Assembly: GCF_002572525.1 (NCBI RefSeq)
Contig: NZ_PDBS01000001.1
Coordinates: 2,790,001 to 2,854,000, forward strand
DNA from: Natrinema sp. CBA1119
GTDB taxonomy: Archaea; Halobacteriota; Halobacteria; Halobacteriales; Natrialbaceae
Length of the DNA: 64,000 nt
Direction: 5' to 3'
Positions within the stretch are counted from its first letter, which is position 1. Each line of letters begins with the position of its first letter. Under the pieces are notes generated by a model. It saw nothing but the letters and a program-made list of their open reading frames with translations, was not told the DNA's origin and made no database searches. Positions 1 to 64,000 of the stretch are shown here, piece by piece. Position numbers and translations under genes: made by a program.

Positions 1-344
1 CGGTGTTGGACAATGTCGCCGTCGCTCTCGTTGGCGGCTTCGCCGCCTCCGTTTCGATGCCCCTCCGGCGCATCGCTCGCGATGCCGAGTTTTTCGTCGA
101 GTTCGCCGGTCTCGTTGAGCGCGCTGGTGTCGTCCCAACCGCCGATCAGTTCGTCGTCGATGAACACTTCGGGGGCGGTCTTGCGACCGTCCGCGCGCTC
201 GACCATCTCCTCGAACAGTTCGTCGTCACCGGTAACGTTGTACGTCTCGTACTCGATGTCCTTGCTGTCGAAGAGGTCTTTGGCCTTCTCGCAGTACGGA
301 CAGTCCATTTTGGTATAGATCTCGACGCGTGGCTGGTCGCTCAT
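1..344 (-). CDS. Glutaredoxin-like thiol-disulfide protein (3' end cut off)
   Basis: Read from the ATG at 344, the protein begins MSDQPRVEIYTKMDCPYCEK, with the glutaredoxin active-site CPYC at residues 15-18. A later TAPEVFIDDELIGG stretch matches the cis-proline and glutathione-binding segment of the family. Such proteins reduce disulfides in the cytoplasm using low-molecular-weight thiols; haloarchaea use gamma-glutamylcysteine, so the physiological thiol is inferred. After about residue 88 the sequence becomes an acidic, glycine-rich tail that continues past the left edge, so the C-terminus is not seen. The tail is longer than a minimal glutaredoxin of about 80 residues. Confidence 0.85.
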   Translation of the reverse strand, partial: MSDQPRVEIYTKMDCPYCEKAKDLFDSKDIEYETYNVTGDDELFEEMVERADGRKTAPEVFIDDELIGGWDDTSALNETGELDEKLGIASDAPEGHRNGGGEAANESDGDIVQH

Positions 345-401
345 ATCCCATGTTTCGAATAGAGTGCCTAAACCGCTTGTGCTCTCAGCAATCGATCCCG
401 C

Positions 402-1718
402 TTACTGTGACGGACTTTCGGTGTCGTCCGCCGTCGTTGCGCCCTCGACGAACTCGACGGAGACCGTGATCTCGCGGTCGGTTCTGTCCTCGAGCGCCGT
501 CTGAACCGATTCCACGAGGGTGGGATACGGTTGGTCCGCGGGCCGCTGGACGACGACCGTGACGCCCGTCTCGTCGCTGACGAGGCCACCGTCGTTAAAC
601 TCGGTCCGCACTTCGACCAGCTCGAGTCCGTCGTACTCCTCGTCGCTCAGGACGGCTCTGACCTCGTCGTTCACCTCGTTGTCGAAGGCGACGTGGTGGC
701 CGAGGATGATACCGGCACCGGCGACGACGACCGCGCCGAGGACGAGCACGACGGCAAGGGTGCCGACGCGGTCCCGGGAGACGTTTCCGCGGAGCGTTCC
801 CGCCGTCCAGTTCAGCGGTCGGTAGCCGAGGTACCAGAACACGGTGAGTCCCGCCAGAAGGATCGAGGCGGCGTTGACGGCGACCAGAACGAAGGCTCCG
901 AGCGCGACGGGTGCATGGCCCCAGGCCAGCCCGATGCCGACCGCGGCGGCGGCCGGGATCAACGCGACGGCGATCATCACGCCGACCAGTGAAACGGGGA
1001 TTGCCGTCGCGAGGCCGAACGCGCCCGCTGCCCCCGCACAGAAGCCGACGATGAGGGCGAGTAGACCCGGTGAGATCCGATTTTGCACCTGCGTGATGGC
1101 GGTGATGTCGATCGTCGAGGGGACGGCTCCGCTGAAGCGCACCAGCCAGGCGAACGCGAAGGCGCTGACGATCGCGACGACGAGTCCGATCGCCAGCGAC
1201 GAGAGCCCGCCCCGGACCATCTCCCGGTCGTCGAGGACGAGCCCTACGGTGCTGGTGAGGGCCGCGCTGACCTGCGGGGCAATAACCATCGACCCGACGA
1301 CGATCGCCGGCGAGTCGAGCAACAGGCCCGCCGTCGCGACGATCGCGCTCAGGACTGTCATCGCGTAGTACGTGAGACGACTGGGGGTCATGTTCAGCGC
1401 CCGCGTCCGAATCTCCTCGCGAGCGATGCTGTCGTCCGCCTCCTCTCCGTTGACGTAGCGCTCCTCGAGTTCCTCTATCTGCGGAGTTCGAGCCGTCTCG
1501 ATCGAAGAGACGACGATGAAGTCGTCGTCGATGCCGACCTCGCGCAACGACGTGAGCACGTGGTCGACGGCTTGGGTCGGGAGCGGAAACGTGACCAGAT
1601 CACCGTCTGACCGGTCACTGTTCTCGGCGGTCAACACGTAATCGATGTCTTCGTCTTCCAGTACCCGGAGCGCTTCGTCCCGCGTGTCGTCCGGGACGAA
1701 CACCTGGAGTAGTCGCAC
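402..1718 (-). CDS. DUF389 (TIGR00341-type) membrane protein
   Basis: This 438-residue protein has a soluble N-terminal domain (about residues 1-105) starting MRLLQVFVPDDTRDEALRVL. It is followed by a hydrophobic core (about 115-345) with several membrane segments, including a stretch SPAIVVGSMVIAPQVSAAL typical of DUF389 proteins. The acidic C-terminal domain (about 345-438) is probably soluble. The family is widespread in haloarchaea and its biochemical role is not established. A TATA-like GTATACGTATGG lies about 30 nt upstream on the minus strand. The gene stands alone, transcribed away from the DUF357 gene. Confidence 0.85.
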   Translation of the reverse strand: MRLLQVFVPDDTRDEALRVLEDEDIDYVLTAENSDRSDGDLVTFPLPTQAVDHVLTSLREVGIDDDFIVVSSIETARTPQIEELEERYVNGEEADDSIAREEIRTRALNMTPSRLTYYAMTVLSAIVATAGLLLDSPAIVVGSMVIAPQVSAALTSTVGLVLDDREMVRGGLSSLAIGLVVAIVSAFAFAWLVRFSGAVPSTIDITAITQVQNRISPGLLALIVGFCAGAAGAFGLATAIPVSLVGVMIAVALIPAAAAVGIGLAWGHAPVALGAFVLVAVNAASILLAGLTVFWYLGYRPLNWTAGTLRGNVSRDRVGTLAVVLVLGAVVVAGAGIILGHHVAFDNEVNDEVRAVLSDEEYDGLELVEVRTEFNDGGLVSDETGVTVVVQRPADQPYPTLVESVQTALEDRTDREITVSVEFVEGATTADDTESPSQ

Positions 1719-1825
1719 TCTCGAGAGCCACGATGGGGTGGGCCATACGTATACGGTAGTTAATCCGGGCGGCTTCGACGTGGGCGCGACGACGCACTTA
1801 CGGGGCCGAGTAACGAGGATCGACC

Positions 1826-2113
1826 ATGGCTGCCGATCTCGAGGAGAAGACGAACCGGTACGGCGAGTTACTCGCGGAGGCGCTCGAGGCGGCGACGATC
1901 GCGCCGCCGGAGGGGACCCCGATGGCGGAAGCGGCCGCCGATTGCTACGAGATGGCGTCGTCGTATCTCGAGGACGGGACCCACTTTCGAGAACAGGGCG
2001 ATCTCGTTAACGCCTTGGCGTCGTTTTCCTACGGCCACGCGTGGCTCGATGCGGGGGCCCGCATCGGATTGTTCGATGTGCCGACGGAGGGCCACCTCTT
2101 CACCGTCGAGTAG
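1826..2113 (+). CDS. DUF357 family protein
   Basis: The 95-residue product starts MAADLEEKTNRYGELLAEAL and carries AADCYEMASSYLEDGTHFREQGDLVNALASFSYGHAWLDAG in consecutive helices, the pattern of the archaeal DUF357 family (small helical proteins of unknown function). The motif DLVNALASFSYGHAWLD is the most characteristic part. It is predicted to be all-helical and cytoplasmic. No operon partner is obvious: the DUF389 gene is divergent and the downstream TFB gene has its own promoter. Confidence 0.8.
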   Translation: MAADLEEKTNRYGELLAEALEAATIAPPEGTPMAEAAADCYEMASSYLEDGTHFREQGDLVNALASFSYGHAWLDAGARIGLFDVPTEGHLFTVE

Positions 2114-2224
2114 CGGAGTTCACTCGACGTGTGGAAACTGTATCCCGTCCCTGCTATCCAACACGATTAATAACTATGTAACCGGAACATATATACCAGC
2201 AATTGCGATTAGTTTATAAAGTAG

Positions 2225-2240
2225 GCGAAACCTTTATATG
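2225..2240 (+). promoter_or_regulatory. Promoter of the TFB gene (BRE + TATA box)
   Basis: The stretch GCGAAACCTTTATATG contains an adenine-rich BRE-like GCGAAACC followed by a strong TATA box. The preceding 80 bases are unusually AT-rich for this genome. The TATA box is about 90 nt from the ATG at 2330, which implies a leader of about 65 nt. The leader includes a CCCACCCGGGAGC stretch that could fold. Confidence 0.6.
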
Positions 2241-2329
2241 GCTTACGGCCTAACTCTATGTTAGCTGCGGCGACCGGGTTTCTTCTGGTTACCCCACCCG
2301 GGAGCCCCAAGTAACTCACCCGATACACT

Positions 2330-3313
2330 ATGACAGATACCAGCATCCGAACCTATACGAACGACCGAGAGACCGAAACCGAAGCGGAGGAAACCACGGC
2401 GGTTTCCGACGAGCAAGAGCACTGTCCGGAGTGTGGCGGCCGATTGGTATCGGACGACGAACACGCCGAGACCGTCTGTACGGACTGCGGCCTCGTCGTT
2501 GAGGAAGACGAGATCGATCGCGGCCCCGAATGGCGAGCCTTCGACGCCAGCGAGAAGGACGAGAAGTCCCGCGTCGGCGCACCGACGACGAACATGATGC
2601 ACGACCAGGGGCTCTCGACGAACATCGGCTGGCAGGACAAGGACGCCTACGGCCGCGCGCTTTCGAGCCGCCAGCGCCAGAAGATGCAGCGCCTGCGCAC
2701 CTGGAACGAGCGATTCCGCACTCGCGACTCGAAAGAGCGTAACCTCAAGCAGGCCCTCGGCGAGATCGACCGGATGGCAAGCGCGCTCGGCCTCCCGGAG
2801 AACGTCCGCGAGACCGCGTCAGTCATCTATCGCCGCGCGCTCGAGGAGGACCTGCTCCCGGGCCGCTCGATCGAAGGCGTCGCGACCGCGTCGCTGTACG
2901 CGTCCGCCCGACAGGCCGGCACGCCGCGCAGCCTCGACGAGATCTCGGCCGTCTCCCGCGTCGAAAAGATGGAACTGACCCGCACCTACCGCTACATCAT
3001 TCGGGAACTCGGCCTCGAGGTCAAGCCGGCCGACCCCGAACACTACGTGCCCCGGTTCGTCAGCGACCTCGATCTCTCCGACGAGACCGAGCGGATGGCC
3101 CGGGAGCTGCTCGAGTCGGCTCGTCAGGAAGGCGTCCACAGCGGCAAGTCGCCGGTCGGCCTCGCGGCCGCCTCGGTCTATGCCGCCGCCCTGTTGACCA
3201 ACGAGAAGGTCACCCAGAACGAGGTCAGCGAGGTCGCCAGCATCTCCGAAGTCACCATCCGGAACCGCTACAAGGAACTGCTCGAGGCGTCGGACACGGC
3301 CGCACCCGCGTAA
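2330..3313 (+). CDS. tfb: Transcription initiation factor IIB (TFB)
   Basis: The 327-residue protein has the full TFIIB layout. An N-terminal zinc ribbon (about residues 30-55) shows CPECGGRL and CTDCGLVV. The B-finger region contains RGPEWRAFD. Two cyclin-like repeats follow from about residue 120, including the repeat signature GRSIEGVATASLYASARQ and its second copy GKSPVGLAAASVYAAALL. TFB bridges TBP bound to the TATA box and RNA polymerase. Haloarchaea carry several tfb paralogues with different promoter preferences; which one this is cannot be read from the sequence alone. It is monocistronic with a strong promoter and a leader of about 65 nt. Confidence 0.95.
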   Translation: MTDTSIRTYTNDRETETEAEETTAVSDEQEHCPECGGRLVSDDEHAETVCTDCGLVVEEDEIDRGPEWRAFDASEKDEKSRVGAPTTNMMHDQGLSTNIGWQDKDAYGRALSSRQRQKMQRLRTWNERFRTRDSKERNLKQALGEIDRMASALGLPENVRETASVIYRRALEEDLLPGRSIEGVATASLYASARQAGTPRSLDEISAVSRVEKMELTRTYRYIIRELGLEVKPADPEHYVPRFVSDLDLSDETERMARELLESARQEGVHSGKSPVGLAAASVYAAALLTNEKVTQNEVSEVASISEVTIRNRYKELLEASDTAAPA

Positions 3314-3440
3314 ACCCGAAATCGACGACTGAAACGTCGTGTAACGGCTGTCATCTGTCGCGTCGTACCGACGCGGGTGGTGCGTTCGACCGACCGAGAC
3401 TGCGACAACGTTTTTGACCCCTCGTGTGCACATACGTAGC

Positions 3441-3620
3441 ATGGATAAAACGACCGTCCAGCTGTTGTGCCCCGAATGTACGAAAGATTGGCAGGTTTCT
3501 CCGGACGAACTCCCGACGCCCGCCGAAATGTTTCACTGTCCGAACTGTCACGCCTCTCATCGTACCGCCGAGTTCATGCGGACGGATCGCGATCTCCAGA
3601 CGTTGAAACAGCTCGGATAG
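3441..3620 (+). CDS. Small zinc-ribbon protein (59 aa)
   Basis: The product MDKTTVQLLCPECTKDWQVS continues to a second CPNC pair, giving two CxxC knuckles (CPEC at 10-13, CPNC near 36-39) that should bind one zinc. The ATG at 3441 is chosen because the sequence from it is compact and an upstream ATG at 3414 would add a non-acidic, improbable N-terminus. Similar small haloarchaeal zinc ribbons are common and mostly uncharacterised. A role in nucleic-acid or protein contacts is a guess from fold only. Confidence 0.75.
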   Translation: MDKTTVQLLCPECTKDWQVSPDELPTPAEMFHCPNCHASHRTAEFMRTDRDLQTLKQLG

Positions 3621-3883
3621 GCCGATCGAAACCGCATTTTCGCCGCCGGTGCTCCGAAGTAGGTATTCGTTACGTTCCGTCGATAGCCTTTCAGAAACTA
3701 TAGCGAAAGCAGCTATTACGCCCGTAAATACGGTCGTACCGTGCTCCCGTCGTCTGGCTCTGTTCGCGTAGGCACCGCATTCGAATCGTCTCCGCCGATG
3801 ACACACCACTCGGCCGACATGGGTCGCGTGTTAACGCAACTCAAGATAATAATATAACCCTGCAGTGGGTAGGAGAGGATGGT

Positions 3884-4123
3884 ATGAAGAAGCAGGAGCT
3901 CATTCACCTTCACGGACTTCTCGCGGAGGTATCCAATCAGTGTGCAGAGTGGGATAACTGTGAGATCGATCTTGGCGAGTACGAAGCCAAGGGGATTCGA
4001 CCGACATCGATTCACAAATCGAAAACAGATCACAAAGCCGCCGTTTTTGCGCTCGCTGGGGGAATCACGATGAACATGCGGGAAGGTGAGCAGGAAGAAG
4101 CTGTCGCCGCAACTGCGGACTGA
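3884..4123 (+). CDS. UPF0058 family protein
   Basis: This 79-residue protein begins MKKQELIHLHGLLAEVSNQC, the characteristic opening of the archaeal UPF0058 family, and continues with SIHKSKTDHKAAVFALAGGI. The function is unknown. It is expected to be a small helical cytoplasmic protein. An AATATAACC TATA-like element lies about 27-30 nt before the ATG, suggesting a leaderless transcript and supporting this start. Confidence 0.85.
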   Translation: MKKQELIHLHGLLAEVSNQCAEWDNCEIDLGEYEAKGIRPTSIHKSKTDHKAAVFALAGGITMNMREGEQEEAVAATAD

Positions 4124-4272
4124 GATTCTCGACGTATCCTTGGACCATCGACACCGCCGACTGGCAAGACTCGGCGCAGCGCGCTTTGCTCGAGGAGATC
4201 GTCACCGACAAATAGCGGACCTGTGGATGTGCAATTCTGTAGTAGACGTGGACTGAGCGGCCGGAGTAACCG

Positions 4273-4779
4273 TTACTCGACCAGGTCCTCGAACTCGGGG
4301 AGGATTTCGTCGTCCGCGTCGTTCTCGGTGGTGTCGTTCTCGGTGGTGTCGTTCTCGTCGGCGTCGCTGGTCGAATTCGTGGTGATCGACTCGTCGTCGG
4401 GAGCGGTCGTCTCTTCGTCGGCCGAATCGTTCGCATCCTCATCGTCTTCCAGAACCTCGACGTGCATGACCTCGAGCGGGATGTTCTCGAGGAGCTGGCC
4501 GATCTCCTTTCGTGCGATCCGCGAGGCGTGCTCCTCGCGCTCGACGTTGAAGACGGTCATCTCCAGTTCGAGCGCGACGAGCGCTTCGTCGGCCGCGATA
4601 AACGCGGGGGGAAGCTCCTCTCCCGACGGGGAGGTGCGCTCACCCATGTTGATCTCGACGTAGTTCAGGTCAGGGTTCAACATCTCACCCGTCTTCGAGA
4701 TGGCGATTCGGATCGCCTCGTCCGCCGTTTCGACGTCGAAGACCGGCACGGCAGCTTCGACCACAACCCTGCAATCCAT
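4273..4779 (-). CDS. UPF0212 (DUF555) family protein with acidic tail
   Basis: The conserved core starts at MDCRVVVEAAVPVFDVETAD, so I place the start at the ATG at 4779, although an in-frame ATG at 4821 exists. The core (about 1-115) contains AIRIAISKTGEMLNPDLNYV and ends with LLENIPLEVMHVEVLED, as in other archaeal UPF0212 members, whose function is unknown. The last 50 residues are a low-complexity Asp/Glu/Thr tail containing a duplicated NDTTE unit, encoded by a short tandem DNA repeat near 4316-4350. The tail is likely disordered. Confidence 0.8.
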   Translation of the reverse strand: MDCRVVVEAAVPVFDVETADEAIRIAISKTGEMLNPDLNYVEINMGERTSPSGEELPPAFIAADEALVALELEMTVFNVEREEHASRIARKEIGQLLENIPLEVMHVEVLEDDEDANDSADEETTAPDDESITTNSTSDADENDTTENDTTENDADDEILPEFEDLVE

Positions 4780-4925
4780 ACACAGACATTGCATCCCCTC
4801 CAGTAAGAAGGTTCGCCCCACGGCGGGACTATCGCCGTGTGGCTGTCGGGCGTGGATCGCGGACCAAGTCGGTCAGAGCGTCGGTTCGAAAGGCAAAGGG
4901 CCCGCGGGATCCAAGGTGCGACCGA

Positions 4926-5852
4926 ATGGAAACGGGGACGATCCCAATCGACGAACTCGCTGGCGGACTCGATCTGTACCGAACCCTCGAGAGCGGACAG
5001 AGCTACCTCTGGCGGCGAGAAGACGGTGAGATGTATACCGACACGGTGGCCCCCGGCGCGTGGTACTCGACGGTCGTCGGCTCGGACGCCGTATCCGGCG
5101 GCTCGGATGCCGCCAACGGGCCCACCGGTGACGTGATCCGCGTCCGGATCCGCGACGGCGACCTCGAGTGGAAGTCGACGACCGACGCCGAACCGGCCGT
5201 GCACCGGTTGCTGCGCCTGGACGACGATCTCGAGGCAATCGTCGCGGCCGGACCGGACGATCCGCTGCTCCGCGAGGCGTACGAGGCCCACCGCGGAATG
5301 CGACTGGTCGCGGATCCGCCCTTCGGCTGCCTAATCTCGTTTATCTGCTCGGCCCAGATGCGCGTCGGACGGATTCACACGATGGTCTCAACGCTGGCCC
5401 GCGAGTACGGCGACGAGATCGATTTCGACGGCGAGACGTATCACGCGTTTCCGACGCCGGAACAGCTCGCGATCGCGACCGAGGCTGAACTCCGCGAGCT
5501 CGGCTTGGGATACCGCGCTCCCTACGTCGTCCGGACCGCCGAGATGGTCGCGGCCGGCGAGGCTCATCCGGCCGAGGCGCGCGATCTTCCGTACGAGGAC
5601 GCACGGGAGTACCTGACGCGGTTCGTCGGCGTCGGCGACAAGGTGGCCGACTGCGTGCTCCTCTTCTCGCTGGACTTCGACGAGGCCGTCCCGCTTGACA
5701 CCTGGCTCAAGTCGGCGGTCGAGGAGTACTATCCCGACTGCGACCGCGGGACCTACGCCGAGACCTCGCGGGCCCTTCGCGAACGGCTCGGGGGCGAGTA
5801 CGCGGGGTACGCCCAGACCTACGTCTTTCATCACCTTCGGACCGGCGCATAG
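4926..5852 (+). CDS. ogg: OGG1-like 8-oxoguanine DNA glycosylase/AP lyase
   Basis: The 308-residue protein belongs to the HhH-GPD base-excision repair superfamily, OGG1 type. The N-terminal part (about 1-100) resembles the OGG1 beta-domain (RTLESGQSYLWRR). The HhH-GPD domain follows, with FICSAQMRVGRI and then the helix-hairpin-helix GVGDKVADC, whose Lys239 aligns with the Schiff-base lysine of OGG1. The catalytic Asp258 lies in AVPLDTW. It should excise 8-oxoguanine opposite cytosine and nick the strand. I use the ATG at 4926 because the longer frame from 4839 encodes a basic stretch unlike haloarchaeal proteins. It is divergent from the UPF0212 gene. Confidence 0.9.
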   Translation: METGTIPIDELAGGLDLYRTLESGQSYLWRREDGEMYTDTVAPGAWYSTVVGSDAVSGGSDAANGPTGDVIRVRIRDGDLEWKSTTDAEPAVHRLLRLDDDLEAIVAAGPDDPLLREAYEAHRGMRLVADPPFGCLISFICSAQMRVGRIHTMVSTLAREYGDEIDFDGETYHAFPTPEQLAIATEAELRELGLGYRAPYVVRTAEMVAAGEAHPAEARDLPYEDAREYLTRFVGVGDKVADCVLLFSLDFDEAVPLDTWLKSAVEEYYPDCDRGTYAETSRALRERLGGEYAGYAQTYVFHHLRTGA

Positions 5853-5912
5853 GGACGTTGCCGAACGAGACACCTGGGACGATTTTTATGAATGGGCTGT
5901 CATTATTGCCGT

Positions 5913-6230
5913 ATGGCGACAGGCGCAGTCATCGGTCTCCTTGCATCGGCGGTGTTCATCGCCACACTGGGAATCCTCATCAAGTACTTCGGGATGGTTC
6001 GACTGATCGCGGGCTACGACCCGGACCGGGTCGCAGACGAGGACGGACTGGCGGATTTTATCGGTACCAACGCCCTCTACGTCGCCGCGCTCGTCTTGCT
6101 CGTCGCGATCGTCGAGTATACGGAGCCGTTCGGCGGCTCCGAGGCGATCTGGATCGCATTCGTCGTCGGTGTCGGACTCCTGACCGCCCGGATGATCCGC
6201 GGCGCTCGGCGCTTCGAAACCGCCGAGTGA
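5913..6230 (+). CDS. DUF3784-like small membrane protein
   Basis: Read from the ATG at 5913, the protein is 105 residues with three hydrophobic segments: VIGLLASAVFIATLGILIKY, ALYVAALVLLVAIVEY and AIWIAFVVGVGLLTARMI. The RLIAGYDPD motif between the first two is the hallmark I associate with DUF3784. A TTTTTATG box lies about 27 nt upstream, so the transcript is probably leaderless and the ATG at 5892 is rejected. Function unknown. Confidence 0.7.
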   Translation: MATGAVIGLLASAVFIATLGILIKYFGMVRLIAGYDPDRVADEDGLADFIGTNALYVAALVLLVAIVEYTEPFGGSEAIWIAFVVGVGLLTARMIRGARRFETAE

Positions 6231-6263
6231 GGGCGAGAGCAAGCGGTGAGGCCCGGCCGTCGA

Positions 6264-6512
6264 CTACTCCTCGTAGTCCTCGCGGCCGGTCACGGCCCAG
6301 TAGGCCTGTGAGACCAGCGTGATCGCGAAGATGACGACGAGCCCGCCGGCGACCCATATCGCTAGTTGCCGCCCGAGCAGATAGTACGCCAGCGCGCTCG
6401 CACCGACGACGAACAACACCGCACCGACGAGCAACTCGAGCAACTCCCGAACCGACGCACGGCTACTCGAGACGTCGAGATACTCCTCTTCGAAGCGGTC
6501 GATGATTCCCAT
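6264..6512 (-). CDS. Small two-helix membrane protein
   Basis: The 82-residue product MGIIDRFEEEYLDVSSSRAS has two hydrophobic segments (LLVGAVLFVVGASALAYYLL and IWVAGGLVVIFAITLVSQAY) and an acidic N-terminus. I do not recognise a named family. Its ATG overlaps the stop of the preceding 55-codon gene by one base (TAATG), so translation is likely coupled. Together with that gene and acylphosphatase it forms a three-gene minus-strand unit. Confidence 0.6.
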   Translation of the reverse strand: MGIIDRFEEEYLDVSSSRASVRELLELLVGAVLFVVGASALAYYLLGRQLAIWVAGGLVVIFAITLVSQAYWAVTGREDYEE

Positions 6513-6679
6513 TAGCAGAATTCATCGAGCGTGGTCTGGTCTCGCTTCAGCGGCCGCGCCCGATAGCCGTCCTCGCTCTCGAAGTGAATGCCGTCTCGAT
6601 GCCGTACGGTCACTGGACGTGATAGCGGCTCGAGGATCGTCCCGTTGTCGCTTCGCCGCTCGGTGCCCTCGACTGTCAT
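6512..6679 (-). CDS. Small hypothetical protein (55 aa)
   Basis: From the ATG at 6679 the frame reads MTVEGTERRSDNGTILEPLS and ends QTTLDEFC before TAA. It sits 12 nt after the acylphosphatase stop, and its stop overlaps the next gene's start by one base. Spacing and phase argue that it is real. The C-terminus carries a single cysteine. No family is recognised. The composition is less acidic than the neighbours. A cytosolic role is likely as there is no hydrophobic segment. Confidence 0.55.
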   Translation of the reverse strand: MTVEGTERRSDNGTILEPLSRPVTVRHRDGIHFESEDGYRARPLKRDQTTLDEFC

Positions 6680-6691
6680 CTTTCCCTTGTC

Positions 6692-6970
6692 TCAGTAGCG
6701 AATCTCGAACCCGTCCTCGCCCCGCGGCTCCTCGTAGTCAGCCTCGACGCGCTCGACATCGGCCGCGGGGCTGCCCTCGTGACACCACTCGATCATCGCC
6801 TCGACCGCGGCCTCGGGCCCCTCGAAGACCGCCTCGACGCGGCCGTCCTCGAGGTTCCGCACCCAGCCGTCGACGCCTTCGTCACGGGCCGTATCGCGGG
6901 TATTCGCGCGGTAGTAGACGCCCTGTACCTTTCCCGAGACGAAGACGTGTGCGCGGGTTCGGTCTGTCAT
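6692..6970 (-). CDS. acyP: Acylphosphatase
   Basis: The 92-residue protein shows the family signature VSGKVQGVYYRANTRDTA, including the phosphate-binding arginine (YYRANT) and, in the following strand, GWVRNLEDGRVEAVFEGP with the conserved catalytic Asn region. It hydrolyses acyl phosphates such as acetyl phosphate. Length matches the family (about 90). The start at 6970 is chosen because MTDRTRAHVFVSGKVQG aligns with the family start; the longer frame to 7033 adds an unlikely N-terminus. First gene of a compact operon with two small proteins. Confidence 0.92.
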   Translation of the reverse strand: MTDRTRAHVFVSGKVQGVYYRANTRDTARDEGVDGWVRNLEDGRVEAVFEGPEAAVEAMIEWCHEGSPAADVERVEADYEEPRGEDGFEIRY

Positions 6971-7061
6971 GTGCGAGTCATCGACCGCAACCGCCAAAAA
7001 TCCGGGTCCGTTCGAGTCGCGGACGCCCCTCACAACAGCGCTCGACGACCGCCGATTCCGT

Positions 7062-7751
7062 TCAGAACTCGGTGCCGCGTCGCGCCCGCTGTCCGTCGTC
7101 GATCGGGTGTTTCACCTTTCGGACGTTCGTGATCAGGTCGGCGCGATCCGTCAGGTACGACGGCTCGGTATGGCTGCCTGACAACACGAGCTCGAGGCCG
7201 TCCGGCTTCGCGTCGATGAGGTCGTGAACGTCCGACTCGGAGAGCAGGCCGCGATCCGCGGCGTAGAGGATTTCGTCAAGGATCAGCATGTGGACGCCCG
7301 CTTCCGGCTCCGCGTCGAGGTCAATCGGCTCGTCGAGGTCGGTCGCTCCCGCCGCTTCGAGCAGTTCGCGAGCGCGCTCGAGGCCGGCCTGCGCTTCGGC
7401 CTCGTGGTCCGCCTCGTCGCTGCCGTCTGCCATCCCGTGCCAGCCGTAGTGGCCGAGGTTCTCGTAGCTCAGCCCGGGGAGCATGGCCATCGCGTTGTAC
7501 TCGCCGCGCACCGCGTCGACGCTCGAGGCCCCACCCTTCATGAACTGGAGCATGTGGACGCGGTAGCCGTGGCCCGCGGCGCGCACTCCCATGCCGAGCG
7601 TCGCGGTCGTCTTCCCTTTCCCGTCGCCCCACCAGACCTGGACGAGGCCGAACTCCTCGGGTGCGGCCGGCTCGATCCGCTCGGGTTCCGGCGTTCGTCC
7701 CTGTCCCGGCGTGTTCTCGATCGGCGAGTCCGATCTCCGGTCGTCGTTCAT
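7062..7751 (-). CDS. cobO: Cob(I)yrinic acid a,c-diamide adenosyltransferase
   Basis: The 229-residue protein carries the CobO/BtuR-type P-loop GDGKGKTTATLG (about residues 42-53) preceded by LVQVWW. It also has the conserved HMLQFMKGG and LDEILYAADRGLL segments and ends HPIDDGQRARRGTEF. It transfers the adenosyl group from ATP to cob(I)alamin-type corrinoids, making coenzyme B12. The first 30 residues are a Pro/Glu-rich extension. The start at 7751 is preferred because upstream residues are basic. The gene is divergent from an HTH regulator gene 115 bp away; whether that regulates it is unknown. Confidence 0.92.
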   Translation of the reverse strand: MNDDRRSDSPIENTPGQGRTPEPERIEPAAPEEFGLVQVWWGDGKGKTTATLGMGVRAAGHGYRVHMLQFMKGGASSVDAVRGEYNAMAMLPGLSYENLGHYGWHGMADGSDEADHEAEAQAGLERARELLEAAGATDLDEPIDLDAEPEAGVHMLILDEILYAADRGLLSESDVHDLIDAKPDGLELVLSGSHTEPSYLTDRADLITNVRKVKHPIDDGQRARRGTEF

Positions 7752-7865
7752 ACGCGATCGGTCGGACCGAGCGTACATGTAGTTGGTCCACTCGGCGCGT
7801 GTCGATAGCGTGACACCCCTAACCAAACGTGTCTTTAGGGCTCGCTCCTAACCTGCGGTCAGCCA

Positions 7866-8225
7866 ATGTCTCTCGAATTCTCCTCGTCCGACGATGCACC
7901 CGCCTTCGAGCGGGTGATCGCCGCGCTCGACGACGACTCCTGTCGGGAGATCATCGCGGTGCTCGAGGAGCCGATGACCGTCCCCGATATCGCCGAGGCG
8001 ACGGATCGTCCGCTCTCGACGACGTATCGCAAACTTGACGCACTGACCGAGGCCGGGTTGGTCGACGAGACCGTCGGCGTCCGTCACGGCGGCCACCATC
8101 GGTCACGGTACGTCGCCAACCTCAATCGGATCTCGATCGGACTCGACGACGACAACGAGCTGTACGCCGATATTGATCGGTCGGCCGAGCTGAGTATCTG
8201 GTCAAACGCGAAGCGAGAGTTCTGA
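7866..8225 (+). CDS. Winged-helix (ArsR-like) transcriptional regulator
   Basis: The 119-residue protein has a helix-turn-helix between about residues 20 and 75: SCREIIAVLEEPMTVPDIAE then ATDRPLSTTYRKLDALTEAG, followed by a wing rich in His/Gly (VRHGGHHRSRYVANL). This is a typical haloarchaeal ArsR/HTH_20-like DNA-binding protein. The C-terminal 40 residues may form the dimer interface or a short sensing segment. A TCTTTAGG TATA-like box is about 27-34 nt upstream. Target and signal are unknown. Confidence 0.8.
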   Translation: MSLEFSSSDDAPAFERVIAALDDDSCREIIAVLEEPMTVPDIAEATDRPLSTTYRKLDALTEAGLVDETVGVRHGGHHRSRYVANLNRISIGLDDDNELYADIDRSAELSIWSNAKREF

Positions 8226-8323
8226 ACGCGCCGCTTCGTGCGCTCCGCTCACCGGGATCCTCGAGACCGGCGTCTCGGCCTCCTGACCATGAAACCGATC
8301 ACGACCGACCGACGAGGTCCCCC

Positions 8324-9544
8324 TTATCGGCCGACGAGATCCTCGTCCGTCGGTCCCTGCCCGTCGAACCGCCGGACGAATTCGTCGAGCCGTGCGGGGT
8401 CCGATGCGCTCGGGAGTCGCCGCTCCGCGGTCTCACAATCGGCGTCGACCCCGAACCGGTCGCAGACGAGATCGGCGGTCGCCTCGGCCATCCGGCGGTA
8501 GGTCGTCAGTTTCCCGCTGACGACGCTACAGCAGTTTTCAACGTCCTCGTCGGCGTGTTCGAGCAGGTGGAACCCCCTCGAGATACCGCGGCCGCCGCGA
8601 GCGGCTTCGTCGGGTTCGTACAGCGGGCGGACGCCCCACCACGTTCGAACGCGCTCGCTCTCGGCAACCCACGGGAGCATCGCCGCGCACTCCTCGACCG
8701 TCCGTTCGATCTCCCAGTCGGCCCGCTCGTAGTCGTCCGGATCGTCGACCGGAACGCTCGTCGTCCCGAGGACGACCTCGCCGTCGTGCGGGACGACGAT
8801 GTCTCCGTCGTCGGGCTCGCGGCAGCGATTTACCACCGGCTCGAGGCCGTCGTATTCGACCGAGACCATGACGCCCCGTGTCGGTCGCATCGAAACGGAG
8901 ACGTCGGTCATCTCCGCGACCCGGCCCGCGTGGGGCCCGGTCGCGTTCACCACGTATCGCGGCCGGAGCGTCTCGCCGGCGTCGCCGCCGAGCGTGACGG
9001 CCGTCACCCGGTCGTCCTCGACGGTCATCGACGTGACCGGTACGTGCGTTCGGACTCGAGCGCCGTGCTCGCTGGCGTCGACCGCGTTGGCGGCGACCAG
9101 CCGGGAGGGAGCGACGACCGCGTCCGGGACCCGCATGGCCCGTTCGACGTCCGCGGCGAGGCCCGGGACTGCTTCGCGAGCGCTCTCCCCGTCGATCACG
9201 TCGGTCGGAATCCCGACGTCCTCGCAGGCGTCGCGCTTCGCCTCGAAGTAGGTCGGATCGTCGTCGGCCAGTTGCACGAACAGCCCTCCCGTGTTCCGGA
9301 TACAGTCGCCGGCGATGTCCCGGAGGATACGGTTCTCCTCGAGGCACTCCCGCGCCTCCCTCCCGTCGGCCTCGGCGTAGCGAGCGCCGCTGTGGAGCAG
9401 GCCGTGTGACCGCCCCGAGGTGCCCGACGACAGTCCACCTCGCTCGGCGAGCGTGACGTCGACGCCTCGCAGCGAGAGGTCTCTGGCGATTCCCGTTCCG
9501 GTCGCACCGCCGCCGATGACGAGAACGTCCGTTCGATCGTCCAT
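8324..9544 (-). CDS. GlpA-like FAD-dependent oxidoreductase (short form)
   Basis: The 406-residue protein starts MDDRTDVLVIGGGATGTGIA, a Rossmann FAD-binding motif, followed by the DAO-family segments SGTSGRSHGLLHSGARYAE and VNATGPHAGRVAEMT. These resemble the FAD domain of anaerobic glycerol-3-phosphate dehydrogenase subunit GlpA. GlpA proteins are usually well over 500 residues with a C-terminal Fe-S (BFD-like) domain. This protein stops soon after the FAD domain and no glpB/glpC neighbours are present. The substrate is therefore uncertain: glycerol 3-phosphate or another alpha-hydroxy acid. Confidence 0.75.
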   Translation of the reverse strand: MDDRTDVLVIGGGATGTGIARDLSLRGVDVTLAERGGLSSGTSGRSHGLLHSGARYAEADGREARECLEENRILRDIAGDCIRNTGGLFVQLADDDPTYFEAKRDACEDVGIPTDVIDGESAREAVPGLAADVERAMRVPDAVVAPSRLVAANAVDASEHGARVRTHVPVTSMTVEDDRVTAVTLGGDAGETLRPRYVVNATGPHAGRVAEMTDVSVSMRPTRGVMVSVEYDGLEPVVNRCREPDDGDIVVPHDGEVVLGTTSVPVDDPDDYERADWEIERTVEECAAMLPWVAESERVRTWWGVRPLYEPDEAARGGRGISRGFHLLEHADEDVENCCSVVSGKLTTYRRMAEATADLVCDRFGVDADCETAERRLPSASDPARLDEFVRRFDGQGPTDEDLVGR

Positions 9545-9756
9545 ATTCGAACGACGCGCCCCGAACGGACGTACCTTTCACTGTTCGACGGACAGCGGGC
9601 TGGTTGTGACGGCCCAGATGCGGACGAAAAACGGATGGCAGCGGGCCGATATCGAGGCCGACCCGTGGTTGCTCGAGCCGCCTCCCGACTCGAGGCGTCA
9701 GCCCCAACCCACGTCGTCCGATTCCCCCTCGAAATTCGGTGCCAAAACAGGTCTCC

Positions 9757-10776
9757 TCACCGGTAGCCCAGGACCCGGAGCTTCTCCGTCACCTCCTCTT
9801 CGTCCATTCGAGCAGACTCGATCGGCGTGTCCGCGACGATCCGTCGGCGATCGTCCGAGCCGACGACGTGCCACGGCACCCGTCGTAACTGCTCCGCGGC
9901 CAGGTACTCGAAGTGGCCGTACTTTCGGCTCGTGAAGGGGAGCAGCCGTTCGCCGAGCAGTTCGCCGTGATCGGCCGAGACGACGGACTTCCCGTCCAGT
10001 TCCCGAATCAATTGGTCGACGAATGGGAGGACGATCTCGAGGTTCTCTACGTACGCGCGACGCAGATCGGCGACGTCGATATCGAACTCGTCGCTCTCGA
10101 TGATATCGTACAGTTGGACGTTCAACGCGCCGAAGCGGTCGCCTCGGCCGCCGCGCGAAAGCGAAGAGAGATCCCCCTCGGCGGCGATCCGCTGGTAGAT
10201 CTCGAGGCCGGTCTCACCGATGAGCGGGACGTGGGGCTGGAGGAAATGGACGATCAACCGCTTGTGCGGGTGTTTCTCGTGGGCCTCGAGCGCTCGCTCG
10301 ACGACGGTTTCGGGATCGATCGCATAACTGTCTTCCAGCAACTCGGGATCCAGGACGTCGCTCGCGTCGACGGCCGACGACTCCGCGACCGGCTCCGGCG
10401 GTACCGGATAGATCGCGTGAAACACGTCGTCTCCGATATCAGCCGTGAAGGCGTTCCCGCTCACGTAGACGGTATCGTGGTGGGTCTTCCCCGCGAAGTT
10501 CGCGTCGATCCACCCCGGGCTGCTCGAGCCGGCGGACAGCCGGGACTCGAGGGTCCCGTCGATTCGATTCCGGGCGGCGAAGGCGTCGTACCGGCAGGCG
10601 TCGAGGACGATGAGCGTGTCCCAGTCTTCGGCCATGATATCGATGCCGCTCCCGTGACGAAGCTCGAAGACGGTCCGGTGGGCCGACCAGAGATACTTGC
10701 AGAGTTCCGTCCAGACGAGTTCCGGGTTCCGGATCCCCCTGCGGACGCTCTGTATCGAGTATTTTGTGAACGGCAT
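9757..10776 (-). CDS. Sulfatase-like (alkaline phosphatase superfamily) protein
   Basis: Read from the ATG at 10776, the 339-residue protein contains DTLIVLDACRYDAF (about residues 53-66), a haloarchaeal sulfatase-like metal-binding motif, and SADHGELLGERL near the C-terminal third, the second metal site of the alkaline phosphatase superfamily. Between them lies HDTVYVSGNAF. Members cleave or transfer phosphate, sulfate or phosphoethanolamine-like groups; in haloarchaea they often occur near surface-glycan genes, but this copy is isolated. The longer frame to 10995 is rejected because its extra 73 residues are basic and proline-rich. Confidence 0.7.
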   Translation of the reverse strand: MPFTKYSIQSVRRGIRNPELVWTELCKYLWSAHRTVFELRHGSGIDIMAEDWDTLIVLDACRYDAFAARNRIDGTLESRLSAGSSSPGWIDANFAGKTHHDTVYVSGNAFTADIGDDVFHAIYPVPPEPVAESSAVDASDVLDPELLEDSYAIDPETVVERALEAHEKHPHKRLIVHFLQPHVPLIGETGLEIYQRIAAEGDLSSLSRGGRGDRFGALNVQLYDIIESDEFDIDVADLRRAYVENLEIVLPFVDQLIRELDGKSVVSADHGELLGERLLPFTSRKYGHFEYLAAEQLRRVPWHVVGSDDRRRIVADTPIESARMDEEEVTEKLRVLGYR

Positions 10777-11051
10777 TCCCACTCTAGAGCGTTGCTGAAA
10801 AGTCTCAAATAACGCCGGGGTGGTCGGCTGCCTGTGAGAATCACTCGGAGAACATCGTGTGCCTCGAGACGCAGTCGGATTACGTAGCTCGCGCTCACGT
10901 CCTGTACGAGAGCGAAGAACGGGAGATGGCGGGCCACGGCTCAGATGAGGCTCGAGAACTGGCGGCCCTGAGTGTCCCGTTCGCAACGGGGACAAGGCTG
11001 GTCACAGCGCCCCCGTCACTCTGGTCGGCGGTAACCCTGTGGAAAAATCTA

Positions 11052-11441
11052 TTATTCTCCTCTCTCGGGTCGAGCGGTCGTCTCCTCAAGTTTCCCGTCG
11101 ATGACGTGGATGGTCTGTTCCACATCCTCAGCGGCAGCCTCGTCATCTTGGTCAAGAAGCTTCTCGCGGTACGTGTGGAGCGATACCGAGAGTCGGAGGG
11201 CATCGGATCGGCGAATATCTACAGGCTCGTCCCGTTCGTCTGCCCGCTCCATCTCGGCCTGGAGGTCACGGAGTCGGTGTGCTTCGCCGAGTGCGTTCCT
11301 TTCCATAGCTGATTCGGCCATCTTGCTCAGAGCGTACAGGTATGCGTCGAGATCGCCTTCGTCCCCATCCAGACGGATTGGGTCAGTTAATTCGTCAAGC
11401 CGGTTCAGCGCCCCACGTAGCGTATCAATTGTCTCATCCAT
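11052..11441 (-). CDS. Helical hypothetical protein (129 aa)
   Basis: The product begins MDETIDTLRGALNRLDELTD and is strongly helical and charged throughout, with heptad-like runs (LYALSKMAESAMERNALGEA). No family is recognised and no membrane or zinc motif is present. An unusually AT-rich element (TTTTATATTATATATTAG on the minus strand, near 11477-11494) lies upstream and is a good promoter candidate. Codon use and acidity match neighbouring genes, supporting a real coding sequence. Confidence 0.55.
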   Translation of the reverse strand: MDETIDTLRGALNRLDELTDPIRLDGDEGDLDAYLYALSKMAESAMERNALGEAHRLRDLQAEMERADERDEPVDIRRSDALRLSVSLHTYREKLLDQDDEAAAEDVEQTIHVIDGKLEETTARPERGE

Positions 11442-11609
11442 CTGTATTCCACATTAGGTGGATCGTCTGTATCTCTAATATATAATATAAAATTCACTGA
11501 CAGTATTTTAGACTGCCGATTCCAATAACGACTTCCCGCTACTCCAGTCGGGGTAACCCCTGGTTTCGGGACACAGTCCACGGAACGTAGCGAAAATTCG
11601 TGGGGTCAG

Positions 11610-12140
11610 TTAGCTCTTGGCTGCCACCTTCTCCCGGAACTTTTCGCGAACCTTCTCGACTTTCGGGGCCGCGTGCATCGTACAGTAGGCGTCGTTCGGA
11701 TTCTTCTCGAAGTAGTCCTGATGCTTTGCTTCGGCGCGATAGAACGTCTCGAGCGGCTCTAGTTCGGTCACAACGTCGTCGTCGTACTCCTCGTCGAGCG
11801 CCTCGATGTAGGCCTCGGCCTGTCGCCGCTGGTCCTCGTCGTGCGTGAGGACGATAGAGCGGTACTGGGTTCCGACGTCGGGCCCCTGTCTGTTGAGCTG
11901 CGTCGGATCGTGGGTGGCGAAGAACACCTCGAGCAGTTCGTCGTACCCGATCGCGTCGGGATCGTACTCCACCTGCACGACCTCCGCGTGGCCGGTGTTT
12001 CCGGAGCAGACCTCGCGGTACGACGGATCCTCGACGTGCCCGCCGGCGTAGCCGGACGTGACCGATTCGACACCCTCGAGTTCCTTCATCGCCGCCTCGG
12101 TGCACCAGAAGCACCCGCCGCCGAACGTGGCTCGTTCCAT
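11610..12140 (-). CDS. msrA: Peptide-methionine (S)-S-oxide reductase MsrA
   Basis: The 176-residue protein has the MsrA active-site motif GGGCFWCTEA with catalytic Cys10, then VTSGYAGG and SGNTGHAEVVQVEYDP, all conserved in the family. The C-terminal HQDYFEKNP is the usual substrate-binding segment. It repairs oxidised methionine (S-epimer) in proteins using thioredoxin-type donors. Length matches the family. It stands alone, divergent from the enoyl-CoA hydratase gene. Confidence 0.95.
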   Translation of the reverse strand: MERATFGGGCFWCTEAAMKELEGVESVTSGYAGGHVEDPSYREVCSGNTGHAEVVQVEYDPDAIGYDELLEVFFATHDPTQLNRQGPDVGTQYRSIVLTHDEDQRRQAEAYIEALDEEYDDDVVTELEPLETFYRAEAKHQDYFEKNPNDAYCTMHAAPKVEKVREKFREKVAAKS

Positions 12141-12263
12141 AGCGGTTCGTAGGGCGCGACCGAGGAAAGATGTGACGGGTACAACACCGACCAGCAGCGT
12201 CGTCCCGTTCGCCGACCGAATCGCGTGCGAAAGGATTTGTCAGTGGCTATTGAACGCCGGAGT

Positions 12264-13034
12264 ATGTCATGGGACACAGTCCGACTCGAGTGGGACGGTG
12301 ACGTTGCAACACTGACCGTCGACCGCCCCGACGCGCTCAACGCGTTGAACGTCGAGACGCTCGAGGCGATGGGCGAGGCGCTCGAGACGGCCGCGGACGA
12401 GGACGCGCGCGTTCTCGTCCTGACGGGTGCCGGCGACGCGTTCATCGCCGGTGCGGACATCAAATACATGCGGGATCTCTCCGCCGAAGCGGCCCAGGAG
12501 TGGGGCGAACTCGGTCACGACGTGGCCGACGCGCTCGAGGCGTTTCCCGCGCCGACGGTCGCCGCGGTCAACGGCTATGCGTTCGGCGGCGGCTGCGAGA
12601 TGGCGCTGGCCTGCGACCTGCGGGTCGCGGCCGAATCGGCGCTGATCGGCAACACCGAGATCGATCTCGGTATCATTCCGGGCTGGGGAGCCACCCAGCG
12701 GCTGCCGCGGCTGGTCGGCGACGAGACCGCGCGCCGAATGATCTTCCTCGGCGAACGGCTCGACGCCGACTCCGCGGCAGAGGCGGGGCTGTTCGGCGAG
12801 GTCGTCCCCGATGACGACCTCGAGAGCGTCGTCGGCGAACTGGCCGACCGGCTCGCTGCACAGCCAGCGTTCGCCATGCGAACCGCAAAACAGGCACTTA
12901 ATCAGGGGCTCGAGGGCTCCCAGGAGAGCGGGCTCGCCTACGAGAAACGCGCCTTCGCGAGCCTCTTCGGCACGCACGATCAGCGCGAGGGAATGGCGGC
13001 GTTCGTCGAGGATCGCGATCCGGAGTTCGAGTGA
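12264..13034 (+). CDS. Enoyl-CoA hydratase/isomerase family protein
   Basis: The 256-residue crotonase-fold protein shows GAGDAFIAGADIKYM (oxyanion-hole strand), AVNGYAFGGGCEMALACDLR and TEIDLGIIPGWGATQRLPRL, whose two glutamates (GCEMALA and NTEIDLG) match the catalytic pair of enoyl-CoA hydratase. It should hydrate trans-2-enoyl-CoA in beta-oxidation or a related CoA pathway. The ATG at 12264 fits the family start (MSWDTVRLEWDGDVATLTVD); the upstream ATG at 12225 adds a non-homologous 13 residues. It is convergent with the ribD-like gene with only 11 bp between stops. Confidence 0.9.
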   Translation: MSWDTVRLEWDGDVATLTVDRPDALNALNVETLEAMGEALETAADEDARVLVLTGAGDAFIAGADIKYMRDLSAEAAQEWGELGHDVADALEAFPAPTVAAVNGYAFGGGCEMALACDLRVAAESALIGNTEIDLGIIPGWGATQRLPRLVGDETARRMIFLGERLDADSAAEAGLFGEVVPDDDLESVVGELADRLAAQPAFAMRTAKQALNQGLEGSQESGLAYEKRAFASLFGTHDQREGMAAFVEDRDPEFE

Positions 13035-13045
13035 CTCGAGTCTCG

Positions 13046-13711
13046 CTATCGTTCGTCGACTCGCCAGGTCAGCAAGACACCGTCGTCGAGCCGGTCGACG
13101 TCCGCGAGCTCGAGCGTCGGAAAGTCGGCGACGAACCCCTCGCCGTCGGCCAGCGTCGGGGCGTCGCGACCGCCGATTATCTTCGGGCCGACGAACAGCC
13201 GTAGCTCGTCGACCAGTCCGGCCTCGAACAGCGAGAAGATGAGCTCGCCGCCGCCCTCGACCATGATCCGCTCGAGGCCCTGCTCCTGTAGCGTCGCGAA
13301 CGCGCGGAGGAGGTCGACTCGCTCGTCGCCCGCCGTGACCAACTCGGCGCAGTCGGCGAGGGCCGCGCGGCGATCGACGGGTGCGTCCTCGCTCAGACAG
13401 ACGTAGGTCGTCGCCGCGTCGTCGAGGACCGCCGCGTCCGTCGGGGTCCGTCCGCTCGAGTCGACGACCACCCGCGCGGGATTGGCGGGACGGCCGTCCT
13501 CCCGGCGCTGGGAGCGCAACTCCTCGTCCTTGACGGTCAGGTGCGGATCGTCCGCGAGGACGGTTCCGACGCCGACGACGACGGCGTCGCTCGCCGCCCG
13601 GAGCCGATCGACGCGTGCGAAGTCCGCCTCGCCGCTGATCGCGATCTGTTCGCGCCGGCGCGAGGAAAGCTTGCCGTCCGCGCTCGCGGCGGCGTTGACG
13701 ACGACGTGCAT
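13046..13711 (-). CDS. 2,5-diamino-6-ribosylamino-pyrimidinone 5'-phosphate reductase
   Basis: The 221-residue protein matches the RibD C-terminal (DHFR-like) reductase domain used by archaea as a stand-alone enzyme of riboflavin and F420 synthesis. Visible motifs are VVVNAAASADGKLSS, VVVGVGTVLADDPHLTV, the NADPH-binding IMVEGGGELIFSLFEAGLVD and FVGPKIIGG. It reduces the ribosylamino pyrimidine phosphate to the ribitylamino form. There is no fused deaminase domain, as expected for archaea. A TTTCTTTAC promoter element is about 27 nt upstream on the minus strand. Confidence 0.9.
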   Translation of the reverse strand: MHVVVNAAASADGKLSSRRREQIAISGEADFARVDRLRAASDAVVVGVGTVLADDPHLTVKDEELRSQRREDGRPANPARVVVDSSGRTPTDAAVLDDAATTYVCLSEDAPVDRRAALADCAELVTAGDERVDLLRAFATLQEQGLERIMVEGGGELIFSLFEAGLVDELRLFVGPKIIGGRDAPTLADGEGFVADFPTLELADVDRLDDGVLLTWRVDER

Positions 13712-13958
13712 ACCCGTGGTGGGCGGTCGATCGTAAAGAAATCCCGTGTCTCGGCGGTCGTGAGTCTATCCGCGTGTCGACGGCCGTGGTCCGATCCAGT
13801 CGCAGCGCCCGTGTTTAGATACGCGTCGCACTCCGAACCGGAGACGTGCGAGCAGCGACTGCGGTTTCGCTCGCTGACTACACGGTCCTATATAGTGTAC
13901 AATATGAAACATATAAACGATTTATCCGGTCTCGGTTGAGGGTTCGGACGTATAACAC

Positions 13959-14651
13959 GTGACGACCGGGACCTCCGCGTTCGACGACACGGTATCGTTC
14001 GATCACCGACGTATCGACCTCGAGAACCGGGACGACGTCTACGTCATCGGTGACGTCCACGGCTGTCTCGACGCGCTCGAGACACTGCTGGAGACGCTCG
14101 ATCTCGGCAGTAACGATCTGGCCGTGTTCGTCGGGGATCTGGTTCGAAAGGGGCCGGAGAGTGAGGCCGTACTCGATCGCGTCAGACGGTCGCCGCGGTT
14201 GCTCTCGGTCAGGGGAAACAACGAGCGAAAGCTGCTCGAGGGCGAGGCCTCGCTGCCGGCCCTCGACGCGGTCGACTCCCAGTATCTTCAGTCGCTTCCG
14301 ACGGCGATCTCGTGGGACGGCGGCCTCGTTGTTCACGGTGGCATCGACCCGAGCAGGCCGCTGGCGGCCCACTCTGCGGGGGACGTGTTGACGATGCGGT
14401 CGCCTGACGGCGACGGCTACGACGGTCCCTTCTGGTTCGAGACCTACGAGGGACCGCCGCGGGTCTTTTTCGGCCACACCGTCCTCGACGGCCCGATCGA
14501 TCGGGAGTGGGCGGTCGGCCTCGATACGGGGTGTGTCTACGGCGGAACGCTCACGGCCTACGACGTCCGGCGCGATCGGTTCCACAGCGTCGCCGGAGCC
14601 GATCACGTGGAACGACCGTCCGAGAAGTTCGTCGCGCTCGACGAGAGTTGA
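13959..14651 (+). CDS. PPP-family metallophosphoesterase (ApaH-like)
   Basis: The frame opens with GTG at 13959 (MTTGTSAFDD). The 230-residue protein has all PPP metal-binding blocks: GDVHG (31-35), GDLVRKGP (59-66), RGNNE (about 84-88), HGG and FGHTV. These occur in Ap4A hydrolases and protein phosphatases. Its stop is 12 bp before ppk1, so the two are likely co-transcribed, which suggests action on a phosphate compound linked to polyphosphate metabolism (inference). An AT-rich segment with GATTTATCC about 35 nt upstream is the probable promoter. Confidence 0.85.
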   Translation: MTTGTSAFDDTVSFDHRRIDLENRDDVYVIGDVHGCLDALETLLETLDLGSNDLAVFVGDLVRKGPESEAVLDRVRRSPRLLSVRGNNERKLLEGEASLPALDAVDSQYLQSLPTAISWDGGLVVHGGIDPSRPLAAHSAGDVLTMRSPDGDGYDGPFWFETYEGPPRVFFGHTVLDGPIDREWAVGLDTGCVYGGTLTAYDVRRDRFHSVAGADHVERPSEKFVALDES

Positions 14652-14663
14652 GGGGGATTTGAG

Positions 14664-17165
14664 ATGAACGAGGGAGATACAACCGAGAACGACGAAGAGG
14701 GGTCGAAATCGGACGACCGACCGACTGAATCCGCGACTGACGACGCGGCCGCGTTTGCCTTTCGATCAGTACTGGACGGTGAAACGGGTGGAGAGGCGGA
14801 CTCGGAGACGGCCGACCGACCCACGGAGGGTCGCGACGACTCGAGCCCGACCGAGCGAACTGCACGGTGGTGTGATTCCGATTCGACAACGTCGGAGGCG
14901 GCGAAAACAGCTACTGGAAGCGATGACACCGATATCGACTCGAGTACCGCCAGCGAAACGGCGACGCTCCCCGTTCCGGCCGAGGACGCCGACCGCGTCG
15001 ATGCGTCCACCGAGACCGACTCGCCGGCCGCATCCGATGGGATCGAACGATCGACCACCGAGTCCGGGGACTCGGAGACCGACTCCTCGAGCGTCGATCT
15101 CACGCGCCCGTCCTACTACCTGAACCGTGAACTCAGCGAACTCGCCTTTCAGCGTCGCGTCCTCCACGAGGTGGGTGACGAGACGAATCCGCTCTTAGAG
15201 CGGGTGAAGTTCCTCGCGATCGTCACGACGAACATGGACGAGTTCTTCCGCAAGCGGGTCGGGGGACTGAAACAGCAGATCGCGGCCGGCGTCACCGAAG
15301 AGACGCCGGACGGTCGTACGCCGCGAGAGCAGTGGGCGGACGTTCTCGAGGAATCCCGGCCGCTGCTCGAGCGCCAGGCCGAGTGGTACCGCGAGGAGAT
15401 CCGACCCGCATTGGCGGACGCGGGGATTCACATCGTCGGGTACGACGACCTCACCGCCGTCGAGCGCCGGAAGCTGCGCGAGTACTTCGAGAGCTCCGTC
15501 CTCCCAACCTTGACCCCGCTGACGTTCGATCCGGCCCACTCGTTCCCGTTCATTTCGAACCAGAGCCTCTCGCTGGCCGTCCTGACGCGAGAACGGGCCG
15601 ATACCGATCTCACCTTCTCGCGGGTAAAGATCCCGCGCAACCAGCTCCGGTTCGTCCAGCTCGGTGACGACGCGCGGTACGTCCGCCTCGAGGACATCGT
15701 TCGAGCGAATCTCGATCTGCTCTTTCCGGACGTCGAGGTGGTCGACACCGCGTTGTTCCGGGTGACGCGCAACGCTGAGGTCCGGCGCAACGAGGAGGTC
15801 GCCGAGGACCTGATCGAGATGATCGAGGAGGTCATCGAAGAACGCCGGTTTGCCACCGCCGTCCGGCTCGAGATCGAGCGCGACGCGCCCGACGAGATCC
15901 GCGACATCCTCACGCGCGAACTCGACCTCGACGATCGGGAGGTGTTCGCGCTCGACGGCCCGCTCGAGTACCGCGATTTCGCGGACCTGACCGAACTCGA
16001 CCGACCGGATCTGAAGCTTCCCGAGTGGTCGCCACAGCCCCATCCGCGACTGGGGCGGTGCGAGGACGGAACGAACGTGTTCGACCAGATCGGCGACCGC
16101 GACGTGCTCGTCCACCACCCCTACCACTCCTTCGAGGAGACCGTCCAGCGGTTCCTCGAGGCCGCGGCGAACGACCCCGACGTGCTCGCGATCAAGGCAG
16201 CCATCTACCGGACCGCCAGCGATTCGCAGGTGATCGAGAGCCTGATTCAGGCCGCTCGCAACGGCAAACAGGTGGCCGTCATGGTCGAGCTGAAGGCCCG
16301 CTTCGACGAGGAGAACAACCTCGAGTGGGCGAAGAAGCTCGAGGAGGAGGGGATCCACGTCGCCTACGGGACGATCGGGTACAAGACCCACACGAAAACG
16401 TCACTGGTGGTCCGCGAGGAGGACGACGGGGTGCGCCTTTACTCCCACGTCGGGACCGGTAACTACCACTCCGAGACCGCGAAGCGCTACGAGGATCTGG
16501 GCCTGCTCACGGCCAACCGAGACATCGGGCAGGATCTCGTCAGGCTGTTCAACTACTTCACGGGCCACTCGATGTATCGGGACTACCGGAAACTGCTCAT
16601 CGCCCCGGGGAACATGCGCGATCGCTTCGTCGAACTCGTTCGAGCCGAAGCCGAGCGCGCCCGCGACGGCGACGACGCCCGTATCGTCGCGAAGATGAAT
16701 CGGTTAGAGGATCCGGCGATCGTTCGCGAACTCTACGAGGCGTCGATAGCCGGCGTCGATATCGACCTCATCGTTCGCGACATCTGTCGGCTTCGGCCCG
16801 GACTCGAGGGGATCAGCGAGACGATCGACGTCTACAGCGTCGTCGGCCGGTTCCTCGAGCACTCGAGGATCTTCTACTTCCGCGCCGGCGGCGAGGACCG
16901 ATACTACATCGGCTCGGCCGACTGGATGACCCGCAATCTCGATAGCCGGGTCGAGGCGATCGCGCCGATCGAAGACCCGCGCCTTCAGGGGCGACTCGAG
17001 ACGATCCTCGAGACCCTGCTGGCGGACGATGCGAACAGATGGGTGATGCGGTCGGACGGGAGCTACGATCGGTGTCGGGCCGACGAGGACGGAGCGACGA
17101 CGAACGTCCACGAGACGTTCATGCGTTCCGCACTCGCCGACGTTCGGAACGATCCTCGGACGTAA
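14664..17165 (+). CDS. ppk1: Polyphosphate kinase Ppk1
   Basis: The 833-residue protein carries the Ppk1 domains after an unusual 147-residue N-terminal extension that is acidic, Ser/Thr-rich and probably disordered. The conserved protein starts at RPSYYLNRELSELAFQRRVL. Catalytic blocks include YSHVGTGNYHSETA with His595, the expected phosphorylated histidine, and HSRIFYF (His733) followed by YIGSADWMTRNLDSRVE. It makes polyphosphate from ATP, reversibly. It follows a PPP phosphatase gene by 12 bp, and a PhoU-type regulator lies 0.8 kb downstream. Without the extension, length is typical for the family. Confidence 0.95.
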   Translation: MNEGDTTENDEEGSKSDDRPTESATDDAAAFAFRSVLDGETGGEADSETADRPTEGRDDSSPTERTARWCDSDSTTSEAAKTATGSDDTDIDSSTASETATLPVPAEDADRVDASTETDSPAASDGIERSTTESGDSETDSSSVDLTRPSYYLNRELSELAFQRRVLHEVGDETNPLLERVKFLAIVTTNMDEFFRKRVGGLKQQIAAGVTEETPDGRTPREQWADVLEESRPLLERQAEWYREEIRPALADAGIHIVGYDDLTAVERRKLREYFESSVLPTLTPLTFDPAHSFPFISNQSLSLAVLTRERADTDLTFSRVKIPRNQLRFVQLGDDARYVRLEDIVRANLDLLFPDVEVVDTALFRVTRNAEVRRNEEVAEDLIEMIEEVIEERRFATAVRLEIERDAPDEIRDILTRELDLDDREVFALDGPLEYRDFADLTELDRPDLKLPEWSPQPHPRLGRCEDGTNVFDQIGDRDVLVHHPYHSFEETVQRFLEAAANDPDVLAIKAAIYRTASDSQVIESLIQAARNGKQVAVMVELKARFDEENNLEWAKKLEEEGIHVAYGTIGYKTHTKTSLVVREEDDGVRLYSHVGTGNYHSETAKRYEDLGLLTANRDIGQDLVRLFNYFTGHSMYRDYRKLLIAPGNMRDRFVELVRAEAERARDGDDARIVAKMNRLEDPAIVRELYEASIAGVDIDLIVRDICRLRPGLEGISETIDVYSVVGRFLEHSRIFYFRAGGEDRYYIGSADWMTRNLDSRVEAIAPIEDPRLQGRLETILETLLADDANRWVMRSDGSYDRCRADEDGATTNVHETFMRSALADVRNDPRT

Positions 17166-17377
17166 TCGATTCAATCGTCCCTCTGTCTGTCGGCGGTCAG
17201 TTCGATTGGTAGCAGTGAGTGGGGCGATTGCGCCGCACTCTCGGAGAACTGTCACCGTTGCGCTCCACTCGGACCTCGTACGGAGCGCATAGAACGGGTA
17301 TTGATTCCTCAATATCACAACTAGCAGCGGCTTTGTACGTGCCGTCGCTCGGATCGCATACACGATCCCTCGAACCC

Positions 17378-17605
17378 ATGAACGGATCCACCAGCGGTCA
17401 CGACGACCGGTCCGCCCGACAACGACTCGCCGCGGTCGCACAGCACGAGCGCGACGCGCCCGCGCTCGAGTCGATCGTCGTCCGATACGAGGACCGCCCC
17501 GATCGGTGTACGATCGCACCGCGCGAGTGCTCCGAGGCCGACCAGTTGACGACGTGGATATCGGCGAACGTCCGGGCGTTCGTCGATGTCGCCGACATGC
17601 AGTGA
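17378..17605 (+). CDS. Small haloarchaeal protein (DUF7511-like, 75 aa)
   Basis: The frame from the ATG at 17378 reads MNGSTSGHDDRSARQRLAAV and contains ALESIVVRYEDRPDRCTIAP, a pattern I recognise from small haloarchaeal proteins of the DUF7511 type; the family name is from memory and tentative. It ends ISANVRAFVDVADMQ. There is no membrane segment or zinc motif. The upstream extension of the frame to 17219 is rejected because it is basic and serine-rich. Confidence 0.6.
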   Translation: MNGSTSGHDDRSARQRLAAVAQHERDAPALESIVVRYEDRPDRCTIAPRECSEADQLTTWISANVRAFVDVADMQ

Positions 17606-17955
17606 CCGCCTCCTCGCCGTACATTCGGTTCGGCGTCGACCGCGAATGGCGGGGGGATTCGCGCCGCAAAAAGGGACAGTGAGGATCCGCTTGGCTCCGA
17701 CTCAAGGGTCGCTGCGTCTCGCTCGAGTCATTCGTTCCGTGTCAGTACCAGCGACGGGTCATCACTGAACTCGTGGCGTTACGGACGCCGAACAAATCTA
17801 TATAGGTCTATTGTTGTGAACCATTATCGATTGAGTAGTACGGGCGAATAGGTACCGAAAATAGGCGAAAGCGCTGCTAGAACGCACGAATGCTACTGGT
17901 CCATACTTCTCTATAGACTAGTGGATTTATATTGTTACAGTAGCAAGGGCTGCGT
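17606..17955. other. Non-coding stretch ending in the PhoU-gene promoter
   Basis: The first 160 bases are GC-rich with no credible reading frame. From about 17790 the sequence becomes AT-rich with several TATA-like words (ATCTATATAGG near 17808, CTCTATAGAC near 17910). The box TTTATATT at 17926-17933 lies 27 nt before the ATG at 17956 and is the best promoter for a leaderless transcript. The other AT-rich words could be extra control sites. Confidence 0.5.
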
Positions 17956-18951
17956 ATGGAGACGCGAAAAGTCCAGGTGACTGGCGGGTCGACGTACACC
18001 GTTTCGCTGCCGAAAACGTGGGCGACGGAAAACGACGTGAGCAGCGGGACGACTGTCGAATTCTATCCCGAGGACGACGAGCTGCTCCTCACCCCCGAAC
18101 GCGAAACGCGCCGACAAGAGGGGACGCTGGACGTCTCCGGGCTCGCGGACGAACAGCTCATGCGAGCGGTGATGACGATGTACGTCAGCGGCTTCGACGT
18201 CATCTCGCTGGAGGCGGGCCGGATCACGACCGATCAGCGCAGCGCAATCCGCGATGCGACCCAGCGACTCGTCGGGGTCGAGGTGCTCGAGGAAACCAGC
18301 GACAGCGTGGTCATCCAGGATTTGCTTGACTCCTCGGAGCTGTCGATCGTCAACGCCGTCACGCGGATGCGCCTGATCGCCAAATCGATGCTCGAGGACG
18401 CGGTGACCGCGCTGATCGAGAACGACGACGACATCGCTCGCGACGTGATCGAGCGCGATGACGACGTCGACCGGCTCTGGCTCGTCGTCTCGCGGATCTT
18501 CCGCTCGACACTTCGGTCACCGCGCGCCGTCGAGGAACTGGGCGTCTCGCGCGAGGCCTGTTTCGACTTCCACTCGAGCGCGCGCCAACTCGAGCGGATC
18601 GCCGACCACGCCGTCAAGATCAGCGATATCGCGCTTAAACTCGACGAGCTCCCCGCCGACGTGGCCGACGCCCTCCACGGACTCCACGCCGAAGCCGCGA
18701 GCGTCTTCGACCAGTCGATGGACGCGCTGTTCGCCGACGATTCCGAGGAGGCGACTCGGCTGGGCCACGACGCGCTCGCGGCCGTCCTCGAGATCGACGA
18801 GTACACCCGCCAGATCGACGACAAGCTCCGCGACCTCGAGCCGGCACAGGCCCAGTCGCTGGGGCTGATCGTCGACTCGCTGTCCCGGAGCGCCGACTAC
18901 GGCGGCAACATTGCCGAGACGGCGTTACAGAAGGCGGCACCGCGGCCCTGA
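17956..18951 (+). CDS. AbrB-PhoU domain phosphate regulator
   Basis: The 331-residue protein combines an N-terminal SpoVT/AbrB DNA-binding-type domain (METRKVQVTGGSTYTVSLPK, about residues 1-48) with two PhoU helical repeats, visible at SVVIQDLLDSSELSIVNAVT onward and ARQLERIADHAVKISDIALK. PhoU proteins bind phosphate-transport or signalling partners through metal clusters on acidic helices. The AbrB fusion is typical of archaeal phosphate regulators and suggests direct DNA binding. A TTTATATT box 27 nt upstream indicates a leaderless mRNA. Proximity to ppk1 suggests joint phosphate control (inference). Confidence 0.85.
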   Translation: METRKVQVTGGSTYTVSLPKTWATENDVSSGTTVEFYPEDDELLLTPERETRRQEGTLDVSGLADEQLMRAVMTMYVSGFDVISLEAGRITTDQRSAIRDATQRLVGVEVLEETSDSVVIQDLLDSSELSIVNAVTRMRLIAKSMLEDAVTALIENDDDIARDVIERDDDVDRLWLVVSRIFRSTLRSPRAVEELGVSREACFDFHSSARQLERIADHAVKISDIALKLDELPADVADALHGLHAEAASVFDQSMDALFADDSEEATRLGHDALAAVLEIDEYTRQIDDKLRDLEPAQAQSLGLIVDSLSRSADYGGNIAETALQKAAPRP

Positions 18952-19008
18952 CTCCGCGGCAGCACCGCTGGGGAACAGTGCGCAAAAACCGACCGAAACC
19001 GTCGATCG

Positions 19009-19383
19009 TTACTCCTCGAGGAGAACGGCGGTGACCTGACCGGTCTGACCGGGTCGGGACCGGACGCGGGCCCGACCCTCGCTCGTTTCGATGACGGCTC
19101 CCTTGGTGATGATGTTCCGGCGGATGTAGTTCGGGTTGGCGTCGTTCTCGACGACGTCCTCGATATCCGCGGGCACCGTCTCGTCGCCCTTGTTGACGCT
19201 CGCGACGTTCGTTGCGAGCGCTCGCGTTTTCGTGCCGTTACCGTGGACATCGATGGTCCGGAATCGCGGCTCGCCGACCTCGGTCTCCGTCGGCAGTCGA
19301 CCGAGTTCGTCTTTGCGGCTATTTCGAACGTTCTTCAGTCGGCCACCGGTTCGCTTGCGCGTAGAGCGTCCCTGATCTTGCAT
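19009..19383 (-). CDS. rps8e: 30S ribosomal protein S8e
   Basis: The 124-residue protein starts MQDQGRSTRKRTGGRLKNVR and contains NPNYIRRNIITKGAVIETSE, both characteristic of archaeal and eukaryotic S8e. It ends PGQTGQVTAVLLEE. It is a small-subunit ribosomal protein. The start is the ATG at 19383; an upstream in-frame ATG two codons earlier is also possible. It is the only ribosomal protein gene in the window. Confidence 0.95.
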   Translation of the reverse strand: MQDQGRSTRKRTGGRLKNVRNSRKDELGRLPTETEVGEPRFRTIDVHGNGTKTRALATNVASVNKGDETVPADIEDVVENDANPNYIRRNIITKGAVIETSEGRARVRSRPGQTGQVTAVLLEE

Positions 19384-19423
19384 ACACAATCAAAATCTTG
19401 GCGTCTACTTGAATGCACTGCTA

Positions 19424-19495
19424 CGAAATTTTACTCTGCGGTCTGCTGCGCTGGTGGCTTCGCCACGCAGCGCAGCGTCCCTCGGTAAAATTTCG
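19424..19495. repeat. Long inverted repeat upstream of rps8e
   Basis: The 11-base arms CGAAATTTTAC (19424-19434) and GTAAAATTTCG (19485-19495) are perfect reverse complements. Inside them lies a second hairpin centred on GTGGCTTCGCCAC (about 19453-19465), flanked by CTGCGC and GCGCAG. The whole can fold into a stem of about 70 bases. It lies 41 bp upstream of the S8e start and 138 bp downstream of the PQQ gene stop, so it could act as a terminator for that gene or a regulatory structure, or be a small mobile repeat. Confidence 0.65.
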
Positions 19496-19632
19496 ATCAA
19501 AAACACTCCTCCTTCCTCTCCGCTCGTTTCACTCGCGTCGAGTCAGTTGTCGGCCCGCTCGTTCCCTTCGGTCGCTCACGGTGACTACCAGTGAGACCGC
19601 ACTGGCAAACCGTCCAGCTGTGTGAGTGCTAA

Positions 19633-21111
19633 TTACTCGTCCGGAACCAGACAGTACGCACGGCCGGGCTTCTCGAGCACCGTCTCCTCGTCATCGTCGT
19701 AGTAGTTCGAGAAAACGCCGCGCTCGGCGTAGTAGATCCGGCCGTCGCGGGGGATCGCGCCGCTGGTCACGTGGCCGTGGTTTTCGACTCGCCACCGCCG
19801 GTCACCGCTTTCTCTGTCGAGTGCGTACAGGTGGGTGTCGTAGGAGCCGACGAGTATCGTTTCGGCCGTGGCAGTGATCGAGCCGATGACGTGGCCGTCG
19901 ACGTCCGTCGACCACAGTTCGTCGCCGGTCGCGGCCTCGAGCGCGTAGACGTAGTGGCTATCGCTACCGACGTAGACGATGCCCTGGTCGGGATCAATCG
20001 CCGGATTCGACATGACGACGTCGCCGGTGTCGAACGACCACTCCTCGCTGCCGTCGGCGAGATCGAGGCGGTAGAACCGGCCGTCCCAGGAGCCCACGAA
20101 CGCCGCGCCGTCGTACGTCGGGATCGTCCCCTTGATCTGCGCACCGAGAGTGAATCGGCCGTCGGCCATCGATTTCCCGTCGGGGCCGCCCTCGCCGCCC
20201 GCCTGGAACGACCAGGCGAACTCGAGGGAGGGAAACTCCCAGCAGTAGACGACGCCGTCGTTGGAGCCGGTGACGAGCCGGCCGGCCTCGCAGTCTATCG
20301 CGGGCGAGGGATGGGGCATCCCCCAGATGCGGTCGTCGCTCCAGGTCGGATTCCCGGTCGCGGCGTCGACCTCCCACAGCGCGCCGCTGGCGGGGTTCTT
20401 GTGTTCGGTGAGGAGATAGAGCGAGCCGTCGACGTACGCGGGGCTCGAGCCGATCGCGATCGCATCGCCGAACTCGCGCATTCGGGTGTGCCAGATCGTG
20501 CTTCCGGAGTCGATGTCGACGGCGTAGAGTTCACCGTCGTAGCCGCCGATGTAGGCGGTGCCGTCGGCGATCGCCGGCGTCCCGTGGAAGCCGAGGCTTC
20601 TGCCGGCCCCGGTCTCGCGTTCCCACCGGTGTTCGCCGGTCGGTCTGACGGCGTGAATCCGACCGTCGTCGCCGGCGATCAGCACCGTCTCACCGTCGGG
20701 CGTCGGCCGGGGCGTCGATTTGGCCGCGGTATGGCCGATGCGGTTGACCGGGAACGACCAGTCGACGGTCACCGATGACGGAACGGTTTCCTCGGGGTAG
20801 TAGCCGTACCGTCGTAGTCCGCGACGGAACATCGACACGTCGTCGTCTGCCGGCAGCGGCACGTAGCCGTCCGCGGTTTCGGCGGCGGTCGCGACGGGGC
20901 CGCAGTCCGGCGGCGCGCGGTGCTGGCGTGCGGTACAGCCCGCGAGACCGACTGCACCGGCCGTTCCCGCGGTACTGAGAAGCGTCCGTCTGGTGAATCG
21001 AGCACCGCCGGCTCCGGAACGGCTCCGATCGGCTTCCGCGTCGTCGGCGTTCCGATCCGAACTCGCGTCCCGATCGGGGGACCCGTCTCGAGGGGCGGCG
21101 TGCTCGCTCAC
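19633..21111 (-). CDS. PQQ-like beta-propeller Tat lipoprotein
   Basis: The 492-residue protein has a Tat signal (RFTRRTLLSTAGTAGAVGLA) followed by a lipobox cysteine (LAGC), so it is exported folded and anchored to the outer face of the membrane. The mature part has repeated PQQ/YVTN-type blades: AYIGGYDGELYAVDIDSGST, AFVGSWDGRFYRLDLADGSE, VYVGSDSHYVYALEAATGDE and ILVGSYDTHLYALDRESGDR. Such propellers often serve as scaffolds; no cofactor ligand set is evident. Translation starts with GTG at 21111, only 3 bp after the malic enzyme stop, so the two are probably one transcript. Confidence 0.88.
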   Translation of the reverse strand: MSEHAAPRDGSPDRDASSDRNADDAEADRSRSGAGGARFTRRTLLSTAGTAGAVGLAGCTARQHRAPPDCGPVATAAETADGYVPLPADDDVSMFRRGLRRYGYYPEETVPSSVTVDWSFPVNRIGHTAAKSTPRPTPDGETVLIAGDDGRIHAVRPTGEHRWERETGAGRSLGFHGTPAIADGTAYIGGYDGELYAVDIDSGSTIWHTRMREFGDAIAIGSSPAYVDGSLYLLTEHKNPASGALWEVDAATGNPTWSDDRIWGMPHPSPAIDCEAGRLVTGSNDGVVYCWEFPSLEFAWSFQAGGEGGPDGKSMADGRFTLGAQIKGTIPTYDGAAFVGSWDGRFYRLDLADGSEEWSFDTGDVVMSNPAIDPDQGIVYVGSDSHYVYALEAATGDELWSTDVDGHVIGSITATAETILVGSYDTHLYALDRESGDRRWRVENHGHVTSGAIPRDGRIYYAERGVFSNYYDDDEETVLEKPGRAYCLVPDE

Positions 21112-21114
21112 GCG

Positions 21115-23370
21115 TTACTCCTGCTGGGCGTCGACGACCGCGACGCCGGCGAGGTTCACGATGTCCTTGACCTCGTCGCCCCGCTGGAGGACGTGGACCG
21201 GCTCGTCCATGCCGACCAGCATCGGCCCGATGGCGTCCGCGCCGCCGAGACGCTGCAGCAGTTTGTAGCCGATGTTACCCGACTCGAGGTTCGGGAAGAC
21301 GAGCACGTTCGCGGGCTGCTCGAGGTCCGAGAAGCCGTAGGTTCCCTCGAGGATGTCCTCGACGACGGCGGTGTCGGCCTGCATCTCGCCGTCGACGGGG
21401 AAGTCGACCTCGGGATCGTCCTGCAGCATCGAGGCCGCCTTTCGAGGTTTGCGCGTCCCCTCGTTGTCGACGCTGCCGAAGTTCGAGTACGAAAGCAAGG
21501 CGGCGCGCGGTTCGACGTTGAACCGCCGCGCGAGTTTCCCAGTCTGTCTGGTGACCTCCGCGAGGACGTCCTCGTCGGGTGCCTGGTTGACCGTCGCGTC
21601 GGCCACGAAGATGACGCGGTTCTTGAACGTGAGCAGGTAGACGCCGGCGGCGTAGTCGACGTCGTCGGCGGTGCCGATCACCTGCAACGGCGGCCGGAGC
21701 GCCGACGGATAGTGATGGGAGAGGCCGGTCAGGAGCGCGTCCGCGTCGCCCTGCTCGACCATCACGCTGCCGAAGTAGTTGGTGTCGTGTTCGATGAGTT
21801 CGCCGGCTTCGCTCCGCGTGATCCCCTTGCGCGAGCGGAGTTCGTGAAGCCGATCGGCGTACTCCTCGTAGTCGCCGACGGTCGGGTCGGCCACGGTCGG
21901 ATCGAAGTCGAGGCCCAGGTTCGCGGACGTCTGCTTGATATCGTCCTCGTCGCCGATGAGGATCGGCAGGGCGATTCCCTGCTCCTGGATCTGGTAGGCC
22001 GCCCGGATCATCTTCTCGTTTTCGCCCTCCGCGAGCGCGACCGTTTTGGGGTCGCTCTTGGCCTTGTTGAGGACGACGCGCATCATCTCGCGCGATTTCC
22101 CGAGGCGGGCTTCGAGTTCCTCCTCGTACGCCTCGAGGTCGATCTCGGTGCGCGCGGCACCGGACTCCATCGCGGCCTCGGCGATCGCCGGTGCGACGCG
22201 GAAGAGCACCCGCGGGTCGACGGGTTTGGGAATGATGTAGTTCGGGCCGTACTGAATCGCCTCGTCGCCGTAGGCCTTGACGACCGCGTCGGGAACGTCC
22301 TGACGAGCGAGTTCGGCCAGCGCCTCGGCACAGGCAACCTTCATCTCCTCGTTGATCTCGGTCGCACGTACGTCGAGCGCGCCGCGGAAGATGAAGGGGA
22401 ACCCGAGGACGTTGTTGACCTGATTCGGATAGTCGGAGCGGCCGGTCGCCATGATGACGGTGTCGTCGCGGGCGTCTTTGGCGTCCTCGTAACCGATCTC
22501 CGGATCGGGGTTGGCCATCGCGAAGACGATCGGGTTGTCGGCCATGGACTGGACCATCTCCTGGGAGACGATCCCGCCGATCGAGAGGCCGACGAAGACG
22601 TCTGCCTCCTCCATCGCGTCCGCGAGCCCCCCTTCGGGCACGTCGCGGGCGAACTGTTGTTTGTACTCGTTGACGTCGCCCGCCGCCGCGCGCTCCTCGG
22701 TGATGATCCCCGAGGAATCACACATCGTGATGTTCTCCTTCTTACAGCCCAGCGAGACGTAGAACCGCGCCGTCGCGATCGCGCTCGCGCCGGCTCCCGA
22801 GAACACGATCTCGAGTTCCTCGAGCGACTTCCCCGCGACGTCGGCGGCGTTGATGAGCGCCGCGCCGGAGATGATCGCGGTGCCGTGCTGGTCGTCGTGG
22901 AAGACCGGGATGTCGATCTCCTCGCGCAGGCGCTCCTCGACGGTGAAACACTCGGGCGCTTTGATGTCCTCGAGATTGACGCCACCGAAGGTGGGTTCCA
23001 TCATCTTGACGGCCTCGACGAGTTTGTCGGGATCGGCTTCGTCGAGTTCGATGTCGAAGACGTCGATGTCGGCGAAGCGCTTGAACAGGACGCCCTTCCC
23101 TTCCATGACCGGTTTCGACGCTTGCGCGCCGATATCGCCCAGTCCGAGCACGGCGGAGCCGTTCGAGACGACGCCGACGAGATTACCCTTGGCCGTGTAC
23201 TGGTACGCGTCGGTTTCGTCCGCGTCTATCTCGAGACACGGCGCGGCGACGCCCGGCGAGTACGCGAGCGAGAGATCGCGCTGCGTATTCGTCGGTTTCG
23301 TGGTCGAAATCTCTATTTTTCCGGGTGGATCGGTGCGGTGATACTCCAGTGAATCCTCATCTAATCCCAT
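21115..23370 (-). CDS. maeB: NADP-dependent malic enzyme (MaeB type, with PTA domain)
   Basis: From the ATG at 23370 the protein is 751 residues. The N-terminal malic enzyme domain (about 1-430) shows [40 protein letters not shown] and the NAD(P)-binding [11 protein letters not shown]. The C-terminal phosphotransacetylase-like domain (about 435-751) includes [20 protein letters not shown]. This is the MaeB architecture, which makes pyruvate and CO2 from malate with NADP; the PTA-like domain is regulatory rather than catalytic in characterised members. The longer frame to 23964 is antisense to coaD and rejected. Confidence 0.93.
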
Positions 23371-23520
23371 ACCGGGGACACTGCGGGGGACTACTAAAAA
23401 CAATGCGAAGGCGAGTTTCGACAACTGTCGAAATCCCCGGTTGTGCGGGGGGCATAGATTCCTCGCAGGCAGATACGCTGATTCGACCGTTTTATACGCA
23501 CCGCGCAAGTGAGATGGGGT

Positions 23521-23985
23521 ATGGACGTCGCGCTTGGTGGGACCTTCGACCCCGTTCATGACGGCCATCGACGGCTGTTCGAACGGGCGTTCGAACTCGG
23601 GGACGTGACGGTCGGGTTGACCAGCGACGAACTCGCACCGAAGTCGCGAGATGTCGATCGACACGTCCGATCGTTCGACGAACGCAAGGACGCACTCGCT
23701 GCCGAACTCGAGTCGATCGCGGCCGACCACGACCGCGAGTTCGAGATCCGAATGCTCGAGTCCCCGACGGGAATCGCGACCGAACCGCAGTTCGATTATC
23801 TCGTTGTCTCCCCCGAAACCCGCGAGGGCGGCAAACGGATCAACGAGATCCGCCGCGAGAACGGGCACGACCCGCTCGAGGTGGTCGTCGTTCCACACCT
23901 CGTCGCGGACGACGGCGACATCATCTCGAGCACCCGGATCGTCACGGGCGAGATCGACGAGCACGGGACCGTCATCGACGACTGA
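23521..23985 (+). CDS. coaD: Phosphopantetheine adenylyltransferase (archaeal type)
   Basis: The 154-residue protein has the nucleotidyltransferase HxGH-type motif GGTFDPVHDGH (residues 6-16), VTVGLTSDELAPKSR and ISSTRIVTGEID, matching archaeal CoaD. It adenylates 4'-phosphopantetheine to dephospho-CoA. The ATG at 23521 is favoured over 23509 because MDVALGGTFDPVH fits the family and a TTTATACG box lies 27 nt upstream, consistent with a leaderless transcript. Confidence 0.93.
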   Translation: MDVALGGTFDPVHDGHRRLFERAFELGDVTVGLTSDELAPKSRDVDRHVRSFDERKDALAAELESIAADHDREFEIRMLESPTGIATEPQFDYLVVSPETREGGKRINEIRRENGHDPLEVVVVPHLVADDGDIISSTRIVTGEIDEHGTVIDD

Positions 23986-24030
23986 GTGGCCCGATTATCG
24001 GCTCCCGTTGAGCGAGCGGACGAATTATTT

Positions 24031-24065
24031 CCTGTCACGTGAACCGTCTCCTGTCACGTGAACCG
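24031..24065. repeat. Tandem 16-bp direct repeat containing TCACGTGA
   Basis: CCTGTCACGTGAACCG occurs at 24031-24046 and again at 24050-24065, a 19-bp period. Each copy holds the perfect palindrome TCACGTGA. It lies between the 3' ends of coaD and the convergent mini-TFB gene, where an operator is not expected, so the role is unknown. Confidence 0.7.
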
Positions 24066-24161
24066 ATTGTCCGGCAACCCTGCGTCGGATCGCGCTCGTA
24101 GTATCAGCTTATGCCGAATCAGTCCACCACTGCGCCGGGAAACGGTGATTGTACGAGAGCG

Positions 24162-24470
24162 CTACCAGCGGGGCGGTTCGAGCCCGGCCGACTCGAGCAG
24201 TTCCTTCCAGCGGGACTGGATCGACAGTCGGGAGACGTCGGCAGCGTCGGCGACTGCGCCCTGAGTGCGACCATCACCGGCGACGAGCGAACCGGCGTAG
24301 AGACTGGCAGCGAGCACCGCTCGCTTCGAGCGATCGGCGTCTGGAACGTCTGCGAGGAAGAGATCGGCGGCACACGAACGGGCCTCCGTCGTCAGCTCGA
24401 GCCGGTCCGCAACGGTCTCGAGTTCCTCGAGCCACGGTTCGTATTCGATGCGATCCCGGGCGCTGTGCAT
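24162..24470 (-). CDS. Single-repeat TFB-like protein (102 aa)
   Basis: Starting at the ATG at 24470, the protein has one TFIIB cyclin-like repeat: DRLELTTEARSCAADLFLAD, then KRAVLAASLYAGSLVAGDGR and the recognition-like VADAADVSRLSIQSRWKELL. There is no zinc ribbon or B-finger, so it cannot replace full TFB in polymerase recruitment; it could compete for TBP-DNA or bind another partner (inference). Haloarchaea do carry such short TFB-related proteins. The longer frame to 24650 adds a poorly acidic N-terminus and is rejected. Confidence 0.7.
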   Translation of the reverse strand: MHSARDRIEYEPWLEELETVADRLELTTEARSCAADLFLADVPDADRSKRAVLAASLYAGSLVAGDGRTQGAVADAADVSRLSIQSRWKELLESAGLEPPRW

Positions 24471-24717
24471 ACGTCCGGATATCGGATCGGACGGGATAAA
24501 CGTGTGGTCCGACTGCGCGATTTCGCCGGTCGGCCGATACGACCCCGGCACGATCCTCGCCGCCGCCCAATGGAGTACTACGGATGGCAACGGTTCGCTA
24601 CGAATATCCCGGAAAACCGGCCGTTCTCTGCCGTTTTCACTAGGTGACAACTACTAAACCAGCCGTCAACCGAAGCGGTACTCGACGCCAGCCGTCGGTG
24701 TCGGTTCACGACGCCCC

Positions 24718-24891
24718 ATGAAAGAACCAACCTGCAAACTCGTCTGTACCGGCTGCGGACTCGAGATGCCGTATCGGGAGCGGTCGCTGGCCGAGCAGGC
24801 CGCGGAGCTCCACCAGCTTCGGGATCCGGAGCACGTGACGTTTATCGTCCCGCCGGACTGGTCGCCGGAAGAGCCGGTGAAGCGCCCTTGA
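24718..24891 (+). CDS. Small CxxC protein (57 aa)
   Basis: The frame MKEPTCKLVCTGCGLEMPYR runs 57 codons and ends SPEEPVKRP. It has one CTGC pair plus an upstream Cys6, so a complete zinc site would need dimerisation or His ligands (HQLRDPEH). Codon use and acidity fit the genome. It ends 46 bp before tRNA-Leu. No family is recognised; small haloarchaeal proteins of this kind are common. Confidence 0.55.
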   Translation: MKEPTCKLVCTGCGLEMPYRERSLAEQAAELHQLRDPEHVTFIVPPDWSPEEPVKRP

Positions 24892-24937
24892 CGTGGACCG
24901 ACAGCTACTTACTCGACTCGAGAAAAGTCGGGACCGG

Positions 24938-25022
24938 GCGCGGGTAGCCAAGCTAGGCCAACGGCGCAGCGCTTAGGACGCTGTCCCGTAGGGGTCCGCC
25001 GGTTCGAATCCGGTCCCGCGCA
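24938..25022 (+). tRNA. tRNA-Leu (anticodon UAG)
   Basis: The 85-base sequence folds as a class II tRNA. Acceptor strands GCGCGGG (24938-24944) and CCCGCGC (25015-25021) pair perfectly. The anticodon arm is CAGCG-CTTAGGA-CGCTG, giving anticodon TAG (decodes CUA). A long variable arm TCCC-GTA-GGGG follows, then a T arm with TTCGAAT. The long variable arm and anticodon agree on leucine. CCA is not encoded. No intron is seen. Confidence 0.95.
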
Positions 25023-25124
25023 TTCTCCGCGGACAACTTCGTGAGTGTAGAATGCAGCCAGCGGATTCGTGGCCCAGAGGACGAGCGAAGCGAAGTCCTC
25101 GCGGTTCGAATCCGGTCCCGCGCA
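25000..25124. repeat. Duplicated 3' end of tRNA-Leu (possible attachment-site scar)
   Basis: The 23 bases that end the tRNA (25000-25022, core GGTTCGAATCCGGTCCCGCG) recur exactly at 25102-25124. The copies are 102 bp apart, and the second copy has no tRNA body in front of it. Duplication of a tRNA 3' end is what an integrase leaves at the ends of an integrated element. Only 79 bp lie between them, so if it is an att pair the element has been deleted. No integrase gene is present nearby. Confidence 0.65.
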
Positions 25125-25484
25125 CTGCGAGACACGAGCACAGTGAGGCCTCGAGTTCGCGACCAGTGACCGAAGCGAGCCGTGCGCACTGAACGGATCG
25201 TGGAGCAGAGTGGGAACACGGAGGCCGTGACGATTGATACCGTTGCTCGAGGACGAATTCGGCGAGGTGAGCCAACGCTGATATCGATCGAAACTCTTCC
25301 CGCGAACCGAGAACCGGGCCGATGACGGCAACGTGTAGCGATCAGTCGCCTCCCGTGGGCTGTCCCGAATCGAATGGCGAAGTAATGACAGTTATTTTGA
25401 ACGCGGCAGAATTCGGATAGAATCGGCAGACGAGCGTCAGACACCCCATAACGCTTATTCGAGCAGAACCGAGTTGTAGTATCA
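25125..25484. other. Gene-free stretch upstream of dacZ
   Basis: No credible reading frame was found on either strand. Frames running here on the minus strand are arginine-, serine- and cysteine-rich and run through the tRNA. The first part looks like decayed sequence following the tRNA repeat. The last 40 bases hold a CGCTTATTC TATA-like element about 29 nt before the dacZ ATG. Confidence 0.5.
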
Positions 25485-26297
25485 ATGGCCGGGATAGACG
25501 ACGTGTTCGGGGATCTCTTCGCGAGTGTCGATGCCGTCGTACTCTTTTCACCGAGCGGTTCGTACTACGAGCGGTTCGTGGCCGTCGAAGACCTCGACGT
25601 GGTCGTCGTCGGCACCGAAAACGCCGTTGGTGCGGAGACGTTCGTCGAACTCCCCCTCGAGTTCGAGGACATCTCCGAGCGGATCCGATTCGGACTCGAG
25701 GGTGCGCTCGAACAGGGCGTAATCGAAGACGGTGACGAACTCGCCTGTGCGACGAGCGTCTTCGGGGACGGAATCGATACGGTGTCTCGCGTCCGCGCTG
25801 ACGCGGAAAACCACACCGGGATCTACGACATCTTCGCCAAGTCCCGCGCGGACCCCGAAGTGGTCAAGGCGGTCCTCGAGCTGGCGATTGAACTGGGACA
25901 GAAGGGCCAGAAGGGCAAACCCGTCGGCGCGCTGTTCGTCGTCGGCGACGCGGGGAAGGTGATGAACAAGTCTCGCCCGCTTTCATACAATCCCTTCGAG
26001 AAATCCCACGTCCACGTCGGCGACCCGATCGTGAACGTCATGCTGAAGGAGTTCTCGCGGCTCGACGGGGCGTTTATCATCTCGGATGCGGGCAAGATCG
26101 TTTCGGCGTATCGCTACCTCGAGCCGTCGGCGGAGGGGGTCGACATTCCGAAGGGACTGGGCGCACGGCACATGGCCGGCGGCGCGATCACGCGGGACAC
26201 AAACGCGATCGCGATCGTGCTGTCCGAAAGCGACGGGCTTGTCCGGGCGTTCAAGGGCGGTGAACTCATTTTGGAGGTCGATCCGGAGGCGTACTGA
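25485..26297 (+). CDS. dacZ: Diadenylate cyclase DacZ (c-di-AMP synthase)
   Basis: The 270-residue protein has a C-terminal DisA_N-type diadenylate cyclase domain: RLDGAFIISDAGKIV supplies the DGA motif (Asp194) and LGARHMAGGAITRDT supplies the RHx motif (Arg228-His229-Met230, where bacterial enzymes often have RHR). The N-terminal half (about 1-120) is the archaeal pyruvate-kinase-like region of this family. It makes c-di-AMP from two ATP; in Haloferax volcanii DacZ is linked to osmotic control. It ends one base before the MscS-like gene, so the two form an operon. Confidence 0.92.
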   Translation: MAGIDDVFGDLFASVDAVVLFSPSGSYYERFVAVEDLDVVVVGTENAVGAETFVELPLEFEDISERIRFGLEGALEQGVIEDGDELACATSVFGDGIDTVSRVRADAENHTGIYDIFAKSRADPEVVKAVLELAIELGQKGQKGKPVGALFVVGDAGKVMNKSRPLSYNPFEKSHVHVGDPIVNVMLKEFSRLDGAFIISDAGKIVSAYRYLEPSAEGVDIPKGLGARHMAGGAITRDTNAIAIVLSESDGLVRAFKGGELILEVDPEAY

Positions 26298-26298
26298 T

Positions 26299-27066
26299 AT
26301 GGTTGACTGGCAGACGTTCGTCAACGAGCCGGCCGTCATCGCCGCGGCGGTGCTCGCGCTCGGGCTCGTCGTCGGCTATCTCGTCGGCAGGCTCAACGAG
26401 GAATTGCTCTCGGCCTCGGGCGTCCCGGAAGCCGTCGAGGGAACGCCGTTCGAGCGGACGGCCCAGTCGATCGGGACCTCGACGGTCGAGATCGTCGCCC
26501 GGCTGAGCTCCTGGTTCATCTACGGTATCGCGGTGCTCACCGCGATCCACATCGCGCAGTTGCTGGACACCGATGCGTTCTGGCTCCGCGTCACCGAGTT
26601 CATCCCGCAGCTGTTCATCGCCGTGCTCGTGCTCATTCTGGGATTCATCGTCGCGGACAAGTCGGAACTGATCGTCAGCGAGTATCTGCGGGGCGTCAAG
26701 CTCCCCGAGGTCTCGGTCATCCCGAAACTGGTCAAGTACTCCGTGCTGTACGTCACGTTCATCATCGCTCTCGGCCAGATCGGCGTCCACGTACTGGCGC
26801 TGTTGATCCTGCTGACGGTGTACGCCATCGGGATCGTCATCGTCGGCACCGTCGCCTTCAAGGACTTCCTCGTCTCGAGCGCCGCCGGTATCTATCTCCT
26901 TCTCAACCAGCCCTACGGGATCGGCGACGAGGTCCGAATCGGCGACCAGACGGGGATCGTCCAAGAGGTCGACCTGTTCGTCACCAAGATCGAGGACGAC
27001 TCGGAGGAGTACATCGTTCCGAACCGCAAGATCTTCGAGAACGGCATCATCCGGATGCGAGATTGA
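26299..27066 (+). CDS. MscS-like mechanosensitive channel family protein
   Basis: Starting 1 bp after dacZ, the 255-residue protein has an N-terminal membrane helix (VIAAAVLALGLVVGYLVGRL), two or three more helices (FIYGIAVLTAIHIAQLL; FIAVLVLILGFIVA; LYVTFIIALGQIGVHVLALL), then FKDFLVSSAAGIYLLLNQPYG and the beta-domain start IGDEVRIGDQTGIVQEVDLF, typical of MscS. It ends with IVPNRKIFENGIIRMRD, lacking the large C-terminal cage of bacterial MscS. The operon with dacZ suggests control of turgor or ion flux by c-di-AMP (inference). Confidence 0.85.
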   Translation: MVDWQTFVNEPAVIAAAVLALGLVVGYLVGRLNEELLSASGVPEAVEGTPFERTAQSIGTSTVEIVARLSSWFIYGIAVLTAIHIAQLLDTDAFWLRVTEFIPQLFIAVLVLILGFIVADKSELIVSEYLRGVKLPEVSVIPKLVKYSVLYVTFIIALGQIGVHVLALLILLTVYAIGIVIVGTVAFKDFLVSSAAGIYLLLNQPYGIGDEVRIGDQTGIVQEVDLFVTKIEDDSEEYIVPNRKIFENGIIRMRD

Positions 27067-27111
27067 CACGGTGAACTCGTCGATTCCGGACGGCTATTCG
27101 ATTCTGAAGTG

Positions 27112-27933
27112 CTACTCGAGCGAGAGGCCGGCGTGCCAGCGGTCGACGCCTTCCTCCCGTTTGACGGCGTCCATTTTCGCCAGCAGATGGGTCGCGAGCG
27201 TCGCGGTTTCGGCGGCGCGGGACTCTCCTTCGGTCCGGAACTCGCCGGTTTCGCGGTTGGCGTAGACGGTACAGACCGCGCCGGCCCGGAGCCCGTACAG
27301 ACTCGCGAGCGTGAGGATGGCGCTTGCCTCCATTTCGATGTTGGTGACGTTCGCCGCTTTGAGTTCGTCGACCAAGTCGTCGGCGCCGGCAGCTTCGAAG
27401 CCGTCGAATCCCGGCCGGCCCTGACCGGCGTAGAACGAGTCCGCGCTCATCGTCACGCCGGTGTGATACTCGTAGCCCAGCCGTTCGGCGGCGGCGACGA
27501 GCGCGGAGACCACCTCGTAGTCCGCGGCGGCCGGGTAGTCCTCGCGGACGTACTCGTCGCTGGTCCCCTCCTGACGGACCGCGCCGGTCGTGATCACCAG
27601 GTCGCCGACGGCCATCTCGGGCTGGATCGCACCGCAGGAGCCGACCCGGATGAACGTCTCGACGCCGACTCGAGCCAGTTCCTCGACGGCGATCGCAGCG
27701 GAGGGGCTGCCGATGCCGGTCGAGGTGACCGAGATGGGCGTTCCGTCGGCCTCGCCCGTCGCCGTTCGGTACTCGCGGTGGTGGGCCCGCATCTCGTAGT
27801 CGTCCCAGAACGCGACGATCTTCTCGAGGCGCTCGGGGTTTCCCGGGAGGAGCACGGTCTCGGCCACGTCGTCGGGACCGACCTCGAGGTGGTACTGCAC
27901 GTCGGCGTTCGGATCTTCACTGTCGTGAGACAT
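27112..27933 (-). CDS. udp: Uridine phosphorylase-type nucleoside phosphorylase
   Basis: The 273-residue protein is a PNP/UDP family phosphorylase. ETVLLPGNPERLEKIVAFWD, TSTGIGSPSAAIAVEELARVG, FIRVGSCGAIQPEMAVGDLV and the substrate-binding NIEMEASAILTLASLYGLRAG (split here for length) are all conserved. It cleaves uridine with phosphate to uracil and ribose 1-phosphate. The start at 27933 matches the family; the longer frame to 28020 is rejected. It is divergent from the DUF488-like gene and seems to share a TATA element with it. Confidence 0.9.
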   Translation of the reverse strand: MSHDSEDPNADVQYHLEVGPDDVAETVLLPGNPERLEKIVAFWDDYEMRAHHREYRTATGEADGTPISVTSTGIGSPSAAIAVEELARVGVETFIRVGSCGAIQPEMAVGDLVITTGAVRQEGTSDEYVREDYPAAADYEVVSALVAAAERLGYEYHTGVTMSADSFYAGQGRPGFDGFEAAGADDLVDELKAANVTNIEMEASAILTLASLYGLRAGAVCTVYANRETGEFRTEGESRAAETATLATHLLAKMDAVKREEGVDRWHAGLSLE

Positions 27934-27960
27934 TGAACAGCGTCGATTCGATCCGACGCT

Positions 27961-27970
27961 GTATATAAAT
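27961..27970. promoter_or_regulatory. Shared TATA element for udp and the DUF488-like gene
   Basis: GTATATAAAT lies in the 61-bp gap between the two divergent starts (27933 and 27995). Its centre is about 29 nt from the plus-strand ATG and about 32 nt from the minus-strand ATG, distances suited to near-leaderless transcripts on both sides. No second TATA-like word is present in the gap. Confidence 0.5.
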
Positions 27971-27994
27971 GCGGGGCGCGCGTACCGGTCCGGC

Positions 27995-28426
27995 ATGGTC
28001 CGAGGGACGCTGACGGACACCTACGTCGCCGCGATCCAGCACGAACTGGTCGAGCTGCCGCCGGACGCGACGCGCGTGGGCGTCGTTCGACGGCCGACGT
28101 CGTGGTTTCACGCGACCGTCGACGAGAACCGACCCGAACTCGGCCCGCCGGCCGACCTGCTCGAGTCCATGCGCGACGCCGAGGAGGACATGAAAATGCA
28201 GGGCCTCTGTGAGGAAGGGGCTCACAACGCCGCGTGGGACCAGGTCGGGTTCGGCGAGGCGTATCGCGAGTACCTCGAGAACGCTGACGAGGCGCAGGCG
28301 GCGGTCGCTGCGCTGGACGATCGGCTGTCAGCCGGCGAGTCGCTGGCGCTGGTCTGCTACGAGAACACCGAGAAGAAGCGGTGTCACCGGACGATTCTCA
28401 GGGAGTACCTCGAGACGCAGAGTTGA
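27995..28426 (+). CDS. DUF488-like protein
   Basis: The 143-residue protein begins MVRGTLTDTYVAAIQHELVE and ends LALVCYENTEKKRCHRTIL, where the Cys plus CHR motif is characteristic of the DUF488 family (proteins of unknown enzymatic role). The family assignment rests mainly on this C-terminal motif. Length is within the family range. It is followed 27 bp later by a flavin reductase-like gene on the same strand, so the two may be co-transcribed. Confidence 0.65.
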   Translation: MVRGTLTDTYVAAIQHELVELPPDATRVGVVRRPTSWFHATVDENRPELGPPADLLESMRDAEEDMKMQGLCEEGAHNAAWDQVGFGEAYREYLENADEAQAAVAALDDRLSAGESLALVCYENTEKKRCHRTILREYLETQS

Positions 28427-28453
28427 GTAGCCGGGCCGCGTATCGACGAGGCG

Positions 28454-29047
28454 ATGCACGAATTCGCTCCCGCGGACCGAACGGACGACGAGATCGCACG
28501 GCTCGTCAAAACCGTCGTCACGCCGCGACCGATCGCCTGGATCAGCACGCGAAGCGAGGACGGCGTCGACAACCTCGCGCCCTTTAGCTCGTACAACTAC
28601 GTCTCCCTGCAGGAGCCGACGGTTCTCTTCAACACGCCCAACGGTGACCGGGACGATCTGAAGGACACGGCGCGAAACGCCCTCGATACCGGCGAGTTCG
28701 TCGTCAACGTCGTCACCGAGGCCGACATCGAGCGGATGGACCACACCTCGGCGTCGCTCCCGCCGGACGAGAGCGAGTTCGACCTCGCCGACGTCGAGCG
28801 CGGTGAATGTCGGACGGTGGACGCCTCCCGGGTCGCCGACGCGGCGATCTCGATGGAGTGTACGCTCCACGACTCGATCGAGGTCCACGACAAGCTGATG
28901 ATACTCGGCGACGTCGAGTACGTCCACGTCGACGAGGCGCGGCTGACCGACGGGAAACTCGACGGGCGTAATCTGGATACGGTCGGGCGGCTCGGCGGCC
29001 CCTACTACACCGTCTCGGAGCCGGTGTCGTTCGAGCGGCAGTTCTGA
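28454..29047 (+). CDS. Flavin reductase-like FMN-binding protein
   Basis: The 197-residue protein shows the split-barrel flavin reductase pattern: VVTPRPIAWISTRSEDGVDN, LAPFSSYNYVSLQEPTVLF, TGEFVVNVVTEADIERM and a terminal GRLGGPYYTVSEPVSFER. Such proteins bind FMN and either reduce flavin with NAD(P)H or use it for another substrate. The sequence identifies the fold but not the substrate. It lies 27 bp after the DUF488-like gene. Confidence 0.85.
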   Translation: MHEFAPADRTDDEIARLVKTVVTPRPIAWISTRSEDGVDNLAPFSSYNYVSLQEPTVLFNTPNGDRDDLKDTARNALDTGEFVVNVVTEADIERMDHTSASLPPDESEFDLADVERGECRTVDASRVADAAISMECTLHDSIEVHDKLMILGDVEYVHVDEARLTDGKLDGRNLDTVGRLGGPYYTVSEPVSFERQF

Positions 29048-29091
29048 GATCGGCCGGTAGCTGACGGTTCGGGCGTCCCTCGGCTCGAGGC

Positions 29092-29481
29092 CTACTCGAG
29101 CGTCTCCTCGGTGATCGTGTTCGGCAGCAGTTCGCCCAGCGTGTACTCGGTCATGTCGTCGCCGCCCTCGTCACAGATCACGACGAGGTCGTCGTCGCAG
29201 AACTCCGTGAGCGTCTGCCGACACATCCCGCAGGGCGTGACGCCGTCGCGGCGGTCCGAACTCACGGCCAGCCGGGCGAACTCCCGGTGGCCGTTCTTGA
29301 CCGCCTCCGCGATCGCGACCTCCTCCGCGTGGAGACTGTTGCTGAAGTTCGCGTTCTCGAGGTTGCAGCCCACGAAGACCTCGCCGTCGGTCGTCTCGAG
29401 GGCGGCACCGACCCGGTACTCGGAGTAAGGGACGTGAGCGCGTTCCTGGATGTCGCGAGCGGCAGCGATCAACTCGTCCAT
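29092..29481 (-). CDS. cdd: Cytidine deaminase
   Basis: The 129-residue protein carries the zinc-binding signature of cytidine deaminases: NSLHAEEVAIAEA (His ligand and catalytic Glu) and VTPCGMCRQTLTEF (two Cys ligands). VPYSEYRVGAALETTDGEVF is the conserved N-terminal substrate loop. It converts cytidine or deoxycytidine to uridine or deoxyuridine. It follows the phosphohexomutase gene by 42 bp on the minus strand and lies near udp, so cytidine could be taken to uracil plus ribose 1-phosphate by neighbouring enzymes. Confidence 0.95.
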   Translation of the reverse strand: MDELIAAARDIQERAHVPYSEYRVGAALETTDGEVFVGCNLENANFSNSLHAEEVAIAEAVKNGHREFARLAVSSDRRDGVTPCGMCRQTLTEFCDDDLVVICDEGGDDMTEYTLGELLPNTITEETLE

Positions 29482-29523
29482 GCCGACGGGTTCGGCGGGC
29501 GGCTACCAAAGGATGTCGACCGA

Positions 29524-30921
29524 TTACCGGCTCTTTTCGACCGCCGTTTCGATGACCGAACGCGCGTCGTCGACGAGGGCGTCGACGGAATCGCTCTCCG
29601 CGTAGAGGCGGACGTACGGCTCCGTTCCGCTCGGTCGAACGAGCAGCCACGACGCGTCCGCGAACTCGAGGCGGACGCCGTAGTCCGTGTCGACCGTCGC
29701 CTCCGGAAACGCCGCGGGGAGTTCGGTCTCGAGGGCGGTCATCACGTCGGCTTTGGCCGCGTCCGGACATTCGATGCTGACCTTTCGGTAGGGGCGTTCG
29801 GTAACGGGGTCCCGGAGTCGATCGGTATCGCCGGTGTCGGCGACGAGCGCGGCGACGACCGCGGCACTGACCACGCCGTCGATCCAGCCGCCGAAGGCGG
29901 TGTGGATGTGTTTCCAGGGTTCGGCGGCGAAGACGAGTTCGGTGTCCTCGCCTCCTCGAGCGCGTTCGCGCGCGATTCCCTCGTGGAGCGACCCCAGTCG
30001 GACGCGTTCGACCCTGCCGCCGGCCGCGCGAACCAGTTCATCGATGCGCGCGGAGGCGTTGGGCGTGGTGACGACGACGGGATCATCGGCGTCGCTGTCG
30101 GCCGTGTAGCGGGCCGCGACGACGGCGAGGACGGTGTCCTCGTGAATCACCGACCCGTCGGGACCGAGGACGACGAGGCGGTCGGCGTCGCCGTCGTGAG
30201 CAAGTCCGAGATCGAAGCTGCCATCGTCGAGAAACGCGGTAAACTCCGAGAGCGTCTCCGGCGTGGGTTTGCTCTCCCGACCAGGAAAGTGGCCGTCGAC
30301 GGACGCGTTGATCGCGACGATATTCGCGCCGAGTTGCTCGAGGACCTGCGGCGTCGCGAGCGCGCCCACGCCGTTGCCGCAGTCGACGGCGATTCGAAGC
30401 CCCGCGAGCGGTTCGTCCGGCGGTGCGTCTTCGGGGTTCGGAGTCCGGTCACCGAAGCGCTCGCGGATGTAGCCCTCGACGGCATCGAGATACCGATCGA
30501 GCACGGTGAGGCGTTCGGATTCGCCCCACTCGTCCCAGCGAGCGAGTCGTGTGCCCTCGCTCGCGACGCGGTCGTCGACTGTCCGCTCCGCGTCGCCGTC
30601 GTACTCGACACCGTCGGCGAAGAGTTTGATGCCGTTGTCGGTGGGCGGGTTGTGACTCGCCGTGAGCATCACGCCGCGTCGCCCGCGCGAGGCGAAGGCG
30701 AGCGTCGGGGTCGGTACCTGTCCGAGCCGGCGAACGTCGGCCCCGGCGCTCTCGAGACCGGCCTCCATCGCCGCCGCGAGCGCCGGCCCCGTCTCCCGGC
30801 CGTCGCGACCGACGACGAACGTTTCGCCGGGGTCACCGGCAGCCTGACCGACGGCGAGCGCGAGCGAGGGCGAAACGTCCTCGACCGGGCCGCGAATTCC
30901 CGCAGTTCCGAAGAGGCTCAT
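29524..30921 (-). CDS. Phosphohexomutase-superfamily enzyme (phosphomannomutase/phosphoglucosamine mutase-like)
   Basis: The 465-residue protein has the four blocks of the alpha-D-phosphohexomutase superfamily: catalytic serine loop LTASHNPPTDNG (Ser89), metal loop LAHDGDADRLVVLG, the sugar-binding region AAEPWKHIHTAFGGWIDGV and the phosphate-binding RPSGTEPYVR. The sugar loop reads EPWKH rather than the more usual GEXS of phosphoglucosamine or phosphomannomutases, so substrate is unclear. Genomic setting with cdd and udp makes a pentose 1-phosphate a candidate (inference). Confidence 0.85.
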   Translation of the reverse strand: MSLFGTAGIRGPVEDVSPSLALAVGQAAGDPGETFVVGRDGRETGPALAAAMEAGLESAGADVRRLGQVPTPTLAFASRGRRGVMLTASHNPPTDNGIKLFADGVEYDGDAERTVDDRVASEGTRLARWDEWGESERLTVLDRYLDAVEGYIRERFGDRTPNPEDAPPDEPLAGLRIAVDCGNGVGALATPQVLEQLGANIVAINASVDGHFPGRESKPTPETLSEFTAFLDDGSFDLGLAHDGDADRLVVLGPDGSVIHEDTVLAVVAARYTADSDADDPVVVTTPNASARIDELVRAAGGRVERVRLGSLHEGIARERARGGEDTELVFAAEPWKHIHTAFGGWIDGVVSAAVVAALVADTGDTDRLRDPVTERPYRKVSIECPDAAKADVMTALETELPAAFPEATVDTDYGVRLEFADASWLLVRPSGTEPYVRLYAESDSVDALVDDARSVIETAVEKSR

Positions 30922-31037
30922 GCCCGGCCGTTCCGCGAGGAGCTACTTAGGTTGTTTTGGTTCTCCGACTCGGCGCAAGAACAGTCGGCGAGTCGGGCGT
31001 CACTTCGGCGTTCGCGACTCGCGATACGGACGATCGC

Positions 31038-31556
31038 TCAGTCGGCAGCTGCTTCGATTAGCTCATCCGCTTTGGCCTGAAGTTCGGCGGTCATGTGAAG
31101 CCCGTGCTCGTCGACGCGACGCACGACCGCTTTCGCGTCGTCTTCGGAGAGCCCCGCCTCGACCGCACTGACGACCACGCCGATCGTTCCGGTGACCGTC
31201 GCTCCGAGCCCGTCCGCGACCGTTCGCAGTCGACGATCATCAGAGACGATCGCCACGTGATCGTCGGCCTCGAGATGGGCGAGCACTGCCGCAATAATGC
31301 GGACATCCCCGTTCACATCGGGCTCGCCGAGGACGTCTTTCGCTCTCTCGTCGTCTAGCTCGATGTCCGGGACCGTCGTCTCGATCGAATCCCGTTCGCA
31401 CAGCCGCTCGAGGTTCGTCTCGGCCGGTTCGGTCGTCACTTCGTCTCGGATCGACGGCAAGACGACGAGCGTCCCGTCGAACGACTCCAGTAACGCCAGT
31501 TCCCCGATCGTTCCGAGCGCGATGAGTGTCGTCGCGTCCACGTAGATTCGCGTCAT
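31038..31556 (-). CDS. PIN-domain ribonuclease-like protein (toxin of a TA pair)
   Basis: The 172-residue protein begins MTRIYVDATTLIALGTIGEL with the first PIN acidic residue at Asp7, and has DVNGDVRIIAAVLAHLEADD and VAIVSDDRRLRTVADGLGAT carrying the later acidic residues. PIN toxins cleave RNA. The gene start overlaps the antitoxin stop by 4 bp (ATGA), typical of toxin-antitoxin operons. The C-terminal 40 residues (GLSEDDAKAVVRRVDEHGLH) are typical of the subgroup paired with UPF0175. Confidence 0.85.
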   Translation of the reverse strand: MTRIYVDATTLIALGTIGELALLESFDGTLVVLPSIRDEVTTEPAETNLERLCERDSIETTVPDIELDDERAKDVLGEPDVNGDVRIIAAVLAHLEADDHVAIVSDDRRLRTVADGLGATVTGTIGVVVSAVEAGLSEDDAKAVVRRVDEHGLHMTAELQAKADELIEAAAD

Positions 31557-31855
31557 AACTCCCGAGCGGTCTCAGCGTCGGCGGCGAGATCGTCGGGGGA
31601 AAGCTGCGTCGTCAGATTATGTTCGCGGGCGATCTCGAGCCAGTCGGCGACGCTCACGCCGGCGACCCGCGCGGCCTGATTCGTCGAGATTTCACCGGAT
31701 TGGTACTGCTGGACGGCGAGTCGGGTGCGGAGATCGGACAGCCCTTCACGGAGCGCCTTTCGAATTACTGTACTCTTGTCTTCGCCGAGCAACTCCGACA
31801 CTTCCTCGAGAGCGGCTTCGTCCTCGTCCGGGATACGAGCGCTGATCGACGACAT
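31553..31855 (-). CDS. UPF0175 family antitoxin-like protein
   Basis: The 100-residue protein has a ribbon-helix-helix-like N-terminus (MSSISARIPDEDEAALEEVS, then DKSTVIRKALREGLSDLR) and the UPF0175 core YQSGEISTNQAARVAGVSVA. It precedes the PIN gene with a 4-bp overlap, so it is the probable antitoxin and autoregulator. The ATG at 31855 is chosen because a TATA-like CTTGTGTTA lies about 26 nt upstream; the longer frame to 31927 has an unlikely N-terminus. Confidence 0.8.
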   Translation of the reverse strand: MSSISARIPDEDEAALEEVSELLGEDKSTVIRKALREGLSDLRTRLAVQQYQSGEISTNQAARVAGVSVADWLEIAREHNLTTQLSPDDLAADAETAREL

Positions 31856-31859
31856 TGTA

Positions 31860-31868
31860 TACAGTGTA
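31860..31868. promoter_or_regulatory. Candidate operator of the PIN/UPF0175 operon
   Basis: TACAGTGTA is a perfect 9-bp palindrome (odd centre) placed between the likely TATA box and the antitoxin ATG at 31855. Antitoxins commonly repress their own operon through such a site. It is short, so chance occurrence is possible. Confidence 0.35.
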
Positions 31869-31960
31869 GTACATCGTAACACAAGTGCGTTTCGCCCACC
31901 GTCTCTCCTCGTCGAACTGCTATACACGCGAAAACGCTGGCTTCGGGCCGACGGAAAACG

Positions 31961-32599
31961 TTACTCCGCGGGCAGGTCGTCGATCAGCACGACGGCCTCG
32001 CCGTCGATCACGGTCGCGTCGTCGTCCTCGTCGCGGACGACCGTCTCGAGGCGGTACTGCTCGTTCCCCAGGTCTTCGACGATCTCGACACGGGCCGATA
32101 CCCGGTCGCCGACGCCGACGGGGCCGCTGAACTCGAGGTCCTGTGAGAGGTAGATGGTGAGTCCGGGGAGCCGAGCGAGGGCGGCGCTGATGAGCCCGGA
32201 GACGAGCGTGCCGTGGACGATGCGCTCGCCGAAGCGGGTATCGGCGGCGAACTCGTCGTCGAGGTGGAGGCGGTTCGTGTCGCCGCTGACCGCGGCGAAC
32301 GCGCGGACGTCCGCGTCGGTGAGCGCCTTCTCGAACGTGACGGTGTCGCTGACGCTGATGTGATCGGGATCGTCGACGGTGCGATCGAACTGCCAGTCGA
32401 GGTCGGAGTACTCGACCGACGGGATCGGCGGGGCGGTCCTGTTCGTTTCCGAGCCGTTCTCCCCGTCGATGGTTGGCAGCATCGCGGAGACGGCGGCACG
32501 ATTCGCCGCAGTCGCAGTTCGAAGAAATCCTCGCGTCATCGCCGACCACGCGTTCGTCATGGCAGCGAGGTTGTCTTCGCCAGCGTTCTGGTGTGACAT
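31961..32599 (-). CDS. MaoC-like (R)-enoyl-CoA hydratase (PhaJ-type)
   Basis: The 212-residue protein has a hydratase-2 hot-dog domain: VTFEKALTDADVRAFAAVSG, then DTNRLHLDDEFAADTRFGER and IVHGTLVSGLISAALARLPG supply the conserved Asp and His. The first 65 residues are an Ala/Thr-rich extension (NAWSAMTRGFLRTATAANRA). It likely supplies (R)-3-hydroxyacyl-CoA for the adjacent PHA synthase. It is divergent from phaR. A CATATATG box lies about 27 nt upstream. Confidence 0.88.
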   Translation of the reverse strand: MSHQNAGEDNLAAMTNAWSAMTRGFLRTATAANRAAVSAMLPTIDGENGSETNRTAPPIPSVEYSDLDWQFDRTVDDPDHISVSDTVTFEKALTDADVRAFAAVSGDTNRLHLDDEFAADTRFGERIVHGTLVSGLISAALARLPGLTIYLSQDLEFSGPVGVGDRVSARVEIVEDLGNEQYRLETVVRDEDDDATVIDGEAVVLIDDLPAE

Positions 32600-32807
32600 C
32601 TACGGGCGGCTAGGCGTGGCGCATATATGACTTCTTTGGCTGTTTCAACACCGTTTTACCGACTTGAATCTGCAGTAACTCCTTCTTGGTGGCGCACTTC
32701 CGCCCGATTTCGGTGTTTGAGTTGGATCGATACGGTCAGGTTCTGATCGCGGCCGTCGCTCGTCCGAGTCAGTGACCGGTGTACCAATCCAGCCAAAACC
32801 ACTCTCT

Positions 32808-32857
32808 ACCATTAGATGGTATCTAGTGGAAAGCCTTATGGTGTCTGCGATCCACTA
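32808..32857. promoter_or_regulatory. phaR promoter with nested inverted repeats
   Basis: Three perfect inverted repeats cluster before phaR: ACCAT-tag-ATGGT (32808-32820), TAGAT-ggt-ATCTA (32813-32825) and TAGTGGA (32824-32830) with TCCACTA (32851-32857). The last pair flanks the TATA-like CTTATGG (32835-32841), which sits about 27 nt before the phaR ATG at 32866. PhaR of this locus is an AbrB-type protein known in related haloarchaea to repress its own promoter, so these arms are good operator candidates. Confidence 0.6.
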
Positions 32858-32865
32858 TACTGTTG

Positions 32866-33195
32866 ATGACGGACGACTCCGACCGATCGCCCTGGTTCCC
32901 ACCCGCGATGTTTACGGAGGGAATGCAGGAGATGCAGGAAGCCGGCGAGCAGGTCGCCGAATCCCAGCAGGAGATGATGAAACAGTTGTTGCAGGCCACG
33001 TCAGCGAACCCGCTCGAGAACGCCTCGGCGTTCGGTCCCATGAACATGGGCACGGCGACGTTCAAGGCCCGCGTCCAGAGCGGCGGTCGGATCAGCATTC
33101 CCGGCCCCGAACGGGAAGCCCTCGACATCGAAGAGGGCGATATCGTCCAGACGATCGTCGTTCCCGTCAAACGCAACCGAGAGGATCAATCATGA
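32866..33195 (+). CDS. phaR: PhaR, AbrB-type PHA regulator
   Basis: The 109-residue protein has a Met/Gln-rich amphipathic N-terminal half (AMFTEGMQEMQEAGEQVAES) that may bind PHA granules, and a C-terminal SpoVT/AbrB-type domain (TFKARVQSGGRISIPGPERE, then ALDIEEGDIVQTIVVPV). This matches haloarchaeal PhaR, which senses granules and represses the phaRP promoter. I start at the ATG at 32866; a TTG one codon earlier is possible. The stop overlaps the phaP start (ATGA). First gene of the phaRPEC operon. Confidence 0.85.
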   Translation: MTDDSDRSPWFPPAMFTEGMQEMQEAGEQVAESQQEMMKQLLQATSANPLENASAFGPMNMGTATFKARVQSGGRISIPGPEREALDIEEGDIVQTIVVPVKRNREDQS

Positions 33196-33677
33196 CACAG
33201 AACCCATTCACCGCAGTCTTCGACGCACAGCGCACCGCAATCGAACAGAGCCAGTCCCTCACCCACGACGCTCTCGAGGCCCAGAAGACCTCGATCAGCG
33301 CCTTCGCCGACGCCGTCGAGACATCGAGTTCGCTCGCCGAGTCAAACGCCGAACTGACCAAGGGCGCAATTCACGCCTACTTCGACGCCCTCGAGGCGTC
33401 GCTGCCCGAGGAGGCCGCCGACTTCGGCGAACTCCGCGAACTCGTCGACGACGGCTTCGACTCGGCCACCGAGGCCCAGTCGCAGTCGATCGACGCCTAC
33501 CTCGAAGCGCTCGAGGAGTCCGAGGTCGCCTACGAGGAGTTCGCCGCGAGCTACACCGAGGTCGTCGACACGTCGTTCGACGCCTACCTCGAGGCCCACG
33601 AGCAGGTCGAGGAGAACGTCGGTGCCGTCGCCGAAAACGTCGAAGAGGCCGCCGACGAGTTCGACGTCTCGGCGTAG
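33192..33677 (+). CDS. phaP: PhaP, haloarchaeal phasin
   Basis: The 161-residue protein is helical, Ala/Glu-rich and hydrophilic, beginning MTQNPFTAVFDAQRTAIEQS with repeated segments such as SQSIDAYLEALEESEVAYEE and TSFDAYLEAHEQVEEN. This agrees with the granule-coating phasin PhaP encoded between phaR and phaE in haloarchaea. It should coat PHA granules and limit coalescence. It overlaps phaR by 4 bp, giving coupled translation. The opening NPFTAVFDAQRTA resembles [13 protein letters not shown] at the start of PhaC in this operon, perhaps a shared granule-binding motif. Confidence 0.85.
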   Translation: MTQNPFTAVFDAQRTAIEQSQSLTHDALEAQKTSISAFADAVETSSSLAESNAELTKGAIHAYFDALEASLPEEAADFGELRELVDDGFDSATEAQSQSIDAYLEALEESEVAYEEFAASYTEVVDTSFDAYLEAHEQVEENVGAVAENVEEAADEFDVSA

Positions 33678-33720
33678 ATCCGGGCGCAGTTTTTTACCGT
33701 ACAACCGTCAATTTTCACCC

Positions 33721-34269
33721 ATGTCAGACTCACAACCCCCGATGCAAGACTGGAACGCGTTCGCGGAACAGTGGAACGAGCAGTTCCTCGAGGCCCTCGA
33801 GGACAATATGGAAGCGCAGGCGCAGTTCGTCGAGAGCTGGTCGGAGACCGTCGGCGAGGCCAGCGACGACACCGAGATCTCCGACGGCGTCGAGGGCTAC
33901 GCTCGCGCCTACGAGACGTGGATGAACGCCTCTCAGCAGATGGTCGAGCGGGCGAACGACCAGCTCGAGGGCGAGGACGTCGACATCGAGGAGTTCCGCG
34001 ACATCTGGCTCAACACGGCGAACGAGGCGTTCAAGGAGGTCATGTCGACGACCGCCTTCGCCAAGATGACCGGCGAGACCGTCGGCGACGTCCTCGAACT
34101 GCAGGAACAGGCCGACGAAGCCGCCCAGGAGACGCTCACCTCGCTGGGCTTCGCGACCGAGGGCGACGTCGTCGAAATCGGTGACCGCCTCGTCGAACTC
34201 GAGCGCCGCCAGCACGCCGTCGAGCAGAAACTCGACCGCGTGCTCGAGCACGTCGAAGACGAGCAATGA
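33721..34269 (+). CDS. phaE: PhaE, class III PHA synthase subunit
   Basis: The 182-residue protein starts [20 protein letters not shown] and contains [20 protein letters not shown] and [20 protein letters not shown], with a terminal coiled coil ([20 protein letters not shown]). Position directly before phaC with a 4-bp overlap and this layout identify the PhaE subunit of the archaeal class III synthase. It is required for PhaC activity. Length matches haloarchaeal PhaE and is shorter than bacterial PhaE. Confidence 0.88.
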
Positions 34270-35753
34270 ACAACCCCTTCGCAACCGCACTGAACGTGCA
34301 ACGGCAGGCCTGGGAGGCGACCGCCGATCTGGCCGAGAAGACGAAGGTCGCGCCCGAGCGCACCGAAACCGTCGAGAACATCGACGTCGGGCAGACGCCC
34401 AGCGAGGTCGTCTACGAGGAGAACAAACTCGAGCTCCTCCACTACGAGCCGATGACGGAGGAGCAACACGACGTTCCGATCCTCATCGTCTACGCGCTGA
34501 TCAACAAGCCGTACATCCTCGATCTCCAGCCCGACCGCTCCGTGGTCCAGACGCTGCTCGAGGCCGGCTTCGATGTCTACCTGATCGACTGGGGCGAGCC
34601 CTCCAAGCTGGATCGCTCGCTGTCTATCGACGACTACGTCAACCGCTACATCGACAACTGCGTCGACGTCGTCCGCGAGCGCTCCGGGCGGGATTCGATC
34701 AACATCCTCGGCTACTGCATGGGCGGCACGAAGTCGGCCATGTACGCCTCGCTGTACCCCGAGAAAGTCGAGAACCTCGCGCTGATGGCCGCCGGCCTCT
34801 GTTTCGCCGGCGACGGCGGCGTCCTCGAGCTCTGGGGTGGCGAGGACTACTACGACCCCGAACGGGTCACCGATACCTTCGACAACGTTCCCGCGGAGTT
34901 CCTCGATATCGGGTTCGCACTGATGGATCCCGTCGCGAACAACGTGACGAAGTACGTCCGGTTCTACGACAACATGGACGACGAGGACTTCGTCGAGAAC
35001 TTCGCTCGCATGGAGCGCTGGCTCGACGAGGGTATCGACATGGCCGGCGTCGCCTACGAGGAGTTCATCCGGGATATCTACCAGGAGAACAAGCTCTACG
35101 AGAACGAACTCGAGCTGGGCGGCGAACACGTCGATATCACGAATATCGACATGCCCGTCCTCCAGATCGTCGCGGAGTACGACCATCTCATCCCGCCGGA
35201 GGCGTCCAAGCCGTTCAACGACGCGGTCTCCTCGACCGACACCGAGATCCTCGAGTTCGCGACGGGTCACATCGGGATGTCCGTTTCCTCGCGGAGCCAC
35301 GAGGAACTCTGGCCGGAGGTCTGTGACTGGTTCGAAGCCCGGTCGACCGACGCCGACGTTGAGTCCGAACCCGAGACGCTGGAATCCGAGGACACTGACG
35401 CCGCTGCCGACACTGCTCTCGAGTCCGAGACGAGCGACCGCTCGGACGACGAGATCGTCGAGCGCGCCGAAGAAGACGTTCAGGACGAGCCCGCGGAGCC
35501 GGGCGAGATGACTGTCGATGAGGATGTCGTCGAGGAAGTCGCCGGCGAGGAGGCCGCTTCCGAGATCGAGTCCGAAACCGACGATCTCACCGATCTCACG
35601 GGCGTCGGGCAAGCGTACGCGGAGGACCTCGCCGCGGCCGAGATCGAGACGTTCGAGCAGCTCGCGGCCGCCGACGTCGCTGAACTCGCCGCCGAAACGG
35701 GGATCTCGCCCAGCCGGATCGAGGACTGGAAGGACCAGGCTCGAGACGAGTAG
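34266..35753 (+). CDS. phaC: PhaC, class III poly(3-hydroxyalkanoate) synthase with HhH tail
   Basis: The 495-residue protein has the alpha/beta-hydrolase PHA synthase core (about 1-358) with the lipase-like box GYCMGG (catalytic Cys151), Asp306 in [13 protein letters not shown] and His335 in GHIGMS. It joins (R)-3-hydroxyacyl units to the growing polymer on granules. After the core comes an acidic Glu/Asp/Ser linker (about 360-438) and then a helix-hairpin-helix-like domain (about 443-490: [20 protein letters not shown], ending [14 protein letters not shown]). The tail resembles DNA-binding HhH modules and is not part of the catalytic fold. The gene overlaps phaE by 4 bp. Confidence 0.95.
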
Positions 35754-36058
35754 CTCACCCCGTTTCCCTCTCCACGGGTTCCCGTTTCGATTTTCCTGCC
35801 CGTAGAGTCCCCAGAGATCGAACTCCGTAGCGGTCGCTCGCGTCCGCGACTCACTCGACAGCACAACTGGATCGGTGGTGCAGCACAACTGGATCGGTGG
35901 TGCAGCACAACTGGATCGGCGGTGAACTGCGCCCGATTTGGCACTGCTCGACGGGGCCATACAGCGTTGCCACCAGCTTCGAGTCGGGTTTGTCTCAGGC
36001 TCGATATCTTGATAACTAACGGGTCGTTATTTACCATCGGACGTTGAATGTGCGACTC
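35754..36058. other. phaC-phaB intergenic region
   Basis: This 305-bp gap holds a three-copy 22-bp tandem repeat (annotated separately) and, near its end, the TTATTTA element at 36027-36033 about 29 nt before the phaB-like start. Frames crossing it on the minus strand are repeats of the same peptide from the tandem repeat and are not credible genes. Confidence 0.5.
35859..35924. repeat. Three tandem 22-bp repeats after phaC
   Basis: A 22-bp unit beginning CAGCACAACTGGATCGG occurs at 35859-35880, 35881-35902 and 35903-35924. The first two copies are identical; the third differs by one base (T to C). The unit length is two helical turns, so bound proteins would lie on the same face. It lies between the synthase operon and the separately promoted phaB-like gene. 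Confidence 0.9.
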
Positions 36059-36802
36059 ATGTCCATGGATGGTCGTACCTGTGTGATCACGGGCTCGGCG
36101 AAGGGAATCGGTCGGGGTATCGCGGAGTATCTCGGTCAGGAAGGTGCGAACGTCGTCATTAACTACCGATCATCGGAAGGGGCGGCACACGACGCCGTCG
36201 ATGCGATCGAATCGGCGGGCGGGTCTGCCGTTGCGGCCAAGGCCGACGTCTCCAACCGCGCCGAGGTCGAACACATGGTCGAAATCTGCCACGAGGCGTT
36301 CGGCCCGGCCGACGTGCTCGTGAACAACGCCGGGATCACGGCCGACAAGCAGTTCACGGAGATGTCCCGCGAGGAGTGGGACCGCGTCATGGACGTTAAC
36401 CTCGGCGGCATGTTCAACTGTACCCAACTGTTCTACGACGATATCTGGAACGCCGAGGAGGGCCGACTGATCAACATCTCGAGCGTCGTCGGCAAACAGG
36501 GGAACTTCGGCCAGGCCAACTACGCCGCCGCGAAAAGCGGCATGTTCGGCTTCACCCGAACGATCGCCCTCGAACTCGCCCAGGGCGGCTCGACGGCCAA
36601 CTGCGTCGCGCCCGGCTTCACTGCGACCGACATGCTCGAGAGCGTCCCGGACGAGGTGCTCGACCGGATCATCGCCGGGATCCCGCTCGCGCGGTTGGCC
36701 GATGTCGAGGACATCGCGGCCGTCGTTCGGTTTCTCGCCAGCGAGGACTCCTCGTACGTGACGGGGGAAGTGATCGACGTCAACGGCGGGATGGATCTGT
36801 AG
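36059..36802 (+). CDS. phaB: Acetoacetyl-CoA / 3-oxoacyl reductase (PhaB/FabG-like SDR)
   Basis: The 247-residue protein is a classical short-chain dehydrogenase: cofactor motif TGSAKGIGRG, NNAG in VLVNNAGITADKQF, catalytic Ser in INISSVVGKQG and YxxxK in ANYAAAKSG. Being next to phaRPEC it most likely reduces acetoacetyl-CoA to (R)-3-hydroxybutyryl-CoA with NADPH. I choose ATG 36059; 36065 is an alternative, and the TTG at 36044 is unlikely because the TATA-like TTATTTA is about 29 nt before 36059. Product is close to standard SDR length. Confidence 0.88.
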   Translation: MSMDGRTCVITGSAKGIGRGIAEYLGQEGANVVINYRSSEGAAHDAVDAIESAGGSAVAAKADVSNRAEVEHMVEICHEAFGPADVLVNNAGITADKQFTEMSREEWDRVMDVNLGGMFNCTQLFYDDIWNAEEGRLINISSVVGKQGNFGQANYAAAKSGMFGFTRTIALELAQGGSTANCVAPGFTATDMLESVPDEVLDRIIAGIPLARLADVEDIAAVVRFLASEDSSYVTGEVIDVNGGMDL

Positions 36803-36860
36803 CAGCGGGCCGCACGCCGATAGGCGGTCCCCGTCCGGACGCGGATGCGCTCGGCCGCTG

Positions 36861-38087
36861 TCAGGCGTGAAGCGCGTCGACGCGAGCGTACCGCGCCGCC
36901 CGCCAGCCAGCGACCAGGGCACCGAGGGTCCCGATTCCGATCGCGATCGCGAGCCCGGCCGCGTAGATACTCGGCGGCGTTCGGAGCAGGGTTTCGAAGC
37001 CGACGAACCGGACTGCCACCTGATTCAGACCGAACGCACAGACCGGCGTCGCGAGGAGACCGAGGAGCCCGCCGAGCGCACCGAGTGCGAACCCCTGGCC
37101 GCCGACCACGCCCGCGATCAATCCGCGCGAGAGGCCGAGCGCTCGCAGGGCCGCGAGCTCCTCGCGCTGCTGGACGGCCACGAGAACCAGGGTGTTCGTC
37201 GTCAGTGCGATCCCGGCGACCAGCGCCAGCACGACGAGCGTCGCTCCGCTGGCGAGCACCAGCAGGTACTCGCTCAGCATCGACTCGAACTGCTCGTCGC
37301 TCGTCCGGACATCGTACTCCGGATACGACCGCTGGATGTCGTCGCTAACGGCGCCTCGATCGGCGTCGTCCGCCGTGGTGACGGTCACGAACGTCGCCCG
37401 ATCCGATCCCGTCGTCCCGGTGAGCTCCTGTAACTCGCTGAGCGGCATCGTCACCGTCGACGTGCCGAGAAACGACGAGTACGTCGAGGAGATTCCAACG
37501 ACCTCGAACTCCCGTTCCGCGGCGGTCTCCCGACTCGTCCCGACGTGGATCTCGTCTCCGACGGCGACATCGAACGTCTCGGCCGTCTGCGGATCGATGA
37601 CGATTTCCCGACTCATCGGCCCGTCGTAGCTCCCGTCGGCGTAGTGGGCGTCGCCGGCCGAGAAGCCGTCACCGGTGTCGGTGCGGGCGTCCTGTGTTCC
37701 CGGGACACCGACCCCCGTCACGAGCTCAAGGTCGTCCGGCTCCGTCCCGACGTAGATCGCGTGGAACGCGAGCGGCGAGGCGCTCTCGACGTCGTCGCGG
37801 CGCTCGAGGTCGCCGGCGATCCGATGGGAGTCCGTGATCGGGTTCTCGAGACCGCCGGTCGCCGTCAGTTCGACGGCCTCGCCCGAAATCCAGACGTCCT
37901 GTCCGGCCCGGTCGAACCGTTCTTCGCCGGTCTGCAGGACCCCGAGCCCGAGACTCGCCAGCAGCGTGACGGCGAGGACGGCCAGCGCGATCGCGAGGAC
38001 GACGAGAATAGTCCGGCCGCGCTCGTGGCGCACCTGACTGACCGCGAGCCCCGCGACCGCGCGCCCTTTGGTGAGTCGTCGACCCAC
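36861..38087 (-). CDS. ABC transporter permease (FtsX/MacB-like), second
   Basis: The 408-residue protein starts with GTG (MGRRLTKGRAVAGLAVSQVR), has a first membrane helix TILVVLAIALAVLAVTLLAS, a large extracellular domain, and three C-terminal helices (GATLVVLALVAGIALTTNTL; GVVGGQGFALGALGGLLGLL; AAGLAIAIGIGTLGALVAGW). This is the FtsX/MacB permease topology. It is 2 bp after the upstream permease and ends the three-gene operon. Export or extraction of lipoprotein or a hydrophobic substrate is the usual role; the substrate is unknown. Confidence 0.85.
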   Translation of the reverse strand: MGRRLTKGRAVAGLAVSQVRHERGRTILVVLAIALAVLAVTLLASLGLGVLQTGEERFDRAGQDVWISGEAVELTATGGLENPITDSHRIAGDLERRDDVESASPLAFHAIYVGTEPDDLELVTGVGVPGTQDARTDTGDGFSAGDAHYADGSYDGPMSREIVIDPQTAETFDVAVGDEIHVGTSRETAAEREFEVVGISSTYSSFLGTSTVTMPLSELQELTGTTGSDRATFVTVTTADDADRGAVSDDIQRSYPEYDVRTSDEQFESMLSEYLLVLASGATLVVLALVAGIALTTNTLVLVAVQQREELAALRALGLSRGLIAGVVGGQGFALGALGGLLGLLATPVCAFGLNQVAVRFVGFETLLRTPPSIYAAGLAIAIGIGTLGALVAGWRAARYARVDALHA

Positions 38088-38089
38088 GG

Positions 38090-39394
38090 TTATCGACCCA
38101 GTTCGGCGACGACGTTCGTTTGAGCGACGAGATACAGCGGGTACGGGAGCGCGAGGATGCCGGCGATCAGCGCGACCCCGATGGCGTACGGGGCGAACGC
38201 CGGCCGGGACGTCGCGATCGGGCCCGGTGCGACGGTCGCCGTCGCCACGTAGTTCGTGAGCGAGATGCCGACGATCCCGAGGATGACGCCGGCAACCGCT
38301 CCGGCCAGCGTCAGACTCAGCGTCGTCAGCGCGACGATCGCCAGGCGCGAGCGAACCGAGAATCCGACCGCCGCGAGCACTGCGATGGCCTGTCGGTCCC
38401 GGTCGATCGTCAGCGCCGACGAGGTCGCCACGAACAGCGAGCAGATCACGACCGCGACGACAAGCGCGACGAGGCTCGTCGCGAGCGCGAAGTCATCGCT
38501 TCGAATCGACGCGAACCCGCCGTCGTCTCCGGACTGAATCGTCGCGTTCGGATACGCGTCTTCGGCGGCCGCCGTCGATGTCCCCGACTCGGTTTCGACG
38601 AGTACCTGATCGGCGAGATCGGCGTCCTCGGCACCGGTCATCGACTGGAGTTCGCTCAGGTGGAGCACGACGAGCGGAAGCTCACCGCTCAAATCGGTGG
38701 CCGACACGTCCTCGACGGCCGTCACGGTGTGTGTCGGAGACCGATCGCCCGCTCCGGACCGGTTCGCCGCTTGGAGCATCGAACCCCGCACTGCGAGATC
38801 GTCTCCCGCCGACGCGTCGATCCCGTCCGCCGCGGCGTCCGTCAGCACGATTTCGCCCGTCCGCGGCCCGTCGTAGCTCCCGTTCGCGTAGTGGGGGTCA
38901 CCCGACTCGAGCGAGGCAGTCGAGACGCCCTCGATCTCGGTCGGTTTGGCCGGCGGAACGACGCCCATCGCGAGCACGGTTTCGGGTTCGTCGCTCCCCG
39001 CCGTTCGAATTCTGACGGCCTCCGTGAGGACCGGCGTCGCGTACGCGACGTCGTCGCGGCGCTCGATCGCCGCCGCGCTCTCGTGGGCGTCGCCGAGCCG
39101 CGCGCTCTCGACATCGACAACGGACGAGAGCGTACCGCCCCCCTCGGGAACGACGCGGATGTCGGCCTCGTCGTCGGCCGTCGAATCGGCCGCGAGGCCG
39201 GTGGCGATCCCGGTCACGACCACCAGCAGGGCGATCGTGAGCGCGACGAGGGAGACCGTCACGGCGGTCTGTCTCGGTAATCGCCGCAGCTGCGACACAA
39301 GTCGGCCGAGCGAGAGCCGGCCCAGCCCAAGCCACCGCCGAAGCCGGCGGCCTCGAGGGCCTCCGCCGTCCCGATCCGCCGCCCTGTCAGCCAC
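38090..39394 (-). CDS. ABC transporter permease (FtsX/MacB-like), first
   Basis: The 434-residue protein starts at GTG 39394, has an N-terminal helix (VSLVALTIALLVVVTGIATG), an extracellular domain containing YANGSYDGPRTGEIVLTD, and C-terminal helices (SLVALVVAVVICSLFVATSS; IVALTTLSLTLAGAVAGVIL; YAIGVALIAGILALPYPLYL). The HYANGSYDGP segment recurs as HYADGSYDGP in the next permease, so the two arose by duplication. It lies 14 bp after the ATPase gene. Confidence 0.85.
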   Translation of the reverse strand: MADRAADRDGGGPRGRRLRRWLGLGRLSLGRLVSQLRRLPRQTAVTVSLVALTIALLVVVTGIATGLAADSTADDEADIRVVPEGGGTLSSVVDVESARLGDAHESAAAIERRDDVAYATPVLTEAVRIRTAGSDEPETVLAMGVVPPAKPTEIEGVSTASLESGDPHYANGSYDGPRTGEIVLTDAAADGIDASAGDDLAVRGSMLQAANRSGAGDRSPTHTVTAVEDVSATDLSGELPLVVLHLSELQSMTGAEDADLADQVLVETESGTSTAAAEDAYPNATIQSGDDGGFASIRSDDFALATSLVALVVAVVICSLFVATSSALTIDRDRQAIAVLAAVGFSVRSRLAIVALTTLSLTLAGAVAGVILGIVGISLTNYVATATVAPGPIATSRPAFAPYAIGVALIAGILALPYPLYLVAQTNVVAELGR

Positions 39395-39408
39395 CGCGTC
39401 TCACCCGC

Positions 39409-40194
39409 TTATCGCGCATCGGTCGTTACCACCCCATCGAGTAGCCGGAGCACGCGGTCCGTCACCTCGATCGCCCGCTCGTCGTGGGTCGCCACGAGCA
39501 CCGTCCGATCGTCCGCGACATCGACGAGCAGTTCGAGGACGCGCGCGCCGGTTTCGGTGTCGAGCTCGCCGGTCGGCTCGTCGGCGAGGACGATCTCGGG
39601 ATCGGTCACCAGCGCCCGCGCGATCGCGACGCGCTGTTGCTCCCCGCCGCTGAGTTCGCCCGGCTTGTGCGTCGTGCGATCGCCGAGCCCGACCCGCTCG
39701 AGTACCGCGGCCGCCCGCCGCTGGCGCTCGCGTCGTCCGATGCCGCGTTCGATCAGCGGTAGCGCGACGTTGTCCCGCGCCGACAGCGACGGCAGCAGGT
39801 GGAACTGCTGGAAGACGAAGCCGACGTGATCGCGGCGCAGTCGCGTCCGCTCGGCCGGGGAAAGCGCCGTCAGATCCGTCTCGAGGACGGTGACGGTCCC
39901 CTCGCTCGGCTCGAGCAGCCCGCCGACGACGTGAAGCACCGTCGACTTGCCGCTGCCGCTCGGTCCGACGAGGCCCACGACCTCGCCGGCGTGTGCCTTG
40001 AAGGACGCGTCTCGAAGCGCGGTGACCGTTCGCGACGACGCGGCTCGAAATCTGGACGAGTCGCCGCCGTACCGGTGGGTGACATCCTCACACCGGACGG
40101 TGACCGGCAACTCGGCGGTCGCTCGAGGGAGTTCCTCGCCGATCGCCCGCGCTCGAGCACCGTTATCCGCGTTCGGGTGGGAATCGTGTACCAT
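39409..40194 (-). CDS. ABC transporter ATP-binding protein (LolD/MacB type)
   Basis: The 261-residue protein has all ABC motifs: Walker A GPSGSGKST, Q-loop VFQQFHLLPSL, signature LSGGEQQRVAIARAL, Walker B EIVLADEPTGELD and H-loop VATHDERA. Its sequence type matches LolD/MacB ATPases that work with FtsX-like permeases, as found downstream. The start at 40194 is favoured because the frame upstream to 40290 is basic. First gene of the operon. Confidence 0.92.
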   Translation of the reverse strand: MVHDSHPNADNGARARAIGEELPRATAELPVTVRCEDVTHRYGGDSSRFRAASSRTVTALRDASFKAHAGEVVGLVGPSGSGKSTVLHVVGGLLEPSEGTVTVLETDLTALSPAERTRLRRDHVGFVFQQFHLLPSLSARDNVALPLIERGIGRRERQRRAAAVLERVGLGDRTTHKPGELSGGEQQRVAIARALVTDPEIVLADEPTGELDTETGARVLELLVDVADDRTVLVATHDERAIEVTDRVLRLLDGVVTTDAR

Positions 40195-40462
40195 ACAACT
40201 GCCTCGTCCGAGAGAGAGTCGGCAGTCGATCATTGTTTCGAGTTCCCTACTGCGGCCTGCATGCGATTGCGTGCCGCGGGCCGTGACCATCGACGGGACA
40301 CCGGCTCGCTCACCAGCGGCCGAGTAGCCCCTCGGAACGCGGGCTCCGTCTCGAAAGCGCTCGTTACCGTGACTCCGGGCCCGTCGAGCGGCGACGCGCC
40401 GCCGATCGGACGCGGCGAAAGTGCGCTACGTTTAGGTAGCCCTGTGTCACGTATTGGAGTAG

Positions 40463-40744
40463 ATGCCAACACAGCGACGGATGCGATTCGTCCGCGTGCA
40501 CGTCGCGTGGATGGTTGCGACGGTCCTCGCGCTCGCGTTGCTGAACGCGCTCTCCTACGAGCTGTTTTTCGTGTGTTCGCTGATCGGCTTCCTGATCATC
40601 ACGGAGCTGACGGCCCCGTTCAACGTCACGCCGACGTGGCGTCGCCGGCTCCGATGGCTCATCCTGCTCGGCCTCGTCGGCTTCGCGGTCGTCGTCGTCC
40701 GCCGGATCATCGGAATCTTGCCGCCGGGGGTGCTCCCGCTGTGA
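40463..40744 (+). CDS. Small two- to three-helix membrane protein (MoxR cluster)
   Basis: The 93-residue protein MPTQRRMRFVRVHVAWMVAT has hydrophobic segments AWMVATVLALALLNALSY, LFFVCSLIGFLIITELTAPF and LRWLILLGLVGFAVVVV. The family is not named here with confidence; similar short membrane proteins open DUF4350-MoxR clusters in other haloarchaea. A GTTTAGGT box lies about 30 nt upstream. It precedes the DUF4350 gene by 58 bp. Confidence 0.65.
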   Translation: MPTQRRMRFVRVHVAWMVATVLALALLNALSYELFFVCSLIGFLIITELTAPFNVTPTWRRRLRWLILLGLVGFAVVVVRRIIGILPPGVLPL

Positions 40745-40802
40745 GCGGGGGCGTGAGCCGCTCGCGAGACCGACCGCTCGCTCGAGCCGCGGGGGTGACC
40801 CG

Positions 40803-41927
40803 ATGAGCTGGCACAGGGGAGTGCTCGGCGACGGCCCCGGAATCGACTGGCCACGGGTGTTGTTGGTCGCACTCGCCGTCGCGTTGCTCGTCTCGCTCGG
40901 CGCCGTGTCCGCGACGTCGTCGGCCGCGTTCGGTCCGTACAATCCCTCGTGGGACGGCTCGTCCGCACTCCGGCAGGACGCCGCGAACGACGAAGGCGTC
41001 GAGAGCCACCTCGTCCGCGACACCGCCGAGTACGGGGAGCTGCCGGCCGATGAGACGGTCGCGTTCGTGATCGCACCGGAGCGGCCGTACGAGGGCGCGG
41101 ACGCCGACCGAATTCGGAAGTTCGTCGCCGACGGCGGGACGCTGGTCGTCCTCGAGAACTTCGGCGAGCCAGGGAACGCGCTGCTGGCCGATATCGGCAC
41201 CGAAGCGCGGGTCAACGGACAGCTTCTTCGCGACGAACGCCACCACTTCCGCGGGCCGACGATGCCGGTCGCGACGGGCGTCGGGAACCACACGATGACG
41301 GCCGACGTCGACCAGTTGACGTTTAACTACGGAACCGCAGTAGATCCCGGGAACGCGACGGTACTCGTCTCGAGCAGCGACTTCGCGTATCTCGGTCCCG
41401 AGGGCGACGAACTGACGGAACAAACCGAGCTTCGATCGTACCCGGTCGCCACGGTCGAGAACGTCAGTGACGGCCGCGTCGTCGTCGTCGGAGACCCCAG
41501 TATCACGATCAACGCAATGTACGACGAGCCGGATAACGCCGCGTTCGTGCGCGGGCTGTACGCCGACGCGGATCACGTCGTCTTCGACCGTTCGCACGGC
41601 CCCAGCGTGCCCCCGCTGATCGGTGCGATACTGACGATCCGCGACTCGCCGCTGGCACAGTTGTTCATCGGGGGCGTCGGAATCGGGCTCGTCGCGATGC
41701 TCTCTCGAGTGCGGGTTCGCTCCGTCCTCGAAGCCGCGCGGTCGCGGCTGCCAGCGCGCTTCCGTCCGGCCGACAGTCGCGTCGGCGGACCGGCGACTCC
41801 CGGTCTCTCCGACGCCGAGCGCGCGGAGTACCTCCGGAGACGATACCCGGAGTGGGACGAAGACCAGATCCAGCGAGTGATAGCAGCGCTTAACCATCCC
41901 CGTTCGGAAGAAGTGACCGACGAATGA
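40803..41927 (+). CDS. DUF4350 domain membrane protein
   Basis: The 374-residue protein has an N-terminal membrane helix (VLLVALAVALLVSLGAVSA), an extracellular DUF4350 domain starting near YNPSWDGSSALRQDAAND with AFVIAPERPYEGADADRIRK and FVADGGTLVVLENFGEPGNA, then a C-terminal helix (LAQLFIGGVGIGLVAMLS) and a cytosolic tail with EYLRRRYPEWDEDQIQRVIA. The domain is glutamine-amidotransferase-like but lacks an obvious catalytic triad. The stop overlaps the moxR start by 4 bp, so it is part of the MoxR system. Confidence 0.82.
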   Translation: MSWHRGVLGDGPGIDWPRVLLVALAVALLVSLGAVSATSSAAFGPYNPSWDGSSALRQDAANDEGVESHLVRDTAEYGELPADETVAFVIAPERPYEGADADRIRKFVADGGTLVVLENFGEPGNALLADIGTEARVNGQLLRDERHHFRGPTMPVATGVGNHTMTADVDQLTFNYGTAVDPGNATVLVSSSDFAYLGPEGDELTEQTELRSYPVATVENVSDGRVVVVGDPSITINAMYDEPDNAAFVRGLYADADHVVFDRSHGPSVPPLIGAILTIRDSPLAQLFIGGVGIGLVAMLSRVRVRSVLEAARSRLPARFRPADSRVGGPATPGLSDAERAEYLRRRYPEWDEDQIQRVIAALNHPRSEEVTDE

Positions 41928-42961
41928 GCGGGACCACCGATCCGGCCGACGGGACGAGTAGCGATCCCGAAGCCGTGTACGATCTGTTGCAGGCGGAAAT
42001 CGACCGCGTTCTCATCGGCAACGAGGAGGCGGTCGAGTACCTGACGATCGCGCTGTTGACTCGCGGCCACCTCCTGCTCGAGGGGGTCCCCGGCATCGCC
42101 AAGACGACGCTGGCGAACCTCTTCGCGCGGACGACCGGCCTCGACTACAATCGGATCCAGATGACGCCTGACACCCTCCCGGCCGACATCACGGGAACGC
42201 ATATCTACCGGCAGGGTCCGGGGACGTTCGAACTCCAGCGCGGTCCCGTCTTCGCGAACCTCGTGGTCGCCGACGAGATCAACCGCGCGACGCCGAAGAC
42301 ACAGAGCGCGTTGCTCGAGGCGATGCAGGAGCGACGCGTGACCATCGAAGGGGAGACGCTCTCGCTGCCCGACCCGTTCATGGTCGTTGCGACGCAGAAC
42401 CCGATCGAATCGGAGGGCGTGTTTCGCCTGCCGGAAGCCCAGCGCGATCGCTTCCAGTTCAAGCTGACGCTGGATCTCCCGGATCGGCCGGACGAACGGG
42501 AGCTGATCGACCGGTTCGACGAGGAGCCGGAACTGGGCCCCGACGACGTCGAGCAGGTCGTCGAGCCCGAGACGCTCATCGATGCACAGGAGACCGTTCG
42601 AGCGGTTCACGTCGCACCGCCGGTCAAGGAGTACATTCTCGATCTCGTCGCCGCGACCCGGGAGCACGCGGATACCGCCCACGGCGCGTCACCGCGTGCG
42701 ACGCTCGCGTTTCTCAACGGGGCCAAGGCGCGAGCCGCGATCAACGGCCGCGACTACGCGATCCCCGACGACGTGAAGTCGATGGTCGAACCGGTGTTGC
42801 GCCACCGGCTCGTACTGAGCACCGATGCGGATCTGAGCGATGTCGATTCCGCGGATGTCGTCCGGGAGATCGTCGACACGATCGAGCCACCGAGCACCGA
42901 TGCGGGTCACGAAGTCGACTCGCTCGCGGCGAGCGACGGCGGTAACGACGCCGGCGAATAG
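41924..42961 (+). CDS. MoxR-family AAA+ ATPase
   Basis: The 345-residue protein has the MoxR AAA+ pattern: Walker A EGVPGIAKTTLAN (about 53-65), QMTPDTLPADITGTHIY, Walker B NLVVADEINRA (about 112-122), sensor VVATQNPIESEGVFRLPEAQ and the lid region NGAKARAAINGRDYAIPDDV. MoxR ATPases act with DUF58/VWA proteins in assembling or activating membrane-linked complexes. The gene overlaps DUF4350 by 4 bp. The DUF58 partner is 2 kb away on the opposite strand. Confidence 0.92.
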   Translation: MSGTTDPADGTSSDPEAVYDLLQAEIDRVLIGNEEAVEYLTIALLTRGHLLLEGVPGIAKTTLANLFARTTGLDYNRIQMTPDTLPADITGTHIYRQGPGTFELQRGPVFANLVVADEINRATPKTQSALLEAMQERRVTIEGETLSLPDPFMVVATQNPIESEGVFRLPEAQRDRFQFKLTLDLPDRPDERELIDRFDEEPELGPDDVEQVVEPETLIDAQETVRAVHVAPPVKEYILDLVAATREHADTAHGASPRATLAFLNGAKARAAINGRDYAIPDDVKSMVEPVLRHRLVLSTDADLSDVDSADVVREIVDTIEPPSTDAGHEVDSLAASDGGNDAGE

Positions 42962-42990
42962 CACTGTTCGACCCCTGGTAATAAGTTATT

Positions 42991-43008
42991 AACTGCAGTT
43001 TAGCAGTT
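42991..43008. terminator. Possible terminator hairpin after moxR
   Basis: AACTGC (42991-42996) and GCAGTT (43003-43008) are perfect inverted arms separated by six bases and followed by CTTTCC. A second small palindrome (AATAAGTTATT, 42980-42990) precedes it. Haloarchaeal terminators are usually simple T-rich tracts, so this is weak. Confidence 0.3.
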
Positions 43009-43126
43009 CTTTCCATCGGTATTCGGTCCTTTCGTTCTCACCGCGATCAGTCTTCCGTCCGGAATTAAGGGATGACAAACTAAATACCATTTCGTGGAGG
43101 TCAGATTCGAAGAGTGTTCAGCAAAG

Positions 43127-43246
43127 ATGTCAAACAGAACTAAAACGATCGGATACTGTCCGAACTGTGATTCGGAACAGGAAATCAGGGAAACGGTGCC
43201 ATGGCAATCGGATCTCTGTACGAACTGCGGGTCGGACATCAGCTAG
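43127..43246 (+). CDS. Zinc-ribbon microprotein (39 aa)
   Basis: The frame from ATG 43127 to TAG 43246 encodes MSNRTKTIGYCPNCDSEQEI and ends DLCTNCGSDIS, with CPNC at 11-14 and CTNC near 32-35. Two CxxC knuckles about 18 residues apart form a standard zinc ribbon in 39 residues. An upstream GGAGG (43096-43100) is too distant to be a typical ribosome site; a TAAATACC box (43081-43088) is about 43 nt upstream. It lies in the gap inside the MoxR cluster. Confidence 0.65.
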   Translation: MSNRTKTIGYCPNCDSEQEIRETVPWQSDLCTNCGSDIS

Positions 43247-43451
43247 TGTACTCGCGGGCGTCGTCCGAGTTCGACGGTAGGAGTAACGATCGCCACTAGT
43301 CGTCCGGAGTGATCGCTTTCGAGTGGTGTTTCGATCGTCTCCTCGTACGACCGTCTACACCGGCGGTTCACGCGCGAACTCCCGTAGTGACCGAATCCCG
43401 GTCCGGTCCCGAGAATAGATCCGCGTCGGTTTCGACGGCGACCCGTGGCGG

Positions 43452-44402
43452 CTAGCGCCTGTCGTCCGACTGCTCCTGCACGTCTGACTCCTTGCGGTCG
43501 TCTCTCACGTCTGTTTCGTCCTCGCGAACATCTCCATCGGCGTCCCAGCGACACGTCACCAGCCAGTCGCTCCGCTCGTCGCCGGGGGCTATCTCGAGTC
43601 GGATCGGTCGCTCGAGTCCGGCGGCGAACCCGACCGCGAGAAACGAGGCGATCGGATGATCGAAGCGGTCGATATCGCCGAACGTGCTGTCGGTGACGGC
43701 GACGGTGATGCGACTCGCGGCGGGGTCGACGTCGGGTTCGGCGCTGCCCGCGAGTTCGAACTGCTCGACGAGGCCGTCCGCGAGCTGGGTGGCGAGCGGG
43801 GCCGGCGCGGTCGCGAGTTCGTCGGTCAGCGTGCGTTCGAACTCCGCGAACAGCGCCGCGCCGGTCGGCTCGAGGACGAGCCCGCGGTGGTCGGGATCGG
43901 TCAGAATCGGGCCGTCGAGTTCGTCGGGCACGGTATCGGTCGTCCGCTGGGGGACGTGCAGGCGCACACCGGCGGTATCGTCGGTCGGGAGATAGACGTG
44001 GTCGTCGCTCAGCCCGAGTTCGTCGGCGATTACGGCCTCGTTGGTCGCCATCGCGGCGTAGATGCGTTCGCCGACGGCCGCGGTGACGAAAGAGCCCGGC
44101 GTCAGGTAGTAGGTGAGCACCCCGCCGAACAGCCCCACCGCGGCGAGCGCGAAGAGCACGTCCCGGTTTGCGGGAAAGAGGATCGCGGCGACGGCGGTAC
44201 AGATGCCAATGAGGCCGAGCCCCGCCGCAGTGCGGCGATACTGCGACTGGCGAGCGCGCGCGTACTCCGCCCGCAGTCGCCTGTTTTCCCGCTCCAAGAG
44301 CTCCGCTCTCGCCGCGAGCTCGAGCCGGTCGTCTCGTTCGTCCGTTCCGTCGGTCTCCGGGTCGGTCGTCGGCTCGTCCAGATCGATATCACTCGTACTC
44401 AT
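43452..44402 (-). CDS. Conserved haloarchaeal membrane protein of the MoxR cluster
   Basis: The 316-residue protein begins MSTSDIDLDEPTTDPETDGT, has a short coiled coil (LELAARAELLERENRRLRAE), then two membrane helices (AGLGLIGICTAVAAILF; VLFALAAVGLFGGVLTYYL), and a soluble domain of about 200 residues (VAAVGERIYAAMATNEAVI, VRLHVPQRTTDTVPDELDGP). No enzyme motif is evident and I cannot name a family with confidence. Its start overlaps the stop of the next upstream gene by 4 bp, placing it last in a DUF58-led minus-strand operon. Confidence 0.7.
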   Translation of the reverse strand: MSTSDIDLDEPTTDPETDGTDERDDRLELAARAELLERENRRLRAEYARARQSQYRRTAAGLGLIGICTAVAAILFPANRDVLFALAAVGLFGGVLTYYLTPGSFVTAAVGERIYAAMATNEAVIADELGLSDDHVYLPTDDTAGVRLHVPQRTTDTVPDELDGPILTDPDHRGLVLEPTGAALFAEFERTLTDELATAPAPLATQLADGLVEQFELAGSAEPDVDPAASRITVAVTDSTFGDIDRFDHPIASFLAVGFAAGLERPIRLEIAPGDERSDWLVTCRWDADGDVREDETDVRDDRKESDVQEQSDDRR

Positions 44403-44980
44403 GTGTCTGTCGGGGGGTCGGCGGTCGGTTCCGCGGGCGGCTCTGTCGATGATTCGGGCGGTGAATCGGCGGTCGCGTTACGGCCGGTCGGCGGTGACGG
44501 GCCGTCGCCGTCGGCCGGTACCAGTCCGAGCCGAACGAGCTCGTACCGGTGGAGCCCGTACGCGATGAACACGCCGAGCGCGAGTACCGTTGCGGCGGCC
44601 AGTCCGACCGACTGCGAGTCGACCACGAACCATGCCGTTCCCGCCAGCGCGATCGCACTCGCGACCGCGGCGAGCGCGATCCGACCGGGGCTGTCGGTCC
44701 GACGGAGGGGCGCGAGCAGGACGGCCACGAACGCGGCTTCGACGGGGAGGACGGAGAGCGGCTCGATCCCGTTCGGGACGACCGCGACGAGCGCGACGTG
44801 GCCGAACGCCAGGGCGTACGGCGGGCCGAGCAGGTAGCCCACCGCAGCAGTAGCGATCCCCGCGAGCAGGCCGAGCGGACCGGCGACGACACCGAACGCG
44901 GCGACGAGGGCTGCGAGCGAGGCGATCGTCAGCCAGTCGCGGCTCGTCGCGGCCGGAACCGCGTCGATTCGGGTACTCAT
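44399..44980 (-). CDS. Multi-pass membrane protein of the MoxR cluster
   Basis: The 193-residue protein has about five hydrophobic helices (WLTIASLAALVAAFGVVAGP, GLLAGIATAAVGYLLGPPYA, LAFGHVALVAVVPNGIEPLS, VLPVEAAFVAVLLAPL, VGLAAATVLALGVFIAYGL) and a Pro/Ser/Thr-rich C-terminal tail ending PTADPPTDT. It overlaps the DUF58 gene by 4 bp upstream and the next gene by 4 bp downstream. No family is recognised with confidence; DUF7519 is a possibility from memory. Confidence 0.7.
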   Translation of the reverse strand: MSTRIDAVPAATSRDWLTIASLAALVAAFGVVAGPLGLLAGIATAAVGYLLGPPYALAFGHVALVAVVPNGIEPLSVLPVEAAFVAVLLAPLRRTDSPGRIALAAVASAIALAGTAWFVVDSQSVGLAAATVLALGVFIAYGLHRYELVRLGLVPADGDGPSPPTGRNATADSPPESSTEPPAEPTADPPTDT

Positions 44981-46563
44981 GCGCGACCACCGCTCGTTCG
45001 GCCCGCTTCGAGGACGGCCGACAGCCGGTCGGCCGGACCGACCTCGAGCGCCGTCACACCGTCCATTCGAGCGAGTTCCCGACGGAACTCCTCGAACTCG
45101 ACGTACCGATCGTAGGCGCGCTCGACGTCCGCCAGACCGCCGGGCTCGTAGAGCACCGATGGAGCGAGCAGGACCATGATCTCGTTTCCGCCCCGCCGCG
45201 CGAGCGCGACCGTCTCGCGGAGCTCCGCCGGCCGCGAGTCGTCAGTGCAGATCACGCTCCAGACCGCGCCCTCCGCGTTCGCTATCCCCTTGCGGACCGC
45301 TGCGTACAGCGGGTCCTCGACGATGCGCTCTCGATACACCCGGCGGTCGGCGTAGAAGGGACGCAGCGTGCTCGCGAACGCGTCATCGGCCCCTTCGAGA
45401 TCTGCGAGCGAGCGGTGAACCTCCGCGGGGGTAGTGCGCCGTCGCGCGACAGAGGCACTCCCGGCACCGCCGCTGATCCCAGCGGACGGGCTCGTCGCAA
45501 CGGCTTCGGCCGACGACGCGCCCGCATCGGACGGACCGGCCGACGGGGACGTTTCGTCTCTCGAACCGCTCGCCGACGTCGCGTCGGCCCGACCGGAGAT
45601 GGCCGTCGCGGGAGTCGCGTCCCCGTCGGCCGTCGGCTCGAGCGCCAGGAGCCGACGCCGGATCGAGCTATAATTGGCGGCCGGCGAGGCCAGATCGAGG
45701 CTGCCGGTGATGCCGTCGTCGCCGACCGTCACCAGGCCGATCGGGTCGTTGAGTCGGCGCGCGTTCCCCGCGATGACGAGCGCGATCTCGCGGAGCGCCT
45801 CGAGTTTCGTTTCGGTCCGCGGCCCGACCGACAGCGCGGCGCGGTGATCGACGACCAACAGCGTCTGGCGGGCGGTTTCGGTCTCGTACTCGCGGACGTA
45901 CGGCGTCGTGTGTCGCGCCGTCGCCTTCCAGTCGATCTCCGCCCCCGTATCGCCCGGGACGTACTCGCGCAGCTCGGCGAGCTCGATCCCCGATCCCGCT
46001 CGGCCGGCCTCGTGGGTCCCGTAGGAGGCGGCGGTCCGGTCGCCGCCCTCGCCGACGTGGATCGTCCGCGGGGTGGGCGGCTCCACCGTCACCGTCGGTC
46101 GCGGACCCGCGGTGAGCGTTTCGCGGAACAGCCCGTCCGTCGCCGTCACGGTCGCCCCGTCGAAGGAGTGGTGGCCGGCGACGGGCCACCCGATCGTCCG
46201 CGTTCGATCCGCGCGCTCGCTCTCGGGCTCGAGCGTGAGCACGAGCCGATTGGTCGCGTCGGCCGCGACCGGCACTCCGGCGGCGATCTCGAGCGTGAGC
46301 GCCGTTTCGGCCCCGCGCGTCGCAGCGAGCGTCACCGGGACCTCGTCTCCCGTTCGAACGCTGGTCCGGGCGGGAGACTGGTCGATCGACAGCGAGTCGA
46401 CCGTTCGCTCGAGGTCCCGGCCGAAGCGATACTGGTGGGCCAGCAGCCACGCGCCGACGAGGGCCGCGCCGGCGAGCACGAACGGACGTGCGAACACCAC
46501 GGCGAGGACGGCGAGCACCGCGGCGAGCGCGGCGACCGTCCATCCCTGGCGCGTGGGATACAT
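44977..46563 (-). CDS. DUF58 domain protein (vWA-like, MoxR partner)
   Basis: Starting at the ATG at 46563, the 528-residue protein has two N-terminal membrane helices (WTVAALAAVLAVLAVVFA; VLAGAALVGAWLLAHQY) and then a beta-sandwich region. The DUF58 hallmark follows: LREYVPGDTGAEIDWKATAR and HTTPYVREYETETARQTLLV, leading into DHRAALSVGPRTETKLEALR. DUF58 proteins work with MoxR ATPases. A Ser/Ala-rich low-complexity insert (about residues 315-375) interrupts the C-terminal domain. First gene of a three-gene operon. Confidence 0.9.
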   Translation of the reverse strand: MYPTRQGWTVAALAAVLAVLAVVFARPFVLAGAALVGAWLLAHQYRFGRDLERTVDSLSIDQSPARTSVRTGDEVPVTLAATRGAETALTLEIAAGVPVAADATNRLVLTLEPESERADRTRTIGWPVAGHHSFDGATVTATDGLFRETLTAGPRPTVTVEPPTPRTIHVGEGGDRTAASYGTHEAGRAGSGIELAELREYVPGDTGAEIDWKATARHTTPYVREYETETARQTLLVVDHRAALSVGPRTETKLEALREIALVIAGNARRLNDPIGLVTVGDDGITGSLDLASPAANYSSIRRRLLALEPTADGDATPATAISGRADATSASGSRDETSPSAGPSDAGASSAEAVATSPSAGISGGAGSASVARRRTTPAEVHRSLADLEGADDAFASTLRPFYADRRVYRERIVEDPLYAAVRKGIANAEGAVWSVICTDDSRPAELRETVALARRGGNEIMVLLAPSVLYEPGGLADVERAYDRYVEFEEFRRELARMDGVTALEVGPADRLSAVLEAGRTSGGRA

Positions 46564-46704
46564 GTCTGAACAGATCCCGGTGACCGTGTTCAAAGTACTG
46601 GTTACACGTCGCGATTCGAGTCGGGGCGGGAAGACGAAGAGGGACAGGCGGTACCCGCGGTGGACGAGACGTGCTAGACCCGCTCTCGAGAGAATACCTT
46701 ATCC

Positions 46705-48825
46705 GTGTGCGCTGCGAACCGCTCCGCTGTGACTACCGCCGTCGGCCGCGTCCTAGTGGTCGCCCTCCTCGTCGTCTCGATGACCGTTATCGGCGGGATC
46801 GCTTTCACGGGCACGTCTATCGCGGCCGACGGCGACGCCGGCCCCCAGCTCGCCGTCCAGCAGAACGGAGCCGACGGGGAATCCAACGAGACGCCCTCCC
46901 ATCGGAACCCGGACGAGTACTCCGAGGACGGCGACCTCGGGGGCGTTCAATCGCAACTGGCGAGTCAGCTGGGCAGCCAGCTCGGACAGGGGGCGATCCA
47001 GTTGAGCGAGGGCGAGTACGATGCAGCCAGCGAGTACGTCGATGACGAGTACCGCGAGCAGTTGGGACAGTACGTCGAGGTCTCGGGCGAGACCGAGAAC
47101 GAGGGGATCGGCGACGAGTTCGAGGCGGCCGGCGAGACGCAGGCCAACCTGTCCGAATCCGTCCGGGAGTACCGGGAAACGAAAGACGAGTACGATACCG
47201 CCTACGAGGCCGGCGAGGACGAACGCGCACGCGAACTGGCCCGCGAACTCGAGGCGCTCGCGGAGGAGATCGACGCTCTCGGCGGCTCGGTTCGCGAGAG
47301 CTACGAGCGGATCCAGTCGGAGACGGGCACCGATCTCTCGGAGTCGATCGCGGCGGTCGAGACCGTCACCGAAGACGTTCGGACCCAACAGGCGACGGTT
47401 CGCGACCAGCAATTCGAGGAAACGTCGCTGACGCTGTCGCCGGAGCGCGAGGCGATCTCGTTCACGGAGCCGCTCGTCGCGACGGGCGAACTGCGGGACG
47501 CGGAGGGGACGGCGATCGCGGATCGGGAGATTACCCTCGCCGTAAGGAACCACACACAGCGGGTGACGACGGACTCGACGGGCGGGTTTACGTTCGAGTA
47601 CCGTCCGACCAACCAGTCGCTGTCGGCGGAGAATCTGACGGTCGAGTACGTGCCGCGGACCCAGTCGGTGTATCTGGACGACGAGGCCACCGTCAACGTC
47701 TCGATCGAGCGCCAGGCGGAGCCGACCGTGTCGCTGGACGATAGTACCGGCTCCGTGTCGTACGGCGACGAGGTGGCCGTCACCGGCGAGCTGGCGGTCG
47801 ACGGCATCCCCGTCGACGGCGTCGCGCTCGACGTCGTCCTCGGGGGCGAGCGAATCGGGACGGCCAACGTCACGGACGGCGAGTTCAACGGGACGGCCAC
47901 GGTTCCGGCGTCCGTCCCCGACGGGGAGAGCGAACTGGGCGTCCGCCTGCCGTTCGAGGAACGGGCCCTCGCCGCGACGGCCGACGCGACGACCGTGACG
48001 GTGGAGGAGACCGAGAGCGCGCTCTCGATCGAGGCTGCGTCGAGCGGCGATCGGACGGTCTCGGTCAACGGCACGCTCGAGACGGCGGGCGGCGACGGGG
48101 TCGAGGGTGAGACGGTCCAGATCCGGATCGACGGGCTGAGCGCCGGAACCGTCACGACCGCCGCCGACGGGACGTTCAGCGGGACCGTGTCCGTTCCGGA
48201 TTCGGTCTCTGGGGGTGACGTGTCGGTCACTGCCGCCTACGACGAACGCCGCTCCAACGTCGCGTCGGCGACGGCCGAATCGGTCGTCTCTGTCGGCGGT
48301 ACGGGGCTCCAACTGCCGCTGTCGGTCTGGCTCGGCGGCGGGCTCCTCGCCCTGCTCGGAGTCGGGCTCGGCGTCTGGTGGTACCGCCGCTCTCGCCGGG
48401 TCGATTCCGTCCCGACCGTGCCGGTGGGCGGCGATGACTCCACCGCGGGCGGGACGACCGTCGCGGACCGTTCGCCGGACCCGGCGTCCGACACCGTCGA
48501 ACCGCTCCTCGAGCGAGCGAGCGAACAGCTGTCGAACGGCCGGCCGGACGATGCGGCGCGAACGGGGTACGCCGCCGTTCGGCGGGCGCTGGCGTCGCAG
48601 ATCGACGGGCCCGACGCGCTGACTCACTGGGAGTTCTATCGGCGGCTTCGAACCGCCGACGCGGCGGACGCCGCGTTACTCCGCGACGTGACGCGGGAGT
48701 ACGAACGCGCCGCGTTCGATCCCGGCGGCGTGTCTCCGGACGAGGCGGCGAGCGTCCTCGAGCGAGCGCGGCAGCTGTGCGATCTCGACGAGTCCTCGGA
48801 CGGTGGCGTTCCCGCGGACGACTGA
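46705..48825 (+). CDS. Secreted/membrane DUF4129 protein with Ig-like repeats
   Basis: The 706-residue protein starts with GTG at 46705 (an in-frame GTG at 46729 is an alternative) and has a signal helix (RVLVVALLVVSMTVIGGIAF). The extracellular part contains a Gln/Glu-rich helical region (about 60-225) and Ig-like or carboxypeptidase-regulatory-like repeats (about 240-520; SVSYGDEVAVTGELAVDGIP). A membrane helix lies near residue 540 (SVWLGGGLLALLGVGLGVWW), then a cytosolic DUF4129 domain (RTGYAAVRRALASQIDGPDA, LTHWEFYRRLRTADAADAAL). DUF4129 usually accompanies DUF58 and MoxR. It is divergent from the DUF58 gene. Confidence 0.82.
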   Translation: MCAANRSAVTTAVGRVLVVALLVVSMTVIGGIAFTGTSIAADGDAGPQLAVQQNGADGESNETPSHRNPDEYSEDGDLGGVQSQLASQLGSQLGQGAIQLSEGEYDAASEYVDDEYREQLGQYVEVSGETENEGIGDEFEAAGETQANLSESVREYRETKDEYDTAYEAGEDERARELARELEALAEEIDALGGSVRESYERIQSETGTDLSESIAAVETVTEDVRTQQATVRDQQFEETSLTLSPEREAISFTEPLVATGELRDAEGTAIADREITLAVRNHTQRVTTDSTGGFTFEYRPTNQSLSAENLTVEYVPRTQSVYLDDEATVNVSIERQAEPTVSLDDSTGSVSYGDEVAVTGELAVDGIPVDGVALDVVLGGERIGTANVTDGEFNGTATVPASVPDGESELGVRLPFEERALAATADATTVTVEETESALSIEAASSGDRTVSVNGTLETAGGDGVEGETVQIRIDGLSAGTVTTAADGTFSGTVSVPDSVSGGDVSVTAAYDERRSNVASATAESVVSVGGTGLQLPLSVWLGGGLLALLGVGLGVWWYRRSRRVDSVPTVPVGGDDSTAGGTTVADRSPDPASDTVEPLLERASEQLSNGRPDDAARTGYAAVRRALASQIDGPDALTHWEFYRRLRTADAADAALLRDVTREYERAAFDPGGVSPDEAASVLERARQLCDLDESSDGGVPADD

Positions 48826-49023
48826 CGGCCCGTTCGCGGGAGACGCCGTTTCCCCGTTTGTGACGCTCCGTTCCTCGTTCGCGGAGATCATTCGTCCCCG
48901 ACCGCCAGATCTTATTTCAGTACATATTTATCAAGAATATTGATGGTGTCATCCGTGTGAAAAAGATATAAGCGAGCGGATGGAGGACGGGAAACGTAGC
49001 TCGAATTACCGTTCGAGGGGAGT

Positions 49024-50319
49024 ATGAGTGACACACGATCAACCGATTCAGCGGGTGGTATCGAGCACAAAACGGCCTTTCCGCGAGCGGTCGTCCACAA
49101 GCGGATCCTATCCGTCGCGGAAGCGCGACCGGACGCGTCGATGGAAGCTATCGCCGACGACGTCACCGGTGCGACCACGTCGCTCGTCGAGCAGGTACTC
49201 GAGGAGTACGGCGACCCGGGACACGTCGCGGCCGACGAACCCGTGTCGGAACTGGACGACGACGACCGAAGCGGTGAGGCGGATCCGAGCGGGGATGTCG
49301 ATTCAAGCGAGGATGCCGACCCGAACGGGGACCGCGGTCCGAGCAGCGACGATGATCGGGAATCGGTCGGGGCGGACGATGATTCGACGACCGGGGGGGA
49401 ACAGCGTTCGACAGCGGACGACGACCGCGATTCCGGAGTGACCCATTCAGCTATGAGCACCCACGACAGTCCCGACGAGAGTCGACCCCTCGAGACGGCC
49501 GATATCACCGAGAAACAACTGGAGACGCTGCGCGAGATCGAGAACCGTCCGAACGCGACGCAGGCGGAGCTCGCGGAGCGACTCGGCGTGACCAGCGCGA
49601 CCATCAGTCAGCGGGTCAACGGGATCGACGGCTTCGACTGGTCCGAGCGCCAGACGTTCGTCGCGCGACTGTTCGACCGGTCGGACCCCTCCTTCGAGAC
49701 GGACGACGCGAACGCCGACGGGGAAGCCGGGATCGACGCGGCGACGAACGAAACCGCGAGTGCCGCTGACGATCTCGACCAAGAGTCGGCCGAGAGCGCG
49801 TATACTGACGGGACGGGACCCGATGATACGGAACCCGCAGTCCGTGCGGGTGGGCCCGACGAGGACACCGCGGTCAGTGCGAGTGGATCAGACACGGATC
49901 GTTCAGGTACGGCGCGCGGAACCGAGGAGTCCGACTCACCGGGGGCAGACTCCCTCGAGGGCGACTCACCCGAAGCCGACGCGCTCGAGGCCGGCGAGTC
50001 CGCGGATCGCGAGGGTCGCGCGTCCGACTCAGTGGCCACGACGCACGCGACGGGTCCCGGCGCTCGAGACGGTCGTCCCTCGACCGGAAGTCCCCTCGCG
50101 GACGAGCGTGCGAGCGCGGGGACGGCGACGAACGAGGACGACGAAATCGATGAACTCGCCGCACGGGTCGAAGCGCTCGAACGCCAACTCGCGAGCGACC
50201 AGTCGGTCTTCGGAGATCCCGAACTCGTGCACAAGGTCGCACACGCCTGTCTCGACTCCGAACAGATCTCGGACGCCGAGGAATTGCGGATTCTGAAGCA
50301 GTTACTCACGACCCGCTAG
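49024..50319 (+). CDS. Acidic winged-HTH protein with long disordered linkers
   Basis: The 431-residue protein has an N-terminal helical motif (HKTAFPRAVVHKRILSVAEA and VTGATTSLVEQVLEEYGDPG), an acidic low-complexity segment (about 78-150), and a winged HTH (about 158-215: TEKQLETLREIENRPNATQA, ELAERLGVTSATISQRVNGI). A second Asp/Glu/Ser/Gly segment follows to about 375, and the C-terminus has a coiled coil (DELAARVEALERQLASDQ). The HTH resembles MarR-like or Lrp-like DNA-binding domains. It may be a haloarchaeal transcription regulator; target unknown. A GATATAAGC element lies about 55 nt upstream. Confidence 0.7.
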   Translation: MSDTRSTDSAGGIEHKTAFPRAVVHKRILSVAEARPDASMEAIADDVTGATTSLVEQVLEEYGDPGHVAADEPVSELDDDDRSGEADPSGDVDSSEDADPNGDRGPSSDDDRESVGADDDSTTGGEQRSTADDDRDSGVTHSAMSTHDSPDESRPLETADITEKQLETLREIENRPNATQAELAERLGVTSATISQRVNGIDGFDWSERQTFVARLFDRSDPSFETDDANADGEAGIDAATNETASAADDLDQESAESAYTDGTGPDDTEPAVRAGGPDEDTAVSASGSDTDRSGTARGTEESDSPGADSLEGDSPEADALEAGESADREGRASDSVATTHATGPGARDGRPSTGSPLADERASAGTATNEDDEIDELAARVEALERQLASDQSVFGDPELVHKVAHACLDSEQISDAEELRILKQLLTTR

Positions 50320-50329
50320 CGGTCGTCCT

Positions 50330-50368
50330 CTAATAGTCGATCAGAAACGACGCATCGAGGACCTTCAC
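50330..50368 (-). pseudogene. Truncated vapC toxin remnant (12 codons)
   Basis: After the antitoxin, a GTG start overlapping its stop (GTGA) opens a frame reading M-K-V-L-D-A-S-F-L-I-D-Y before TAG at 50330. That is the classic beginning of a VapC PIN domain, with the first acidic residue Asp5. The frame then ends 11 bp from the end of the HTH gene at 50319, so the rest of the toxin has been lost. Too short to be functional. Confidence 0.65.
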
Positions 50369-50613
50369 GCGCTGTTCTCGGCCCGTTGGCGCATTCGCTC
50401 CTTGCGCTTTTCCCTGGCTTTCCGGCGACCCTCACGGACGCTCTGTGCTTCCTCACCGGACCAGCGACCAAACCCATCGGAGAAGTCGCCCGCGGTCTTC
50501 TCGCCAAGTACACGCTCGAGGACATCGTTGTAACTCTCGCCTTCGCGCTTCCGTTTCTCCAGTTCGCGTCTCACCGTGTTGCTCACTCGGATCTGCTCAT
50601 CGACCGTGCCCAT
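50365..50613 (-). CDS. VapB-like antitoxin (orphan)
   Basis: The 82-residue protein starts MGTVDEQIRVSNTVRRELEK and has the RHH-type DNA-binding end, followed by RKREGESYNDVLERVLGEKT and a very basic tail (REGRRKAREKRKERMRQRAE), as in haloarchaeal VapB antitoxins. Its toxin partner is present only as a 12-codon remnant, so the pair is broken. It may persist as a regulator or as an antidote to toxins elsewhere. Confidence 0.75.
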   Translation of the reverse strand: MGTVDEQIRVSNTVRRELEKRKREGESYNDVLERVLGEKTAGDFSDGFGRWSGEEAQSVREGRRKAREKRKERMRQRAENSA

Positions 50614-50618
50614 CTTAC

Positions 50619-50636
50619 GTCGACAATCGTGTTGAC
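50619..50636. promoter_or_regulatory. Candidate VapB operator
   Basis: GTCGACA and TGTTGAC, separated by ATCG, form a near-perfect inverted repeat (6 of 7 matches) just upstream of the antitoxin ATG at 50613. Such sites are typical for antitoxin autorepression. Confidence 0.35.
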
Positions 50637-50780
50637 GCTACTTGGTCTTTGGTCGGGCTCGTCGAGAAGTGGGGATATCTCGGCGGGTTTTCCAGAGAGG
50701 GAATCAACTGAACATTCGATCTTACCCCCGTGGCAGTTCATCGATTCGTTTTTACCTCCGTTGGCAGTACTAGCGATCGA

Positions 50781-51902
50781 ATGGTCGCGTTCCGGTCGTT
50801 GTGGCTCCTGCTGCCACGGCCACTCAGACAGTTACCGGCCGATCTCGCCGCGGTGGTCGTGCTCGTCGTCGCGACGAACGTCGCCGCACTGGCACCCGTG
50901 ATTCGGGAGACGCCTCTCCGGGTCCCGCTCGGCCTCGCGTTCGTGTTGTTCGTGCCCGGCTACGCGTTCATCGCGGCGCTGTTTCCCGAGGCCGGCGAGT
51001 CGCCGGACCGCTCCGACGAGCCGGACACACCGACTGAGAGCGAGACGGCCGAGGGTGCCGATTCGGACGGCTGGTACGACGCCGTCTCCTCGCGGTCCGG
51101 GATCGACGGCCTCGAGCGCGTCGCGCTCTCCTTCGGACTCAGCATCGCCATCGTCCCGCTCATTGGGCTCGTATTGAACTTCACGCCCTGGGGCATTCGA
51201 CTCGTCCCGATCGCGGTTTCCGTCAGCGGGTTCACCCTCGTGTCGGCCGCCGTTGCGGCCGAACGTCGGCGGGACCTCCCGGTCGAGGAGCGGTTTCAGG
51301 TCCCCTATCGGGCGTGGTACGCCGCCGGCCGGACGGAGTTGCTCGAGCCGGATACGCGCGCGGACGCCGCGCTGAACGTATTGTTAGTCGTGTCGGTCAT
51401 CCTCGCGGTCGGGAGCGTCGGCTACGCGGTGATGGTCCCGCCCGACGGCGAGCAGTTCTCGGCGATCTATCTGTTGACCGAGGACGACGAGGGCGAGTTG
51501 ATCGCCGACGACTATCCGACCGAACTCGTTCAGGGCGAGAGCCAGGAGCTGGTCGTCGGGATCGACAATCACGAAGGGGAGCGGACGGAGTACACGGTGG
51601 TGGTCCTCGAGCAGGACGTCGAGGTGGTCGAGAACGAGACGGCCCCCGAGTCCGGCGACCCGAACGCGACGGTCAACGAAACGGTCGTCCAGGAGCAACG
51701 CGAACTCGACCGGTTCGAGACCACGGTCGCGAACAACGAGAGCTGGCACCAGACGTACGACCTCGAGCCGACGATGACCGGCGAGAATCAGCGCATCGTC
51801 TGGCTCCTCTTCCCCGGCGGCGACGTGCCGGCCGAGCCCTCGATGGCGGACACGGAATACTCCGTCCACCTCTGGGTAGACGTCTCCGAGTCGAACGACT
51901 GA
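50781..51902 (+). CDS. DUF1616 membrane protein (glycosylation locus)
   Basis: Read from ATG 50781, the 373-residue protein has four or five membrane helices (AAVVVLVVATNVAALAPVI; LGLAFVLFVPGYAFIAALF; VALSFGLSIAIVPLIGLVLN; LVPIAVSVSGFTLVSAAVAA; LNVLLVVSVILAVGSVGYAV) and an extracellular C-terminal DUF1616 domain (FSAIYLLTEDDEGELIADDY, YPTELVQGESQELVVGIDNH). DUF1616 genes commonly neighbour agl genes in haloarchaea. A GTTTTACC box lies 27 nt upstream. The next gene is a dolichol-phosphate-type glycosyltransferase. Confidence 0.85.
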   Translation: MVAFRSLWLLLPRPLRQLPADLAAVVVLVVATNVAALAPVIRETPLRVPLGLAFVLFVPGYAFIAALFPEAGESPDRSDEPDTPTESETAEGADSDGWYDAVSSRSGIDGLERVALSFGLSIAIVPLIGLVLNFTPWGIRLVPIAVSVSGFTLVSAAVAAERRRDLPVEERFQVPYRAWYAAGRTELLEPDTRADAALNVLLVVSVILAVGSVGYAVMVPPDGEQFSAIYLLTEDDEGELIADDYPTELVQGESQELVVGIDNHEGERTEYTVVVLEQDVEVVENETAPESGDPNATVNETVVQEQRELDRFETTVANNESWHQTYDLEPTMTGENQRIVWLLFPGGDVPAEPSMADTEYSVHLWVDVSESND

Positions 51903-51925
51903 GGTACGTTTTTGGTCCGTTCGAG

Positions 51926-51954
51926 AACAATATAGTTTCTTATATTATATTGTT
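51926..51954. terminator. AT-rich hairpin after the DUF1616 gene
   Basis: AACAATATA (51926-51934) and TATATTGTT (51946-51954) are perfect inverted arms around an 11-base T-rich loop, 24 bp after the stop codon. The position fits a transcription terminator or 3' end structure. It is followed by more AT-rich sequence leading into the glycosyltransferase promoter (CGTTTATGG at 52051). Confidence 0.4.
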
Positions 51955-52198
51955 TCGGATAGATTAGCGTTTTCGGCCACAAGGTTTGAATACTAGAAGA
52001 GATCGCCCCATCTCCACTAGTAAAAGGTGTTATACTATCCTAAGACCGAACGTTTATGGAACGGTTTGCAGTAGGTGTGATCAGTCAATACTGAGTAATC
52101 CCGATACAGCTATCGGGCAACTGATATAGGCGATCACGGACCGGACCGATCGGGCCGTACTGAACCCGGTGACCCGGGACTTGGACAAACCGACCACT

Positions 52199-53473
52199 AT
52201 GAGCACGTCAGACGGGGGAGACCGAGGCCAGCCGAAGCCAGCCGAATCGACACCACGACCGCGAGCGGACGAACTCGACCAGCGGGAGGGGGAGGACGAA
52301 CCGGCCGTCCGCGACCTGGAGGGCGACGAGTTGCTCCTGGGTCGGGACAGCGAGCAGCAGCCGACGATCAGCGTCGTCATGCCGACGCTCAACGAGGAGG
52401 ACGGCGTCGCCGAATGCATCCGGCGGGCGAAGACGGCGATCACCACGCTCGGGTTGCCCGCCGAAATCATCCTGAGCGATAGCTCGACCGACCGGACGCC
52501 CGAAATCGGTCGGGAGATGGGTGCGATCATCTACGAACCCGATCAGCCAGGGTACGGCTACGCCTATCGGTACGCGTTCGACCGCGCCCGCGGCGACTAC
52601 ATCGTCATGGGCGACGCCGATACGACCTACGACTTCGAACAGATCCCGCGCCTGCTCGCCCACCTCCGCGACGAGGACGCCGATATGGTGATGGGAAGCC
52701 GCCTCGAGGGAGAGATCAAACCCGGGGCGATGCCGTCTCTGCATCAACACGTCGGCAATCCGCTCCTGACGAAGTTCCTGAACGCCTTCTACGGGGCCGG
52801 GGTGAGCGACGCCCACAGCGGCTTTCGGATCTTCACGAAGGAAGCCTACGAGACGATGGAACTCGAGACGACCGGGATGGAGTTCGCCAGCGAGATGATC
52901 ATGGAGGCCGGCGCGAAGGACCTCCACATCGTCGAAACCCCGATCGTCTACCACGAGCGGGAGGGCGAGGAGACCCTCGAGAGCTTCAGAGACGGGTGGC
53001 GACACGTCCGGTTCATGCTCGTGAACGCGCCGGGCTACCTGTTCTCGGCCCCGGGGCTCCTGTTGGGTGTCGTCGGCCTGGTCGTCATGGGGGCCACGTT
53101 CAGCGGTGTTTCCGTGGGCGGCGTGAACTTCGGGATCCACTCGATGATCGCCGGGAGCCTGTTGACGATCGTCGGCTATCAGATCGGCACGCTCGGCGTG
53201 TTCGCCTCGGTGGCAAGCGACCCCATCCGGAAACCCGAGGATCCGATCACCGAGCGCCTAACGGAGTCGCTGTCGCTCGAGCACGGCGCGACGGTCGGAC
53301 TGGCGGTGTTCGGCGTCGGCAGCGCGTACGCGCTGTCGTTACTCTATCAGTGGATGAACAACGGGTTCGCCACGCTCGAGTTCACGATGGGATCGCTCAT
53401 CGCGTTCACGGCGATCGTCATCGGCCTCCAGACGGTGTTCTCGTCGTTCTTCCTGAGCGCCGTGAACCGGTAA
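52199..53473 (+). CDS. aglJ: AglJ-like polyprenyl/dolichol-phosphate glycosyltransferase (GT2)
   Basis: The 424-residue protein has an acidic extension (about 1-55) and then a GT2 catalytic domain: ISVVMPTLNEEDGVAECIRR, AEIILSDSSTDRTPEIGREM and the nucleotide/metal-binding YIVMGDADTTYDFEQIP. Four C-terminal membrane helices follow (YLFSAPGLLLGVVGLVVMGA to GSLIAFTAIVIGLQTVFSSF). The layout matches haloarchaeal AglJ, which loads the first sugar on dolichol phosphate for S-layer N-glycosylation. ATG 52199 is used; a GTG at 52169 is possible. The nearest TATA (CGTTTATGG at 52051) implies a leader of about 120 nt. Confidence 0.8.
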   Translation: MSTSDGGDRGQPKPAESTPRPRADELDQREGEDEPAVRDLEGDELLLGRDSEQQPTISVVMPTLNEEDGVAECIRRAKTAITTLGLPAEIILSDSSTDRTPEIGREMGAIIYEPDQPGYGYAYRYAFDRARGDYIVMGDADTTYDFEQIPRLLAHLRDEDADMVMGSRLEGEIKPGAMPSLHQHVGNPLLTKFLNAFYGAGVSDAHSGFRIFTKEAYETMELETTGMEFASEMIMEAGAKDLHIVETPIVYHEREGEETLESFRDGWRHVRFMLVNAPGYLFSAPGLLLGVVGLVVMGATFSGVSVGGVNFGIHSMIAGSLLTIVGYQIGTLGVFASVASDPIRKPEDPITERLTESLSLEHGATVGLAVFGVGSAYALSLLYQWMNNGFATLEFTMGSLIAFTAIVIGLQTVFSSFFLSAVNR

Positions 53474-54509
53474 CTGCGGGTCGGTCGGGGCTTTTTCGGG
53501 TCGTTTTCGCGGTGTCGAACCAGACGGTCAGTCTTGCAATTGATTAATTGCCGAGAATGCGAGCCGACTGGGATCGTCACCCGGTGTGGGTAGCTGTCGT
53601 CGGAACGGTGACTGCGAACGGAGCAGTGGATTCCGATGGGCTCGAGCGAGGCGAAGCGTCCTGCTATCGTGGCAACAGGGAATCGCCACGCGCCCTCCCC
53701 AGCCGATTCGCTCGCACCTTACGGCGCTCATTCACCCTTGCGGAGTATCGCCAGCCGCCCTCACTGTGCTCACGGTTCCCTGCGGTCACCGCTCGCTTTC
53801 CGAGACGCTCGGTCGGCCGCCAGCGCGCGCCACCGCACTTCGGTGGGTCAGGCCGGATGATACATGTGTCCTCTACACTTGCCGCCCCAACGTTTGACAA
53901 GTCATTCTATTTAGCATCGACGTTAGTCTCAAACGAGGAGACAACTGTAGTCGAGACAGGCTAGTTATCCACATCCGCACTAATAACGGACGATGCACTT
54001 GTTGGCCCCCTATTTCTGCCAGAACAATGGTACCTGTCCCACGCAAGGATGGGTGTTCGGGCCAATAGAACTGGAAGCATTCTTTGACGTTTCCTTTTGG
54101 ATTTGTGGCGGGTCCTCTGGCGTGCCTTTGGCTACTTGTTTCATTCTTGTCCGGTCGAGATACAACCATAGGTGAAGCCTATCGAGTCGCTATACGTCTG
54201 CCTACTGATTCTTCGTATGTCGCTCCAGTACTACCATCCTCTGTAATAGTTCTCTCACAAATGTACAAATTAAAGATACTCTAATGGATATAGGTTAAGT
54301 ATTCACAATCTGGAGGGGAATCGACACAAATCATAGAATTTTCCGACGGAATGGCATTTCTGTGTCATACTTATGGGTTCCTATCAGATTTCACGGGTTG
54401 TTATGTGGCGGTCCAGTAACTACTCATCAGGACTAAGTGATAAGGCTCATTTTTAACCTGGCTTCCGATATTGATTAGATATTTGTATTTTGGAAACCCG
54501 TGTTTGATT
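53474..54509. other. 1-kb gene-poor region, left part of the AT-rich island
   Basis: I see no convincing gene. GC-rich sequence to about 53840 gives only arginine/serine-rich frames. After about 53870 the sequence turns AT-rich. A frame near 54084-54284 encodes a hydrophobic stretch (FPFGFVAGPLACLWLLVSFL) that may be a remnant of a membrane protein, but it has no clear start and no homology I recognise. Confidence 0.45.
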
Positions 54510-55184
54510 ATGTCTGCACCAACTTTCGCTGGGCGTATTCTGCAGTATATTCCAGAAGGCCCTCGACGGAAGTTCGTAGGCGCTTTGAACCGATTCCACC
54601 CCCTCAATTTAGTACTCTTGTACTCGCAAAGCATTCTGACAAAGTATGGGTGGTTTAAATCCCGTGCAAGGGGAGCTCCAGTAAATAAGAACGGTGAAGA
54701 GATCCCCTGGATGACTTATAGCTCAATTAATTTCCTTGACGAACGGTTAGCCGGCACTCGTCTCTTCGAATATGGAGGCGGAAATTCGACGGTCTGGTAC
54801 GCAGACCGAGCATCCAAAGTCGTCTCAGTTGAGGATGATGAGAAGTGGTATCGTAAAATAAAGCCACTAATGCCGGAGAATGCATCACTTCACCACATCT
54901 CTGCAGAAACCTATGCTAATTCGATTCAATCCCGAGGCCCCTTCGATGTGATAATCATTGATGGTCTTGACCGTAATCAGTGTATTGAGGCCGCTGTCCC
55001 TGAACTATCCGATTCGGGTATTATTATCTTAGACGATGCCCAACGTCAGAAATACAAAACGGGTAAACAGAAGCTTCGCGACGAGGGTTTCAGCCATATT
55101 GAATTCGAGGGGCTCAAGCCAATAAACCGGATGCCAGCAAAGACGTCAGTGTATTATAGGGAAAACAATTGCTTGGGTCTCTGA
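54510..55184 (+). CDS. SAM-dependent methyltransferase-like protein
   Basis: From ATG 54510 the protein has 224 residues. The motif LFEYGGGNSTVWYADRASKV followed by VVSVEDDEKWYRKI matches motif I and the acidic loop of class I methyltransferases, and GPFDVIIIDGLDRNQCIEAA is motif IV-like. The sequence is notably lower in GC and less acidic than its neighbours, suggesting transfer. A TATTTGTATTTT box lies about 27 nt upstream, favouring this start over the TTG at 54471. Possible role: methylating a surface sugar (inference). Confidence 0.65.
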   Translation: MSAPTFAGRILQYIPEGPRRKFVGALNRFHPLNLVLLYSQSILTKYGWFKSRARGAPVNKNGEEIPWMTYSSINFLDERLAGTRLFEYGGGNSTVWYADRASKVVSVEDDEKWYRKIKPLMPENASLHHISAETYANSIQSRGPFDVIIIDGLDRNQCIEAAVPELSDSGIIILDDAQRQKYKTGKQKLRDEGFSHIEFEGLKPINRMPAKTSVYYRENNCLGL

Positions 55185-55273
55185 GGAAACCGTCCTCATT
55201 CATCTTTCTCCAATTCCTGCGTGGGGTGTGTCGAATCATCTTGTTTCTCAAGCGCCGTAGTGATCAACTTGCC

Positions 55274-55453
55274 TCAGCAGTGAACGGTCGAGTTCACGAC
55301 CTCGTACTTCGTCCGACTCTCCGTATCAATTGCTGCCGCGGTAACTCCTTCTCGCTCAAACGCACGTAGTATCGCGTTCATCTGCGAGTATTCCAGACCG
55401 CGGATAGTCTCCTTCTCTTCGTAGCCGTCGTAGACTTTGATGTCGTATGTCAT
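55274..55453 (-). CDS. Small protein beside the beta-helix gene (59 aa)
   Basis: The frame from ATG 55453 to TGA 55274 encodes MTYDIKVYDGYEEKETIRGL and EYSQMNAILRAFEREGVTAA, ending KYEVVNSTVHC. It starts 17 bp after the end of the interrupted tail-like frame on the same strand. It lacks membrane or metal motifs. Compact size and tight spacing fit a virus-derived module, but no family is recognised. Confidence 0.6.
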   Translation of the reverse strand: MTYDIKVYDGYEEKETIRGLEYSQMNAILRAFEREGVTAAAIDTESRTKYEVVNSTVHC

Positions 55454-55469
55454 TGTGTTCTTGTTCTCA

Positions 55470-55685
55470 TTACCTATCTATCCGGTTGACAGTCGGGTAA
55501 GTGAACTCTGGGTTATCCATGTTCACATCAATCGATGAGCTGTCAGAATGACCAGCCTCGAATTTTATTGCCCGTCCGGCGTTGAGGTCTTGCGTATCTT
55601 GGATCGTGATCGTCTCGTTGACCGACCCGCCGGCCTCATACTCATTTATGACCCGTTGGACTCCTGTTGTATCCGCTATTTGTAA
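55470..55685 (-). pseudogene. In-frame continuation of the beta-helix protein after an amber codon
   Basis: Directly after the TAG at 55688-55686, the same frame stays open for 71 codons to TAA at 55470. The peptide LQIADTTGVQRVINEYEAGG continues naturally from the preceding WISPPAGTRL and ends NPEFTYPTVNRIDR. It reads as the second half of a jelly-roll (C1q/TNF-like) tail domain. A single change (for example GAG to TAG) would create this break, so it is either a recent nonsense mutation or a readthrough site. Confidence 0.7.
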
Positions 55686-56813
55686 CTACAGCCGAGTTCC
55701 TGCTGGCGGACTGATCCACTGAACCTGGGCCTTGATTTCATACCGTCCCTTTACCGGAGTTTCATACTGGAAACTCCCGGGCTGTGCGCCGCCTCCATAG
55801 TCGTAATCCACTGTGTCAAATTCAAGCACCTCAGCATTGTTGCCCAATGTGTTCGTGCTGATGGTTTGGTCGGACGTGGATCCGTTAAACCGTGCCCCAG
55901 AGGGCCGTGGGTAAATTCGGTTTTCTTTTTGGTAGACTGACAACCCCAGAACATGATTGAATAAGCCTTTACCTGCACTAACGTTGGTGTCCTCGATCAC
56001 CGCAAAACTCCCGTCATCGGTCCAGATCAGATAGTCGTTGACGGTGCCGGTAGTCAGATCGCCAAATGTGTCAATAGAGACCATCGAGTTGTGCTTTGTC
56101 TCGATGCCGAGGGTGAGGTCACTGGATCCGAAGTCGCACCCGTCGCGAATGGTGGCGGTAGAGGAATAGATCAAGAACCCGCGATCAGCAGCACACCCCT
56201 CGAAACTCACCTGCCGAAACGAGACGTTTTGACAGCCATACACCGGCACAGACACTGGCTCATCGCTTCCCGGGGCCTCCCCGAGGAAATTCACGCCCTC
56301 TATGACAGGGGCGATCGCGCCCTGCGACCCGACCAATGTGGCAGAGTTGAACTTTACGTTTGTCGGAGTTGTGGGGTTCCCACGAATCCAAGGGACGAGT
56401 GCTGCGCCCTCCTCAATACTGCTGTTACCGGCGTCATCATGGCCAACAATGTCGGCAGTCTTGAATGGGGGGATGAAGATATTCACATTAGAATAATTCC
56501 CGTCTGGGATATTGATCACAAATTCGTGTGCGATTACCTCAGGGATGTCGGGGATCCAAAATTCATGATCCGTCCCGCCAACGCTAACAGTGACGGAGTC
56601 TCCGCTAGGGTCCGCAGTCCGGTCGACCGGTCCAGTTGTGATCTTATCGCGGCCCGAAGGATAAACATACTGTCCGGATTGGTTGATTGATAGACGATCT
56701 ACACTTGCCTGCCCGATACTTGTCTGATCGAATTCAATTGGGACCTCGTCTCCCGTCTCCGGGTCAACCCCAACGATCGTTCTGTCCTTGTTAACGAGTT
56801 TGATGTCTGCCAT
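55686..56813 (-). CDS. Virus tail-fibre-like right-handed beta-helix protein (interrupted)
   Basis: The 375-residue frame begins MADIKLVNKDRTIVGVDPET, has a repetitive Ser/Thr/Gly-rich middle with strand-turn patterns (NVKFNSATLVGSQGAIAPVI, VSFRQVSFEGCAADRGFLIY, ATIRDGCDFGSSDLTLGIET) typical of a right-handed beta helix, and starts a C-terminal domain FQYETPVKGRYEIKAQVQWI. This resembles receptor-binding or tail-spike proteins of haloarchaeal tailed viruses and proviruses. A TAG interrupts the C-terminal domain, so the product as encoded lacks about 71 residues. Lower GC than neighbours. Confidence 0.65.
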   Translation of the reverse strand: MADIKLVNKDRTIVGVDPETGDEVPIEFDQTSIGQASVDRLSINQSGQYVYPSGRDKITTGPVDRTADPSGDSVTVSVGGTDHEFWIPDIPEVIAHEFVINIPDGNYSNVNIFIPPFKTADIVGHDDAGNSSIEEGAALVPWIRGNPTTPTNVKFNSATLVGSQGAIAPVIEGVNFLGEAPGSDEPVSVPVYGCQNVSFRQVSFEGCAADRGFLIYSSTATIRDGCDFGSSDLTLGIETKHNSMVSIDTFGDLTTGTVNDYLIWTDDGSFAVIEDTNVSAGKGLFNHVLGLSVYQKENRIYPRPSGARFNGSTSDQTISTNTLGNNAEVLEFDTVDYDYGGGAQPGSFQYETPVKGRYEIKAQVQWISPPAGTRL

Positions 56814-56816
56814 GGT

Positions 56817-57110
56817 TCAGGTGCTAATTTCTTCGAGTTCAAGTTCTGCGTCGGTTTCTAAGGCGAGACTGCCGGTCTGTTCCCAGCGAACAGCGTCGTA
56901 CGATTCTTCATCTGCAACTGTGTACTGCTTGCCCGACTTGATCACCAACTCATCGATTGGTTCTGGCGACTTATGGTCAGTCGTAGCGGCCTCTTCCGTT
57001 TCTGGTTCTTCAGGGCCGGTATCAGAATTAGTACTACAACCCGCGATTGTCGCTATAGAGCCTACCCCAACGAGACCGAGAACATCCCGCCGGGTGGTTC
57101 CGAGATCCAT
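56817..57110 (-). CDS. Small Tat lipoprotein (97 aa)
   Basis: The protein has a Tat signal (TTRRDVLGLVGVGSIATIAG) ending in a lipobox cysteine (AGC), a Glu/Thr-rich linker and a short domain with ELVIKSGKQYTVADEESYDA and VRWEQTGSLALETDAELELE. The short beta-rich domain resembles modules in haloarchaeal provirus-associated proteins (from memory). It lies 3 bp upstream of the beta-helix gene on the same strand, so the two are co-transcribed. Confidence 0.65.
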   Translation of the reverse strand: MDLGTTRRDVLGLVGVGSIATIAGCSTNSDTGPEEPETEEAATTDHKSPEPIDELVIKSGKQYTVADEESYDAVRWEQTGSLALETDAELELEEIST

Positions 57111-57154
57111 CTACGAGGGGGGTTATAACTAATCATTGATAAACCATCTGTAGA

Positions 57155-57364
57155 TCAATTCACTGTAGATGTATCTTCGAGTACAATCTCGTCGACCGTA
57201 GCTTCCGAGAACTGTGCTGAGGGTGCCCGGTTCAGCTCGTCGGCCGTCTCCGCAGCCGTGTCTACGATCCCGATCTTCAGCGACGGCTCCGACGGCGCAC
57301 TGCCAGTCGTGTTGGTGACGATCTCGAGCGCTTCGTCGTCCCATACCCCCCGTCCGAAGACAGA
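57155..57364 (-). pseudogene. C-terminal fragment of a virus-like protein
   Basis: The last 69 codons of this frame (SVFGRGVWDDEALEIVTNTT, then LKIGIVDTAAETADELNRAP and EATVDEIVLEDTSTVN) are acidic and protein-like, whereas the frame before them is arginine/serine-rich and runs into the zinc-finger gene. It is therefore probably the truncated 3' end of a larger gene from the same module. The break near 57365-57440 would be the right-hand edge of the island. Confidence 0.5.
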
Positions 57365-57443
57365 GCGTTCCGAACAGGTCGACGGCAGGGTCGCTATGCG
57401 TCTGTGGCTCGATGCGGACGGCCGTGAGCGGGTTCGGCGACGG

Positions 57444-57611
57444 CTACCAGAACTGGGCGGCCGGCGTGTCGCAATCGCCGCAGACGACGGCGTCATTCCC
57501 CTTGTAGCGCTCGCGCGTCAGTGCGTCTCCCCCACAGTACGAACACGTCCCCTGCTGGATCGAGGCCAGCGCGGTCTCCCGGTCCCCTTCGTGCGTCGTT
57601 TCGAGTGCCAT
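57444..57611 (-). CDS. Small zinc-finger protein (55 aa)
   Basis: From the ATG at 57611 the protein reads MALETTHEGDRETALASIQQ and GTCSYCGGDALTRERYKGND, then VVCGDCDTPAAQFW. CSYC and CGDC form a two-knuckle zinc site. The start is supported by a GGTATATGTG box about 27 nt upstream on the minus strand. It resembles small haloarchaeal zinc-finger proteins of unknown role. It marks return to typical host sequence after the island. Confidence 0.7.
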   Translation of the reverse strand: MALETTHEGDRETALASIQQGTCSYCGGDALTRERYKGNDAVVCGDCDTPAAQFW

Positions 57612-57967
57612 CTGTCTGGTATGACATCTGAGGGTCACATATACCTTCTGGCAAGGATAGCACGACCGATCCCGTCGCCTCGAGCGCAGTCGCATCGATC
57701 GTAGTCAGCAGTGTTGATTCCCGGACCGAACTCTTCGTGGACGCTGACTGCGTTACTTCGTTTTCACGTCTGCGGGACGGATAACCGCTGCGGGACGGAG
57801 TGGCCGTCGTCCCGACTTACCCGCTCTCGAGGACTGCACTCTGCATGTCACCCAACCGAACCGGGGAGCGTACCCGCATGCTTTCACTCTCTCACACTCG
57901 TACTAGTCTCGTTCTCGTCCGTTTTCGACCGGAAAACCCATATGACGGAGTCGACCAAGTAGACGCT
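57612..57967. other. Divergent promoter region of the zinc-finger gene and aglF
   Basis: The 356-bp gap has no credible gene. On the minus strand GGTATATGTG (57635-57644) serves the zinc-finger gene. On the plus strand CCATATGAC (57937-57945) lies about 27 nt before the aglF ATG at 57968. The middle is ordinary GC-rich sequence. Confidence 0.5.
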
Positions 57968-58711
57968 ATGAAAGCCGTCGTACTCGCTGCGGGAGAAGGA
58001 ACGCGGCTCCGACCGCTCACCGAGGACAAGCCGAAAGGGATGGTCGAGATCGACGGTGATCCGATTCTCACGCACTGTTTCGACCGGCTGGCATCGCTCG
58101 GTGCCGACGAGCTGATCGTCGTCGTCGGCTATCTCAAAGAGCGGATTATCGATCACTACGGCGACGAGTACCGAGGCATTCCGATCACGTACTGCCACCA
58201 GCGCGAGCAGCAGGGACTCGCCCACGCGTTGCTGTCCGTCGAGGAGCACATCGACGACGACTTCATGCTGATGCTCGGAGACAACGTCTTCGAGGCGAAC
58301 CTCGAGGACGTCGTCCGTCGACAACGAGAGGATCGGGCGGACGCGGCGTTCCTCGTCGAGGAGGTGCCGTGGGACGAAGCGGATCGCTACGGCGTCTGCG
58401 ATACAAACAAGTTCGGGGAGATCACCGACGTCGTCGAGAAGCCCGACGATCCGCCGTCGAATCTGGTGATGACCGGGTTCTACACATTCACGCCGGCGAT
58501 CTTCCATGCCTGTCACCTCGTGCAGCCGTCGAATCGCGGCGAGTACGAGATTAGTGAGGCGATCGACCTGCTGATTCAGAGTGGCCGGACGATCGACGCG
58601 ATCGGACTCGAGGGCTGGCGGATCGACGTCGGCTATCCGGAAGATCGAGACGAGGCCGAGGAACGGTTGGAGACACGTTCTCAATCCGAGACAGAGTCCG
58701 TCTCCGACTGA
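57968..58711 (+). CDS. aglF: Sugar-1-phosphate nucleotidyltransferase (AglF-like)
   Basis: The 247-residue protein begins MKAVVLAAGEGTRLRPLTED, the nucleotidyltransferase signature with activating KPKGMVEIDG, and has MLMLGDNVFE (metal-binding Asp) and VEKPDDPPSN. It resembles haloarchaeal AglF, a glucose-1-phosphate uridylyltransferase of the N-glycosylation pathway. There is no C-terminal beta-helix, unlike the RmlA-type gene in this locus. Start fits a leaderless transcript with a box 27 nt upstream. Confidence 0.82.
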   Translation: MKAVVLAAGEGTRLRPLTEDKPKGMVEIDGDPILTHCFDRLASLGADELIVVVGYLKERIIDHYGDEYRGIPITYCHQREQQGLAHALLSVEEHIDDDFMLMLGDNVFEANLEDVVRRQREDRADAAFLVEEVPWDEADRYGVCDTNKFGEITDVVEKPDDPPSNLVMTGFYTFTPAIFHACHLVQPSNRGEYEISEAIDLLIQSGRTIDAIGLEGWRIDVGYPEDRDEAEERLETRSQSETESVSD

Positions 58712-58839
58712 AGGGTACTCAGCTACGAGTCCGATCACCGTCTCCTCGAACTACCGCTGATCGGGACGTTCGCTACGATGGCTCTATCCATGTCCGCCGG
58801 CACCCAGCGGTCATCTTCTGACAGTGGTACTGTTTCGAC

Positions 58840-59763
58840 CTATGAGAGATAATATTCGACGGTTTGTTCGAGTCCCTCTTCGAACGACCAGGACGGTTCC
58901 CAGCCGAGACGTTCGATCTTGTCCGTTTCGAGGGCATAACGCTGATCGTGACCAGCACGGTCCTCTACGAACGAAATCTGTTCTTTTGACCCGCCGACGG
59001 AATCAAGAATCGCTTCGGTCACCTCGAGATTCGTTCGCTCCTCGCTGGATCCGATATTGTACACCTCGCCGATCTCTCCGTCGCGGAGCACTCGATCCAG
59101 TGCTCGGCAGTTGTCCTCGACGTAAATCCACTCGCGAACGTTCGAACCGTCGCCGTAGACTGGTAGCTCATCGCCCGCAGCAGCATTCCGAATGAACTTC
59201 GGGATCAGTTTCTCCGCGTGCTGTCGCGGGCCGAAGTTGTTGCATGTACGGGTGATGAGAACGGGGAGGTCGTGGGTCGTTTCGTAACTCTTGGCGAGCA
59301 AGTCGGCACTAGCTTTCGTCGCAGCGTACGGATTCCGTGGATTCAGTTCATCGTCTTCGCTGAATGTGCCGTCTAGAATCTGTCCGTACACCTCGTCGGT
59401 CGAAATCTGGAGGAACCGATCGATATCCGTCTTGACCGCGGCGTCGAGGAGCGTTTGTGTTCCCTCAACGTTTGTCGTGACGAACGAGCCTGCGCCCTCG
59501 ATAGAGCGATCGACGTGCGACTCAGCTGCGAAGTTAACGACCGCATCCGCGTCCGAAACGAGATCAGTGACGAGTTCTCGGTCACAGATACTCCCTTCGA
59601 CAAATTCGTGTTGCGGATGATCGAGAACCCCGTCGAGATTGTCCAGTGAGCCGGCGTACGTCAGTGCGTCCAGCGTAATGACATCGTCGTCGCGGTTCTC
59701 GAGCAAATAGTGGACGTAGTTAGATCCGATGAAGCCCGCGCCCCCAGTAACGAGTATTCGCAT
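58840..59763 (-). CDS. rmlB: dTDP-glucose 4,6-dehydratase
   Basis: The 307-residue extended SDR protein has MRILVTGGAGFIGSNYVHYL, STDEVYG (120s, including catalytic Asp-Glu pair), and YAATK (Tyr146, Lys150), with NNFGPRQHAEKLIPKFIRNA and the C-terminal HDQRYALETDKIERLGW, all diagnostic for RmlB. It converts dTDP-glucose to dTDP-4-keto-6-deoxyglucose. Length (307) is slightly short but complete. Divergent from rmlD with a 53-bp gap. Confidence 0.94.
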   Translation of the reverse strand: MRILVTGGAGFIGSNYVHYLLENRDDDVITLDALTYAGSLDNLDGVLDHPQHEFVEGSICDRELVTDLVSDADAVVNFAAESHVDRSIEGAGSFVTTNVEGTQTLLDAAVKTDIDRFLQISTDEVYGQILDGTFSEDDELNPRNPYAATKASADLLAKSYETTHDLPVLITRTCNNFGPRQHAEKLIPKFIRNAAAGDELPVYGDGSNVREWIYVEDNCRALDRVLRDGEIGEVYNIGSSEERTNLEVTEAILDSVGGSKEQISFVEDRAGHDQRYALETDKIERLGWEPSWSFEEGLEQTVEYYLS

Positions 59764-59782
59764 AGGAGCATGTGCATCCCAG

Positions 59783-59795
59783 CACATATTTACAC
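59783..59795. promoter_or_regulatory. Shared TATA element between rmlB and rmlD
   Basis: CACATATTTACAC is the only TATA-like word in the 53-bp gap and lies about 27 nt from both start codons (59763 on minus, 59817 on plus). The minus orientation has a better BRE (CCGAAAGTG) than the plus one. One element may thus drive two leaderless transcripts. Confidence 0.55.
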
Positions 59796-59816
59796 TTTCG
59801 GGAACGCATATCGATC

Positions 59817-60710
59817 ATGACGGTGCTCGTCCTCGGTGCAGGCGGGCTACTCGGAAGTGCGCTCGTGAACCGAGGTCTCGACCGATCGGTCGACGTGGTC
59901 GGGACGTATCATTCGGAGGCCCCGTCGTTCGATATCCCGCTCGAGCAACACGATATCCGTCATACGGAAGAATTCCAACCGTTACTGGACAGGTATCAGC
60001 CCGATGCCGTAGTGAATTGTGCTGCACTGACGGACGTCGATGGCTGCGAGTCTAATCGAGAAGCTGCGTTCGCAATCAATGGAACTGCACCCGGCGAACT
60101 CGCGACCAGCTGTGCGACGCACGATATTCCGTTCGTTCATGTCTCGACGGACTACGTCTTCGACGGCAACGGGAGGGAGCTGTATGATGAATCAGCGTCG
60201 ACGGCCCCAATTCAGGTGTATGGCGAATCGAAACTCGCAGGCGAGGAAGCCGTTCGAAACGTCGACGGGAAAACGCTAGTGACGCGACTCTCGTTCGTGT
60301 ATGGCGTTCGCGGCGATACGGACGAACTAATCGGATTTCCGTCCTGGGTTCGCGATACGCTCCGAGCGGGCGACGAGGTACCGCTGTTCGTCGATCAACA
60401 CCTCACACCGACTCGAGCCGGTCAGGCATCTGAGGCGATACTCGGCCTTCTCAAGAGCGGAACGGAAGGCGTGTACCATATTGCGAGCCGATCGTGTGTA
60501 ACGCCGTACGAATTCGGGAGCGAAATAGCCCGTCTACAGGACGCCGACGACGCACTGATCACGGAGAGCGAGCAGTCTGATGTATCGCGAGCAGCGGACC
60601 GACCGGCGTACACGTGTCTCGACGTTACTGCAGTCGAGGAGGAACTCGGGCGTTCACAGCCGACACTCGAAGAGGATCTCCGTGCGATCGAAGGTCAGTT
60701 CGATGTCTAG
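59817..60710 (+). CDS. rmlD: dTDP-4-dehydrorhamnose reductase
   Basis: The 297-residue protein has LVLGAGGLLGSALVNRGLDR, VVNCAALTDVDGCESNREAA, HVSTDYVFDG and the catalytic YGESKLAGEEAV, all typical of RmlD. It reduces dTDP-4-keto-rhamnose to dTDP-rhamnose with NAD(P)H. The start at 59817 is supported by the TATA element 27 nt upstream. Its 3' end overlaps the convergent small zinc-ribbon gene by 4 bp. Confidence 0.93.
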   Translation: MTVLVLGAGGLLGSALVNRGLDRSVDVVGTYHSEAPSFDIPLEQHDIRHTEEFQPLLDRYQPDAVVNCAALTDVDGCESNREAAFAINGTAPGELATSCATHDIPFVHVSTDYVFDGNGRELYDESASTAPIQVYGESKLAGEEAVRNVDGKTLVTRLSFVYGVRGDTDELIGFPSWVRDTLRAGDEVPLFVDQHLTPTRAGQASEAILGLLKSGTEGVYHIASRSCVTPYEFGSEIARLQDADDALITESEQSDVSRAADRPAYTCLDVTAVEEELGRSQPTLEEDLRAIEGQFDV

Positions 60711-60886
60711 AGTTCGTACTGCTCGGTGTGCTCAAGAAAGAACTGGCGTTCCTCCGACGGGAGGTCTGCGAACCGGAGCACGTTCTCGCACTCGAGTCCC
60801 GGACACTTCATGACGCGGTTCGACTCGAGTTCGTTCGCCGAGACGACGGTCCCGCATTCTGTACAGATGTGCGTGATGATGCGCAT
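60707..60886 (-). CDS. Small zinc-ribbon protein in the rhamnose operon (59 aa)
   Basis: The frame from ATG 60886 to TAG 60707 encodes MRIITHICTECGTVVSANEL, then MKCPGLECENVLRFADLP, ending HTEQYEL. Cysteine pairs CTEC and CPGLEC could bind one zinc. It lies 2 bp after the rmlA stop, so it is translationally linked, and its own end overlaps the rmlD 3' end by 4 bp. No function is recognised; linkage suggests a role with or near the rhamnose pathway. Confidence 0.65.
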   Translation of the reverse strand: MRIITHICTECGTVVSANELESNRVMKCPGLECENVLRFADLPSEERQFFLEHTEQYEL

Positions 60887-60888
60887 GG

Positions 60889-61962
60889 TTAGAGTTTGAG
60901 TTGTGAGTTCTCACCGACGACGAGTCGGCGACCCTCCGGAAGTTCGTCCTCCGCCCGGCCGATATTTGCGCCGCGACCGAGAAGACTGTCCATGATCTTG
61001 CCGCTCGTCTCGATCGTGGACTCTCCGATGACGACGCTGTTCTCGATGTGAACGCCCTCGAGCGTCGAGTCCGGTCCGATGGACGTATACGGACCAACAT
61101 ACGTGCCGGACTTGATCGCTGTGTTCTCGGCAATGGAAACCGGGCCGCGGACGACCGCGCCGTCTTCGATCGTCGCCGTTTCGTGGAGATTGACCCGACC
61201 CTCGACAGTAGCGTTGGGTTCGACACGGCCGTTTCGCTCTAGGTGGTCGTCCTCTAGTACTAGGCGATTGGCCTCGAGGATATCCTCGGGTTTACCCGTG
61301 TCCTTCCACCAACCTTGAACAACGTGGGAGTCGATCGCGTGGCCGTCCTCGAGCAGCGTCTGGATCGCGTCCGTGATCTCGAGTTCGCCCCGCCAGGAGG
61401 GCTCGAGGCGCTCGATCACGTCGAAGACCGCGTTCGAGAAGACGTAGATCCCGATGAGCGCGAGGTTCGTCGGCGGGTCGTCGGGCTTTTCGATGAGCTG
61501 CGTGACGCTGCCATCGTCGTCGATGTCGGCAATCCCGAACTGCTGGGGGGTGTCGACCTCCTGTAGCGCGATCCCCGCCCCGTAGTTGCCGCGCTCGAAG
61601 CTTTCGACGAGCTCTTCGATTCCCTGCTTGAGGATGTTGTCCCCGAGGTACATCACGAAGTCGTCGTCACCGACGAAGTCTCGGGCGCAGCCGGCTGCGT
61701 GGGCCAGTCCGAGCGGGTTCCCCTGGACGATGTACGTAATCCCGACGCCGTAGTCGCTGCCGTCACCGAGCAGTTCCTGTATCTCCTCACGGCCCTTGTG
61801 GCCGAGGACGACGCCGATTTCCGTAACGCCCGCTTCCTTCAGGTCCTCGATCGCGTACTCGAGGACCGGTTTGTTCGCGACCGGGACGAGCTGCTTCGGA
61901 CCGGTGTGGGTGATCGGTCGGAGTCTCGATCCCGTCCCGCCTAATAGAAGAACACCTTTCAT
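60889..61962 (-). CDS. rmlA: Glucose-1-phosphate thymidylyltransferase (long RmlA type)
   Basis: The 357-residue protein has the nucleotidyltransferase core (GVLLLGGTGSRLRPITHTGP, GPKQLVPVANKPVLEYAIED, MYLGDNI, EKPDDPPTNLALIGIYVF, GWWKDTGKPEDI) plus a C-terminal left-handed beta-helix (about 245-355). This is the long RmlA subfamily common in archaea. It makes dTDP-glucose from dTTP and glucose 1-phosphate. It lies 3 bp after rmlC and 2 bp before the zinc-ribbon gene, forming an operon. Confidence 0.92.
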   Translation of the reverse strand: MKGVLLLGGTGSRLRPITHTGPKQLVPVANKPVLEYAIEDLKEAGVTEIGVVLGHKGREEIQELLGDGSDYGVGITYIVQGNPLGLAHAAGCARDFVGDDDFVMYLGDNILKQGIEELVESFERGNYGAGIALQEVDTPQQFGIADIDDDGSVTQLIEKPDDPPTNLALIGIYVFSNAVFDVIERLEPSWRGELEITDAIQTLLEDGHAIDSHVVQGWWKDTGKPEDILEANRLVLEDDHLERNGRVEPNATVEGRVNLHETATIEDGAVVRGPVSIAENTAIKSGTYVGPYTSIGPDSTLEGVHIENSVVIGESTIETSGKIMDSLLGRGANIGRAEDELPEGRRLVVGENSQLKL

Positions 61963-61965
61963 TGG

Positions 61966-62430
61966 TTATCCGCTCGGTTCTTCGTCCCAGTCTAAAGGTA
62001 TTTTGTCCGTGTCGTAGGGGATTCGTTCCTCGTCGGGATCCTCGTAGTCGTAGAGCTTCGACGGGAAGTTGAGCAGGAACGCCGGCTCGTCGCTGATGGC
62101 CTTGAAGCCGTGCCAGCAGTCCCCCGGAATGCGGATCGCCTTCTGGTTATGTTCTCCGATGATGAAGGTGTTTAGTTCTCCTTCCGTGGGGGAGTCCTCG
62201 CGATCGTCGTAGATGCCGACCTTGATACGCCCTTTCGGGCAGATGAAATGGTCGATCTGGCCCTCGAGGTGGCGATGCCAGGCTCTGGTGATGCCGGGGT
62301 AGGTCATCGAATAGTAGGACATCTCAGGATCCGGGTCGTAGAGTTCCCAGTCCTCGCGGAAGACTTCCACGAGATGACCGCGTTCGTCGGCGTTTATTTG
62401 GAGGTCTTTGACCTCCACACCATGGATCAT
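61966..62430 (-). CDS. rmlC: dTDP-4-dehydrorhamnose 3,5-epimerase-type cupin
   Basis: The 154-residue protein starts MIHGVEVKDLQINADERGHL and contains ITRAWHRHLEGQIDHFICPK, where the histidine pattern matches the RmlC active-site strand, then IRIPGDCWHGFKAISDEPAF and LNFPSKLYDYEDPDEERIPY. It is shorter than classic RmlC (about 180) but of the same double-stranded beta-helix fold. In this gene order it supplies the missing 3,5-epimerase step. A TTATAACC box about 27 nt upstream marks a leaderless operon start. Confidence 0.88.
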   Translation of the reverse strand: MIHGVEVKDLQINADERGHLVEVFREDWELYDPDPEMSYYSMTYPGITRAWHRHLEGQIDHFICPKGRIKVGIYDDREDSPTEGELNTFIIGEHNQKAIRIPGDCWHGFKAISDEPAFLLNFPSKLYDYEDPDEERIPYDTDKIPLDWDEEPSG

Positions 62431-62514
62431 ATTCGTGGTATCTACTGTCGATGGTTATAATTTTGTTGAACTAATCAAATACGAGGCACCGTCTAGTGGA
62501 GCCAGTTTTGAGAA

Positions 62515-62866
62515 ATGAGCAGGTCGTTAAGTAAATTAGTTAGAACACTTATAGATTTGCCCATCGAGAGATATGACACGGGTTTAGAAGAACCTTGGGA
62601 GACCGAGCGGACGGCGACGCCCGTTAGGCCGTTCACCGTCCGCCTCCATCAGACCGGCTGTTCGCTTTGAGACAACAATGATTCTCTCTGAATTAGGCGT
62701 TAAATGCTTTCATAGAGAGTCTGGAACGGGGGTGCCTCAGCTAGCTGACAGCGGACACGGCCCGCCTGAGGCGAAGCCGAAGCGGATTGCTGTCGACAAA
62801 ACCGCTGTCAAGATCAACGGCGAGTGGTCTTGGTTGTACGCTGTAATATACATCGAGATAAAGTGA
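62515..62866 (+). pseudogene. Decayed IS6-family (ISH-type) transposase fragment
   Basis: From ATG 62515 the frame MSRSLSKLVRTLIDLPIERY runs to FTVRLHQTGCSL, then stops at TGA 62668. The next frame (from 62672) resumes MILSELGVKCFHRESGTG and QLADSGHGPPEAKPKRIAVD, then KTAVKINGEWSWLYAVIY, ending at 62866. Together these are the N-terminal half of a haloarchaeal IS6 transposase, including the first DDE region (VDKTAVKING). An extra T in CTTTGA accounts for the frameshift. The C-terminal half and one end are missing. No intact terminal repeats were located. Confidence 0.75.
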
Positions 62867-63034
62867 TCCTCAATATCGCGTCGTTCGGTCGGCACGGTAC
62901 TGACCCGGCGGCTGTATTTCTGCATAGACTCCGGGAGAAACACGATCTCTCGGGAACCGTCGAAGTCAGTCCCAGATGAGACTCCGATTTCGGCGAACCG
63001 CACGTGTTTTATGTCGGCTGTCGGAAGGGAGAGC
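62867..63034. promoter_or_regulatory. Gap with promoter of the epimerase gene
   Basis: After the transposase remnant there is 168 bp without a gene. The GTTTTATG box at 63005-63012 lies about 27 nt before the ATG at 63035, which supports that start over the in-frame ATG at 63011. Confidence 0.5.
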
Positions 63035-64000
63035 ATGCGAATCCTCGTGACGGGAGGGGCCGGGTTTATCGGCGGCCACCTCGCCGAGTCGTTCCTCGCT
63101 GACGGCCACGACGTGACGATCCTCGACAACTTTGAACCCTTCTACGCGGAGGGGATCAAACGCCACACGCTCTCGGTCCACCGCGAGGTGGCTAACGAGG
63201 TCGACGCCGAGTACCGGTTCGTCGAGGGAGACGTTCGGGACATCGAGACCGTCCAGAAGGCCGTCGCCGACGCGGGCGTTGTGGTTCACCAGGCCGCTCA
63301 GGCGGGCGTACGTGAGAGCGTGAAGCATCCTCGAAAGGTAACCGACATCAACGTCGACGGAACCGTGAACCTCCTTGAGGCGTCGAAAGAGGCGGACGTA
63401 ATGCGGGTGATCCTCGCGAGCTCCTCGTCAGTGTACGGCAAGCCACGCTCGTTGCCCTACGAGGAGGACCATCCGACCGAGCCCGTGAGCCCTTACGGGG
63501 TGACGAAACTCACCCAAGAACACATGGCGCGGGTGTACACAGAGCTACACGGCCTGCCGACCGTCTGCCTGCGGTACTTCACAGTGTACGGTCCGCGGAT
63601 GCGCCCCAACATGGCGATCTCCAACTTCGTCTCGCGGTGTGTTAACGGGGAGTCACCGGTGATCTACGGAGACGGACAACAAACGCGCGATTTCACGTAT
63701 GTAGATGACGTGGTGGACGCCAATCGGACGCTGTTGGAGTCGGACGCAGTCGACGGCGACGTGTTGAACATCGGGAGTTCGGATAATATCTCGATCCAGA
63801 TGTTGGCTGAGACGGTGCGCGACCAGCTCGCACCCGAACTTGAGATCGTGTATGAATCTGCGCGGGAGGCTGACGCCGAGCACACCCACGCATCCGTGGA
63901 GAAGGCTGGAGAGTTGATCGGGTACGAGCCCTCGCGGACGATCGCGGAGGGCGTCGGCGAGTTCATTGAGTGGTACCAGGCAAACCGAGAGTGGTACGAA
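63035..64000 (+). CDS. NAD-dependent nucleotide-sugar epimerase (3' end cut off)
   Basis: The visible 322 residues have MRILVTGGAGFIGGHLAESF, VVHQAAQAGVRESVKHPRKV, ILASSSSVYGKPRSLPYEED, catalytic YGVTK (Tyr-x-x-x-Lys), and RYFTVYGPRMRPNMAISNFV, all typical of extended SDR UDP-sugar epimerases such as UDP-glucuronate or UDP-GlcNAc 4-epimerases. The exact sugar is not readable. The C-terminus lies beyond the right edge, but most of the family length is present. Confidence 0.88.
   Translation, partial: MRILVTGGAGFIGGHLAESFLADGHDVTILDNFEPFYAEGIKRHTLSVHREVANEVDAEYRFVEGDVRDIETVQKAVADAGVVVHQAAQAGVRESVKHPRKVTDINVDGTVNLLEASKEADVMRVILASSSSVYGKPRSLPYEEDHPTEPVSPYGVTKLTQEHMARVYTELHGLPTVCLRYFTVYGPRMRPNMAISNFVSRCVNGESPVIYGDGQQTRDFTYVDDVVDANRTLLESDAVDGDVLNIGSSDNISIQMLAETVRDQLAPELEIVYESAREADAEHTHASVEKAGELIGYEPSRTIAEGVGEFIEWYQANREWYE

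Follow-up and report, generated by a model that had tools for sequence, protein, structure and literature searches.

A probably nonsense-mutated tailspike gene in a viral remnant within a haloarchaeal surface-glycan locus

Spike protein and its described relatives

Tail spikes are usually modular in make-up, and the closest described counterparts of the one analysed here are gp29 of Haloarcula sinaiiensis tailed virus 1 (HSTV-1; AGC34574.1), whose virion status is taken from its GenBank label 'virion component', and HALG_00044 of Halorubrum virus CGphi46 (AGN33832.1). A host protein with a beta-helix and a C1q domain (genome G194, locus L013) is also comparable, and lies in a polysaccharide locus with flippase, Wzy-like polymerase and nucleotidyltransferase genes nearby. 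Finally, a Natrinema thermotolerans plasmid-provirus (CP031301.1) encodes a tail protein, a lipoprotein and a spike in that order (DVR14_01430, an unannotated ORF and DVR14_01435), together with terminase, portal, minor-tail and many other virus genes.

In the 64,000-nucleotide stretch of Natrinema sp. CBA1119 DNA analysed as a whole (the window), homology, PHROG and structure modelling identify a tailspike or tail-fibre gene of the HSTV-1 gp29 type at 55470–56813 on the minus strand, interrupted by an in-frame TAG at codon 376 (55686–55688). HSTV-1 gp29 matches spike residues 87–444 at 47% identity and HALG_00044 matches the spike at 40%, both alignments crossing the stop, and with the stop entered as X the profile of PHROG 1627 (a family of viral proteins that has no function assigned to it) covers residues 87–444 at E 1.8e-68. 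Membership in this family is thus supported by the profile match, whereas the frame is broken by the TAG. A reading of the letters alone (the sequence-only reading) had guessed at a virus tail protein, a guess backed by gp29 and its GenBank label. The spike shares its beta-helix body and C-terminal domain with gp29, which differs in being uninterrupted, in belonging to a complete virus and in having an N-terminal region of another kind. HALG_00044 (565 aa) is likewise uninterrupted and has a longer N-terminal region; the G194 protein, also uninterrupted, is 28% identical to the spike.

The spike comprises three modules with approximate limits: an anchor (residues 1–53), a beta-helix (~87–305), for which the Pfam NosD and Beta_helix matches both fell under their cut-offs, and a TNF/C1q-like domain (~340–447). 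The N-terminus is of the virus anchor type, with no signal peptide apparent by eye, and its residues 3–53 are 73% identical to the N-terminus of the CP031301.1 spike, the body of which is a different beta-helix protein. The same anchor of about 50 residues (56655–56807 in the window) is joined to differing beta-helix bodies in four loci (the window, L010, L016 and L017), suggesting module swapping near residue 53. Between residues 73 and 95, ten relatives carry a [ST]-[IVL]-Q-x-A motif that by eye is absent from this spike; the stretch is in frame and equal in length to that of HSTV-1, and we count the missing motif neither for nor against a second lesion.

The C-terminal domain is a predicted TNF/C1q-like jelly roll. 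Pfam C1q matched the G194 relative over its cut-off (E 3.7e-6) and the HSTV-1 relative under it (E 0.0033), and a Pfam search of this spike's own domain returned no family at E 0.01, C1q included. A profile of the domain matched TNF-family EDA-A2 weakly in the PDB (E 0.074). A full-length model was set aside (mean pLDDT 42.0), and residues 300–447 were modelled with HSTV-1 as the sole other alignment row (mean pLDDT 59.6, core mostly 71–81). Foldseek placed TNF-family chains on top in the PDB, with CD40 ligand best (E 4.3e-6, TM about 0.5) and C1QL1 (8.2e-5) among the best 50, so that the moderate-confidence model shows the jelly-roll fold. The top viral-library hits were HSTV-1 gp29 and CGphi46, the HSTV-1 match not being independent of the model. 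Codon 376 falls in a predicted strand (model residues 74–81, spike residues 373–380), and of the nine model strands the stop would cut one and remove four. The location of the stop inside a jelly-roll-like domain, proposed from the letters, is supported by the C1q matches of two relatives and the TNF/C1q hits of the model. From its fold, this domain may be the trimer-forming part of the spike.

The amber codon and the sequence behind it

Read on the minus strand, the frame runs from an ATG at 56813 through 375 codons (56813–55689) to the TAG at 55688–55686, and beyond it remains open for 71 sense codons up to a TAA at 55472–55470. These coordinates, re-read, are exactly those of the sequence-only reading, which had also called the 71 codons protein-like. 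Openness by itself is weak evidence, because simulating the local DNA with a first-order Markov model gave an open run of at least 71 codons in 6.8% of 20,000 trials. Searched by themselves, the 71 residues hit HSTV-1 gp29 (BLASTP E 1.3e-11) and CGphi46 HALG_00044 (E 1.8e-8), with none of 1000 shuffles equalling either match. Against the G194 protein BLASTP gave no significant match, and again 0/1000 shuffles equalled the score, by a narrow margin (61 vs a best of 57). G+C at the three codon positions is 0.54/0.39/0.56 after the stop, similar to 0.56/0.45/0.60 before it, and the other two frames contain several stops. Sequence comparison therefore settles by homology that the 71 codons are real protein-coding sequence, and the codon-position G+C agrees with the earlier description.

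We then compared relatives at the stop position, as the sequence-only reading had proposed. Among 391 genomes of the class, 25 matched, one of them the source genome itself. In a profile alignment of the other 24, the stop position is covered by 12, similarity is limited to the beta-helix in 11, and one (L038) was not recovered and is left out; with HSTV-1 and CGphi46 this gives 14 spanning relatives, one of which (L033) has only four residues aligned past the stop. All 14 have an amino acid at this position (Trp in six, Arg in three, Gln in two, and Ala, Leu and Tyr in one each), and none ends at codon 376. Similarity is confined to the C-terminal part in 11 of the 12 spanning genomes, so full-length comparison rests on HSTV-1, CGphi46 and G194. 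Searches for closer relatives returned none among viral contigs by protein or by DNA pattern and only HSTV-1 by profile, and none among the genome contigs searched; the five matching genomes besides its own among 199 relative genomes are, like the 24 of the class, only distant ones.

The same comparisons bear on the age of the stop. Behind it, the spike shows 35% identity with each of HSTV-1 and CGphi46; between these two viral proteins the value is 32%. Identity to G194 over this part (64–66 residues) is 20% for the spike, 29% for HSTV-1 and 27% for CGphi46, compared with 31%, 34% and 32%, respectively, before the stop. From these values, decay behind the stop is not clearly visible. This pattern fits a recent change and would also fit a gene still read through; we regard the nonsense mutation as probably recent.

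Several searches addressed whether UAG could be read as sense in this genome. The sole PylS match, at 30.9 bits, fell short of the 178.15-bit cut-off; in control genomes the same model gave matches in 13 of 14, one of them over the cut-off. No CUA anticodon occurs among 47 tRNA hits (42 named directly by ARAGORN, five through its intron option), a set that lacks tRNA-Trp and is thus incomplete; one tRNA from the intron option was assigned as Glu(ttc) but could be a Gln tRNA spliced incorrectly. Rfam found no PYLIS element in 53400–58000. Pyrrolysine or suppressor decoding thus found no support in any of the three components sought, the tRNA component being judged on that incomplete set. TAG also terminates four of the 14 other listed features, namely an HTH gene, rmlB, rmlD and the zinc-finger ORF. 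According to a review of archaeal recoding (PMC8211752), demonstrated stop readthrough in Archaea involves selenocysteine and pyrrolysine, and frameshifting has been reported in haloviruses. Among the matches listed by a narrow open-licence literature search, no title dealt with a haloviral tail gene carrying an amber codon or with a glycan locus that holds a tail remnant.

An invertible tail-fibre system of the phiCh1 type was also considered and set aside, as no inverted repeats bracket the 3' end of the spike gene; the only inverted-repeat pair touching the gene (16 nt, 88%) joins 56568–56583 with 57767–57782.

A viral cassette, probably inserted, in a host glycan locus

Directly upstream of the spike gene lies a minus-strand gene (56817–57110) for a lipoprotein of 97 aa, with a Tat-like motif and a lipobox recognised by eye. 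The protein is 48% identical to its CP031301.1 counterpart, 41% to that of G177 and 39% to that of G142, and had no match in phages. Next to it, also on the minus strand, lies what remains of a virus tail-region gene, its 3' end (57155–57340), which is 76% identical to residues 114–167 of the 169-aa CP031301.1 protein. Its 5' two thirds are missing, and the remainder of the CP031301.1 protein had no match in 56700–58000; the remnant is thus already defective. The order tail gene, lipoprotein, spike is common to CP031301.1 and G177, and G142 has lipoprotein and spike. Because CP031301.1 also encodes terminase, portal and minor-tail genes, we take the cassette to be viral; unlike the segment described here, the plasmid retains a complete tail gene. 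Just downstream of the spike gene, a 59-codon minus-strand ORF (55274–55453) had no phage match at E 1, no match in other genomes among the 199 relatives and no PHROG.

The window and the 40 kb that follow it were queried with ORFs of 70 aa or more from the CP031301.1, HSTV-1, CGphi46, G142 and G177 loci. No further genes of these viruses were found: the matches were the cassette, its antisense frames and one other of 34 residues (E 0.001), taken as chance. The region searched accordingly holds no complete provirus with its terminase, portal, capsid and remaining tail genes.

In phage T5, the lipoprotein Llp is encoded beside the receptor-binding protein. By analogy, the spike-adjacent lipoprotein is a candidate superinfection exclusion factor; if it acts in this way, the locus would offer a compact model of archaea keeping viral parts. 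The lipoprotein lies directly upstream of a spike in four loci (56817–57110 in the window; L010, 19697–20002; L016, 9362–9691; L017, 9669–9971).

The segment at 53480–57436 is absent from two same-genus genomes, in which the site is empty. With G025 the blastn match breaks off at 53479 and picks up again at 57437, these points being 143 bases apart in G025; with G016 the corresponding positions are 53472 and 57445, and the gap there is 325 bases. G+C is 0.46–0.54 in 54001–57000 vs 0.62–0.71 in 44001–54000, and this low G+C together with the viral content favours gain of the ~4 kb over loss in the relatives; gain is the most likely history.

Both flanks are host genes. On the left is a GT2 glycosyltransferase (52169–53473, plus strand; Pfam GT2 E 1.9e-25), 79–81% identical in G025 and G016, with AglJ as its closest NCBIfam model (149.5 bits, under the cut-off of 325). 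On the right is a small zinc-finger-like ORF (57444–57695, minus strand) with DNA matches in three same-genus genomes. These two genes adjoin in G025 and G016; G018, the remaining genome that matches the zinc-finger ORF, has no GT2 within the 16 kb taken. Beyond the zinc-finger-like ORF in the window follow an AglF-type nucleotidyltransferase (57962–58711, plus strand; NCBIfam AglF over cut-off) and then rmlB, rmlD and rmlA to 61962, with the NCBIfam dTDP-glucose dehydratase, rmlD and rmlA_long models over their cut-offs; 61966–62430 is labelled rmlC by reading alone and had no NCBIfam hit. From the GT2, AglF and rml genes we identify a surface-glycan locus, of the N-glycosylation type as judged by AglF.

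The left half of the insert (53480–55184) contains a methyltransferase-like ORF (54471–55184, plus strand; Pfam Methyltransf_24 E 3.8e-5, just under cut-off; GC3 0.47) with no match in 28 other same-genus genomes or in phages. A 108-base stretch (53658–53765) matches six places in Natrinema plasmid CP031304.1.

Readings of the interrupted spike

We consider it highly probable that the spike is a nonsense-mutated orphan tailspike gene in a provirus remnant inside a host glycan locus. A tailed haloarchaeal virus would have left three pieces stranded there, namely a tail-gene 3' end, a lipoprotein gene and a receptor-binding spike gene, and the spike gene, without a virus to serve, would have taken a nonsense mutation at codon 376. 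Losing the spike would cost no virus anything, because the gene is stranded in a remnant outside any virus. Termination at the TAG would give a product of 375 residues whose C-terminal jelly roll is incomplete and which is most likely non-functional. Against this reading, the lipoprotein frame and, apart from its TAG, the spike frame are open. An error in the assembly, with the gene actually whole, would take a single base, since one base separates TAG from a sense codon; we judge this improbable, given that the contig holding the stop is 4.09 Mb long, that the genome is rated 99.59% complete and that the flanking tail gene is independently truncated, which makes a broken spike gene no surprise. 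The sequence-only reading had posed a nonsense mutation against readthrough yielding two tail forms. The former is favoured by the sense codon in 14 of 14 relatives, and the latter gained no positive support. Partial readthrough by a near-cognate or suppressor tRNA, producing a short and a long spike, would fit a post-stop frame that is unbroken and conserved to the degree seen among working relatives, and the tRNA set examined is incomplete; with no PylS over cut-off, CUA anticodon or PYLIS found, neighbouring genes ending in TAG, the stop absent from all spanning relatives and no virion left in the defective remnant to show two forms, we hold it to be very unlikely.

The short form might instead benefit the host by binding glycans or, acting together with the lipoprotein, by warding off related viruses. 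The upstream lipoprotein frame is open, and distant beta-helix relatives with Tat-like or lipobox N-termini occur in host glycan loci (L064 and L067). The spike itself, however, begins with a virus-type anchor rather than an apparent signal peptide, and 0/14 relatives end at this place, leaving such use with very little likelihood. Least probable of all is that the host kept the remnant, the lipoprotein guarding against related viruses and the amber making the spike harmless or a short glycan-binding form; were this true, a host-recognition cassette would have been turned from attack to defence within a surface-glycan locus.

With a nonsense-mutated gene in a stranded remnant as the preferred explanation, the interruption is a real finding that resembles the everyday decay of viral DNA left stranded. 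A possible case of haloarchaeal stop-codon recoding is thereby closed, since the evidence fits a stranded virus gene that acquired a nonsense mutation of the ordinary kind, and the locus adds an example of a haloarchaeal tailed-virus host-recognition cassette left in a host surface-glycan locus.

Two further observations concern the relatives. PLSDB lists 'Brucella suis mprF' on the haloarchaeal plasmid CP031301.1 at 16962–17096 (L010, 483–617; 100% over 135 bp), probably a false prediction. Distant beta-helix relatives in four genomes (L063 in G246; L064 in G399, 8160–9608; L065 in G022; L067 in G289, 9474–10766) have Tat-like or lipobox starts by eye. Those of L064 and L067 match PHROG 1627 and adjoin glycosyltransferase, flippase, sulfatase or phosphodiesterase genes; by their sequences, the virus spike domain and secreted proteins of host glycan loci appear related.
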